A stretch of 39,002 nucleotides of DNA, taken from NCBI RefSeq assembly GCF_005435165.1, contig NZ_SGUC01000028.1:1-39002 (forward strand). Reading direction: 5' to 3'. Source of the stretch: Halorubrum sp. GN11_10-6_MGM. Lineage in GTDB: Archaea; Halobacteriota; Halobacteria; Halobacteriales; Haloferacaceae. This document shows positions 1 to 39,002 of the stretch, in pieces. The notes beneath the pieces are model-generated. The model saw nothing but the letters and a program-made list of their open reading frames with translations. It made no database searches and had not been told where the DNA came from. Each line of letters starts with the position of its first letter. Within the stretch, counting starts at the first letter, position 1. The position numbers and the translations under genes are program-made.

Positions 1-144
1 ACTGTTTCGGTAGCCGCCGCATTCAAGAAGTCGTCTACCGAAGCCACATTTTGCAGGGTTGCGCTGGTGTTGGACACACTTTCCGCACCCTGCCGCTTCG
101 TACGTGACGCTTTCTATGACACGCTCTATAGAAGAAATCAACTA
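1..144. other. left edge, upstream gene not identifiable
   Basis: Several frames are open here and none can be assigned. The frame of the next gene is open to the window edge. Forward frame 3 runs in from the left and stops at 105-107. One minus-strand frame with a CxxC pair is open to the edge. The stretch most likely holds the end of a neighbouring gene; for a Dnd locus dndC would be expected, but I cannot recognise it. Confidence 0.3.
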
Positions 145-2175
145 ATGCAGCTACAACAGATTGAGTTGTTAAACTTTCGTCAGTTCCGGCATGAATCGAT
201 TGAATTTGCTCAGTCCTCTGATAAAAATGTCACCATTGTACATGGTGCCAATGGTTCCGGTAAGTCAACACTACTCAATGCGTTTACTTGGCTGCTCTAT
301 GATGAGGTAGATTTCGACACGCGTCCTGATAGACTGGCGAGTGAGGGTGCAATGGCCGAAGCAACTGCAGGTGACTCTATCTGTGTTTGTGTGGAGCTAG
401 AATTTCTACACGATGGTACTGAATACGTCGCTAGACGGGAGATTGAGTATGAAAAACGGGCTGACGGCGATTTTGATGGTGAGCTTGTCGATGCCAATAT
501 GACAGTCGAGTACCGGGAGGGTGGCCAGTGGGAGGAGCGGCTGAATCCTGATAATACGCTTGACCAGATTATCCCGAAACGATTGAGCGGCTTGTTTTTC
601 TTTGACGGGGAGGATATAGACGAACTTGCAGGGATTGACAATCAAGATCGCATTCAGGAAGCAATTCAAAATATAATGGGCCTCACTATTCTTGAGCGCT
701 CTACCCGTCACTTGGATACTGTAGCGGACCGATTTGAAGATGAGGTGGAAAAGTATGCAAGTGATGAACTTTCAGATCTCATTTCTCAAAAGCGTGATAT
801 TGAAGAGGCTATTGATGATCTTCAACGAAAACTGCAAGATACGAAGCGATCTAAGGATCAAGTAGAACAAGAAATCTTTGATCTTGAGCAAAAACTTGAA
901 CGGTTAGATGAGAGCGCCGCTCTTCAGGAGCGAAGAAACGAATATCGAGGAGAACGCTCCGATATTGAAGAGAATATTGAGAAAATAAATGAACAGATCC
1001 GGAAAGAAGTCAGTGATCACGGCTTTATTCCCCTCTCAATGCCTCTTATTCGGGAGACTGCAGAAGAGCTAGATTCGATGCGGGAACGTGGACTCATCCC
1101 TTCTGAATTGAGTAATTCATTCATTGATTCTTTGCTTGAATCTGGGAGCTGTCTCTGCGGTCGTGAGTTGAAGCCAGGAACTGAACATTATCGCAAGGTG
1201 GAGGCGATGAAAGGTGAGGCAATTGGTGATGGCGTTGAACAAGGAGCACTTCGTATTGTTGGACATCTAAATCGAGTCTCCGAGGAGGAATCCGAATTCT
1301 TTGAAACCGTTGATGAACTTATCGAGGAGAGAAAAGAACTTCATGACGAGCTTGATGATTATGATGAGCTAATCGATGAGATAAGTTCGGAACTACAGAA
1401 GCTTGACCAGACAACTGAATCTGGTCAGACAATTGGCGAGTTAGAATCTGAACGTGAAGAAAAAGAAGGAGAGCGAGACACCCTCATATCAGATATTGGC
1501 GGTATTGAAGAGCGAATCGATCACAAGGAAGATGAGTTGGAGAGCCTCAAAGAGGAGATAGAGCAGCAACGCGATGAACATGAGGAGGCCCTCCTAGCCA
1601 AGCGTCGACAAAAAGCGACTGAACTTGTAGAAGAAGAGCTAGCATCTTCGTTCTCTGAGTTCAAAAATCAGGTCCGGGAGTGGGCAAATGACGAAATAAG
1701 AAAAACATTTGGTGAGATTGCAAGCAAAAACTTCACTGCTGAAATCACCGAAGAATTCAAGCTCAAAATCTGGCAAGAGGTCGGTGACGATCGTGTCGAA
1801 GTAGACAAATCAACTGGGGAACGGCAGATTGCTAGTCTTGCTTTTATTGGCAGCTTAGTCAAAATCGCCAGACAGAGATATGAATCTGAGAAAGACTCAG
1901 AGTACTTCACTGGCGGAATTTATCCGCTTGTGATGGATTCTCCTTTCGGCGCTCTTGACAAGCGTCATCGGCAAAAAGTTGGAGAGGTTATCCCCACTCT
2001 TGCAAACCAAGTAGTGGTCTTTGCGACCGATTCGCAGTGGGAAGGACCAGTTGAAGAGGAAATGTCCGACAGAATTGGTGAACAATTTTGGCTTGATTAC
2101 GATCCGGGAGAATCCCCCGGCGAGTACCCCCAAACGAAAGTTCGCTCAGAGAGTACATCCATGGAAGCTAACTAA
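145..2175 (+). CDS. dndD: DndD-like SMC-type ATPase
   Basis: A 676-aa SMC/RecN-like ATPase. Residues 34-42 form a Walker A (GANGSGKST). The FFFDGE motif near residue 150 is typical of DndD. A long charged coiled coil is broken in the middle by a CxC-G zinc-hook-like turn near residues 336-338. An ABC signature (STGERQ) and a Walker B ending in DSPFGALD lie near the C-terminus. Length and order match DndD, the ATPase of DNA phosphorothioation, where DndC, DndD and DndE act together in backbone sulfur insertion. I chose the ATG at 145 because homology to ATPase heads begins there; the frame stays open upstream to a GTG at 67. The next gene follows by 1 bp. No dndC, dndE or dndA is visible, so another SMC-type defence ATPase remains possible. 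Confidence 0.75.
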   Translation: MQLQQIELLNFRQFRHESIEFAQSSDKNVTIVHGANGSGKSTLLNAFTWLLYDEVDFDTRPDRLASEGAMAEATAGDSICVCVELEFLHDGTEYVARREIEYEKRADGDFDGELVDANMTVEYREGGQWEERLNPDNTLDQIIPKRLSGLFFFDGEDIDELAGIDNQDRIQEAIQNIMGLTILERSTRHLDTVADRFEDEVEKYASDELSDLISQKRDIEEAIDDLQRKLQDTKRSKDQVEQEIFDLEQKLERLDESAALQERRNEYRGERSDIEENIEKINEQIRKEVSDHGFIPLSMPLIRETAEELDSMRERGLIPSELSNSFIDSLLESGSCLCGRELKPGTEHYRKVEAMKGEAIGDGVEQGALRIVGHLNRVSEEESEFFETVDELIEERKELHDELDDYDELIDEISSELQKLDQTTESGQTIGELESEREEKEGERDTLISDIGGIEERIDHKEDELESLKEEIEQQRDEHEEALLAKRRQKATELVEEELASSFSEFKNQVREWANDEIRKTFGEIASKNFTAEITEEFKLKIWQEVGDDRVEVDKSTGERQIASLAFIGSLVKIARQRYESEKDSEYFTGGIYPLVMDSPFGALDKRHRQKVGEVIPTLANQVVVFATDSQWEGPVEEEMSDRIGEQFWLDYDPGESPGEYPQTKVRSESTSMEAN

Positions 2176-2176
2176 A

Positions 2177-2659
2177 ATGGGACGTATTATCAATTACAAG
2201 AAAACCGAGCTGTACGACACGCTCGTTGATGAGTACGAAGTCTTTGAGAATTACTATGACCTCCTCATCTTCCTTGCAGTTATCGGATATAAGGAAGATA
2301 ATCCCGTCCGCGAGGGATACCGGGGTAGTAGTTCGGAGGGTACAGCTGGTGAATCGGGGCTACATAATGTTTATTCGCAGGACCTATATCGTACGATCAT
2401 GGCTAGTCTAGCGTTTCAGGATACCGGAGACCCAGAGGCCCTCGTTGATGAACAGACACATATGAAAGTTCTCGCTCAGTATGCTGCTGGTGGACTAGAG
2501 ATCGCTGAAGACGAGTTTGGGGATATCGCTGGTGATCCTACAGATGCGGTAATCAATTATATAAAAATGTCTCAGAGCGAGGACACCGGAACTGAAGGAG
2601 AACTAGCCAAAATTGTTCAGAGTTTTGATGACGAGATGATGAACATCGAAGGGGAGTAA
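2177..2659 (+). CDS. small acidic Dnd-associated protein (dnd-associated protein 4 type)
   Basis: A 160-aa acidic protein starting 1 bp after the dndD-like stop, so translation is probably coupled. The N-terminal part (about residues 8-40) reads like a helical module with a hydrophobic LLIFLAVIGY segment, followed by acidic helices. Position and the N-terminal pattern resemble the small family annotated as Dnd system-associated protein 4. It does not show the typical DndE N-terminal pattern. Its role in the complex is unknown to me; association with the DndD-like ATPase is inferred from spacing. The ORF is open upstream to 2021 inside dndD, but the ATG at 2177 is the natural start. Confidence 0.5.
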   Translation: MGRIINYKKTELYDTLVDEYEVFENYYDLLIFLAVIGYKEDNPVREGYRGSSSEGTAGESGLHNVYSQDLYRTIMASLAFQDTGDPEALVDEQTHMKVLAQYAAGGLEIAEDEFGDIAGDPTDAVINYIKMSQSEDTGTEGELAKIVQSFDDEMMNIEGE

Positions 2660-2733
2660 ATTAGCATTACAGCAGGTATTTTTAAATTAGCCATATCCAC
2701 AACATTAAGACGCCGCTAAGTATCAGGTGGACC

Positions 2734-5220
2734 ATGGAAGAGGAATCCAATACGCCACTATGTGGCAAAGAGATTTTTCTCTATCCGGGTGACCCGGATG
2801 GAACCGGGATGCTCGCATACGATACCACTCAATACAGAGACCGGTATGACGAGCTTCAGTTTGCAGATAGCACCCAGTTTATTAGTTCATTAGAGGAGAA
2901 TATTCGCCTCGAAAATCGCTCTCTTCTGCGCGTAGCAGAGGGAGAAAGGTTTGTCGTACCTGAATACCAGCGGAATTTTACTTGGGAAGAGGATCAACAT
3001 GAGGAACTTTGGAACACCATTTTATCTATTCAGGATCTCAAGCCGAAAGCGAGCGACCTTCCTGTTGATACTTACTTCGGTACTGTGTACGTCGCCCGCG
3101 ACGCCGACGGAGATGTATTCGAGATTATTGACGGTCAGCAGCGTCTGACCACTGTAGCAATTATCTTAAAGAATCTAAAACAACAGCTAGAAGGTCGATT
3201 CGACAGCATAGATGGGCAACTTCTCGAATATGCACAACATGTCTGTGACCGGCAACTAGAGGACCTATTATACCGTGCTGACGGCCCCGATATAACCCCC
3301 TTCATCACGTTGAATGACCACGATCAGCCGTTCTTTGATATTGTGTTTAAAGAGAAAGAGAACCGGATCAAACCAGTGAAAAATCTCTCGCAATATGATG
3401 GACGGAAGACAAACTCAATTACTGTGCAGTCGCTTCTCGATGAACTTGATATCCCAAAAGAAGCATACGAAGAGGATGAAGACTTTGAGGACACTGATAT
3501 GCTTGAATCGTACCGCTACTATGGAGATGCGCATAGGCGACTCATCAATGCCGACAAATTCTATAAGAAAAATATCAGACAGTTTATTGAGAAGGACATC
3601 TTTGAGACTCCGGAGACAAAAGTCCGAGCGTTGCTAAATCTGACTCACTATATTCTCCGTTCCCTTCGCGTTTCAGAATGCATATTTGAGACTAGTAATC
3701 AAGAGCTCCGAATTGAAGTCTTCCAATCGCTCAACGACCGCGGTGTTGAGTTATCGAATATGGACAAAATTCGGGCTCGTGTTGTGGGGCGATTCCAAGG
3801 AGAATCTGATAGTGATGTACAGATCGATCGCTGGGAAAGTGTTGTCAAGACGTTTGGAGGAGATTCCGATGATGTTGAAGACTTCCTTGCCCACTATCTT
3901 GCAGCGACAGAGAAAGAATTCTCTACGGTCACAGAAGCGAAAAACGAAATGCTCGAAGCATTTCGTCTCAAACAAATCGGTCATCACGATATCCAATCGA
4001 GACTGGCAAGCCCAGGGCAAGCTCGGGACTTCTTAGAAGAATTGGTGAATTATGCACAGCGATATCGTGAAATTGTCTCCGCCGATTTGACAGATGACGA
4101 TTTAGAGCTGAAAGACCCACAAAAAAGCGAGTGTGAGGAAATTCTCAAGCGGCTCAACAAACTTGGAACTAAACAGTGGCGACCGTTCGTGATGTACGTA
4201 TACCAAGCGGTGACTGAAGCCCCACAAAAAGATCAGTTTTTGGTCGATGTCCTGAAAACAGTAGAGGATATCTCGTTCCGGTTTTCTATATCGGACCTTG
4301 TCGGCACAGTCGTTGATGACACATATCCGAATTCCTGCCAAGAATTTCGGGAGCTTGAGCAGACTGGGAATCAGTTCGATTCCGAGGAGGTATCCGAGAT
4401 TCTCATTGAGAATATCGATAATTCTGCACGCCAAATGTTCGGCGAATCCTTTATCGATCGTCTTGTTAGTAAAGATGGTTGGAACAACAACAAGACAAAA
4501 CAATTGTACCTGAAGGTCGCGGATGAAGACTTCAGACAGAGAAACGAGGTTGGGATCACGAACTCTCACCTCAGTTCAGACTCTAGTGAAGTACATATTG
4601 AACACGTACTCCCGGTATCATACATTTTGGCTAAAAAGGATCATCCGTATGCGTGGTTAGAACACTTCTTCCATAATAACGGCGATAACAAGATTCGTAC
4701 TCAGATCGATTATCTTCAGTCACGTGACGCGCACGAGCTATCACCTGGTGACGACGGTTATGATGAGATCGAGCGAGTCGTTAATGGAATTGAGGAACGC
4801 TTCGTACGTGATATTGGAAACATGATTTTGCTTGATGAAGAGGTTAACCGACCGATTCAGAATCGTCTCTTTGCAGTCAAGCTCAAGGAGTACCACAAAA
4901 AGCATGACAAGGACATGGAGAATATCATCAACCAATACTTTGGTACTGATGGAGCGGTTGACGAATCGAAGCTTCAGCGCTTACTAACGCTTGATATGCC
5001 CGATGATGAGACGAGATCGACTTCCCCATCACTCATCCAAGATTTCAATGAGTGGTGGACGTATGAACGCCTCGTACAACGGAAATCGCAGCTAGTATCT
5101 GAGATTTTGCAATCACTTACATTCTCTACCCGACCAGACGAGTTCGAACCGTTCGTAGATGATCTCGAAAATATAGTAGAGGAAGATGTTCAGAAGCGCT
5201 TAGCAGTTCTAACTGTCTAA
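2734..5220 (+). CDS. DUF262/DUF1524 (GmrSD/SspE-like) nuclease
   Basis: An 828-aa protein with a DUF262 domain near the N-terminus: VPEYQRNFTW at 75-84 and the family hallmark DGQQR at 133-137, a ParB/Srx-like NTP-binding motif. A second conserved DUF262 segment (LNDRGVELSNMDKIRA) lies near residue 335. The C-terminal third carries a DUF1524 HNH-like nuclease signature, HIEHVLP at 621-627, followed by an IGNMILL...N...K segment. This architecture is that of GmrSD-type modification-dependent endonucleases and of SspE, which senses phosphorothioate DNA and damages phage DNA. It lies 74 bp after the DndD-associated gene in the same direction, so it is the likely restriction partner of that module. 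Whether it recognises sulfur or another modification cannot be told from sequence. Confidence 0.8.
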   Translation: MEEESNTPLCGKEIFLYPGDPDGTGMLAYDTTQYRDRYDELQFADSTQFISSLEENIRLENRSLLRVAEGERFVVPEYQRNFTWEEDQHEELWNTILSIQDLKPKASDLPVDTYFGTVYVARDADGDVFEIIDGQQRLTTVAIILKNLKQQLEGRFDSIDGQLLEYAQHVCDRQLEDLLYRADGPDITPFITLNDHDQPFFDIVFKEKENRIKPVKNLSQYDGRKTNSITVQSLLDELDIPKEAYEEDEDFEDTDMLESYRYYGDAHRRLINADKFYKKNIRQFIEKDIFETPETKVRALLNLTHYILRSLRVSECIFETSNQELRIEVFQSLNDRGVELSNMDKIRARVVGRFQGESDSDVQIDRWESVVKTFGGDSDDVEDFLAHYLAATEKEFSTVTEAKNEMLEAFRLKQIGHHDIQSRLASPGQARDFLEELVNYAQRYREIVSADLTDDDLELKDPQKSECEEILKRLNKLGTKQWRPFVMYVYQAVTEAPQKDQFLVDVLKTVEDISFRFSISDLVGTVVDDTYPNSCQEFRELEQTGNQFDSEEVSEILIENIDNSARQMFGESFIDRLVSKDGWNNNKTKQLYLKVADEDFRQRNEVGITNSHLSSDSSEVHIEHVLPVSYILAKKDHPYAWLEHFFHNNGDNKIRTQIDYLQSRDAHELSPGDDGYDEIERVVNGIEERFVRDIGNMILLDEEVNRPIQNRLFAVKLKEYHKKHDKDMENIINQYFGTDGAVDESKLQRLLTLDMPDDETRSTSPSLIQDFNEWWTYERLVQRKSQLVSEILQSLTFSTRPDEFEPFVDDLENIVEEDVQKRLAVLTV

Positions 5221-5423
5221 GACTAGACTTTGATAGGACCTACTGCCGCTTTAATTCTGAATGGCTAGAATCAACTGAGGGATGTTGTACTTGATGAATA
5301 CAATAATATACGATTGAAGAAGCAGTAGTCTATTGCCAATCAATCGAATGTAATCTTAGCAACAAATTGTCGCTTTTTATAACAGAAGCAAATTTATGTG
5401 TTTGTAAATACAGATTATATCTA

Positions 5424-5600
5424 ATGGCGGTAGAAAAAGTAGCATGCCCATATTGTGGCGAAGTTACTAATATAACGGTTCCCCCTGATAGAAAACTGGC
5501 TCGTGTGGAAAAAAACGTTCCTTGGTATAGAAGTGGTGCTACTGTAGATGGGGGGTGTCCAAACGGTCATGATTTCGTTGCCTCCACTAAACCGGAGTAA
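5424..5600 (+). CDS. small zinc-ribbon protein
   Basis: A 58-aa protein with CPYCGE at residues 8-13 and a second half-site, GGCPNGHDF, near residues 43-51. Together they could bind one zinc through C, C, C and H. The ATG at 5424 is chosen because the zinc motif starts straight after it. TTTTTATAA at about 5373-5381 is a plausible TATA box. Small two-CPxCG proteins are very common in haloarchaea, and most have no known role. It is convergent with the next gene, 7 bp away. Confidence 0.55.
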   Translation: MAVEKVACPYCGEVTNITVPPDRKLARVEKNVPWYRSGATVDGGCPNGHDFVASTKPE

Positions 5601-5607
5601 TATGATA

Positions 5608-6054
5608 TCACGATAATTCTTCATCAAATACGTCTTCCAAAAAGTGACATATTGAATCTTCCCCAGAATTTAAAAAGAAATTTATGACTTCTGCGGTAGC
5701 CCTCAATTCTTCTTCGGGGCTACTTGTCTTTGATTTGATCTGATGTTCAAGACGTGAACTCAGGTCATCTATCAGTTCATTCCTATCAGATTTACTCAGT
5801 CCGGGATAATTTCTGCCAATAATCTTATCTACTCTGTTCCACATATCATTTTTTATGTTTCTATAAGTTGACTCTCCAATTCTTGACGGACCTGCTGCTA
5901 TATTGATTCGAGATCCGTTATAATAGACATCAATAACAAGATTACTGTCATCACTACCGGTCAATAGATGTCTGGCAATTCTAAATGTGAAAGGTGGCAC
6001 ATCACCAATTGTAGCAACACCCTCCAAGATGGCCTCTAATGATATGTCATCCAT
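5608..6054 (-). CDS. unknown 148-aa protein
   Basis: A 148-aa protein that I do not recognise. It is acidic and mostly soluble: the N-terminal half is mixed strand and helix, the C-terminal half (about residues 85-148) is helical with a KSDRNELIDDLSSRLEHQIK segment. No catalytic motif or membrane span is apparent. TTTATATAA near 6137-6145 lies upstream on the coding strand, too far for a leaderless start but usable with an 80-90-nt leader. Codon use is AT-rich like the defence genes to the left, not like the queDEC block to the right. Confidence 0.5.
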   Translation of the reverse strand: MDDISLEAILEGVATIGDVPPFTFRIARHLLTGSDDSNLVIDVYYNGSRINIAAGPSRIGESTYRNIKNDMWNRVDKIIGRNYPGLSKSDRNELIDDLSSRLEHQIKSKTSSPEEELRATAEVINFFLNSGEDSICHFLEDVFDEELS

Positions 6055-6469
6055 ACATTCTATCTTGTTGATATCACACTAAAATCCATCTGAACAGGTG
6101 ATTAGTTCAGTTGCTCTACCACGAGGAGCTTCAGTATTATATAAAGCCAGTAGTTAGAACGTCTGCTTGCGGATGGTGTGTCTAATGTCTCTTTAGCCGT
6201 GATTCGCTAGATGTCTTGACTACAGTGTTTTACAATTGAATCTAGCAGTTCAGAACTGAAAAGCTGCCCTTTAAATTTACACTCGCAGAGAATTGTAGCT
6301 CGCTGAAGGATTGGAATAGAGTAGACTGGCTTTTTAAAATGGTGCTTCGTCTTCTTCAAACCACAACTGGGGATCAAGAGGAATTCCTAAGCCAATTATG
6401 TTCAATCATAATCCTGAACGCAGTCTTCACGATCTCACAAACAGGTCTCTCTAATCAACTATGTCAGGG
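6055..6469. other. intergenic, no gene seen
   Basis: About 415 bp without a convincing ORF. A tRNA D-arm-like sequence is on the minus strand at about 6096-6131 but no complete tRNA can be folded. A 23-codon minus-strand frame ending near 6335 may be a decayed gene end. Otherwise I see nothing in it. Confidence 0.4.
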
Positions 6470-7129
6470 TCAGACAGGTTGCTTCACAAATTCTGTTACT
6501 ACATAGAACGGAACCGTGTCAATCAGCGCCACAAGTAGCTTCACGATGTACTGCCCAGCGACGATTGAGACGAGTGCCCAGCCCCACGTTGGTTCCCCAC
6601 CGAGGCCGAGTGCCGGGAAGATAGCGAAGCCGAGCGTAATAAACACGATCGTGTCCACGCCCTGACTAACTGCAGTGGAACCGCAGTTCCGAAGCCAGCG
6701 ATGGCGACCAGCAGTGCGACTCTTCAGATTGGCGAAGAGTCGGACATCGAGATGTTGGGCGACTGCAAGCGCGACGACGGAAGCGAGGATGATCGATGCG
6801 GAGCCGCCAAGCGTCGACACGAACGCTTCTTGGCCACCGTAGAACGGGGCAGAGGGCATCCAAATGGCGAGGAAGACGAGCGCATACGCGATGACGAGCG
6901 TGACAACCGTTCCGTTGACCACGGTCGCGGCGTACTCTTTCCCGTGATACTCGACGAGCAGGTCTGAAGCGAGATAGGCCACGCCGAATGCGACGAACCC
7001 AGCAGGGACGGCGACGCCGCCGAGCCCGGGGAGCTCAATCCACGTGAGTTTCGCTGCGAGGACGTTTGCGAGAACAATCGACCCAGCGAACACGGCGGTG
7101 AAGATCGCACGAGTATCTTCAGTCTCCAT
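6470..7129 (-). CDS. YhhQ-family queuosine/archaeosine precursor transporter
   Basis: A 219-aa integral membrane protein with about six hydrophobic segments. It has the family's features: a short polar start, an early LANVLAAK segment, a YLASDLLVEYHGKEYA loop, a conserved SQGVDT(I)VF segment near residue 155, and a GQYIVKLLVALIDTVPFYV ending. This is the VUT_1/YhhQ family that imports 7-deazaguanine precursors such as preQ0 or preQ1. It sits divergently beside queD-queE-queC with 183 bp between start codons, which supports a role in feeding the same pathway. GAGGGTGA lies just before the ATG as a possible ribosome site. The stop is next to a long empty AT-rich stretch. Confidence 0.85.
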   Translation of the reverse strand: METEDTRAIFTAVFAGSIVLANVLAAKLTWIELPGLGGVAVPAGFVAFGVAYLASDLLVEYHGKEYAATVVNGTVVTLVIAYALVFLAIWMPSAPFYGGQEAFVSTLGGSASIILASVVALAVAQHLDVRLFANLKSRTAGRHRWLRNCGSTAVSQGVDTIVFITLGFAIFPALGLGGEPTWGWALVSIVAGQYIVKLLVALIDTVPFYVVTEFVKQPV

Positions 7130-7283
7130 CAGCTGTCACCCTCTTGTATGGGCGTACAGTTCCCTGTGGTTCGGTGCTGCGGGTCGAACTGTGGAGATAC
7201 CGATGCGCAACGAGTGCGCAAATAGACGTTGAATGAGTGTGAGTCGGGCTGCTGTTCCATCGATGAAGTAACGAAACTCAATA

Positions 7284-7305
7284 TTTATATATTCCCCGAA
7301 TATTC
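7284..7305 (+). promoter_or_regulatory. queD TATA box and palindrome
   Basis: TTTATATA at 7284-7291 is centred about 25 nt before the queD ATG at 7313, the spacing of a haloarchaeal leaderless promoter. The perfect palindrome GAATATTC at 7298-7305 lies between the TATA box and the start and could be an operator; this is inference. Confidence 0.55.
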
Positions 7306-7312
7306 TTCGAGT

Positions 7313-7774
7313 ATGTCCCGAAGTATATCGAGAGATGAATCCGAGTCAGAGGTCCTTCGTGAGGCCGGCCAACGAACCCTCCACATCGGAGCCGACAACC
7401 CCATCCGCATTAGCTCGGGCCACCGTATCCTCCATCACGACGGGAAGTGCTCGCGGCCACATGGCCACAACTACGAAATCACCGTCGAGGTGACCGGTGA
7501 AATCACCGAGGAAGGCTGGGTTGTTGACAAAGGTGACGTCGCAGACGTCATCGACGCCTGGGATCACCGTTTCCTCGTCGAGGAGGGGGACCCGCTCGTC
7601 GATGCGTTCGAAGCGTCCGGCGACGGTGACGCCCTTGTCGTCCTCGATCACCCACCGACGGCGGAGGTGATGAGCGTGCTGCTCGAACAACGAATGCTCG
7701 ATGCGTTCCCGGACACTGTCTCAGACGTCTCGGTGTCGGTGAGCGAAACCGGCGAGCTCTGTGCAAGTTACTGA
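7313..7774 (+). CDS. queD: QueD, 6-carboxy-5,6,7,8-tetrahydropterin synthase
   Basis: A 153-aa member of the 6-pyruvoyl-tetrahydropterin synthase/QueD family. It converts 7,8-dihydroneopterin triphosphate to 6-carboxytetrahydropterin, the second step of preQ0 synthesis. Visible zinc ligands are H37 in SSGHRI and H50 and H52 in the RPHGHNY motif; C46 (GKCSRPHGH) is the likely catalytic cysteine. A WDHRFL segment and a PTAEV segment follow in family order. The start at 7313 fits the TATA box at 7284; an in-frame upstream ATG at 7229 would put the TATA box inside the gene. Its TGA overlaps the queE start (TGATG), so the two are translationally coupled. Confidence 0.92.
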   Translation: MSRSISRDESESEVLREAGQRTLHIGADNPIRISSGHRILHHDGKCSRPHGHNYEITVEVTGEITEEGWVVDKGDVADVIDAWDHRFLVEEGDPLVDAFEASGDGDALVVLDHPPTAEVMSVLLEQRMLDAFPDTVSDVSVSVSETGELCASY

Positions 7775-8550
7775 TGCCGGTCGCAAGTGATGTGGAAGAA
7801 CCCACAACGGACGCTGACGCGGCCGGTGAGGGCCTCCCGATCAACGAGGTGTTCTACTCGTTACAGGGAGAGGGAACGCTCGCAGGCGTCCCCTCTGTCT
7901 TCGTACGGACCTCCGGGTGTAACCTGCGGTGTTGGTTCTGTGATTCGTACCATACGTCGTGGGAACCGACTGGGGCGTGGCGCGACGTCGACACGATCGT
8001 GGAGGAAGTGCGGTCACACGACCAGGCGGACCACGTCGTACTCACGGGCGGCGAGCCGCTCATCCACGGGGAGTCCGTCGAACTCTTGGAACGACTCGAC
8101 GCAAAGGGGTATCACACGACGGTAGAAACGAACGGGACCATCTACCGGGACGCACCAATCGACCTGGCGAGTATCAGTCCGAAACTGGCGAGCAGCACGC
8201 CGACGCCGGACCGGGACCCGAAAGGCGAGGGCGAGTGGGAAGAGAAACACGAGCAGAACCGGATCGATATGGATGCGCTCTCCCGGATGGTCGATACGTA
8301 CGACACGCAACTCAAGTTCGTCGTGACTGACGAGACAGACCTCCCGGAGATTATGGACCTCGTCGATCGTGTGCGGGCGGCGACGGCGACGACCGTGGCG
8401 GACGATGACGTGTTGTTGATGCCGGAAGGGATGACGCGTGAGCAACTCGACGGAACGCGAAGCCAAGTGGCAGAGTTAGCGATGGAGTACGGCTACCGGT
8501 ACACACCTCGGCTCCACGTGGACCTATGGAACGACGCGCCGGGGACATGA
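7774..8550 (+). CDS. queE: QueE, 7-carboxy-7-deazaguanine synthase
   Basis: A 258-aa radical SAM enzyme that rearranges 6-carboxytetrahydropterin to 7-carboxy-7-deazaguanine. It has the family's N-terminal EVFYSLQGEGTLAG segment and the cluster-binding CNLRCWFC (C49, C53, C56; CX3CX2C), followed by VVLTGGEPL and a TVETNGT motif. An insertion with many charged residues around 145-160 is common in haloarchaeal QueE proteins. Coupled to queD by a 1-bp overlap. The first about 20 residues are an acidic extension. Confidence 0.93.
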   Translation: MPVASDVEEPTTDADAAGEGLPINEVFYSLQGEGTLAGVPSVFVRTSGCNLRCWFCDSYHTSWEPTGAWRDVDTIVEEVRSHDQADHVVLTGGEPLIHGESVELLERLDAKGYHTTVETNGTIYRDAPIDLASISPKLASSTPTPDRDPKGEGEWEEKHEQNRIDMDALSRMVDTYDTQLKFVVTDETDLPEIMDLVDRVRAATATTVADDDVLLMPEGMTREQLDGTRSQVAELAMEYGYRYTPRLHVDLWNDAPGT

Positions 8551-8617
8551 ACGTCGCCGCAATGCGGTGTGGACAGAGCGAACTGAGCAACAATCGATTC
8601 GATACAACGGAGAATAC

Positions 8618-9307
8618 ATGAGCAACAAAAGCGCGGTGATTCTGGTGTCTGGCGGGATGGATAGTGCGACAGCGGTGTACGAGGCGATGGAACAGGGATA
8701 CGAGCCGTACTTCCTCCACACCTCGTACGGGCAGCGCACCGAAGACAAAGAGTACGAGTGCGCACAGGCGCTTGCTGACGAGGTCGATGCGGCGGACTTC
8801 CTCCACATCGAAACCGGGCACCTCGCACAGATTGGGGCATCGAGCCTGACGGACGAAGAGATGGACGTCGCTGACGCAGACTTGGAGAGCGACGAGATCC
8901 CGACGTCGTACGTCCCCTTCCGTAACGCGAATCTGCTGTCGATGGCGACATCGTACGCAGAGGCGACTGAGTCGGAGGCGCTGTTCATCGGCGCGCACTC
9001 GGAGGACTTCTCCGGATATCCGGACTGTCGGCCCACCTTTTTCGACGCCTTTCAGCAGGTGATCGACGTCGGAACGAAACCGGAGACGGAAATCGAGCTG
9101 AAAGCGCCGTTCGTCGAGTGGTCGAAAACAGACATCGCTGAGCGTGGATTAGAACTTGGTGTCCCGTACGACATCACGTGGTCGTGTTACCGGGACGAGG
9201 AACCGGCGTGTGGGACGTGTGATGCGTGTGCGTTCCGGCTTGAGGCATTCCGAAATGCTGGGTCACGTGACCCAATTGCGTACGCTGAGCGACCTGATTT
9301 CTCGTAA
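8618..9307 (+). CDS. queC: QueC, 7-cyano-7-deazaguanine (preQ0) synthase
   Basis: A 229-aa PP-loop ATPase that converts 7-carboxy-7-deazaguanine to preQ0 with ATP and ammonia. The N-terminus has the pyrophosphatase loop SGGMDS (11-16). The C-terminus has the zinc site CYRDEEPACGTCDAC. I chose the ATG at 8618: GGAG is 5 nt upstream and the PP-loop begins directly after. A GTG at 8567 would add 17 residues foreign to the family. It lacks any fused amidotransferase domain, so it is ordinary QueC. preQ0 serves archaeosine in tRNA and, in some systems, DNA modification. The last codons contain a 14-bp perfect palindrome (9260-9273) and are duplicated at 9776-9840. Confidence 0.93.
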   Translation: MSNKSAVILVSGGMDSATAVYEAMEQGYEPYFLHTSYGQRTEDKEYECAQALADEVDAADFLHIETGHLAQIGASSLTDEEMDVADADLESDEIPTSYVPFRNANLLSMATSYAEATESEALFIGAHSEDFSGYPDCRPTFFDAFQQVIDVGTKPETEIELKAPFVEWSKTDIAERGLELGVPYDITWSCYRDEEPACGTCDACAFRLEAFRNAGSRDPIAYAERPDFS

Positions 9308-9351
9308 TGCTGCTTCAATAATCAAAGAGGCTGTCACTGTACTTCTTGAGA

Positions 9352-9753
9352 TTAGGATTTGTTGCTGGTGCCGCTCGTAAACTCATCCTCTCCGTTGAGT
9401 CGTCCCGTGATTCCATTCATAGCATAGATGAGTGTTGCTGCGACGTTGAACGCCTCTGTTCGTGACAGTCCCGAGATCGGCTTGGTCACGAACTCTTCTC
9501 CGTCCATATTCACACCAGTGATCGGAGTTACCGTATAGTCGCCATCGCCCATCGTCCCGTCAAGGCGAACGAGGATTGTTTGATCGTCATCGCATATCCA
9601 CTCAACGTAGTACTCGTCATGAATCTCTTCGCTCCACCCTGACGGATAATAATCAAGATGCTCAGTTTCGCTTTCAGGCATGAGACGTACCTTGATGTCG
9701 TCTACAGCAACAAATAAATCTGGTTGCGCGCCCTTGTGATGTAGTGATCTCAC
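9352..9753 (-). CDS. unknown 133-aa acidic protein
   Basis: An acidic, apparently soluble protein that I do not recognise. It is rich in beta-type segments (YYVEWICDD, ILVRLDGT) and ends with a helical part and a short polar tail. The longest frame starts with GTG at 9753; the ATG at 9681 is an alternative giving 109 residues. It lies between the complete queC end and the broken queC copy, so it appears to have been inserted or joined there by recombination. Confidence 0.45.
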   Translation of the reverse strand: MRSLHHKGAQPDLFVAVDDIKVRLMPESETEHLDYYPSGWSEEIHDEYYVEWICDDDQTILVRLDGTMGDGDYTVTPITGVNMDGEEFVTKPISGLSRTEAFNVAATLIYAMNGITGRLNGEDEFTSGTSNKS

Positions 9754-9775
9754 TGTATTAGCGTACGTGATTTTT

Positions 9776-9840
9776 GAAGCGTTCCGGAATCTGGGTCACG
9801 TGACCCGATTGTGTACGCTGAGCGGCCGGAATTCTCGTGA
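9776..9840 (+). pseudogene. remnant of a second queC 3' end
   Basis: These 65 bp repeat the last about 22 codons of queC (9243-9307) with scattered third-position changes and a 1-nt deletion near the start. Read with the frameshift corrected, the segment gives the same tail, GSRDPI-YAERP-FS, and its own TGA stop. The 14-bp palindrome GGGTCACGTGACCC is conserved at 9793-9806. Mostly synonymous changes show that this was once a coding copy of a related queC rather than a recent duplication. Confidence 0.75.
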
Positions 9841-9957
9841 ACCACATAATACGCGATTCAATCTACCACAGTGATTGGTACAATCTGCTGGTCTAGCCAC
9901 AGGTATGCTCCGTAGAGTAGCCGATACTCTGATGATATTCCTCTACCAATCAAGCCT

Positions 9958-10143
9958 ATGCCGAAGGTAAGCGTTGAAATTCCCCAAGAGTTACTTGACG
10001 ACCTTGACGACCACGTCGGCGACGAAGGAAAATTCGTCAACCGAAGCGACGCGATTCGCGCCTCAATCCGCAAAACGCTCGATTTGCTAGAGGAAATCGA
10101 TGAACGACAAGGGCGGATTGACTCATCTGAAGCTGACGACTGA
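9958..10143 (+). CDS. ribbon-helix-helix DNA-binding protein
   Basis: A 61-aa CopG/RHH-type regulator. An amphipathic beta strand at the start (KVSVEIPQELL) is followed by a helix, then a turn (GKFVNRSDAIRASIRKTL) in the usual second-helix position, then a polar tail. Such proteins bind DNA as dimers and repress small operons, including toxin-antitoxin pairs and plasmid genes. No toxin-like partner is next to it: the neighbour on the right is on the opposite strand. Confidence 0.75.
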   Translation: MPKVSVEIPQELLDDLDDHVGDEGKFVNRSDAIRASIRKTLDLLEEIDERQGRIDSSEADD

Positions 10144-10226
10144 GATTCTAGACTGACATCGCTACTGCCAACAAGAGACTATTCAGCACAATAGAATAGT
10201 AAACGTTTCAAACATATGTAGTTAGA

Positions 10227-10589
10227 CTATTTTGATTCTAATCCATTAAATTCTGAAGCAATCTCTTCAAGTACTTCTTTATCTTCCACATCAGGGTTCG
10301 TATCATCTGATTCCGTATCTTCGGACTCAGAGGTAGAGGGGTAATTCTTGGCGATAAGAGGTCCATTTCCCGCTTCGATACTGTGGTGATTCTCGTGTGC
10401 TCGGACACCTGTCGGGAAGAATACTTTTGTATCACACGTCGTACCAGCGATCTCACGCTGACATCGAAACCATCGCTTCTCTTCTGGTTCGATAGGGATG
10501 TAATTCTCTTCAACCCGCTGTCGTAGTTCTTCGGTTGAGAGAATAGGACCCTCACTTTCACCCTTCTGATCAGACTGCGTATTGTTCAT
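10227..10589 (-). CDS. unknown protein with C2H2-like zinc-binding segment
   Basis: A 120-aa protein. Residues about 40-70 contain a tryptophan-rich start (RWFRCQ), two cysteines nine positions apart and a HENHH cluster, which could form one C2H2-like finger. The N-terminal part is charged; the C-terminal 45 residues are acidic and probably disordered. No family recognised. AT-rich base use like the modification block to its right. Confidence 0.45.
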   Translation of the reverse strand: MNNTQSDQKGESEGPILSTEELRQRVEENYIPIEPEEKRWFRCQREIAGTTCDTKVFFPTGVRAHENHHSIEAGNGPLIAKNYPSTSESEDTESDDTNPDVEDKEVLEEIASEFNGLESK

Positions 10590-10626
10590 CTAAACAAAAT
10601 CTGTACACCATCATTATCAATATTTG

Positions 10627-10642
10627 GGCTTTGTTGAAACCA
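10627..10642 (+). repeat. solitary copy of the IS terminal repeat
   Basis: GGCTTTGTTGAAACCA matches the terminal inverted repeat of the element family at 18376-29431 (consensus GGCTCTGTTGAAATCC). No partner repeat is nearby, so this is either a remnant of a lost element or a chance match. Confidence 0.45.
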
Positions 10643-10725
10643 TCTGAAACAGACACGAACAGCAGGCTGAATGGAGGATGCGTATGTTACACTGAGTCAG
10701 ATCGATGCTATCTCTACGGCTGTTT

Positions 10726-11226
10726 TTATTTAATTCCGACAAATCGCTGAAAAGCCTTCGAAAAGGAGAGTTCACCCAGCGGGTAGTTGAGGAGATCCAC
10801 CGATTCCATCAGGGATGCGTGCCGGTCCCGGCGCTTCTCTTGAGCATCTAAATCGGGAGTACTATGACCTTCTAAATCAAACCGCTCAATCTGTTTTAGA
10901 CGAGATAAGTCTGTCAAGATATTTTCTAGTAGCCGCCTCTCTCGTTGATTGAGTAGCATTGTCGTCTCGCTATACGATTCGAGAAGTTCCTCGTGGATTT
11001 GCCATACGAAGGAATCCTCAATCATACACTGCTCAAAAATAATTTGTTGGTTCGTTCGCTCTAGCCATCCGATGAGGTTGTTCAGCTGATCGACCTTTTC
11101 TTTTCGATTCCTATAATAAACGAGGAACTGTCCGCTCAAGACACCAGCAACGGCACCGAAGAACACTACCGAAAGCTCAAACGCGAGAGATTGGAGTACC
11201 ATGGCAGATAGTTCGATACGTCTCAT
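10726..11226 (-). CDS. membrane-anchored protein next to helicase
   Basis: A 166-aa protein with one clear hydrophobic segment at about residues 9-34, then a basic YYRNRKEK stop-transfer sequence and a long helical, probably coiled, cytoplasmic part. It resembles single-span partner proteins in defence loci but I do not recognise the family. It begins 25 bp after the helicase stop on the same strand, so the two are probably cotranscribed. A role in anchoring the helicase or in phage exclusion is only inference. Confidence 0.55.
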   Translation of the reverse strand: MRRIELSAMVLQSLAFELSVVFFGAVAGVLSGQFLVYYRNRKEKVDQLNNLIGWLERTNQQIIFEQCMIEDSFVWQIHEELLESYSETTMLLNQRERRLLENILTDLSRLKQIERFDLEGHSTPDLDAQEKRRDRHASLMESVDLLNYPLGELSFSKAFQRFVGIK

Positions 11227-11251
11227 TCATTATTGTTTAGCTTGGTTATAT

Positions 11252-12673
11252 CTATCCGGCAAGCAGGTCATATCTACGCTTTACTTCTTGAAGTGACCCA
11301 GTTGACGTCGGAACGCCATCAACATCGGCGTCAGGATGGTTCCGAGCGGTTTCCGCAAACATTGAGACTCGTTCGAGTTCCTTCCGGATGAGTGTCCGCT
11401 CAATTTCATACTGATCATCGGACAGCATTTCTGGGTGTCTTTGGGTATCTGGTATTGTGATGAAATCATGAATTACGGCATATTTTTTGCCTTCGTATTT
11501 TCGAAGTATCCTTCCTCTTCGTTGGACGTATTGTCGTGGATTCGATGTACTCGCTAGGATGTATGCCGTCCGTGTAGCAGGAATATCAACGCCTTCGTCT
11601 AGACATCTAATAGAAGTTAGAAGGTCAATTTCTCCGTCATCAAACCGTGTCAACAGCTCTTTTCGTTCTTGTTGATTTTCTCGTGCGGTAAAGCGCTCAA
11701 CAGACAAGTTACACTCATTTCGAATTCTCTCTGTTGTCAGGTCTACGTGACGCTGTAATTGGCCATCAGCCTCCAATTTGCCATCACTACAGTAGACAAG
11801 CGTGTGTTTGGTATCTATCTCAGAATTCAATAAGTCAATAAGCAAGAATAGCTTCTCACGAGCGGTGCCAATTAATCGAGCTCTCTTGAAAAGAGCTTGC
11901 TGTAGAGCGGGATTCTGTTCAAGATTCAAACTCCCTTCGTTGTCATTCGATTTCCCTGCAAGTCGACCAATCTTTGTGGTTAGACGCATGTACTCTTCCA
12001 TCTCTTCGTCCTGCAATTCGACTATATGAGGTATGTAGTAGTACTCACATAGTGCACCGACTTCGATAGCTTTCTCAAGTCCATATTCAAAAACGGTTCC
12101 TCCAAAATACTCATCTAATTCTTTCGTCCCTGCTTCGTCATACCATCTTTCTGGCGTTGCCGAAAGACCAAGTCGGAGGTCAAACTGATCACTAAGTGCC
12201 TCCTGTGTCTGAGCGGCCCCCATGTGGTGTACTTCATCTGCAATCAGCATTGAATTTCCATTAGCTCTTTGAATGGTTTTTCTCGCGGATTCTCCTGACA
12301 AGGTTCGGTGTGTTGTAACCACTACGCAGGTGTCACGCATTCCATTGTTGAATTCTAGCAGTTCACGTTCAAGTCGAGGTTGCCAGTTGCGTCGTGATTC
12401 AAAGGCAAGAACAGGGGTGGCACCGAAATCATCAAGGTCAGATTTCCACTGATTAACCAGATGTTGATATGGTACTGCGACGACGAGCAGGAATTTTTCA
12501 TCCACGGACTGATCCACACGCGTTGCCGCAAGGAGGGCTGTGACCGTTTTACCAGTCCCTGTTGCCATTTCTAGTATTCCTTTTCCTCCGGCAGACATCC
12601 ACTCTTGTATTGCTTCTTGTTGATACGGACGGGCTTCTATCCAATCAGGAACATGGAGACCCTCATGAGACAT
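11252..12673 (-). CDS. SF2 DEAD/DEAH-type helicase (defence-associated)
   Basis: A 473-aa superfamily 2 helicase of the XPB/type III restriction-like group. It shows RPYQ at 15-18, Walker A TGTGKT at 38-43, DEVH at 146-149, motif III SATP at 171-174, motif V-like CLDEGVDIP near 357-365 and motif VI QRRGR at 384-388. No nuclease domain is visible. I chose the ATG at 12673 because TATATATA lies 27-34 nt upstream; a TTG at 12733 would extend the protein by 20 residues. It is divergent from the transglycosylase operon with 164 bp between starts. Bacterial Dpd clusters also carry a helicase (DpdE), so it may translocate on or discriminate unmodified DNA. Confidence 0.85.
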   Translation of the reverse strand: MSHEGLHVPDWIEARPYQQEAIQEWMSAGGKGILEMATGTGKTVTALLAATRVDQSVDEKFLLVVAVPYQHLVNQWKSDLDDFGATPVLAFESRRNWQPRLERELLEFNNGMRDTCVVVTTHRTLSGESARKTIQRANGNSMLIADEVHHMGAAQTQEALSDQFDLRLGLSATPERWYDEAGTKELDEYFGGTVFEYGLEKAIEVGALCEYYYIPHIVELQDEEMEEYMRLTTKIGRLAGKSNDNEGSLNLEQNPALQQALFKRARLIGTAREKLFLLIDLLNSEIDTKHTLVYCSDGKLEADGQLQRHVDLTTERIRNECNLSVERFTARENQQERKELLTRFDDGEIDLLTSIRCLDEGVDIPATRTAYILASTSNPRQYVQRRGRILRKYEGKKYAVIHDFITIPDTQRHPEMLSDDQYEIERTLIRKELERVSMFAETARNHPDADVDGVPTSTGSLQEVKRRYDLLAG

Positions 12674-12699
12674 CTTATCTATCTCAAAATGGCCCGCTG

Positions 12700-12707
12700 A
12701 TATATAT
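12700..12707 (-). promoter_or_regulatory. TATA box of helicase operon
   Basis: TATATATA lies 27-34 nt before the helicase ATG at 12673, the spacing of a leaderless haloarchaeal promoter. It decides the start over the upstream TTG. Confidence 0.6.
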
Positions 12708-12837
12708 CTAAGCCGTGATGTTAAATTCGCCAAAATTAGGGTTTCGAAAGCATGCTAGCAAGAGTTCGAGTTGTTTTGGTCAAGAGAAGATTTGGTAACG
12801 AGTACTCTTTTACCTCCACGGGATCGATACGGTTGCA

Positions 12838-13272
12838 ATGACAACGCTTCTGGTACAATCCTGTTCAGACACAAAAAATTCAGTCTCCACGCCTACTCCG
12901 GCCCTTGATGTGTATGATGGATATTTTTATAAAATTATCAAGAAGGCTATAAGAGAAGGGGAGTTTCGATCTGATATCGATATTCGAATTCTGTCTGCGA
13001 AGCATGGTCTTCTCAAACCTGATGAGAAGATCCGCTCCTATGACCGCCAGATGACTCAATCACGAGCTGCCGACCTTCGAGAGTCCGTCACAATGAATCT
13101 ACAAGAACTGGTACAACAAGAGGAATACAACCGAATCGTCCTTAATATGGCCCGGGAGTATCGCAGTTCAATCGGGGAAATTCATGATTATCGGGGGCAA
13201 GTGAGTGAAATCTCTGGGAGCGGCATTGGCGAAAAGGGTGAGAAACTCAAGAGATTCATCCGGGGAGACTGA
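12838..13272 (+). CDS. DUF6884 protein, possible 7-deazaguanine-modifying enzyme
   Basis: A 144-aa protein with DUF6884 hallmarks: an N-terminal LVQSCSDTK (C9, K13), an A-x-D-x-Y segment (ALDVYDGYFYK), then the conserved ILSAKHGLLKPDE and a following SYDRQM. DUF6884 genes are often found beside TGT/DpdA-like genes. The CS-x-TK signature parallels that in the ArcS-like domain of the gene at 16129, so a related reaction on a 7-deazaguanine base or its intermediate is possible; this is inference. It is the first gene of the operon and ends 4 bp before the transglycosylase start. Confidence 0.7.
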   Translation: MTTLLVQSCSDTKNSVSTPTPALDVYDGYFYKIIKKAIREGEFRSDIDIRILSAKHGLLKPDEKIRSYDRQMTQSRAADLRESVTMNLQELVQQEEYNRIVLNMAREYRSSIGEIHDYRGQVSEISGSGIGEKGEKLKRFIRGD

Positions 13273-13276
13273 CTGA

Positions 13277-14518
13277 ATGGGATTCCAACAAAAACAACAT
13301 GGTAATAATGGATTTGAGATTGCTAATCAAGCAGGAGCAGCACGCACTGGGACACTCCAAGTTGGAGACACAGAATTAGAAACGCCAAATCTCTTTCCTG
13401 TAGTGAATTTCTACGCAGGAGGGACCTCATCAAGCCTGTACGGGGGAGGCATACATCGCACAATGAAGGAGTTCATGAACGGGGATGAAGTCATAAACGG
13501 CGGTGACTACAGCGAATACTTTGATGGCGTGATGACGTCTGTCGCTTCTTTAACTGACTACGGGATAACTAAAGAGCGATATGAAGAGTACATTGATACT
13601 CCAATTAAGGAGAGAGACCTCTTTGATTTTGACGGTGTTTTATTTGTTGATTCAGGAGGTTTCAAATTTCTCGGAGACAAGACTTTAGATGGTAGTGATT
13701 TTGAAGTCGATGTCGATCAGAGGGCAATTATAGATATTCAACGTAAGCTTGGTGCTGACCTAGTTTTGAATCTCGACCGTCCAATCGAGCCTGATGATGA
13801 TTACGAGACACGGGTTCAAAAGGCACGCATGACTGCACAGAATGTCGATCAATTCCTTGAATTAACTAACAGACAGAAACAGACACGATACCTGACTCTT
13901 CATGGGTACAATTACTCTATGCTGAATACGTTCCTCACCGAGATCGAGAAAGTAATTGGAAAAGACCGTGTACACCGTGAATTTGACGGGGTAGCTCTCG
14001 GAAGCTTGGTTCCGCTTAAGGATAACAAGGGTAAGTTGATCACTGCGGTGAGCGACTGCAGAGAGGTCCTCAACGACTGGGGCTTTGATGATCTGCCATT
14101 ACACATCCTTGGTATTTCTTCAAGCGCAATTCCATTACTTGCAGCAGTTGGTGCGGATACATTCGACTCATCTTCTTATCTTCATGCTGCAATTAACGGG
14201 AAGTATCATACGTCGTTGTACAATACAGAGCCGCTTGATGACGTAGATTTCTCAAACTGTGATTGCCCAGTCTGCTCTGACGACAAACTTGTGAATTGGA
14301 TGAAGGGTGATGCCGAGTACCAGAAAGACAAGCTTGGAGCAGTATCGATGCATAACCTCATAATACAGAAAGAGGAGATCCGTCGTGTTAGGGAAGCAAT
14401 CAACAAGTCGGGAACCGACGGTTTGATTGAATATTTCGAACAATCGCTCAGCCGTCACAAATCAATGCAGCAGCATGCACACCGAGTTGTGAATGATTCT
14501 CTTGGAGGATACTTCTAA
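13277..14518 (+). CDS. TGT/DpdA-like guanine transglycosylase
   Basis: A 413-aa tRNA-guanine-transglycosylase fold protein. Catalytic features are present: the PVVNF segment near 41-45, DSGGF at 125-129, base-binding LDRP with D167, GSLVPL at 242-247 and the nucleophile segment DTFDSSS with D297. The zinc site C328-x-C330-x2-C333 with H359 has the same C-to-H spacing (26) as bacterial TGT. It has no C-terminal PUA domain, which archaeal tRNA enzymes (arcTGT) normally carry, so DNA is the more likely substrate, as for DpdA. It sits between a DUF6884 gene and a GHKL ATPase with 4- and 2-bp gaps. It would exchange guanine for preQ0 or a derivative. tRNA as substrate cannot be excluded. Confidence 0.82.
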   Translation: MGFQQKQHGNNGFEIANQAGAARTGTLQVGDTELETPNLFPVVNFYAGGTSSSLYGGGIHRTMKEFMNGDEVINGGDYSEYFDGVMTSVASLTDYGITKERYEEYIDTPIKERDLFDFDGVLFVDSGGFKFLGDKTLDGSDFEVDVDQRAIIDIQRKLGADLVLNLDRPIEPDDDYETRVQKARMTAQNVDQFLELTNRQKQTRYLTLHGYNYSMLNTFLTEIEKVIGKDRVHREFDGVALGSLVPLKDNKGKLITAVSDCREVLNDWGFDDLPLHILGISSSAIPLLAAVGADTFDSSSYLHAAINGKYHTSLYNTEPLDDVDFSNCDCPVCSDDKLVNWMKGDAEYQKDKLGAVSMHNLIIQKEEIRRVREAINKSGTDGLIEYFEQSLSRHKSMQQHAHRVVNDSLGGYF

Positions 14519-14520
14519 CA

Positions 14521-16071
14521 ATGTCAACAACAAAAACACCACAAGTAAATGAAGTAAACGAGTTCCTAGAAATTGCGAGTGACTTCGAAGATCCGCTCGA
14601 AGTAATCCGCGAATCATTGTCTAATAGCTACGATGCAGGGGCGACTGAGGTCGAGATTACGATTAGAGACAGGCCGATCGGGTCCGAGATCGTGATCGAA
14701 GATAATGGTGAGGGGATGGACTATGCTGACCTAGAATCCTTCTTCGATTTGGGCAATTCGACGAAACGAGACCCGTCCTCTGATGCCATCGGCTACAAAG
14801 GACATGGGACAAAGATTTTCTATAAAAGCGAAGAGGTACTCGTTAACACTTCCAAAGAAGGAACGAATCTCCGTGCGCAAATGGAACAGCCCTGGGAAAA
14901 ACTCAACAACCGAGTAATGCCTGAATACGAAGTTAGGGAACGCTCGGTAAAGGAGGGTAATAGCGGGACTCACATCCGCATTACCGGATTCAAATCCGGA
15001 CGTGGATTCTCTCCTTCCTCACTCACATATAACAAAATTGAACACTATCTGAAATGGAAGACACTTGCAGGGTCCACTGCTCACTATTTCACAGATGACT
15101 ATCACGAGATGGATGTATATATCACATTGGGCGACGAGATCGACGACACTCAGGGAACGCTCAAATTAAATAATAAACTTGAATTTCCCGATGAACAGAT
15201 TGAGCCCGGAGAAGGGAATTTCCCGGAATCAAGGATGTGTAAGCACTATCCACCTCGTGAGCTGACGGTGGAGACTGATGACGGAGATACGGCAACCATC
15301 GAAATAGTAGGGATGATTGGTGGGAAAGATGCTCGCAACGAACTCCCAACATACGGGAAACATTCAGCGCAATTCGGAATTTGGCTTGCTAAGGATTATA
15401 TCAAAGTAGAACGTGTCAACGAAGTTATCTCACATGACAATGAATTCCTCCATTTCTTTTTCGTGGCAAACTGCCAAGATATTGAGCTCTCTGCAAACCG
15501 TGAGAAAATCCGGAACAAATCAAGCGCTATCTATCAAGCAATTAAAGAAGAATTGAGCCACTATCTTTCGAAAATAGCATCTGATCCTTGGTTCAAAGAT
15601 TACCTCAACCAGCGACGAAAGGCCAAACTCTCACGTCGGGCAAAATCTCAACAGTCTTCTGTTGAAGACCGTGAGAAGCAGATTCACGATCGTGAACGGT
15701 TTGTTCCCTCCAATGATGCGGAGGTAGTTCTTGGTCTTGAAAGATCTAACCGGAACGGAGTTCTCCCTGAAATTGTCGTTGAAGACTATGACCCCGATGT
15801 GGAGGTCAACGCATTGGTCAGACAGGATGGCTCACTCTACGCGAGTTCGATCCATCACAAACTCACAGATCATTTTGGAGCAGACAAACCCTTAGAGGCT
15901 GTTGATAAAATCATCTGCTGGTCGTATGGCGACCCTGATGAGTTGAGTGAACTTGAGCGACATGGGTACCACGGGGGAGACATCGCATTTGACCTCAATG
16001 CAGGTCGAATCGAGTATCAGAACGGTAGAAAACATAATATCCATATCGTTTCTGTCGAACAGCGATTTTAG
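14521..16071 (+). CDS. GHKL (Bergerat-fold) ATPase
   Basis: A 516-aa protein with an N-terminal GHKL ATPase domain as in MutL, Hsp90 and MORC proteins. Motifs: N box ESLSNSYDAG at 31-40 (E31, N35), G1 DNGEGMD at 61-67, and G2 GYKGHGTKIF at 91-100. A transducer-like segment with SANREKIRNKSS follows near 325-335. The C-terminal third is charged and not recognised. It starts 2 bp after the transglycosylase stop, so it belongs to the same transcript. ATP-driven dimer closure on DNA is what the family does; a role in modification targeting or in restriction is inference. Confidence 0.8.
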   Translation: MSTTKTPQVNEVNEFLEIASDFEDPLEVIRESLSNSYDAGATEVEITIRDRPIGSEIVIEDNGEGMDYADLESFFDLGNSTKRDPSSDAIGYKGHGTKIFYKSEEVLVNTSKEGTNLRAQMEQPWEKLNNRVMPEYEVRERSVKEGNSGTHIRITGFKSGRGFSPSSLTYNKIEHYLKWKTLAGSTAHYFTDDYHEMDVYITLGDEIDDTQGTLKLNNKLEFPDEQIEPGEGNFPESRMCKHYPPRELTVETDDGDTATIEIVGMIGGKDARNELPTYGKHSAQFGIWLAKDYIKVERVNEVISHDNEFLHFFFVANCQDIELSANREKIRNKSSAIYQAIKEELSHYLSKIASDPWFKDYLNQRRKAKLSRRAKSQQSSVEDREKQIHDRERFVPSNDAEVVLGLERSNRNGVLPEIVVEDYDPDVEVNALVRQDGSLYASSIHHKLTDHFGADKPLEAVDKIICWSYGDPDELSELERHGYHGGDIAFDLNAGRIEYQNGRKHNIHIVSVEQRF

Positions 16072-16075
16072 TAGA

Positions 16076-16091
16076 CGGCTACAGGTAGCCG
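16076..16091 (+). terminator. hairpin between GHKL and TGT-ArcS genes
   Basis: A 6-bp perfect stem, CGGCTA/TAGCCG, with loop CAGG directly follows the GHKL stop codon. TTTATCAC at 16093-16100 lies 29-36 nt before the next ATG and may be a TATA-like element, so the fusion gene could have its own promoter as well as read-through. Confidence 0.4.
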
Positions 16092-16128
16092 ACTTTATCA
16101 CATTCCGTCTTCAATCAATGAGCAGAAA

Positions 16129-18150
16129 ATGGCATCGTTCGAGACTACATCTTCTGACGAGACCGGGAATGCCCGAACCGGCACTCTCCACACTCCTCAC
16201 GGTGATGTAGAAACGCCAGCATTCTTCCCCGTTGTCAATTTCATAGGCGGACCGGATGAGAAATCAGGGGGGATATGGAGCCGACTTCGCAATCATCTAT
16301 TCGGCGAACCGGATTTTCAGGGAGCGATGTTTCAAGCGATGAGCTTCCTCGATTTTAACATCTCTCCTGATTCTCTCAAAAACTGGCGATCAAAGTCTCT
16401 TCATGAGCATTTCAGTGGCCATGAGCCAGTTAAGCCATATCACGACCAGCCGGAGGACTTTACCAAGCCGTTGTTCGTTGACTCTGGCGGATTCAAACTG
16501 CTGAATTCGGATACATTCGGAGATCGCCCTGAGGAGGGTGGTTCAGATAATGACTGGTCGATATACACCAATCCGGAGAGCATCCTTGAACTGCAACTTG
16601 ACTACGGTGCGGACATACTCGCTACACTAGATTACCCCATCCCACCGAATCTCAACGAAGAGGAGACGACCCAGCGAATGGAAGACAGTATTGATAGTGC
16701 CATCCGCTGTCTTGAGCTTCTTGAGGAAAAAGAAGACTCACCGGCAGTCTACGTGGCCATACATGGCCACGACTACGAGACGATCAACTGGTATGTTGGT
16801 ACGTTTCTCGACCGGGCAGGAGACCTTGATGACGCATTCGAGGGGTTCGCAGTAGGATCGCTGGTTCCACTCCGCACTAACGTAGAAACACTCGTTGATA
16901 TTGTACAAGGTGCAAAGGACGCAATTCCTGAAGATCGAGTAGACGACCTCGGATTACACCTATTCGGCATCAGCGGTAAGTTCACTGCACTTCTTGCTCT
17001 CCTAGGTGCAGACTCGTTCGATTCGTCAAGTTACATTCGTGCTGCCCAATTCAAGAAATTCATTAACCGCGAAATCGGCGTTGACGACGGTACGACTGTT
17101 CGTCACCCGGATTCGGATAGTCACGATCTCGGTGACTTTGGTGTCGACATAGAACGGACATCTGAAGCGCGCTGGGCAGCAGATTGGTCAAAGTTCTCTG
17201 CGGATCAGATCCCCGAAGACTGGGATTGCCAGTGTTCAGCTTGCGAAGCGCTCCGCGAGATTGGGTATGAGCAGATGCAGTCAACTCTCTTCGACAGCAA
17301 ATCGTATGACCAAAGCGGAGATCATATGAAGAGTGACTTCTACGCGCTCATGGGGTATCACAACTTCCACGTTTACCAAGACGAGATGGACTATGTCCGT
17401 GGTCTTATCCAACAGGGGGATGGTGAACTCCTTGAATACGTCGCTAAAATGGCGCGCAATGACGTAGGCGGAATTAGACAAGCACTCAAACGGGCCACCG
17501 TCCGGGACAGAGGTCTTGCTACGGAACTTAGAGAGCGTGGATACGACAGGCTTGTCGCCGAACGAGCTGAAGGAGAACAGGAACGGCTCAATGTCGACCT
17601 TCCGGTTGAAAGCCACGAGATCTCTCTTGAGTACACGCCTGAGGACTTCAATGTGCTAGAGCGTGACGACTACTCTCCGGGTGACGAACGGGTACTTTTG
17701 ATCGTACCCTGTAGCCAGACCAAGCCATACTCGAATTCTCGTACTCATCGAGTAGTTGCTGATGCAATCGCGGAGTGGAACGACGATGTACACAAAGTAA
17801 CTGTATCTGGGATGTATGGACCAGTACCTGAAGAATTTGAGAATATTCCACCGATCAAATCATACGAATACGTTCTAACCGATGTCGAAACAGACCGTCA
17901 GAATCTCATCCAAAATCGGCTCGTTGGCTATCTAAATCGTTTTGGAGACGACTTTGACGTAATTGTTGGCTACGCCACGAGTAAGACATATCGTGAAGTC
18001 ATCAAGCGATCTCTAGAAGAGTATAAACAGGGTGTAGTTCTGCCTCGTGACCCCGAAATGCGAGCGTTGACAGAACACTTCCGTGCAACGAATCTTCAAG
18101 AATTGGCAGACTATCTTGAGGAAGAATTAGCACCACAAACTCAGAATTAG
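16129..18150 (+). CDS. TGT-like transglycosylase fused to ArcS-like archaeosine-forming domain
   Basis: A 673-aa two-part enzyme. Residues about 1-420 form a TGT fold with DSGGF (118-122), LDYP with D168, GSLVPL (243-248), a nucleophile segment DSFDSSS with D298, and a C367-x-C369-x2-C372 zinc site with a histidine near 411-414. Residues about 520-665 carry the exact ArcS signature PC-x3-KPY-x2-S-x2-H (P527, C528, K532, Y534, S537, H540). ArcS adds lysine to preQ0 in tRNA on the way to archaeosine. True ArcS has a degenerate TGT part and a PUA domain; here the TGT part looks catalytically complete and no PUA is seen. I infer insertion of preQ0 into DNA and its conversion in place. An alternative is a tRNA-acting paralogue. 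Confidence 0.8.
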   Translation: MASFETTSSDETGNARTGTLHTPHGDVETPAFFPVVNFIGGPDEKSGGIWSRLRNHLFGEPDFQGAMFQAMSFLDFNISPDSLKNWRSKSLHEHFSGHEPVKPYHDQPEDFTKPLFVDSGGFKLLNSDTFGDRPEEGGSDNDWSIYTNPESILELQLDYGADILATLDYPIPPNLNEEETTQRMEDSIDSAIRCLELLEEKEDSPAVYVAIHGHDYETINWYVGTFLDRAGDLDDAFEGFAVGSLVPLRTNVETLVDIVQGAKDAIPEDRVDDLGLHLFGISGKFTALLALLGADSFDSSSYIRAAQFKKFINREIGVDDGTTVRHPDSDSHDLGDFGVDIERTSEARWAADWSKFSADQIPEDWDCQCSACEALREIGYEQMQSTLFDSKSYDQSGDHMKSDFYALMGYHNFHVYQDEMDYVRGLIQQGDGELLEYVAKMARNDVGGIRQALKRATVRDRGLATELRERGYDRLVAERAEGEQERLNVDLPVESHEISLEYTPEDFNVLERDDYSPGDERVLLIVPCSQTKPYSNSRTHRVVADAIAEWNDDVHKVTVSGMYGPVPEEFENIPPIKSYEYVLTDVETDRQNLIQNRLVGYLNRFGDDFDVIVGYATSKTYREVIKRSLEEYKQGVVLPRDPEMRALTEHFRATNLQELADYLEEELAPQTQN

Positions 18151-18427
18151 ATTAATATTACAAACAATTCAGATCATTCGTCTGCTCTTAGACGAGAATT
18201 TGCTGTGTGGTTTCTGACCTTGTTGAGCTTCACAGCTGGTACTTGGCTTCGAGAATTGTACTGAATACTGAGATAGTTCTTACCAGCTCTACTAAATTCC
18301 TCATATAATTGTGTTTTTGACACTTGTACAGTATACATAGCGCAGTTCCGTCAGAATCAACGTTCCAAGATATGTGGCTCTGTTGAAATCCTCAGAGAGT
18401 TACATGTTCGTCCTGTAATTCTACGGG

Positions 18428-19249
18428 ATGAAGGCCCTCCCGAAGTCGCAGATTCTCCGTTTTACTGAGAAAGCGATCCATCTGGCCCGCCGAGCGGTTT
18501 CTCGGTACTCCTCGAAATTCTCTAAACACCGCTATACACTTCCGCAGCATGTTGTTCTGCTGTGTCTCAAAGTTCGGAAGAACACGACCTATCGTGGTCT
18601 GCTTGATGAACTAATTGAGATGCCACGCATACGTCGTGTTCTCGGGCTAACCGAGCTTCCTACTGCTTCAACGCTCTGTAAGGCGTTCAACCGGCTTGAT
18701 ATGGCTGTGTGGCGTATCATTTTGACTCTCTCAGCGACGTTACTTCCGACAAGCGGAGTTGTTGGTGTTGATGCGTCAGGGTTCGACCGTAGTCACGCTT
18801 CGAAACACTACACGAAACGTGCTGAACTCACGATTCAGCAGCTCAAGGTGACGTTGCTGGTCGATGCGAAGGTAAACGCAATTCTCGATCTACACGTGAC
18901 GACGACTCGAAAACACGATAGCCAGATCGCTCCGTCGTTGATCAAGCGCAACCCCGAGTGTATCGATATTCTCCTCGGAGACAAAGGCTACGACGATCAG
19001 AAAATCAGACGGCTCGCCCGGCAACACGAGGTTCGGCCACTGATTAAGCATCGTGAGTTCACATCACTGCACAAGGCATGGAACGCACGCTTAGACGCTG
19101 ATCTCTACGGACAACGGAGTCAATCCGAGACTGTGAACTCAACACTCAAACGAAAGTATGGTGCGTTTGTCCGGTCACGGCGGTGGTGGAAGCAGTTCCG
19201 TGAACTCACCATCGCCTGTCTCATTCATAATGTAGATCGATCACTCTGA
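18428..19249 (+). CDS. IS5-family transposase
   Basis: A 273-aa DDE transposase. The N-terminal helical part is basic. GVVGVDASGF near 113-122 holds the first catalytic Asp; LLGDKGYDDQKIR near 178-190 holds the second Asp with the DxGY-like turn. A C-terminal NSTLKRKYG segment near 230-240, after SQSETV, holds the Glu (E-x6-K type). Length matches autonomous haloarchaeal IS5 elements. It is complete and without frameshift, so it could also act on the related transposase-less elements in this window. Confidence 0.9.
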   Translation: MKALPKSQILRFTEKAIHLARRAVSRYSSKFSKHRYTLPQHVVLLCLKVRKNTTYRGLLDELIEMPRIRRVLGLTELPTASTLCKAFNRLDMAVWRIILTLSATLLPTSGVVGVDASGFDRSHASKHYTKRAELTIQQLKVTLLVDAKVNAILDLHVTTTRKHDSQIAPSLIKRNPECIDILLGDKGYDDQKIRRLARQHEVRPLIKHREFTSLHKAWNARLDADLYGQRSQSETVNSTLKRKYGAFVRSRRWWKQFRELTIACLIHNVDRSL

Positions 19250-19334
19250 GCGGTCAATACAGGTCGTTAACCTACCTAAAGCCGACCGATTTTCTCGGGA
19301 GTAAGTATTTATCGGAGCACTATGGAGTATTCAT

Positions 19335-19652
19335 ATGGCAACGTCCTCCAAGACCCTCAATGTGGGATTGCGTGATGTCGGTTTTTCCCTCCTGTGTATC
19401 GTGTCGGTCGCCGCGATACTGCCCGTACAATTCGTCTCACTGATCGTCTTCGATACCATCGGACTCGACCAATTCATTCCCAGTGCAGTGATTTATACGG
19501 TGGTGCCTGCTGTAGTGGTGACTGCTATTCCGGCAATCGTGGCCGCTCGTCAATACAACCGTCGGGGTTCGCGGGTGATTACGGCGGTAGTGTTCATCGC
19601 CGCGATCCTCGCTTCTGTCCTCATGTGGAGCGGGTTCTTCGTCATCGGATAG
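19335..19652 (+). CDS. small membrane protein, IS passenger
   Basis: A 105-aa protein with three hydrophobic segments (about 14-34, 48-68 and 82-102). Not recognised as a family. TATTTATC about 25-30 nt upstream is a good TATA box, so it has its own leaderless promoter. It lies between the transposase and the right end of the element and is therefore carried by it. Two neighbouring transposase-less elements carry unrelated small membrane proteins, which suggests that the element family picks up such cargo. Confidence 0.65.
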   Translation: MATSSKTLNVGLRDVGFSLLCIVSVAAILPVQFVSLIVFDTIGLDQFIPSAVIYTVVPAVVVTAIPAIVAARQYNRRGSRVITAVVFIAAILASVLMWSGFFVIG

Positions 19653-19753
19653 CGACGAAACACACGCAGCTCTCGCCAACCGGCTGTTTCATCTGTGTAT
19701 ATGTCTGAAGAATAGGGTTTCAACAGAGCCAGATATGTGTAATACTGAGCAGT

Positions 19754-20002
19754 CTACCAGCCACTGGTTAACGACGAAATGAATCCAAAGACAGCTAGTA
19801 GGTCAACAATGCCCAGCAAACCACCGATGGTGACCCATCCTATCACAAGGTCGTTTGCTGTACCAGAGAACGGCCCAGAAAAGATGTCCATCGGGGCAAC
19901 ACCGATAATCATCGATAAAATAAGCGTGGACAACAGGTACGCGACATTTCCGACGACAAGTCCGATAACTAGCTCTATCAAGTCGTCCCCAGTTCTACTC
20001 AT
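19754..20002 (-). CDS. small membrane protein
   Basis: An 82-aa protein with two to three hydrophobic segments: LVIGLVVGNVAYLLSTLIL near the start, then a GWVTIGGLLGIVDLLAVFGF segment. I chose the ATG at 20002 because the 23 residues read from the ATG at 20071 are polar and unlike a membrane protein start. Not recognised. It lies just right of the IS target duplication. Confidence 0.5.
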   Translation of the reverse strand: MSRTGDDLIELVIGLVVGNVAYLLSTLILSMIIGVAPMDIFSGPFSGTANDLVIGWVTIGGLLGIVDLLAVFGFISSLTSGW

Positions 20003-20223
20003 TACCTCACATGAATTGGGCCGTGTTACAAAGTTACCGCTCAGTATTGTCTTGCCTGAGTGTGTCCTCATAGTAGGATGGTGGTGTTGTAGGCATTCGG
20101 TGCGTGTGTGTATGACGGTGGTATCTGGGTGTTAGGAGGCTGTTGAGTTGTTCTGTAGAGTTTGGTGTTCGAATTGGTATCAGACAAAGTATTTTACGTA
20201 GATCTTTCATAGTATAGTATGAA

Positions 20224-20865
20224 ATGATAAATACAGAAACGATAGACCGCGACCCACAGATAGACAAGACAACCACGCATGTCACGAGCGCAAAAGACCT
20301 GAAGAAAGAAAGCCGTCGTCACGCACACGGGGTATTCCGCTCATGGGGTGACGGAGGGTACCACACAACTCCGCTCACGATCGCAGAAAAAATCGCGGAC
20401 GTGGCACAAGAGCACAGAGCGAAGATCACTGCAGACGAAGGGGCATACATTGAGTGTGAGGGGTACTCGGCGGGTATGAGCGTTGACCTCCTCCTCTCAG
20501 AGGACGTCGTTGACGGCTTCGAAACCGCACTGCAAGACGAATTTACACACAAGAACACTCATCCTGAAGTGAGAGACATCATCGGGCTCGGGCAGTACCG
20601 GGAATCACTCCGAGACGCCGCGGAATTCGCAGCCAACGACGACACCGACACGGAAGAAATCGTGGAGTTAGTCGAACACGGATACAGAGTGACAGAAAAC
20701 GAAATCCGCGAGGTCAAAACAAGTGAAGACATGGCCCAAGAGGTGCGGAATGCGAAGAGTACACTCCGCGGCGCATTGTACGACCTGCCCGATGACCTAG
20801 ACGACTCCTGGGTCTTCGTGTCCGTGTACGTCCGTCTCGATGCCGCGGATCCGTTCTTGGGATAG
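20224..20865 (+). CDS. unknown acidic protein, provirus/plasmid type
   Basis: A 213-aa acidic protein that I do not recognise. The centre carries a helical region and a WVFVSVYVRL strand near the end. No catalytic motif is evident. It begins a run of four same-strand genes ending in a tyrosine recombinase, with short gaps, which looks like the remains of an integrated virus or plasmid. A TATA-like CATAGTATAG lies just upstream. Confidence 0.55.
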   Translation: MINTETIDRDPQIDKTTTHVTSAKDLKKESRRHAHGVFRSWGDGGYHTTPLTIAEKIADVAQEHRAKITADEGAYIECEGYSAGMSVDLLLSEDVVDGFETALQDEFTHKNTHPEVRDIIGLGQYRESLRDAAEFAANDDTDTEEIVELVEHGYRVTENEIREVKTSEDMAQEVRNAKSTLRGALYDLPDDLDDSWVFVSVYVRLDAADPFLG

Positions 20866-20939
20866 TTGAATAAGCCGCTCCGATGAGCATTACCGGGTTC
20901 AGTTCCTGGCAGCATCCTGCCTATCAAGGGCGTAACACA

Positions 20940-21197
20940 ATGCAACACAACACGGATGTCGGGCGTATAGAAGCCGCTCAGAACACTGCAGAACGGTTGA
21001 AGAGCACCAATGTGCTCACCCCACGAGAGGCTGATGCATACGCGTTCCGTTCTATCTACAACATCCCTCGCGGCGAGACAGCTGACGCGCTCGGCGTCAG
21101 TAAATCGAGGGTCGATAACGCGCTACGGTCGGCGAAAGACGCCATCGCTGGCGCTCGTATCCTCATCAACATGCTTGACGACACGGAGATAGAGTGA
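20940..21197 (+). CDS. helix-turn-helix protein (sigma-70 region 4-like)
   Basis: An 85-aa protein. Residues about 27-72 form a sigma-region-4/LuxR-like helix-turn-helix: LTPREADAYAF, then GETADALGVSKSRVDNALRSAKDAI. Such small HTH proteins are common in haloarchaeal plasmids and viruses and probably act as transcription regulators. The ATG at 20883 in frame would add 19 residues. Located in the provirus-like cluster, upstream of an operator-like inverted repeat. Confidence 0.7.
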   Translation: MQHNTDVGRIEAAQNTAERLKSTNVLTPREADAYAFRSIYNIPRGETADALGVSKSRVDNALRSAKDAIAGARILINMLDDTEIE

Positions 21198-21249
21198 TGA
21201 ATATTCACTCCATTACGTACTATAGGCTCTGAAAAGAGCGAGATCGACC

Positions 21250-21276
21250 TGTCCGATAACCCCCTATTAACGGACA
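21250..21276 (+). promoter_or_regulatory. promoter with flanking inverted repeat (candidate operator)
   Basis: TGTCCGATAA and TTAACGGACA form an imperfect 10-bp inverted repeat (9 of 10 match) that brackets TATTAA, which is centred about 29 nt before the GTG at 21296. A repressor bound here would cover the TATA box. The nearby HTH protein at 20940 is a candidate; this is inference. Confidence 0.45.
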
Positions 21277-21295
21277 ATTTCGGCGTGATTCGACC

Positions 21296-21583
21296 GTGAC
21301 CGAGGAGAAAATTCGGGTAAATGTTGAATCTATTGACCGCGCTGTGAGGAACGCGGACACACCTCCCTCCCGTTTTATGATCGTTGATCACATATCACAT
21401 AGTATGGTGATGACGGACGAACTCCCCGAGATGTTCGACGATGACGCCGACGAACCAACCCAAGAAGAGACTGCCGCGGCAATCGCCGACGCCGCGCTCC
21501 TCGAAGTGGAGGAACGCGACGCTGATGACGACACGATCGTACAAGCAATCGACGAGCTCCGTGAGGAAGCCGGACTGAAATAA
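21296..21583 (+). CDS. small acidic protein before integrase
   Basis: A 95-aa very acidic protein, rich in Asp and Glu in its C-terminal half, not recognised. The GTG at 21296 fits the TATA box about 29 nt upstream; an ATG at 21404 would give a 59-aa protein. The stop overlaps the integrase start (TAATG), so both are coexpressed. It may assist or regulate the recombinase. Confidence 0.5.
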   Translation: MTEEKIRVNVESIDRAVRNADTPPSRFMIVDHISHSMVMTDELPEMFDDDADEPTQEETAAAIADAALLEVEERDADDDTIVQAIDELREEAGLK

Positions 21584-22263
21584 TGAGAATGAAACCGTAC
21601 GACGAACGCGACGGGTACAGAGTGTGGCTCAGTGGCGACGAGCTTGAAAGACTCATCGAAACGATGTACGACAAGGGGGGGACGTCGCACCGAATCGCCG
21701 GACGGTTGGGCGGGCACTGCGGGCTCAGGCGCGACGAGGCGAGCAAATCACGTCCAATAGACGTCGTCGAGTCGCACGGTGAGTGTGTGTTACGAGTATG
21801 GGAGGACCAGGCGAAGCGGGACAAGTATCGAGAAACACCCATCCCCCAAGACCTCGCAGACCAGATTCGAATGATCCCCGAGTTCAAAGACCAGGCGGTC
21901 GATGACGCGGTCCTCGATGTCTCCGGGAAGACGATCAATCGGTGGGTCAAGCGAGCCTGCGAAACGCTCTATGCCGACAGTGGCGACGAGGCATGGACGT
22001 ACGTCACCTATCACGACCTCAGGCGCACGTGGGGGACAAGAATGCTTGAGACCGGTGTGCTCCCCTCTGTCGTCATGTGGCACGGTGGATGGGACGATTG
22101 GGAGACATTCAGAGAACACTACTTAGGCGAGTTCTCTCCCGCAGCGCTCGCCCGCGAACGGTCGAAAGTCGAATGGTTGGGCGGCGAGAGTGAGCGGCGA
22201 GAGGAGCAACACGTGACGACCGCAGCACCCCCGGCATCAGGCGCTCAGTATCGCTCCGATTGA
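21583..22263 (+). CDS. tyrosine recombinase (integrase), short form
   Basis: A 226-aa XerC/phage-integrase-type catalytic domain. Visible residues are Arg in GLRRDEAS (about 48-55), a Lys in the AKRDKYRE beta-hairpin, HDLRR (box II H-x-x-R) near 145-149, a WHGGWDDW segment carrying the second His/Trp, and the nucleophile Tyr in REHYLGEF. It lacks the usual N-terminal core-binding SAM-like domain, as seen in some haloarchaeal virus integrases. It may have inserted the surrounding cluster; the only tRNA-like attachment sequences in the window are near 29.6-29.9 kb. Confidence 0.8.
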   Translation: MRMKPYDERDGYRVWLSGDELERLIETMYDKGGTSHRIAGRLGGHCGLRRDEASKSRPIDVVESHGECVLRVWEDQAKRDKYRETPIPQDLADQIRMIPEFKDQAVDDAVLDVSGKTINRWVKRACETLYADSGDEAWTYVTYHDLRRTWGTRMLETGVLPSVVMWHGGWDDWETFREHYLGEFSPAALARERSKVEWLGGESERREEQHVTTAAPPASGAQYRSD

Positions 22264-22305
22264 CGACCTCTCAAAACTTTCACTTGTAGTTTGGACGGGT
22301 AGCTA

Positions 22306-22405
22306 ATGACCAAGAGCAATGACGATCGTGTGTGAAACGCTCGAAACAGTCTCCGGGGCCGAGGATGCGCCGACACCAACGGACTCCGCTGAGGGTCTGT
22401 TGGGT
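22306..22405 (+). pseudogene. 5' fragment of a paralogue of the gene at 23256, cut by an element
   Basis: The DNA from about 22270 to 22405 aligns with 23220-23350, including the upstream region. Both begin ATGACC and continue GACGATCGTG. A frameshift follows after about nine codons, then the second frame matches the APTPTDS segment of the intact paralogue. The copy ends abruptly at the left end of the element at 22406. Confidence 0.7.
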
Positions 22406-23052
22406 GGCTCTGTTGAAATCCTATTGTTCAGACATAAGATCGTGCGAAACAGCCGGTCGATGAGAACTGCGTATCGACCGATGTTGATCAACGGACGCGT
22501 TGTGACCACACTTGTCGGGCGCGTCCATCGAATACTGCTATAACGAGCCCAAGAGAGCAAAAGAATCCGAGCCCTCCAACGGATAACCAGAGTCGGTAGA
22601 GTGTAGTGACGAGGAATAAATAGACGGCCAAACCGAGAGAGACGGATGTCAACAAGGCGAACGTCACTGCTTTCCAACTGGGAGATTCGTCACGGGAGTA
22701 CCTGTACGCATTTGTCGTAAGCACAACGAGAGAGGCCCAGCCTGCCGCAAGCACGGTAAACCAAAGAAGACCAATGAGGATGAGAACTGAACCAACTGTC
22801 CCCTGAAACCCGAAACCTACAATGGTTCCGCAAAGCAGGAAAAGATAGAAACCTACTACGAATTCTTCAAGAGCACTGATTGACGATTCAGCCATACTGA
22901 CTTCATTTAACGATTACTACATAATTGCTGGGGGTGAAAGATTCATACTACTGTTTTCGAACTACCCCTCCTGAATCAATTAATAGGTGAATTCCCTGTA
23001 TTGACCACGACCGGGTTAGAATATATCACCTACTGAGGATTTCAACAAAGCC
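22406..23052. mobile_element. transposase-less element with membrane-protein cargo
   Basis: A 647-bp element with ends GGCTCTGTTGAAATCC and GGATTTCAACAAAGCC and the perfect 8-bp target duplication TGTTGGGT at 22398-22405 and 23053-23060. It is in inverted orientation relative to the IS at 18376: its left end resembles that IS right end (CCTATTGTTCAGACATA). It has no transposase gene; its only ORF is on the minus strand. Presumably mobilised in trans by the related IS. Confidence 0.88.
22488..22895 (-). CDS. four-span membrane protein, element cargo
   Basis: A 135-aa protein with about four hydrophobic segments: FVVGFYLFLLCGTIVGFGF, then ILIGLLWFTVLAAGWASL, then a VTFALLTSVSLGLAVYLFL region, then LGFFCSLGLVIAVF. 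A basic loop follows each pair. Not recognised. It fills most of the short element and is the only gene in it. The ATG at 22895 lies close to the right end of the element, so its promoter must be inside the element. Confidence 0.6.
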   Translation of the reverse strand: MAESSISALEEFVVGFYLFLLCGTIVGFGFQGTVGSVLILIGLLWFTVLAAGWASLVVLTTNAYRYSRDESPSWKAVTFALLTSVSLGLAVYLFLVTTLYRLWLSVGGLGFFCSLGLVIAVFDGRARQVWSQRVR

Positions 23053-23059
23053 TGTTGGG

Positions 23060-23213
23060 TCAAATAAGGCCGAGGAGTCCGACGGAGGTCATAGCCAGCC
23101 CGATTAAGAGTATCAGTGCCTGCCGAGGGCCGACTGCGTCGCGGAAGGGCATGCCCGTCCATACGGAAGGATGCGACAAAACAATACCGTGTGTTGAGGA
23201 TTTCAACAGAAGT
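23060..23213 (-). pseudogene. tail of a membrane protein next to a broken element end
   Basis: The minus strand encodes a clean C-terminus, ending with a hydrophobic segment (LILLIGLAMTSVGLLGLI) and a TGA at 23060-23062. Upstream it runs into GTTGAAATCC, an incomplete terminal repeat at about 23198-23213. I read it as the remains of another cargo element whose middle was lost. The TGA overlaps the right copy of the TGTTGGGT duplication. Confidence 0.5.
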
Positions 23214-23255
23214 ACACCCTCAAAATTATTAGTTGTAGTCTCAGATCAATAGCCA

Positions 23256-23480
23256 ATGACCGAGAACAACGACGATCGTGACGGTGAAGCGCTTGAGCTG
23301 GCCTCGGGAGGCGAGGGTGCGCCGACGCCGACGGACTCAGAAGAGTCGTTGTTCGGCGACCGAGAGTCCAACAAGACTCCGTCCGACCTCCGAGGAGAAC
23401 TGGCGGATGACAGCGACGAGGATGAGGATGAGGAGCCGTCTGCCAGCGAGATGCTCCTGCGAGAGCGAGAGCGTGACTAA
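23256..23480 (+). CDS. small acidic disordered protein
   Basis: A 74-aa very acidic protein with a Gly-Glu-Gly, Pro-Thr-Pro-Thr stretch and a run of Asp and Glu near residues 50-58. It is probably disordered and not recognised. A decayed paralogue including upstream DNA is at 22270-22405. The gene downstream (23556) also has a decayed relative (29448-29564), so the two may form a unit that was duplicated in this region. Confidence 0.5.
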   Translation: MTENNDDRDGEALELASGGEGAPTPTDSEESLFGDRESNKTPSDLRGELADDSDEDEDEEPSASEMLLRERERD

Positions 23481-23555
23481 CTGAGAGGATCATTCTATTT
23501 ATGATCACTTATTTTGCTAAGTTTTAATAGGAGAGATCATACGTCGACAAGTGAA

Positions 23556-23945
23556 ATGTCGAACCCAAACGACGACGAAGAATACCCGAGTGGCTTCGAA
23601 GAGGACGCGCAAATCCTGAAGAATTCGCAGATCAAATTCATCAGATTAGGGAATCGACTCTCAGCATCGATTATATCAATCCATGTCGTACGCGGCAATT
23701 ACCGGCGGGAGACGGCAGCAAGTGTCGAGCTCCGCAATCTTGTAGAGCACGACATGAGCGAGGACATGTACGATGCCGAGGAAGAGAAGATCGACTATCA
23801 AGCACTCTCATCGGAGCTCCGAGAGCGAGTAGATGCACTAATCGAGCACTCGGTGAGACCTAGCGAATACAAAGAGATGACCGAGGACGGCGTCGATACG
23901 GGGGAGAACGATGTTGAAATCGGACGGCGACACGATCGTGACTGA
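23556..23945 (+). CDS. unknown small protein paired with acidic protein
   Basis: A 129-aa soluble protein, not recognised. A central hydrophobic strand region (IKFIRLGNRLSASIISIHVV) is followed by helices and a LIEHSVRPSEY motif that also appears in the remnant at 29448. I chose the ATG at 23556 because TTTTAATAG lies about 28 nt upstream, a leaderless promoter. Both this gene and the upstream acidic gene end in polar RRHDRD/RERERD-like tails. Confidence 0.55.
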   Translation: MSNPNDDEEYPSGFEEDAQILKNSQIKFIRLGNRLSASIISIHVVRGNYRRETAASVELRNLVEHDMSEDMYDAEEEKIDYQALSSELRERVDALIEHSVRPSEYKEMTEDGVDTGENDVEIGRRHDRD

Positions 23946-24009
23946 CTGAGAGGGAGACAAGAACCTCGCGGTTGCGTAGGCTATCCTGATTGGCGATATT
24001 GACTGAGGT

Positions 24010-24629
24010 GGCTCTGTTGAAATCCTTAAGAATTGATAGGCTCGGCGTGCGAGATACAGAGGGTGCGTGTAGCAACTTCACCTCTTGTCTTTTCGGTCAC
24101 TCCCAATGAGTCCTCCGTGCGAATGAACTCCTTACAAGAGCGGTGAACTCAACCCGACCGGGTCAATCACACTAAGAGGAGCTCGGGCCTGACGAAGCCG
24201 ATTACGAGAATACTCGCCAGTACAGCGATCGCTGTGAGTCGCAGGGCACCAGAAGCCCGTCGTCGGGATTTCGGCAAGGACTCGGCAATGCCGGAGAGGG
24301 CCATCCCAGCACCGATAAATAGTGTGGCATAGTAAAGCGTCGCCCCTTTTAGAATGACGTAGTACGCTTGCTGCCCGGCTATCAGAAGTGCGCCACAGAG
24401 GAAAACCAGCCCAAGCCCTCTAGAGGGTTCGCCGAACACGGTCTCATCGATAATGGAGGGCATCAGCGTGTTATCTCCGGCGACGTTCAAATATTGTGGG
24501 GTTTGCGTACCCGCCGCTGAGACGAGTATAGTGTGATCGTGAAACGGTGCTGATGGCGCTAACCGACTCGCGCTCTGTGTTCAGTATGGCTCCAAGAACA
24601 TATCACCGGTTGAGGGTTTCAACAGAGCC
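24010..24629. mobile_element. transposase-less element with membrane-protein cargo
   Basis: A 620-bp element. Ends are GGCTCTGTTGAAATCC (24010) and GGGTTTCAACAGAGCC (to 24629), flanked by the perfect 8-bp duplication ACTGAGGT at 24002-24009 and 24630-24637. Both subterminal regions look like the transposase-upstream end type. It holds one minus-strand ORF and no transposase. It sits between the 23556 gene and a small zinc-ribbon gene. Confidence 0.88.
24167..24463 (-). CDS. small membrane protein, element cargo
   Basis: A 98-aa protein with three hydrophobic segments: GLVFLCGALLIAGQQAYYV, then ATLYYATLFIGAGMALSGI, then a C-terminal LTAIAVLASILVIGFV, with a basic SRRRAS loop before the last. 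Not recognised and unrelated by eye to the cargo of the other elements. I chose the ATG at 24463: an AATATTTG box lies about 31 nt upstream. A TTG at 24490 would add nine residues. Confidence 0.6.
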   Translation of the reverse strand: MPSIIDETVFGEPSRGLGLVFLCGALLIAGQQAYYVILKGATLYYATLFIGAGMALSGIAESLPKSRRRASGALRLTAIAVLASILVIGFVRPELLLV

Positions 24630-24654
24630 ACTGAGGTATTCCGAACGCGGCAGC

Positions 24655-24810
24655 CTACTCTGAAATTTGAAAGCGCTCTACCTCATCTGACCCACACTTG
24701 GGACACTCATCTGCGCCCGGCGCAAGATTCTCACCGCACTGGCGGCACTCCACGACTACCTCTGTCTCATCACTGGGCAGGAGCCGAGTAAGTACTGTGC
24801 GGACACCCAT
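24655..24810 (-). CDS. small CPxCG zinc-ribbon protein
   Basis: A 51-aa protein. CRQCGEN near residues 23-29 and CPKCGSDE near residues 36-43 form a complete four-cysteine zinc ribbon; a polar FQISE tail ends it. The haloarchaeal CPxCG small proteins are numerous and a few affect growth or biofilm formation, but this one has no assignable role. It is only just outside the right target duplication of the element at 24010. Confidence 0.7.
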   Translation of the reverse strand: MGVRTVLTRLLPSDETEVVVECRQCGENLAPGADECPKCGSDEVERFQISE

Positions 24811-24971
24811 GGGATCGGATGTTTTGGTGGCTGTGAATTAATGCTATTGGTGGTCTGTATCTACCGAAAATAAGGCGTATTCGACCCGCAAAGCCGCCAA
24901 AGGCTTACGTTCAAGGCCGATTGAGATTCGGTTGGAAGGAACACTGTCACACGCTCCTTCCACCCCGTTCC

Positions 24972-25124
24972 ATGAACGCTGACGAATCGTCGCTCGGCCG
25001 CTGTCCGGAATGTGGTGAGGAGATCTCGGAAGCGTGGATTCTTCTTGAGTACGAAAAGAACGACGGCACCGAGGGCGTGTGGGCCGAGTGTCCGGTCTGT
25101 GAAGACGTTGTAGCGCCGGAGTAG
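24972..25124 (+). CDS. small zinc-ribbon protein (DUF7837-like)
   Basis: A 50-aa protein with CPECGEE at about residues 11-17 and CPVCEDVV at about residues 40-47, separated by an acidic WILLEYEKNDG stretch. The four cysteines could bind one zinc. It resembles the small haloarchaeal DUF7837 type. The ATG at 24972 is chosen because the motif starts soon after; the upstream in-frame codons encode an unrelated basic sequence. Confidence 0.65.
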   Translation: MNADESSLGRCPECGEEISEAWILLEYEKNDGTEGVWAECPVCEDVVAPE

Positions 25125-25179
25125 TCGCAGACAGCAGAATAAAGTCCTCTTTGTCCCGTATCCGGTGTACGGTCTTCAA

Positions 25180-25593
25180 ATGAAGATTTCAAAGGAACTT
25201 CGGTGTCTGTTCTCGGGAAAGGTCGAAGAGCGTGATGGATCATATATCGTTGAGGTACCAGAGCAAGAGCTCAGCCTTGGCGAACTACAGGCAGGCGAGA
25301 CGTACCGTGTAGCTGTTCTGCCGTCACCCGCGACCAATGAGGCCAAAAATACAGACGCCAATCCACAACCGGAGCAAGCGCCACAGACGCCCCCTGTCGA
25401 GGAGGGCGAACAACGTACCGTCGAAATCGAAGACATTGGTGACCAAGGCGACGGTATCACGCGTGTTGAGCGCGGATTCGTCGTTATTGTTCCCGACACC
25501 AAACAGACCGAGCGTGTCACTATCGAGATTACCGATGTGCGCGAGAATGTCGCCTTCGCGGAAGTTGTCGAGCGCGTCAGTTACTACGAGTAG
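25180..25593 (+). CDS. TRAM-domain protein
   Basis: A 137-aa protein. The C-terminal part (about residues 76-133) is a TRAM domain, a small beta-barrel that binds RNA: VEIEDIGDQGDGITRVE, GFVVIVPDT, then VTIEITDVRENVAFAEVVE. The N-terminal 48 residues form a separate strand-rich part, joined by a Pro/Gln/Glu-rich linker. Single TRAM proteins are common in haloarchaea and methanogens and may act as RNA chaperones. The first ATG (25165) is five codons upstream, also in frame. Confidence 0.85.
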   Translation: MKISKELRCLFSGKVEERDGSYIVEVPEQELSLGELQAGETYRVAVLPSPATNEAKNTDANPQPEQAPQTPPVEEGEQRTVEIEDIGDQGDGITRVERGFVVIVPDTKQTERVTIEITDVRENVAFAEVVERVSYYE

Positions 25594-25659
25594 CCTGAGT
25601 CGCTAATCCTCCTTGCATTCCCTGAGTAGTGTAGCCGGATCTGTCGGATAGGAATGGGT

Positions 25660-26360
25660 GGTTCTGTTGAAATCCTCAAAAGGTAATAGGTTCTATCCCC
25701 CTGCAATCAATACAGATAACAGAGTTACCGAACGTTCACAACACGTATTTCAAGTGAACTTGCAGCATCGTCAACAATAGGGTCTCGATCAGCGCTCAAC
25801 AAGATCTGCTCTTTGACCGTCCACCCGAAGTCTTCTTCGAGAAGGGTTTTGTATGCTTCGAGCTGCCCGATAGATTTAAACGACGATTCACCCGTCTTTG
25901 CTTCAATGATTGAGACCTGCTCACCATTAAAGTAGTTCAAGTCACGAACTCTGCGAAACAATTCAGTTCTTGTGACGCCGCTTTCAGGGATATTCGGGTT
26001 GACATACTCAACAGAACCGTTGTAATCTGGGTAGGTTTCGGGAAGCTGTTGTGGTTGGTCAGTTAGGCACACCGCATCAACACTTTTCAGAGTGACTGAT
26101 TGCCTACGATTCTGTTGAACAGAAAAGCCAGCAGGAACCTCTACCCACCACTTGCCATCTGGTGATTGTTCACTTCTGATATACGCCTCAACGAGAGCAT
26201 CTTCACCCATATGAAGCCAATTAATAAGATATTGAAAAATCAGTCTATCGCTATGGAATATCCCCGTGAGTTGAGTAAAGGGCGGTGATCAATAGGTAGT
26301 CTTCATCGACCAGCTGTTTCAGACAAGAACACGTCTGAATAATAGGATTTCAACAGAGCC
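25660..26360. mobile_element. transposase-less element with nuclease-like cargo
   Basis: A 701-bp element with ends GGTTCTGTTGAAATCC (25660) and GGATTTCAACAGAGCC (to 26360), flanked by the perfect duplication GAATGGGT at 25652-25659 and 26361-26368. The right subterminal sequence matches that of the IS at 18376 (TCTGAATAATAGGATTTC). It carries one minus-strand ORF. It inserted 9 bp beyond the stop codon of the DUF7344 gene at 26378, leaving that gene intact. Confidence 0.88.
25725..26210 (-). CDS. PD-(D/E)xK-like nuclease, element cargo
   Basis: A 161-aa protein. Residues about 95-125 read RDLNYFNGEQVSIIEAKTG, then a QLEAYKTLLEEDFGW helix. The I-I-E-A-K plus downstream Q/E-x3-Y helix is the pattern of the PD-(D/E)xK nuclease core (restriction endonuclease-like or VRR_NUC-type), although the first Asp is not certain. 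The first 90 residues are strand-rich. It is not a transposase of the IS5 type. A restriction or defence role is possible; alternatively it could be a Holliday-junction-type nuclease. Confidence 0.55.
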   Translation of the reverse strand: MGEDALVEAYIRSEQSPDGKWWVEVPAGFSVQQNRRQSVTLKSVDAVCLTDQPQQLPETYPDYNGSVEYVNPNIPESGVTRTELFRRVRDLNYFNGEQVSIIEAKTGESSFKSIGQLEAYKTLLEEDFGWTVKEQILLSADRDPIVDDAASSLEIRVVNVR

Positions 26361-26377
26361 GAATGGGTGGCTTTGTC

Positions 26378-26764
26378 TTACTCGTCGCCCGCCTCCGTCT
26401 CACAGACCGATTCGAAGTGGCGAATGAATTGCGCCAGCCCCGAAGTGGTGTCTCCTCTGTCCACATGCTTGCTTCTCTCGTGATACGTAACCGCGCCGTT
26501 CTCTTCGAGCGTCTCTAAGTGTAGCTGGGTCAGCGCGATGTACACGTTCTTCCGCTCTTCCGAGGTTACTTCGGGGATCGCCTTGTCTGCCTCGATGGCC
26601 GCAATCGCCTCGGCCAGCTCTCCCACACTCACCTTCTCATCCCGTTCCTCGATGAGCGTGATGATGTGTCTTCGGCGGCTGTTTGTGATAACCGATACGG
26701 CGTCTTCGACGGTCAGTCGAACAGAGTTATCCCTGCTCCACAGAGTAGGTTGTATTGCTGTCAT
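26378..26764 (-). CDS. DUF7344 winged-helix regulator
   Basis: A 128-aa protein matching the haloarchaeal DUF7344 pattern: LTVEDAVSVITNSRRRHIITLIEE, then VSVGELAEAIAAIEA, then YIALTQLHLETLEENGAVTYHE. This is a winged helix-turn-helix in which the RRRH-helix starts the domain. Many halophile genomes carry dozens of such proteins, mostly of unknown target. A CCGGCG/CGCCGG hairpin lies just upstream at about 26783-26800. Confidence 0.8.
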   Translation of the reverse strand: MTAIQPTLWSRDNSVRLTVEDAVSVITNSRRRHIITLIEERDEKVSVGELAEAIAAIEADKAIPEVTSEERKNVYIALTQLHLETLEENGAVTYHERSKHVDRGDTTSGLAQFIRHFESVCETEAGDE

Positions 26765-26917
26765 AGCTGGTGGCAGCGTGGTTCCGGCGCTTCATCGCCG
26801 GGGCCATTGTAAGGCCGTTTCAGAATGATTCTCTGATAAAAAGAGTACTTGCATAGTCACTCGACGGCCCGATTTTTGCGGCGGCTGGTTCGGAGCGACC
26901 GGGGTGATTGATTCTCT

Positions 26918-26945
26918 TAACCAACATTCTGAGCGGTGTTGGTTA
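26918..26945. repeat. 9-bp perfect inverted repeat
   Basis: TAACCAACA and TGTTGGTTA with a 10-bp spacer. It lies 70-97 bp upstream of the gene at 27015 and could be an operator or a replication-protein site. Confidence 0.5.
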
Positions 26946-27014
26946 GACTCGAAGTCTGACGGGGCGTCGGCACTTTACACAGGTATTTTATACTGAACCC
27001 AGTTGGCCGAGGCG

Positions 27015-27935
27015 ATGAGTTCGATAGACACGTCCGGAGCCCGCTTCCACGGCCTTAGAGACGATGAGGTAGATGTCTTGTACCTGGTCACCAGGTGGTT
27101 CAACTCCAAGCCCTTCCACATCGGGGAGGAGGAACTCCACATCTCTCAGGACCAGGAACTCCCGCTGCGGGATATGTTCGATGGATGGAACAGCCGCGAG
27201 TACAGCGACTACGAAGATGCGCACGATCGCCTCCTTGACAGAGGCTTCCTCGACGAGGATTGGCTTGGCCGAAGGAAGGTCGATTGGCTGCCGACCGAGC
27301 AGGCGATCCGCGCCATCCGGGACATCTTCAAAGGTCAGGTTGATGAACTCGGGCTTCGCCCAGATTGGGCCAGCGAGGACGCTACAGGCCCCATCTTCGG
27401 CGACCCTAACGAATTGCTACTCCATCGAAAAGGCGTGGAAGCCGTTGGTCGCCGGGTAGAGACTCTCTCGTGGTCACAACTGGTAAATTGGTACCCGGGA
27501 GGGGGGTCGAATAAGGCCGCCGACATCACCTTTTGGACGCCTAGCCATACCAACAATTGGAACGTGGAGGTCCTCACAAACAGCAACAACACAGAACAGT
27601 GGATTTCGAAGTGGAATACGCTCCGGAAGGACTACCGGAACACGTTCTGGGTATTCGAGGACAGAAGCACAATGTGTTCCTTTTTCAACGCCCTTCACGA
27701 CCGCGGCGTGTACGACTTGGACGGTGGCCGCTTCAGTCACCCCTACTCCAACTGGTCATCTCAGGCCGTGAACCGAAAGGTATGGCGTAGCAAGGACCCA
27801 AATGAGCCCTACGGCGACGCCGCCGACCTGGTCAACACAATCACCGCCGTCGTCGAATCCGATATGCGTACCTTCAAAGATTGGTTCGATGAGTACTTCT
27901 CCGAGGTCGCATACTCACACCCCACCGACCGGTGA
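27015..27935 (+). CDS. unknown protein, possibly winged helix plus nuclease-like domain
   Basis: A 306-aa protein. The first 120 residues look helical with a winged-helix flavour (YEDAHDRLLDRGFLDEDW, WLPTEQAIRAI). The centre has ADITFWTPSHTNNWNVEVLTN, resembling the D...E-x-V part of PD-(D/E)xK or Replic_Relax proteins, then a WISKWNTLRKDYRNTFWVFED stretch. That order matches replication-relaxation-type proteins of plasmids and viruses but the match is weak. The TATA box TATTTTATA at 26984-26992 is about 27 nt upstream, so the transcript is leaderless. GC content is higher than in the neighbouring genes. Confidence 0.5.
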   Translation: MSSIDTSGARFHGLRDDEVDVLYLVTRWFNSKPFHIGEEELHISQDQELPLRDMFDGWNSREYSDYEDAHDRLLDRGFLDEDWLGRRKVDWLPTEQAIRAIRDIFKGQVDELGLRPDWASEDATGPIFGDPNELLLHRKGVEAVGRRVETLSWSQLVNWYPGGGSNKAADITFWTPSHTNNWNVEVLTNSNNTEQWISKWNTLRKDYRNTFWVFEDRSTMCSFFNALHDRGVYDLDGGRFSHPYSNWSSQAVNRKVWRSKDPNEPYGDAADLVNTITAVVESDMRTFKDWFDEYFSEVAYSHPTDR

Positions 27936-28382
27936 CCTCCGCGGCAACTCCGCCCCACCAACCACACCACTAAATAAACTGACACAGGGCCATGAAGCCG
28001 CGTACGGGGTCAAACGAAACACGGGGACGTAGGGTACAGCAATCTGGTGTTTTACAGGGATTCTGGTGGGTGCTGTTCGACACTGTGAGAGGTCAACACT
28101 CCTGTGTATCTGTGTAGAGTGTGTTCGAACCCCCTGCGTAGAGAACTGCGGCGGACGGTGAACCCCCATTTACACGGTTTATATCACTTTTCCGTGACTA
28201 TCCGCAGGCGATACGGTCGTGCTGGCAGTCTCCACCACCGGCCCACAATCCATCCCTCTCCCGGGCGTCGGACGTTTCAGTGGGTCGATATTCCTGCTCA
28301 GCCCCTTCAAAAACAGCCCGCTCCCACCACCGGCTGGGGTGGGCAGTCAGTCGAAGAATATGCCTGAAGGAGAGGATCTCAA
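27936..28382. other. 447 bp without a convincing gene
   Basis: Only weak, low-complexity ORFs are here. A TATA-like GGTTTATATCAC lies near 28180. At 28361, ATGCCTGAAGGAGAGGATCT starts an ORF that is cut after about eight codons by the element end at 28383, so it may be the start of a broken gene. I see nothing else. Confidence 0.4.
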
Positions 28383-28901
28383 GGCCTTGTTGAAATCCTC
28401 AGTAGTTGATAGTTTCGCTCCCTCAATCGCTCAGTACAGTATATACATGTACAATCAGTAGTCCGATTTCTAATTGACAGCTCGCAACCGTTCTGGCACA
28501 ACCGTGTGTTCTGCTATGTGAGCAAAGAGCAGTCCAACGTAAGCCCCAACAATGAGAGCGTCAGATGACGGTATAAACGGGGGTGCCCCAAACGCAAGTA
28601 GAAGACCGAGCGTGAGAGGAAAGATAATCATAGCGATACCAAATGCTACTAATGCCAAACGCTCTCGGCGCTGTTCCGGATATCGGTCACGTGCAACCCA
28701 GACAACCGGACCGGCAAGGAGTGCGATACCGACACCAATACCCACAATAGGGCCCCATGGAATGAGACCACCTTCCATGAGTCGGAGAAGGCTCAACAGA
28801 GCGTATATTCCTACAAATACGAATACAAGGAATTGTCGTGTGGCGGGTGAGAGCGAGGGGACCATATATCAAAAAAAAAAAACTCTGCGTTGTATAAAAT
28901 A
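28383..28901. mobile_element. transposase-less element, one end missing
   Basis: The left end GGCCTTGTTGAAATCC at 28383 belongs to the same family. The 8 bp before it (GATCTCAA) are not repeated on the right, and no inverted right end is found before the next element begins at 28902. It contains one minus-strand gene. I think its right part was lost when the neighbouring element arrived or by recombination between them. Confidence 0.6.
28470..28865 (-). CDS. multi-span membrane protein, element cargo
   Basis: A 131-aa protein with about four hydrophobic segments: LVFVFVGIYALLSLL, then WGPIVGIGVGIALLAGPVVWV, then ALVAFGIAMIIFPLTLGLLLA, then LIVGAYVGLLFAHIA. A basic PEQRRER loop sits in the middle. 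Not recognised. TATTTTATAC on the coding strand (28892-28901 on the plus strand) is about 30 nt upstream, so the start is leaderless; a run of 12 A (plus strand) lies between. Confidence 0.6.
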   Translation of the reverse strand: MVPSLSPATRQFLVFVFVGIYALLSLLRLMEGGLIPWGPIVGIGVGIALLAGPVVWVARDRYPEQRRERLALVAFGIAMIIFPLTLGLLLAFGAPPFIPSSDALIVGAYVGLLFAHIAEHTVVPERLRAVN

Positions 28902-29431
28902 GGCCTTGTTGAAATCCTTCGCAGTTGATAAGTTCACGCCCCAGTCGTTCAATACAGGTGAAGCACGTATCATTCAGTACAGGTGTATATTTACGTCGGT
29001 ATTGTTCAATTAGACGACCAATGACCGATTGGGAGCGAGTGAGACAAGACCTCAAAGAGGCGGGCTATTTTGGATTCGAGTCCGATAGCGGCGATACGGC
29101 CGTGCCGGGATTGTCCGGTGAGTGGGTATCCGGTAATATCCCACGCGAGGGAGGATTGAAACACGAGAACCAACCACTTTGGATACGGATTCTCGACGCG
29201 CTACCCGGAGGTGATACTGTGGAAGCCGACCCGGAAAATGCCCCGGAAAGCATACGCAACATCGCCACTGAACACGGGTTGGAAGTCGTGATATTCAGCG
29301 TCTCTGCCGACGAGGTACGCATCGCACTTTGTGACCCCTCAAAACATGATTTGTAGCGGTGTGTTCGCAGCTCTCATCAACCGACTGTTTCAGCCGAGAA
29401 TATGTCTGAATAATAGAATTTCAACGGAGCC
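28902..29431. mobile_element. transposase-less element with small-protein cargo
   Basis: A 530-bp element with left end GGCCTTGTTGAAATCC (28902) and right end GAATTTCAACGGAGCC (to 29431). The right subterminal region (TATGTCTGAATAATAG) matches that of the IS at 18376 and the element at 25660. The flanking 8-mers (ATAAAATA and TCGTTGGT) differ, so there is no target duplication: one side has been rearranged. It directly abuts the truncated element at 28383, in the same orientation. Confidence 0.7.
29021..29356 (+). CDS. unknown 111-aa protein, element cargo
   Basis: An acidic soluble protein, not recognised. It begins with a helical TDWERVRQDLKEAGYF segment, a central PLWIRILDALPGGD stretch, and a C-terminal VVIFSVSADEVRIAL strand region. 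The ATG at 29021 is preferred over the upstream in-frame start at 28925, as TATATTTA at about 28985-28992 lies 29-36 nt upstream. It is the only soluble, non-nuclease cargo among these elements. Confidence 0.55.
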   Translation: MTDWERVRQDLKEAGYFGFESDSGDTAVPGLSGEWVSGNIPREGGLKHENQPLWIRILDALPGGDTVEADPENAPESIRNIATEHGLEVVIFSVSADEVRIALCDPSKHDL

Positions 29432-29447
29432 TCGTTGGTGTTTCTGA

Positions 29448-29564
29448 TACCAGTCTATTGTTGAATTAGCAGTTCTCATCGAACACTCATTGAGACCGAG
29501 TGAATACTTTGAGAGAGGCGACGACACCGACGACCAGGAGAGCAACGTCGAGTTCCGGCGGTAA
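29448..29564 (+). pseudogene. 3' remnant of a paralogue of the gene at 23556
   Basis: The frame gives a YQ pair, then LIEHSLRPSEY and an acidic stretch ending NVEFRR before a TAA at 29562. This parallels the end of the 23556 protein (LIEHSVRPSEY ... NDVEIGRR). The 5' part is missing; only 16 bp separate it from the right end of the element at 29431. Confidence 0.65.
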
Positions 29565-29620
29565 GGTGCGCACGATCGTGCGAGCGAAGAGTAGCGAACG
29601 CGCAGTCCGCGGGACAAGTG

Positions 29621-29669
29621 CGGATTTGAACCGGCGGACCCCTACGGGATAGCAGTCCTAAGCGCTACG
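29621..29669 (-). repeat. inverted partial copy of tRNA-Leu 3' half
   Basis: On the minus strand, about 49 bp reproduce the tRNA-Leu sequence from the anticodon arm to the T arm (CGTAGCGCTTAGGAC to AAATCCG), with one extra T. The 5' half and a pairing acceptor stem are absent, so it is not a tRNA gene. Such 3'-half copies are what integrases leave as attachment sites, but the inverted orientation is unusual. Confidence 0.65.
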
Positions 29670-29705
29670 AGTGTCCGTGTCGCATAACGCTACGCCCCGG
29701 ATTAC

Positions 29706-29714
29706 TTTTAAATA
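29706..29714 (+). promoter_or_regulatory. strong TATA box upstream of tRNA-Leu region
   Basis: TTTTAAATA is a near-consensus haloarchaeal TATA box. Transcription should start near 29738, about 120 nt before the mature tRNA, so a longer leader or a separate small RNA is likely to be made. Confidence 0.5.
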
Positions 29715-29856
29715 GACGGGGTGAGATGCCCGCGACACAAGCAAATCCACGAGTTTCGAAATGGCTATACGCGAGCGCGAAAGACGCGCACACAGCGGGT
29801 ACGAGCCCTGTGGTTGGCGATGCGGTGATCACGCGTGCTCTGACCGCAAGCGACAA

Positions 29857-29941
29857 GCGCGGGTTGCCGAGCCAGGCCAAAGGCGTAGCGCTTAGGACGC
29901 TATCCCGTAGGGGTCCGCCGGTTCAAATCCGGTCCCGCGCA
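29857..29941 (+). tRNA. tRNA-Leu (UAG)
   Basis: An 85-nt class II tRNA. The acceptor stem GCGCGGG pairs with CCCGCGC with discriminator A at 29941. The D arm is GCCGAGCCAGGCCAAAGGC. The anticodon stem TAGCG/CGCTA encloses loop CTTAGGA, giving anticodon TAG. A long variable arm (TCCCGTAGGGG) and a T arm with GGTTCAAATCC follow. CCA is not encoded. It decodes CUA and related Leu codons. Confidence 0.93.
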
Positions 29942-29950
29942 CTAAACGGA

Positions 29951-29975
29951 AGCCGACGAGCGAAGCGAGTCGGCT
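29951..29975 (+). terminator. hairpin after tRNA-Leu
   Basis: AGCCGAC and GTCGGCT form a 7-bp perfect stem around an 11-nt loop, 9 nt after the tRNA 3' end. No T-run follows. It could be a processing or stop signal for the tRNA transcript. Confidence 0.35.
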
Positions 29976-29984
29976 GGAGTGAAG

Positions 29985-30013
29985 GAGCGGGAGCGGATTT
30001 GAACCCGAGCACC
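29985..30013 (-). repeat. tRNA T-arm/acceptor-like fragment
   Basis: The minus strand reads like a T arm (GCTCGGGTTCAAATCCG) followed by CTCCCGCTCC. It has no other tRNA parts. It may be a third trace of integration near the tRNA or a chance match. Confidence 0.3.
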
Positions 30014-30141
30014 AGTCGGACCCGCCACGATCGATTCTTGCCGCTAACGGTGTCCCCGCACAAACACCACCGCTATCGGGGAACCCCGACAGAGTTGGCC
30101 GTCGAGGACCGGGTTAAGTCCGCACGTGGTGAGGAGCGCGT

Positions 30142-31290
30142 ATGGACACCGAATTCGCCTATTGGGTGCCGAACGTCAGCGGCGGGCTGGTCGTTTCGGA
30201 CTGGGACACGGAGACGGACTGGACGTACGACTACAACCTCGATCTCGCCCGCACGGCGGAGTCGGTCGGGTTCGACTACGCGCTCGCACAGGCGCGCTTC
30301 TTCGGCAGCTACGGGGCGGACAAACAGCTTGAGGCGCTGTCGATCGCCAACGCGCTCGCCGCGCAGACCGACGATCTCCACGTGATCGGCGCGGTCCATC
30401 CCGGGCTGTGGGAGCCCGGCCCGCTGGCGAACTTCATCTCGACGGCCGACCGAATCAGCGACGGGCGGTTCTCGATCAACGTCGTCTCCGGCTGGTTCAA
30501 AGGCGAGTTCACCGGGTTCGGCCAGTCGTGGCTCGAACACGACGAGCGGTACGCCCGCTCGTCGGAGTTCATCGAGGTGCTGAAAGCGCTGTGGACCGAG
30601 GACCGCGCGACCTACGACGGCCGCTTTTACACGATCGGGAAGGACATCGAGGGGTTCGAGGGGGCACCGATGGAGCCGAAACCCGTCCAGGACCCGTACC
30701 CGCAGGTGTTCCAGGGCGGGAACTCGCAGGCGGCCCGAGAGATGGCCGCGAGACACGCCGACGTCCTCTTCATCAACGGCGGGAGCCTCCAAGAGATCCG
30801 CGCCGTCATCGACGACGTCGAGGCGTACGCCGAGGAGTTCGGCACGGAGCCGCCGCGGTTCGCCGCGAACGCGTTCGTCATCCAGCGTGACACCGAGGCC
30901 GAGTCCAAGGAGGTCTTAGAGGGGATCATCGAGAACGCGACCGACGAGGCGGTCGACGCCTTCAAAGAGCAGGTGAAGGAGGCCGGCCAGTCGTCGGACG
31001 AGGGCGAGGGGATGTGGGCCGACTCCGACTTCGAGGATCTGGTCCAGTACAACGACGGCTTCAAGACCGGACTCATCGGGACCGACGACCAGATCGTCGA
31101 GCGGATCCGGAAGCTGGACGCCGTCGGTATCGACATCGTCCTCGCGGGTTTCCTAGACTTCGAGGAGGAGCTCAAACGCTTCGGCGAGACGATTATTCCG
31201 GCGATCGACGAGGCCGAGCCCCTCGATCCCGACGCGGTCGACGCGGTCGACGAGATCGAGACGGTCGGCGGCGCGAAGGTGGCTCGATAG
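30142..31290 (+). CDS. SfnG-like dimethylsulfone/alkanesulfonate flavin-dependent monooxygenase
   Basis: A 382-aa bacterial-luciferase-like (LLM) monooxygenase. The N-terminus FAYWVPNVSGGLVVSDW and the later NVVSGWFKGEFTGFG and WLEHDERYARSSEFIEVLKALW are the pattern of SfnG, the FMNH2-dependent dimethylsulfone monooxygenase that releases methanesulfinate. It differs from SsuD mainly by the SfnG start. A charged insertion near residues 275-295 and a tail of about 20 acidic residues are halophilic additions. The start is supported by GGTTAAG about 25-30 nt upstream (leaderless). It abuts a flavin reductase gene with no gap, which would supply FMNH2. Probable role: scavenging sulfur from organosulfur compounds. 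Confidence 0.85.
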   Translation: MDTEFAYWVPNVSGGLVVSDWDTETDWTYDYNLDLARTAESVGFDYALAQARFFGSYGADKQLEALSIANALAAQTDDLHVIGAVHPGLWEPGPLANFISTADRISDGRFSINVVSGWFKGEFTGFGQSWLEHDERYARSSEFIEVLKALWTEDRATYDGRFYTIGKDIEGFEGAPMEPKPVQDPYPQVFQGGNSQAAREMAARHADVLFINGGSLQEIRAVIDDVEAYAEEFGTEPPRFAANAFVIQRDTEAESKEVLEGIIENATDEAVDAFKEQVKEAGQSSDEGEGMWADSDFEDLVQYNDGFKTGLIGTDDQIVERIRKLDAVGIDIVLAGFLDFEEELKRFGETIIPAIDEAEPLDPDAVDAVDEIETVGGAKVAR

Positions 31291-31887
31291 ATGGCGGACC
31301 GAACCCTCCTCGGGATCGTCGGCAGCGTCTCCGCCGACTCCCGGACGCGGACCGCGGTCGAAGTCGCGCTGGACGCGGCGGCCGACGAACGCGGCGTCGA
31401 GACCGCGCTGCTCCACCTCGCCGAGTACGACCTCGACACCGCGGACGGCCGCGGCATCGACAACTACGAGGGCGACACCGCCGAGGCGCTCGAACTGATC
31501 GTCGAGGCCGACGCCTACGTCGTCGGGACCCCCGTCTACCGCGGCTCGTACTCGGGCGCGCTCAAGAACCTCCTCGACATGGTTCCCAGGGGCCAGTGGC
31601 AGGGCGACGTCGCCCCCTTCGAGAACGCGGCGGTCGGACTCGTCGCGACCGGCGCGACGAACCACCACTTCCTCGCGGTCGACCAGGAGCTCCGACCCGT
31701 GTTCGCGTTCTTCGGCGCACACACCGTCGGGGGCGCGGTGTACGCGAACGGCGACCAGTTCGATGAGGGGGAGATAGCCGACGGCGACCTCCGCGACCAC
31801 CTCGAACTGCTGGGCGGGGCCACGGTCGAGCTGTCGGCGGCGGTGGAAGACGGAGACGCGCTCGGCGAGATCGGACCCGCTATCTGA
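31291..31887 (+). CDS. NADPH-dependent FMN reductase (SsuE/MsuE type)
   Basis: A 198-aa flavodoxin-like reductase. The start LLGIVGSVSADSRTR is the FMN-phosphate loop; GTPVYRGSYSGALKNLLDM near 72-90 is the family signature; GATNHHF near 122-128 binds the flavin ring. It would reduce FMN with NAD(P)H and hand it to the upstream monooxygenase, which it follows directly (TAG then ATG). Such two-component pairs are usual for SfnG and SsuD. Confidence 0.88.
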   Translation: MADRTLLGIVGSVSADSRTRTAVEVALDAAADERGVETALLHLAEYDLDTADGRGIDNYEGDTAEALELIVEADAYVVGTPVYRGSYSGALKNLLDMVPRGQWQGDVAPFENAAVGLVATGATNHHFLAVDQELRPVFAFFGAHTVGGAVYANGDQFDEGEIADGDLRDHLELLGGATVELSAAVEDGDALGEIGPAI

Positions 31888-31914
31888 CCGTTCTCGGTTC
31901 GGTCGGCGGGAGCG

Positions 31915-32934
31915 TCACTCCGACGGCGACGACACCCGCACCACCTGCTTGCCGATGTTGTCGCCGGAGAACAGGCCGAGGAAGGCGTCTGGGGCGTTCT
32001 CTAAACCCTCCACGACCGTCTCGCGGTGTTCGAGGTCGCCGCTCGCGACCCACTCGGCGAGCCGCTCGCTCGCCTCGCCGAACCGGGTCGCGAAGTCGCC
32101 GACGAGCAGGCCCTCGACTCTGGCCCGCACCGAGATCAGCTGGGGGAGCTTGCGCGGACCGGTCGGGACGTCCTCGTCGTTGTAGTGGGCGATCTGGCCG
32201 CAGACCGCGACGCGCGCGTCGAGGTTCAGCTTCGTGAAGACGGCGTCGGTAATGGGGCCGCCGACGTTGTCGAAGTAGACGTCCACGCCGTCGGGAGCGG
32301 CCTCGTCGAGCGCGGCGCGGTAGTCGTCGGTCGTCTTGTAGTTGATCGCGGCGTCGAAGCCGAGGTCGTCGGTGAGCCAGTCGGTCTTCTCGTCGCTGCC
32401 GGCGAACCCGACCACGCGACAGCCGTTGCGCACCGCGATCTGGCCGACAACCGAGCCGACGGCGCCGGCGGCGCCGGAGACGACGACCGTGTCGCCGGGC
32501 TTCGGCTGGCCGACCTCCAGCAGGCCGAAGTAGGCGGTCCGGCCGGGCATGCCGAGGACGCCGAGATACGCCTCGGGGGCCGCGATCGTCGGATCGACGG
32601 GCGCGACGTCGTCGGTGTCGAGCGTCGCGTAGTCGGCCCACGTCCCCTCGCCGGTCACGAGGTCGCCCGCGTCGTACGCGTCGCTCTCGCTCTCGATCAC
32701 CTCGCCGACGACGCCGCCCTTCAGCGCGTCGCCCACGTCCCACGGCTCGGCGTACGACTCGGCGTCGCGCATCCGACCGCGCATGTACGGGTCGACCGAG
32801 AGGAACCGGGTGCGAACAAGGAGTTCGCCCGGCGCGGGAGTGGGGACGTCAGTCTCGCGCAGTTCGAAGCTGTCCTGGTTGGGCTCGCCGGTCGGCCGCT
32901 CGGCGAGCAGCCACTCGCGGTTGGTGTCCGTCAC
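31915..32934 (-). CDS. MDR-superfamily NADP-dependent oxidoreductase (CurA/PtgR-like)
   Basis: A 339-aa medium-chain reductase without zinc ligands. Typical parts are WLLAERPTGEP at the start, VDPYMRGRMRD near residue 48, PGDTVVVSGAAGAVGSVVGQIA near 148-169 (Rossmann NADP site) and YFDNVGG near 223-229. These are marks of the CurA/leukotriene-B4-dehydrogenase group that reduces alpha,beta-unsaturated ketones with NADPH. The start is the GTG at 32934; a longer open frame runs upstream through an unrelated gene and is not coding. Convergent with the flavin reductase gene. Confidence 0.85.
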   Translation of the reverse strand: MTDTNREWLLAERPTGEPNQDSFELRETDVPTPAPGELLVRTRFLSVDPYMRGRMRDAESYAEPWDVGDALKGGVVGEVIESESDAYDAGDLVTGEGTWADYATLDTDDVAPVDPTIAAPEAYLGVLGMPGRTAYFGLLEVGQPKPGDTVVVSGAAGAVGSVVGQIAVRNGCRVVGFAGSDEKTDWLTDDLGFDAAINYKTTDDYRAALDEAAPDGVDVYFDNVGGPITDAVFTKLNLDARVAVCGQIAHYNDEDVPTGPRKLPQLISVRARVEGLLVGDFATRFGEASERLAEWVASGDLEHRETVVEGLENAPDAFLGLFSGDNIGKQVVRVSSPSE

Positions 32935-33037
32935 GGTCGCCGTTGGTGGACGCGACTGAACAGGGTTTGGTCCCCAGCAGCCGTCGTGGGGATCCGGAAG
33001 TGAGCGCCGTCGGCGGGATCCGGAGGCGGGCGACGGG

Positions 33038-34201
33038 CTACTCGCCGCCGAGCGGGATCCGCAGTCGACCGCCGTCGCGCTCGCCGCCGACGCCCTCGAC
33101 CGCGGTGCCGAACGCGTCGGAGCGCTCGGCGACCGTCTCGCGTACCCACTCGGCGACCTCGCCGTCGGCCAGCCTCGCGGTCTCGTCGGCGATCGCGGTC
33201 GGAACGACGTCGAGCGCGGCGAGCTCCCCGCCGCGGACGACGAGTTCGAACAGCGCGCTCCGCTTGTTGTAGACGCCCTCGCGGTCGCGATAGCTGACGT
33301 AGTCGTCCACGAAGTCTCCCGCGTCGTAGATGATCGGGCAGCCGTCGTACACCTCCACGCCCTGAAGCACGTGGGCGCTGTGGCCGTGGACGACGTCGAC
33401 CCCCCGCTCGACGAGCCACCGGCCGAACCGCTCGTGGACCGCGCGCGGCTCCGTCTCCCAGTTCGCCCCCCAGTGGAGCGAGGCGACCACGAGGTCCGGC
33501 TCCGCTTCGGCGACGCGGTCGAGGACGTCGCCGACGAGGGTTCGCGTCCCGCGGACCGCGGGGTCGAGCCGCGCGAACGCGGTTCCCGGATCGGCGTCGG
33601 TCGCCGCGAACGCGGTCGACTGGTCGGTGAGCCCGAACGCCGCGACGGTGAGATCGCCGGCCTCGAACGTCGCGGGGCGGAGCGCCTCGCCGGCGTTCGC
33701 GCCCGCGCCGGCGCGGGCGATGCCGGCGTCCGCGAGGTGTCGCCGCGTGTCGCGGAGCGCCGGCTCCCGGTAGTCGAGGACGTGATTGTTGGCGAGCGAG
33801 ACGAACGAGGTCCCGGCCGCCTCAAGCGCGGGGACGGCGAACGAGGGGGGTGAGCGGAAGTAGTACACCTTGTCGGGCCACCGCTCGCCGCGGTCGGAGA
33901 CGCAACACTCCAGGTTGCCGACGAGCGCGTCGAGTTCGCGGAGCCGCGTCAGCGTCGACCCCCAGACGCCTTCGGGGTCGTCGCCGTCGGCCCAGCGGTC
34001 GGCGACGCTGCGGCCGAGCATGAGGTCGCCGACGAAGCCGATCCGCGCGGTCTCGTCGTCGGCGTCTCCGTCGACGTCGTCCGCGCTTCCGTCGGTGTCG
34101 CTCGCGCCGTCGGTGTCGGAGGTCGGGGAGTTCGCGGCGCAACCGGCGAGTCCACCGAGGCCGGCGGCGCCCGAGGCGAGCAGGGACCGGCGCGTGACCA
34201 T
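33038..34201 (-). CDS. CapA-like metallophosphoesterase lipoprotein
   Basis: A 387-aa secreted protein. It has a Tat signal (TRRSLLASG) and a lipobox-like LAGC, then an acidic linker rich in Asp, Ser and Gly. The mature part has CapA/PGA_cap hallmarks: GFVGDLMLGRSVAD, LVGNLECCVSD, SLANNHVLDY, ASLHWGANWE, and HGHSAHVLQGVEVY with IIYDAGDFVDDY. CapA proteins are linked to poly-gamma-glutamate capsule export, although many are general phosphoesterases. It is probably anchored outside the cell. I chose the ATG at 34201 over the GTG two codons upstream because RR follows directly. Confidence 0.88.
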   Translation of the reverse strand: MVTRRSLLASGAAGLGGLAGCAANSPTSDTDGASDTDGSADDVDGDADDETARIGFVGDLMLGRSVADRWADGDDPEGVWGSTLTRLRELDALVGNLECCVSDRGERWPDKVYYFRSPPSFAVPALEAAGTSFVSLANNHVLDYREPALRDTRRHLADAGIARAGAGANAGEALRPATFEAGDLTVAAFGLTDQSTAFAATDADPGTAFARLDPAVRGTRTLVGDVLDRVAEAEPDLVVASLHWGANWETEPRAVHERFGRWLVERGVDVVHGHSAHVLQGVEVYDGCPIIYDAGDFVDDYVSYRDREGVYNKRSALFELVVRGGELAALDVVPTAIADETARLADGEVAEWVRETVAERSDAFGTAVEGVGGERDGGRLRIPLGGE

Positions 34202-34291
34202 CGTCACGAGGTCTCGGCGAGCGGGGACTTCAACGCTCCGAACGGGGAGAGAGGGGAGCGAGCTAAGGGGTCGTCCGTCGGCGAGCCGACC

Positions 34292-34492
34292 TCACGCAAC
34301 CGCGACGCCGTTGCGCGTGAGGTAGTCGCTCGCGGCCTTGATCTCGACGGGGCTGCCGACGATCCGGTACTGTTCGGGCGTCTCGACGACGGTGACGGTG
34401 AACCGGTTTTCGAGGCGCTCCCGATGGCCGTCGAGCGCGCGGCGCGGGAGGACGATCTGCGTGCTGTCGCGAAGGCTCGACGGATCTGGCAT
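34292..34492 (-). CDS. small conserved haloarchaeal protein (VNG_1110C-like)
   Basis: A 66-aa protein: PDPSSLRDSTQIVLPR, then ENRFTVTVVETPEQYRIVGSPVEIKAASDYLTRNGV in parts. Short strands and one helix give a plausible alpha-beta fold. It resembles a short haloarchaeal family of unknown function, here assigned from memory of the pattern. High GC like the chromosome. Confidence 0.6.
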   Translation of the reverse strand: MPDPSSLRDSTQIVLPRRALDGHRERLENRFTVTVVETPEQYRIVGSPVEIKAASDYLTRNGVAVA

Positions 34493-34695
34493 TCGGCGTG
34501 TCAGAAGGTTATTCGTCTCCGATATAACCGTGTCGAAATATCGGCGCGCCAACCACTCGTTCGACGGCGAACCGTCGGCTCGCGGGGGGTATCGCGGTCC
34601 TCGGTTTGCGGGGCCGTCGGGGGATTCGGTTCGCCGTGACGGGGCGGCGATCCGAAGGAACACCTTTAACGAGCCGACCGGCCGAGGGTTTGGTA

Positions 34696-35805
34696 ATGGG
34701 ACTGGAGGAGGAGATCGAAGACCTCCGCGAGGAGATCGCCGAGACGCCCTACAACAAGTCCACGGAGGCACACATCGGGCGCTTGAAGGCGAAGCTCGCG
34801 GAGAAAAAGGAGAAGCTGGAGAACCAGTCCTCCGCCGGCGGCGGCCACGGCTACGCGGTCGAGAAGCACGGTGACGCCACGGTCGCCTTGGTCGGCTTCC
34901 CGAGCGTCGGCAAGTCCACACTCATCAACGCCCTCACCAACGCCGACAGCGAGGTGGGCTCCTACGAGTTCACGACGCTCGACGTCAACCCCGGAATGCT
35001 ACAGTACCGCGGGGCGAACATCCAGATCCTCGACGTTCCCGGGCTGATCGAGGGCGCCGCGGGCGGGCGCGGGGGCGGGAAGGAAGTGCTCTCCGTCGTC
35101 CGGACGGCGGACTTGGTCGTGTTCATGCTCTCGGTCTTCGAGATAGAGCAGTACGACCGGCTCCGCGAGGAGCTGTACGCGACGAACATCCGCCTCGACA
35201 CCGAGCCGCCGAACATCAACATCCGGAAGACGCACAAAGACGGGCTCGGCGTGACGATGAGCGACGACGTGAGCTTGGACGAGGAGACGGTCAAGCAGGT
35301 CCTCCGCGAGTACGGCTACGTCAACGCGAAGGTGACGATCCCTCACGACCTCACCATCGACGAGCTCGTCGACGCCGTGATGGACAACCGCGAGTACCTC
35401 CCCTCGATGGTCTCCGTCAACAAGGCCGACCTCATCGACAAGAGCTACCTCCCGACCGTCAAGGAGGAACTGCGCGAGCGCGACCTCGACCCCGACGACG
35501 TGATCTTCATCTCCGCCGAGGAGGGGCTCGGCCTCGACGGCCTGAAGGAACGGCTCTGGGAGGAGCTGGGCGTGATTCGGATATACATGGACAAGCCCGG
35601 CCGCGGCGTCGACTACGAGGAGCCCCTAATTTTGTTCGAGGGCGACACCGTCGGCGACGCCTGTTCGAAGCTCGGCGGCGAGTTCGACGAGCGGTTCAAG
35701 TTCGCGCGGGTGTCCGGCGACAGCGCCAAACACGACGACCAGCAGGTCGGGAAGAGCCACGAGTTAGCCGACGAGGACGTGCTCCGGATCGTCGCGCGGA
35801 AGTAG
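34696..35805 (+). CDS. DRG-family (Obg-type) GTPase
   Basis: A 369-aa GTP-binding protein of the developmentally regulated GTP-binding (DRG) family. An N-terminal helical hairpin (about 1-55) precedes the G domain. G1 is GFPSVGKST, G2 lies in YEFTTLD, G3 is DVPGLIEGAAGGRGGG, G4 is NKAD and G5 is SAEEG. An S5D2L-like insertion lies in the middle and a TGS domain at the C-terminus (DKPGRGVDYEEPLILFEGDTVGD region, in parts). DRG proteins bind ribosomes and act in translation. It is an ordinary chromosomal gene; the start is clear. Confidence 0.92.
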   Translation: MGLEEEIEDLREEIAETPYNKSTEAHIGRLKAKLAEKKEKLENQSSAGGGHGYAVEKHGDATVALVGFPSVGKSTLINALTNADSEVGSYEFTTLDVNPGMLQYRGANIQILDVPGLIEGAAGGRGGGKEVLSVVRTADLVVFMLSVFEIEQYDRLREELYATNIRLDTEPPNINIRKTHKDGLGVTMSDDVSLDEETVKQVLREYGYVNAKVTIPHDLTIDELVDAVMDNREYLPSMVSVNKADLIDKSYLPTVKEELRERDLDPDDVIFISAEEGLGLDGLKERLWEELGVIRIYMDKPGRGVDYEEPLILFEGDTVGDACSKLGGEFDERFKFARVSGDSAKHDDQQVGKSHELADEDVLRIVARK

Positions 35806-36171
35806 GTCAATCATCCCCGGTCGTCCACCGTGACCGAGACCGCCGAAGCCCCAGTCGCGCTCGACTCCCACAGCTCGCTGCGGTCCTCGGTCACTACGCT
35901 CTCTGCGGTCCTTGCGTCGCTGGGGTTCGTCGAGCGCGACTGCCCCTTCGATCCCCGCCCAACCGCGACCGCACCTCACACCTCCCCAACCTCGTCGGCC
36001 TCCCTCCGGTCGGCCGACTCCCTCGCGCGTGCTCCTCGGCCGCGGTGCGGCCTCGGAGGCACGCGCCACCGCATTCTGAGGGCAATGTAACCCGATCTCG
36101 TCACCACGGCGCGGACGGTCGCTACTGCGAGCGACCGAAAGGCGCTTTTCGCGGGGCCGCGACCGTCGGGT
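35806..36171. other. intergenic with GC-rich dispersed repeat
   Basis: 366 bp between two GTPase genes. No gene is convincing in it; ORFs on both strands are GC-bias artefacts. The part 35971-36074 is the inverted partner of a repeat at 38887-38994. The rest shows nothing I can name. Confidence 0.5.
35971..36074 (+). repeat. GC-rich dispersed repeat, copy A
   Basis: About 104 bp. At least 50 contiguous bases (about 35991-36042) are identical to the reverse complement of copy B at the right edge; flanks match with a few changes and a short length difference. It lies in a non-coding gap and is probably a dispersed genomic repeat. Confidence 0.75.
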
Positions 36172-37359
36172 ATGCTCACGGTCGCGCTCGCGGGCAAGCC
36201 GAACGCCGGCAAGTCCACCTTCTACACCGCCGCCACGATGGCCGACGTCGACGTCGCGAACTACCCGTTCACGACCGTCGACCCGAACCGAGGCGTGACC
36301 TACGTCCGCACCGAGTGCCCCTGCCTCGACCGCGAGGAGCGCTGCGGGGCGGAGAACTGCCGCGACGGGAAGCGCTACGTCCCGGTCGAACTGCTCGACG
36401 TCGCCGGGCTCGTGCCGGGCGCCCACGAGGGGAAGGGGCTCGGCAACCAGTTCCTCGACGAGCTGACGAACGCGGACGTCGTGTTGAACGTCGTCGACGC
36501 CTCCGGCGCCACCAACGCCGAGGGGGAGCCGGTCGAGGTCGGGAGCCACGACCCCCTCGACGACGTGGACTTCGTCGAGGAGGAGATGGACCTCTGGCTG
36601 GCGGGCATCGTCGACCGCAACTGGGAGGGCGTCGAGCGGCAGTCGCGCGCGCCCGACTTCGACCTCGAAGCCGCCCTCTCGGACATGCTCACCGGCTTCG
36701 GCGCGACCGAATACGACGTGACCGCGGTCCTCCGCGACCTCTCGTACCCCGACGACCCGAAGGCGTGGACCGACGACGACCGCGAGGCGCTGGCGCGGGC
36801 GGTCCGCCGCCGCACGAAGCCCATCGTCGTCGTCGCGAACAAGGTCGACGCCGCGCCCGACGGCGCGGTCGACCGCATCCGAGAGGGGACGGACAAGCCC
36901 GTGATCCCCGCGACGGCCGACGGCGAGCTCGCCCTCCGTCGGGCCGCGGAGGCGGGCGTCGTCGACTACGACCCGGGCGACGAGGAGTTCGCGGTCGTCG
37001 GCGACGTCTCCGACGACCAGCGCGCCGGCCTCGACGCCCTCCGCGAGTCGATGGCGACCCACGGCGGGACGGGCGTCCAGACCGCGCTGAACGCGGCCGT
37101 CTACGACCTCCTCGACCGGATCACGGCCTACCCGGTCCAGGACGCCGGCAAGTGGACCGACGGGACCGGGAACGTCCTCCCGGACGCGTTCCTCCTGCCC
37201 GCGGGGTCGACCCCGCGCGACCTCGCGTACGCGGTCCACTCCGACATCGGCGAGGGCTACCTCCACGCGGTCGACGCGCGCGCCTCGCGCCGGATCGGCG
37301 AGGACCACGAGCTGACCGAGGGCGACGTGGTGAAGATCGTCTCGACCGCGGGCCCGTGA
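36172..37359 (+). CDS. YchF-type GTP/ATP-binding protein
   Basis: A 395-aa Obg-superfamily protein of the archaeal YchF/OLA1-like group. G1 is GKPNAGKST (8-16), G2 lies in NYPFTTVDPN, G3 is DVAGLVPGAHEGKGLGNQF, and G4 is NKVD near 222-225. A cysteine-containing insertion, CPCLDREERCGAENC, near residues 48-62 follows the G2 region, as in archaeal members. A TGS-like domain forms the C-terminus (LLPAGSTPRDLAYAVHSDIGEGY in parts). These proteins associate with ribosomes. Second translation GTPase after DRG at 34696; the two are unrelated in detail. Confidence 0.9.
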   Translation: MLTVALAGKPNAGKSTFYTAATMADVDVANYPFTTVDPNRGVTYVRTECPCLDREERCGAENCRDGKRYVPVELLDVAGLVPGAHEGKGLGNQFLDELTNADVVLNVVDASGATNAEGEPVEVGSHDPLDDVDFVEEEMDLWLAGIVDRNWEGVERQSRAPDFDLEAALSDMLTGFGATEYDVTAVLRDLSYPDDPKAWTDDDREALARAVRRRTKPIVVVANKVDAAPDGAVDRIREGTDKPVIPATADGELALRRAAEAGVVDYDPGDEEFAVVGDVSDDQRAGLDALRESMATHGGTGVQTALNAAVYDLLDRITAYPVQDAGKWTDGTGNVLPDAFLLPAGSTPRDLAYAVHSDIGEGYLHAVDARASRRIGEDHELTEGDVVKIVSTAGP

Positions 37360-37448
37360 CCGGCGTCGGGCGTCAGCCTCGTCGGCGTTCTTCCGTGCGA
37401 CCGACAGGCACATGCGGGTCGGCCGAGACGGGCCCGTAGAGAGCGGCC

Positions 37449-38279
37449 ATGCTCGGGTTAGAACACGACTTCCGGATCGTCGACACCCGCGCGACCCTCG
37501 ACCCCGACGAGTCGTCGGTCGCCACCCACGGGCGGGACATCTCGCCGGAGCGCCTCGAACGCGAGATGCTTCAGGCGGGGATCGTCCGCGCGGTCGCGAG
37601 CCCCGGCCAGCGCGCCGCCGGGCGGAGCTACCTCCGCGCGAACAACGCCGTCGCCCGCCTGTCGATCGACCGCCCGTTCGTCGCGTTCGCCCGCCTCAAC
37701 GGCCCCCGCGACCCGGGCACCGGCCCGGTGTCGGCCGTCCGGAACCTCCGCGCCGAGCGCGACGACCACCACACCCGACCCGACGACGTCGAGCAGTACT
37801 CCTACGACGACCGCTTCCACGGGTTCACGCTGGCGCCCCACGTCGACGGGCTGCCGAACGAGGACGTCCTCTCGCGCCTCGAAGACGCCGATCTCCCGCT
37901 GTTCGTCCACGCGGGCCGGGAGTTCCCGCCCGAGGCGGTCGAGACGGAGCTGCTCGGCTACGACCTCCCGCTCGTCCTCGGGAGCTTCGGCGGCTACCCG
38001 CTGGACGCCGAGCTGATGAACCGGACGCTGGACCTGTTGGACGAACACGACCGTGTCTACGTCGACACGAGCGCGGTGCGCTACCGCGAGGTGCTCGAAC
38101 GCGGCGTCTTAGAACACCCCGACCGCGTCCTCTTCGGCTCCGGCGCGCCCGACGTCCACCCCAACGTCGGCGTGATGGAGGTGCTCACCCTCGACGTCTC
38201 CGAGGACCTGATGGCGCGCGTGCTGGCGAAGAACCCCGCCCGGCTCGTCCCGGCGCTCGCCGAGGGCGCCGACGTCTGA
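37449..38279 (+). CDS. amidohydrolase/TIM-barrel metallohydrolase-like protein
   Basis: A 276-aa protein of the amidohydrolase-2/TatD-like kind. Signs: RIVDTRATLD at the start instead of the canonical D-x-H-x-H; HGFTLAPHVDGLPN; LPLFVHAGREFPPE with a metal-type His; LPLVLGSFGGYP; VYVDTSAVRY; LFGSGAPDVHPNVGVMEV; then an AKNPARLV tail like the typical final helix. The first HxH motif is missing, so full metal binding is doubtful and the activity may be altered. No substrate can be named. Confidence 0.7.
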   Translation: MLGLEHDFRIVDTRATLDPDESSVATHGRDISPERLEREMLQAGIVRAVASPGQRAAGRSYLRANNAVARLSIDRPFVAFARLNGPRDPGTGPVSAVRNLRAERDDHHTRPDDVEQYSYDDRFHGFTLAPHVDGLPNEDVLSRLEDADLPLFVHAGREFPPEAVETELLGYDLPLVLGSFGGYPLDAELMNRTLDLLDEHDRVYVDTSAVRYREVLERGVLEHPDRVLFGSGAPDVHPNVGVMEVLTLDVSEDLMARVLAKNPARLVPALAEGADV

Positions 38280-38352
38280 GGCGACTCGGCGCGCCGCGTC
38301 GACCACCGCGGAAGCGACGCCCACTTGTCCCGCCGACGCCGAGGCCGCGAGC

Positions 38353-38838
38353 ATGAGCGATGCCGAGAGCGACTCCACGGGGACCGACGCCGACGACCCG
38401 CTCGTCGAGGTCGTCCGCGCCGTCGGCCACGAGAACGTCACCGCCGAGCACGCGAGCACCGTCGAACTCACGACCGACGACTGGCTCACCCTCGCCGGGG
38501 ACTGTATCGTCGGGGTGGAGGCCGACCGGACGCCCAGAGACTTCGACCCCGAGTTCCGCGAGGCGTGTCGGGACGCGGCCGCGACCATCGAGGCGACGCT
38601 CGTCGTCGACGCGGGCGACGAGACGCACCGGGAGACGATCGTCGGCCGCGGCGACCCCGACCTGACCCTCCTCGACGACTGCTCGATGGTCGGCCGCACG
38701 AGCGACTACACCGACGACGAGCGAACGATCTTCGTCGACGGGGACGGCGCGGCCGCCGACCTCGACCGCGACCTCGTGGCCGCGCTGGCCGACGGCGCCG
38801 AACTGACGCTGCGGCTCGAAGTCGATCCCATCGAGTGA
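38353..38838 (+). CDS. DUF371-family protein
   Basis: A 161-aa protein. The GHENVTAEHASTVELTTDDWLTLAGDCIVGV segment (given in parts: GHENVTA, TTDDWLT, GDCIVGV) is the DUF371 mark; residues 1-16 are an acidic tail. The rest is beta-rich, ending in LTLRLEVDPIE. DUF371 is conserved across archaea with unknown function. Chromosomal in character. Confidence 0.85.
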   Translation: MSDAESDSTGTDADDPLVEVVRAVGHENVTAEHASTVELTTDDWLTLAGDCIVGVEADRTPRDFDPEFREACRDAAATIEATLVVDAGDETHRETIVGRGDPDLTLLDDCSMVGRTSDYTDDERTIFVDGDGAAADLDRDLVAALADGAELTLRLEVDPIE

Positions 38839-38886
38839 CGCGAACGCGGGTCCCGGGAACGGTGCGTCTCGGCTGTTTGTAAACTG

Positions 38887-38994
38887 ATGCGGTGGCGCGT
38901 GCCTGCGAGCGGCCGCCCTCGGCGGCCGAGGAGCACGCGCGAGGGAGTCGGCCGACCGGAGGGAGGCCGACGAGGCTGGGGAGGGGTGAGGTGC
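38887..38994 (-). repeat. GC-rich dispersed repeat, copy B
   Basis: Inverted copy of 35971-36074. It begins 49 bp after the DUF371 stop and continues toward the window edge. It differs from copy A by a short block near CGGCCG and scattered bases. The pair brackets three genes in inverted orientation. Confidence 0.75.
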
Positions 38995-39002
38995 GGCTGC
39001 TG

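What the first reader, a model, noticed from the sequence alone, without database searches (positions are those of the whole stretch)
12673..18150. Candidate DNA 7-deazaguanine modification-restriction system with two transglycosylases
Seen: one operon encodes a DUF6884 protein, a TGT/DpdA-like enzyme without PUA, a GHKL ATPase and a second TGT-like enzyme fused to an ArcS-signature domain, divergent from an SF2 helicase and a membrane protein. Known: DpdA is a TGT paralogue that inserts preQ0 into DNA in bacterial Dpd islands, which also carry a helicase and supply genes QueC, QueD and QueE; these are 3.5 kb away here. Inference: a haloarchaeal Dpd-like system with a different partner set (GHKL ATPase, two transglycosylases).
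Basis: partly seen in the sequence, partly recalled or inferred. Interest (0 to 1): 0.92.

Follow-up and report, generated by a model that had tools for sequence, protein, structure and literature searches.

The report
Archaeal 7-deazaguanine DNA-marking defence island
A salt-loving archaeon carries a conserved set of genes that most likely replaces some guanines in its own DNA with a 7-deazaguanine base and lets companion enzymes attack unmarked foreign DNA, an archaeal counterpart of the bacterial Dpd system built from different parts.

Summary
Window 12838-18150 encodes DUF6884, TGT1, a GHKL ATPase and TGT2 (transglycosylase plus ArcS-type domain) in one operon, divergent from an SF2 helicase.

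In 391 haloarchaeal genomes, TGT1 and the GHKL ATPase occur in exactly the same 42. DUF6884>TGT1>GHKL is contiguous in all 41 relatives fetched. TGT2 is in 38 genomes, 37 shared with TGT1. All keep the normal arcTGT. Both new enzymes retain their catalytic and zinc residues but fall below the DpdA and arcTGT cut-offs.

The best evidence for DNA as target is the neighbours. A DpdJ homologue (E<=1e-90) occurs in 29/391 genomes, all with TGT1 or TGT2. Homologues of DpdG, H, J and K stand in bacterial order, in some genomes in one operon with this core. queC lies within 50 kb in 24/42.

Corrections: the helicase (PbeA-like) and membrane protein are not core. This genome lacks the DpdJ homologue; a Pbe-like module plus GmrSD stands nearby, without the phosphorothioation enzyme DndC.

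Modified DNA was not measured; the final base is unknown.

The parts
12838..13272 (+). DUF6884 protein (144 aa), DpdC-like; candidate converter of the preQ0 nitrile in DNA
   Evidence: Pfam DUF6884 2.5e-14; PADLOC DpdC 1.8e-6, PDC-M57A 1.6e-9; profile match to DpdC-type domains fused to DpdA, hhalign 96.9%, 1.5e-10
13277..14518 (+). TGT1 (413 aa), transglycosylase; candidate enzyme inserting preQ0 into DNA
   Evidence: Pfam TGT 3.7e-28; catalytic D125, D167, D297 and zinc C328/C330/C333/H359 invariant in 19 homologues; no PUA; below arcTGT and DpdA cut-offs
14521..16071 (+). GHKL (Bergerat-fold) ATPase (516 aa), MORC/MutL/Hsp90-like; candidate DNA clamp or strand opener standing in for DpdB
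   Evidence: HATPase_c_3 2.5e-17; ATP-binding motifs invariant; same 42 genomes as TGT1; model and fold search
16129..18150 (+). TGT2 (673 aa): transglycosylase domain with intact catalytic and zinc residues fused to ArcS-type DUF5591 domain (513-637), no PUA match
   Evidence: structural match Z 34.6 to arcTGT 1j2b
7229..9307 (+). queD, queE, queC (preQ0 synthesis); holds the only full-length queC of this genome
   Evidence: QueC TIGR00364 1.2e-54, queC census; queD and queE assigned from reading and their recurrence next to queC
6470..7129 (-). Vut_1 / YhhQ-type putative queuosine-precursor transporter
   Evidence: PF02592 1.6e-39
11252..12733 (-). PbeA-like SF2 helicase (493 aa), lacking the N-terminal ~240 aa of PbeA that should hold the HKD nuclease; candidate restriction component, not conserved with the core
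   Evidence: PADLOC PbeA 5.9e-165 over PbeA residues 245-668; TIGR04095 558 bits, cut-off 600
67..2175 (+). CxC-type coiled-coil ABC ATPase (DndD/PbeC-like), motif SGSCLCGREL; true start probably the inner ATG giving MQLQQIEL
   Evidence: TIGR03185 1.1e-46, below cut-off; relative L138 starts at MQLQQIEL
2021..2659 (+). DndE-like protein (DNA phosphorothioation-associated protein 4 / PbeD-like); true start probably inner ATG (MGRIINYKK)
   Evidence: TIGR04062 7.5e-13, below cut-off
2734..5220 (+). GmrSD-type nuclease (DUF262 protein), candidate effector
   Evidence: GmrSD_N 2.1e-29, GmrSD_C 6.4e-7; same family in 11 relative core loci

Best explanation
A host DNA modification-restriction system that works like bacterial Dpd. 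preQ0 from QueD/E/C is exchanged for guanine in host DNA by TGT1, TGT2 or both acting together, driven or directed by the GHKL ATPase, which takes the place of the ATPase DpdB. DUF6884 (DpdC-like) and the ArcS-type domain of TGT2 then change the nitrile of DNA-bound preQ0 to an amide, a lysine adduct or an amidine. Effector proteins attack DNA lacking the mark: DpdG/H/J/K homologues in most relatives, and in this genome probably the Pbe-like helicase/CxC-ABC/DndE set and/or GmrSD. Shown by computation: the gene set, intact active sites, obligate TGT1-GHKL pairing, exclusive co-occurrence with Dpd restriction genes, preQ0 genes nearby, separate tRNA enzyme. Inferred: DNA as target, order of steps, role of GHKL, identity of the base, pairing with the Pbe-like module.
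For: TGT1 and GHKL in exactly the same 42 of 391 genomes; DUF6884>TGT1>GHKL contiguous in 41/41 fetched loci; TGT2 in 37 of these 42 and in 1 other genome, Fisher 3e-45. DpdJ subfamily in 29/391 genomes, all carrying TGT1 or TGT2, Fisher 1e-33, on the core's contig within 35 kb in 27 of 28 TGT1 genomes. Profile matches to DpdJ 2e-43, DpdK 2e-18, DpdH 1e-12, DpdG 8e-8, in the bacterial order; L048, L060 and the annotated plasmid L122 have J and K upstream of DUF6884>TGT1>GHKL on the same strand. queC within 50 kb in 24/42 and a second queC near the core in 7 genomes. Catalytic residues intact. arcTGT separate in all 43 genomes. No DndC in own genome.
Against: No measurement of modified DNA. TGT1 and TGT2 are not DpdA family members by the NCBIfam model. 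This genome itself has no DpdJ homologue, so its restriction arm is a guess from proximity; the Pbe-like genes lie near the core in only 4 of 42 genomes. 14 TGT1 genomes have no DpdJ subfamily member. The queC of this genome is its only full-length copy, so it also serves tRNA. GHKL function is unknown.
Confidence: 0.82

Rival explanations
1. TGT1 and TGT2 modify RNA (host or viral tRNA, or another RNA), and the operon is an RNA-based defence or an alternative archaeosine pathway.
For: Closest solved structure is arcTGT; ArcS acts on tRNA in archaea (PMC11298593); PUA is reported dispensable for arcTGT.
Against: All 43 genomes hold a normal arcTGT and this genome also an ArcS. Exclusive co-occurrence with homologues of the DNA restriction proteins DpdG/H/J/K.
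Confidence: 0.1
2. The enzymes act on foreign or replicating viral DNA (an effector that incorporates or excises bases), not self DNA, so the modification is the attack rather than the protection.
For: GHKL ATPases of MORC/MutL type act on DNA (general knowledge; MORC2 with DNA among the fold matches); effector modules vary and some genomes lack the DpdJ homologue.
Against: preQ0 genes nearby, and bacterial Dpd marks host DNA while its restriction genes act on unmodified DNA (PMC11888242; PMC12839542).
Confidence: 0.06
3. In this genome the Pbe-like helicase/ABC/DndE genes are an independent defence system that merely shares the island, and the deazaguanine core stands alone or uses only GmrSD. 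This concerns the effector arm only and is compatible with the main reading of the core.
For: Pbe-like genes accompany the core in only 4 of 42 genomes, and in G326 and G002 a DpdJ homologue is present too; CxC systems occur with various partners (PMC10853773).
Against: Helicase divergently paired with the core in the window and in G152; no DndC in these four genomes; the own genome and G152 lack the DpdJ homologue.
Confidence: 0.45

Closest known systems
Bacterial Dpd island (DpdA-K), e.g. the Enterobacter cloacae and Agrobacterium vitis plasmids read here
   Same: Extra transglycosylase, DUF6884/DpdC-type protein, preQ0 genes nearby, homologues of DpdG, H, J, K in the same order in relatives
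   Different: TGT1 is not DpdA; no DpdB found, a GHKL ATPase instead; second transglycosylase fused to an ArcS domain; DpdJ homologue absent from this genome
Archaeosine tRNA pathway (arcTGT TgtA, ArcS)
   Same: TGT fold and catalytic residues; ArcS signature PC-X3-KPY-X2-S-X2-H in TGT2
   Different: No PUA match; scores below family cut-offs; extra to the genome's own arcTGT and ArcS; unlike ArcS, TGT2 keeps all catalytic residues checked
PbeABCD / CxC ABC-ATPase system of archaea (PMC6459918, PMC10853773)
   Same: SF2 helicase, CxC coiled-coil ABC ATPase, DndE-like protein
   Different: Helicase lacks the N-terminal part of PbeA; no DndC in the genome; stands beside a deazaguanine core
BREX-Related Capture systems with TGT (PMC12839542)
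   Same: A TGT in a multi-gene archaeal and bacterial defence locus, with an ATPase proposed in place of DpdB
   Different: No PglZ, BrxC or HerA/FtsK seen in the core; different ATPase (GHKL); DUF6884 present

Membership tests
Dpd system | DpdA (NF041059, cut-off 200 bits) | tested here: not met
   TGT1 32 bits, TGT2 18 bits; no such gene in this genome
Dpd system | DpdC / DUF6884 protein | tested here: met
   Pfam 2.5e-14, PADLOC DpdC 1.8e-6, hhalign 1.5e-10; shorter than bacterial DpdC
Dpd system | DpdB (DndB/ParB-like ATPase) | tested here: inconclusive
   no match in 43 genomes with one bacterial query, but no positive control
Dpd system | Restriction operon (tested by DpdJ) in this genome | tested here: not met
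   no DpdJ homologue in the own genome; present in 28 of 42 TGT1 genomes
Dpd system | Restriction operon linked to this core in relatives | tested here: met
   DpdG, H, J, K homologues in order; 29/29 genomes with the DpdJ subfamily carry TGT1 or TGT2
Dpd system | 7-deazaguanine in genomic DNA | not testable with these tools
   needs mass spectrometry
arcTGT (TIGR00432) | score over 350 bits | tested here: not met
   TGT1 139 bits, TGT2 96 bits
ArcS (NF040592) | score over 440 bits | tested here: not met
   TGT2 86 bits
ArcS (NF040592) | signature PC-X3-KPY-X2-S-X2-H | tested here: met
   PCSQTKPYSNSRTH in TGT2; C528 S529 K532 P533 Y534 S537 invariant in 21 sequences, P527 and H540 in at least 90%
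PbeABCD | PbeA helicase over TIGR04095 cut-off (600 bits) with HKD nuclease part | tested here: not met
   558 bits; matches PbeA only from residue 245 on
PbeABCD | coupled phosphorothioation enzyme DndC | tested here: not met
   no DndC in this genome or three others with the same module

The most novel reading that the evidence does not exclude
Cellular archaeal genomes carry an ArcS-type modified base (deoxyarchaeosine or a preQ0-lysine adduct) made by a single DNA-acting transglycosylase-ArcS protein, and the effector arm is interchangeable: Dpd-type, Pbe-type and GmrSD modules are swapped behind the same deazaguanine mark.
Probability: 0.3. Interest if true: 0.9.

Novelty: new variant of a known kind. 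Interest (0 to 1): 0.74.

Why it matters
The survey of Dpd islands that I could read covers bacteria (PMC11888242); for archaeal hosts I found only a suggestion of a host DpdA (PMC6884629). A conserved core found in 42 of 391 haloarchaeal genomes, with two transglycosylases and a MORC-like ATPase and no recognised DpdB, would extend DNA deazaguanine marking to archaeal hosts, bears on how archaeal viruses such as HVTV-1 come to carry 7-deazaguanine without their own DpdA, and offers a test of whether restriction modules can be exchanged behind one DNA mark.

Tried and rejected
Membrane protein 10726-11226 and ORF 10227-10589 as parts: no tblastn match in any other locus fetched, including the near-identical relative. 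Viral origin: no TGT1/TGT2 relative in viral contigs, none for TGT1 in phages, one weak 23% match for TGT2. Helicase as DpdE/F/J: its best matches are PbeA/TIGR04095. Tree of TGTs: TGT1 and TGT2 each group together (99/98 and 94/99), apart from arcTGT, ArcS and DpdA, but deep branches are long and the order of families is unresolved. Fold search of TGT2 barely tested its C-terminal domain, so that domain rests on sequence. DpdI: the family in that position (c7) gave no profile match. Key papers not held (PMC4801273, PMC6207457, PMC10164549).
Full report
Observation. Six-frame reading and Pfam/NCBIfam/PADLOC scans confirm the operon DUF6884 (12838-13272), TGT1 (13277-14518), GHKL ATPase (14521-16071), TGT2 with a DUF5591/ArcS domain (16129-18150), divergent from an SF2 helicase (11252-12733, minus). 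The window is a whole contig (C122) of a 3.32 Mb assembly. The region has about 45-50% GC against 66-74% in the chromosomal part beyond 30 kb. Against the nearest relative (G152) dN/dS is 0.05-0.07 for all four core genes and the helicase: the genes are real and under selection.

Conservation. TGT1 at 47% identity or more occurs in 42 of 391 haloarchaeal genomes. I fetched 20 kb around each. DUF6884>TGT1>GHKL is contiguous and in the same order in all 41 relatives. A separate search for GHKL alone found exactly the same 42 genomes. TGT2 occurs in 38 genomes, 37 shared with TGT1 (Fisher 3e-45); it lies up- or downstream on either strand, sometimes farther off. The five TGT1 genomes without TGT2 (L058-L061, L063) have a 310-aa protein before DUF6884 and, in four of them, a second DUF6884-type gene.

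Enzymes. In a joint alignment TGT1 (19 sequences) and TGT2 (21) keep the aspartates aligned with those of arcTGT (TGT1 D125, D167, D297) and the zinc ligands C328, C330, C333, H359 (one TGT2 has R at the third cysteine); the own-genome ArcS has a gap at D167. Both fall under the arcTGT and DpdA model cut-offs, and in a tree each forms its own group (deep order unresolved). By profile they are nearest to each other (4e-64). TGT2's C-terminal domain matches the ArcS core (hhalign 98.4%, 6.6e-15) and carries the ArcS signature. DUF6884 matches DpdC models and the DpdC-type domains found fused to DpdA in a cyanobacterial and a Haloferax plasmid. The GHKL protein keeps its ATP-binding motifs and is MORC/MutL/Hsp90-like by sequence and predicted fold (mean pLDDT 80).

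DNA or tRNA. All 43 genomes carry a separate arcTGT over the family cut-off, and this genome also an ArcS, so tRNA archaeosine is provided for. Lack of a PUA domain is not evidence by itself (title cited in PMC11298593). The stronger argument is the company. Gene clustering around the core found helicases, a PLD protein and an NTPase that are homologous by profile to bacterial DpdJ (2e-43), DpdK (2e-18), DpdH (1e-12) and DpdG (8e-8). They stand in the order F'-x-G-H-y-J-K, as in bacterial E-F-G-H-I-J-K. In L048 the genes H, y, J, K, DUF6884, TGT1, GHKL and TGT2 all point the same way; a Haladaptatus plasmid shows J and K just upstream of DUF6884>TGT1>GHKL. Over all 391 genomes a DpdJ homologue at E<=1e-90 occurs in 29, every one with TGT1 or TGT2 and none in the other 348; in 27 of 28 TGT1 genomes it lies on the same contig within about 35 kb. 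This threshold covers this DpdJ subfamily only; weaker helicase relatives exist on other haloarchaeal plasmids.

preQ0 supply. queC lies within 50 kb of the core in 24 of 42 genomes, and 7 genomes have two queC, one of them near the core. In this genome the queC beside the core is the only full-length one, so it serves tRNA as well. Bacterial Dpd islands also often carry queD, queC and queE (PMC11888242).

This genome's effector. No DpdJ homologue is present here or in G152. Instead the island has a PbeA-like helicase lacking PbeA's first ~240 residues (where, by PMC10853773, an HKD nuclease is fused), a CxC-type ABC ATPase, a DndE-like protein and a GmrSD-type nuclease. No DndC is found here or in three other genomes with the same module, so it is not tied to phosphorothioation there. 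PMC10853773 describes related DndDE systems with methylases in place of phosphorothioation. That the module reads the deazaguanine mark is my inference; it accompanies the core in only 4 of 42 genomes, two of which also have DpdJ.

Mechanism. Most likely QueD/E/C make preQ0; TGT1 and/or TGT2 exchange it for guanine in DNA, with the GHKL ATPase in the role of DpdB; DUF6884 and the ArcS domain then convert the nitrile. Which product forms is open: DpdC gives the amide and ArcS a lysine adduct (PMC12839542; PMC11298593). Effectors then attack unmarked DNA. No step has been measured.

Known or new. The held literature describes Dpd islands in bacteria and deazaguanine in viruses and mentions one host DpdA in Haloarcula vallismortis (PMC6884629); I found no paper describing this core, though several key papers were not readable. 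I file it as a new variant of a known kind: it works like Dpd and shares its restriction genes in relatives, but fails the DpdA model, has no recognised DpdB, and in this genome lacks the DpdJ homologue.

Noticed in passing
L124:11740-14809, L125:8763-15307: A different haloarchaeal plasmid TGT set: 344-aa TGT + hypothetical + BREX-type ATP-binding protein near QueD (and QueE in L124); in Haloferax also a bacterial-type DpdA with a C-terminal DUF6884-like domain.
   Followed up: partly
L132:753-2849: Cyanobacterial DpdA with an N-terminal DpdC-type (DUF6884-like) domain fused to it.
   Followed up: partly
L058-L061, L063: Five core loci without TGT2 carry a 310-aa protein with no Pfam match before DUF6884, four with an extra DUF6884-type gene as well; all five are followed by GmrSD. 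The protein may replace TGT2's ArcS-type domain.
   Followed up: no
29621-29669 (minus), 29857-29942 (plus): A 49-bp fragment 98% identical to tRNA-Leu positions 28-75 lies inverted beside the intact tRNA-Leu, with a tyrosine integrase at 21583-22263: possible trace of an integrated element.
   Followed up: partly
18428-19249: DDE transposase just after TGT2; a 95% identical copy lies after TGT2 in L041.
   Followed up: no
L129:1-22011: Paenibacillus plasmid with two dpdJ copies and dpdF and dpdK, but no dpdA annotated in the stretch read.
   Followed up: no
L077: Genome G236 has TGT2 and a DpdJ homologue but no TGT1 or GHKL match: a possible minimal form.
   Followed up: no
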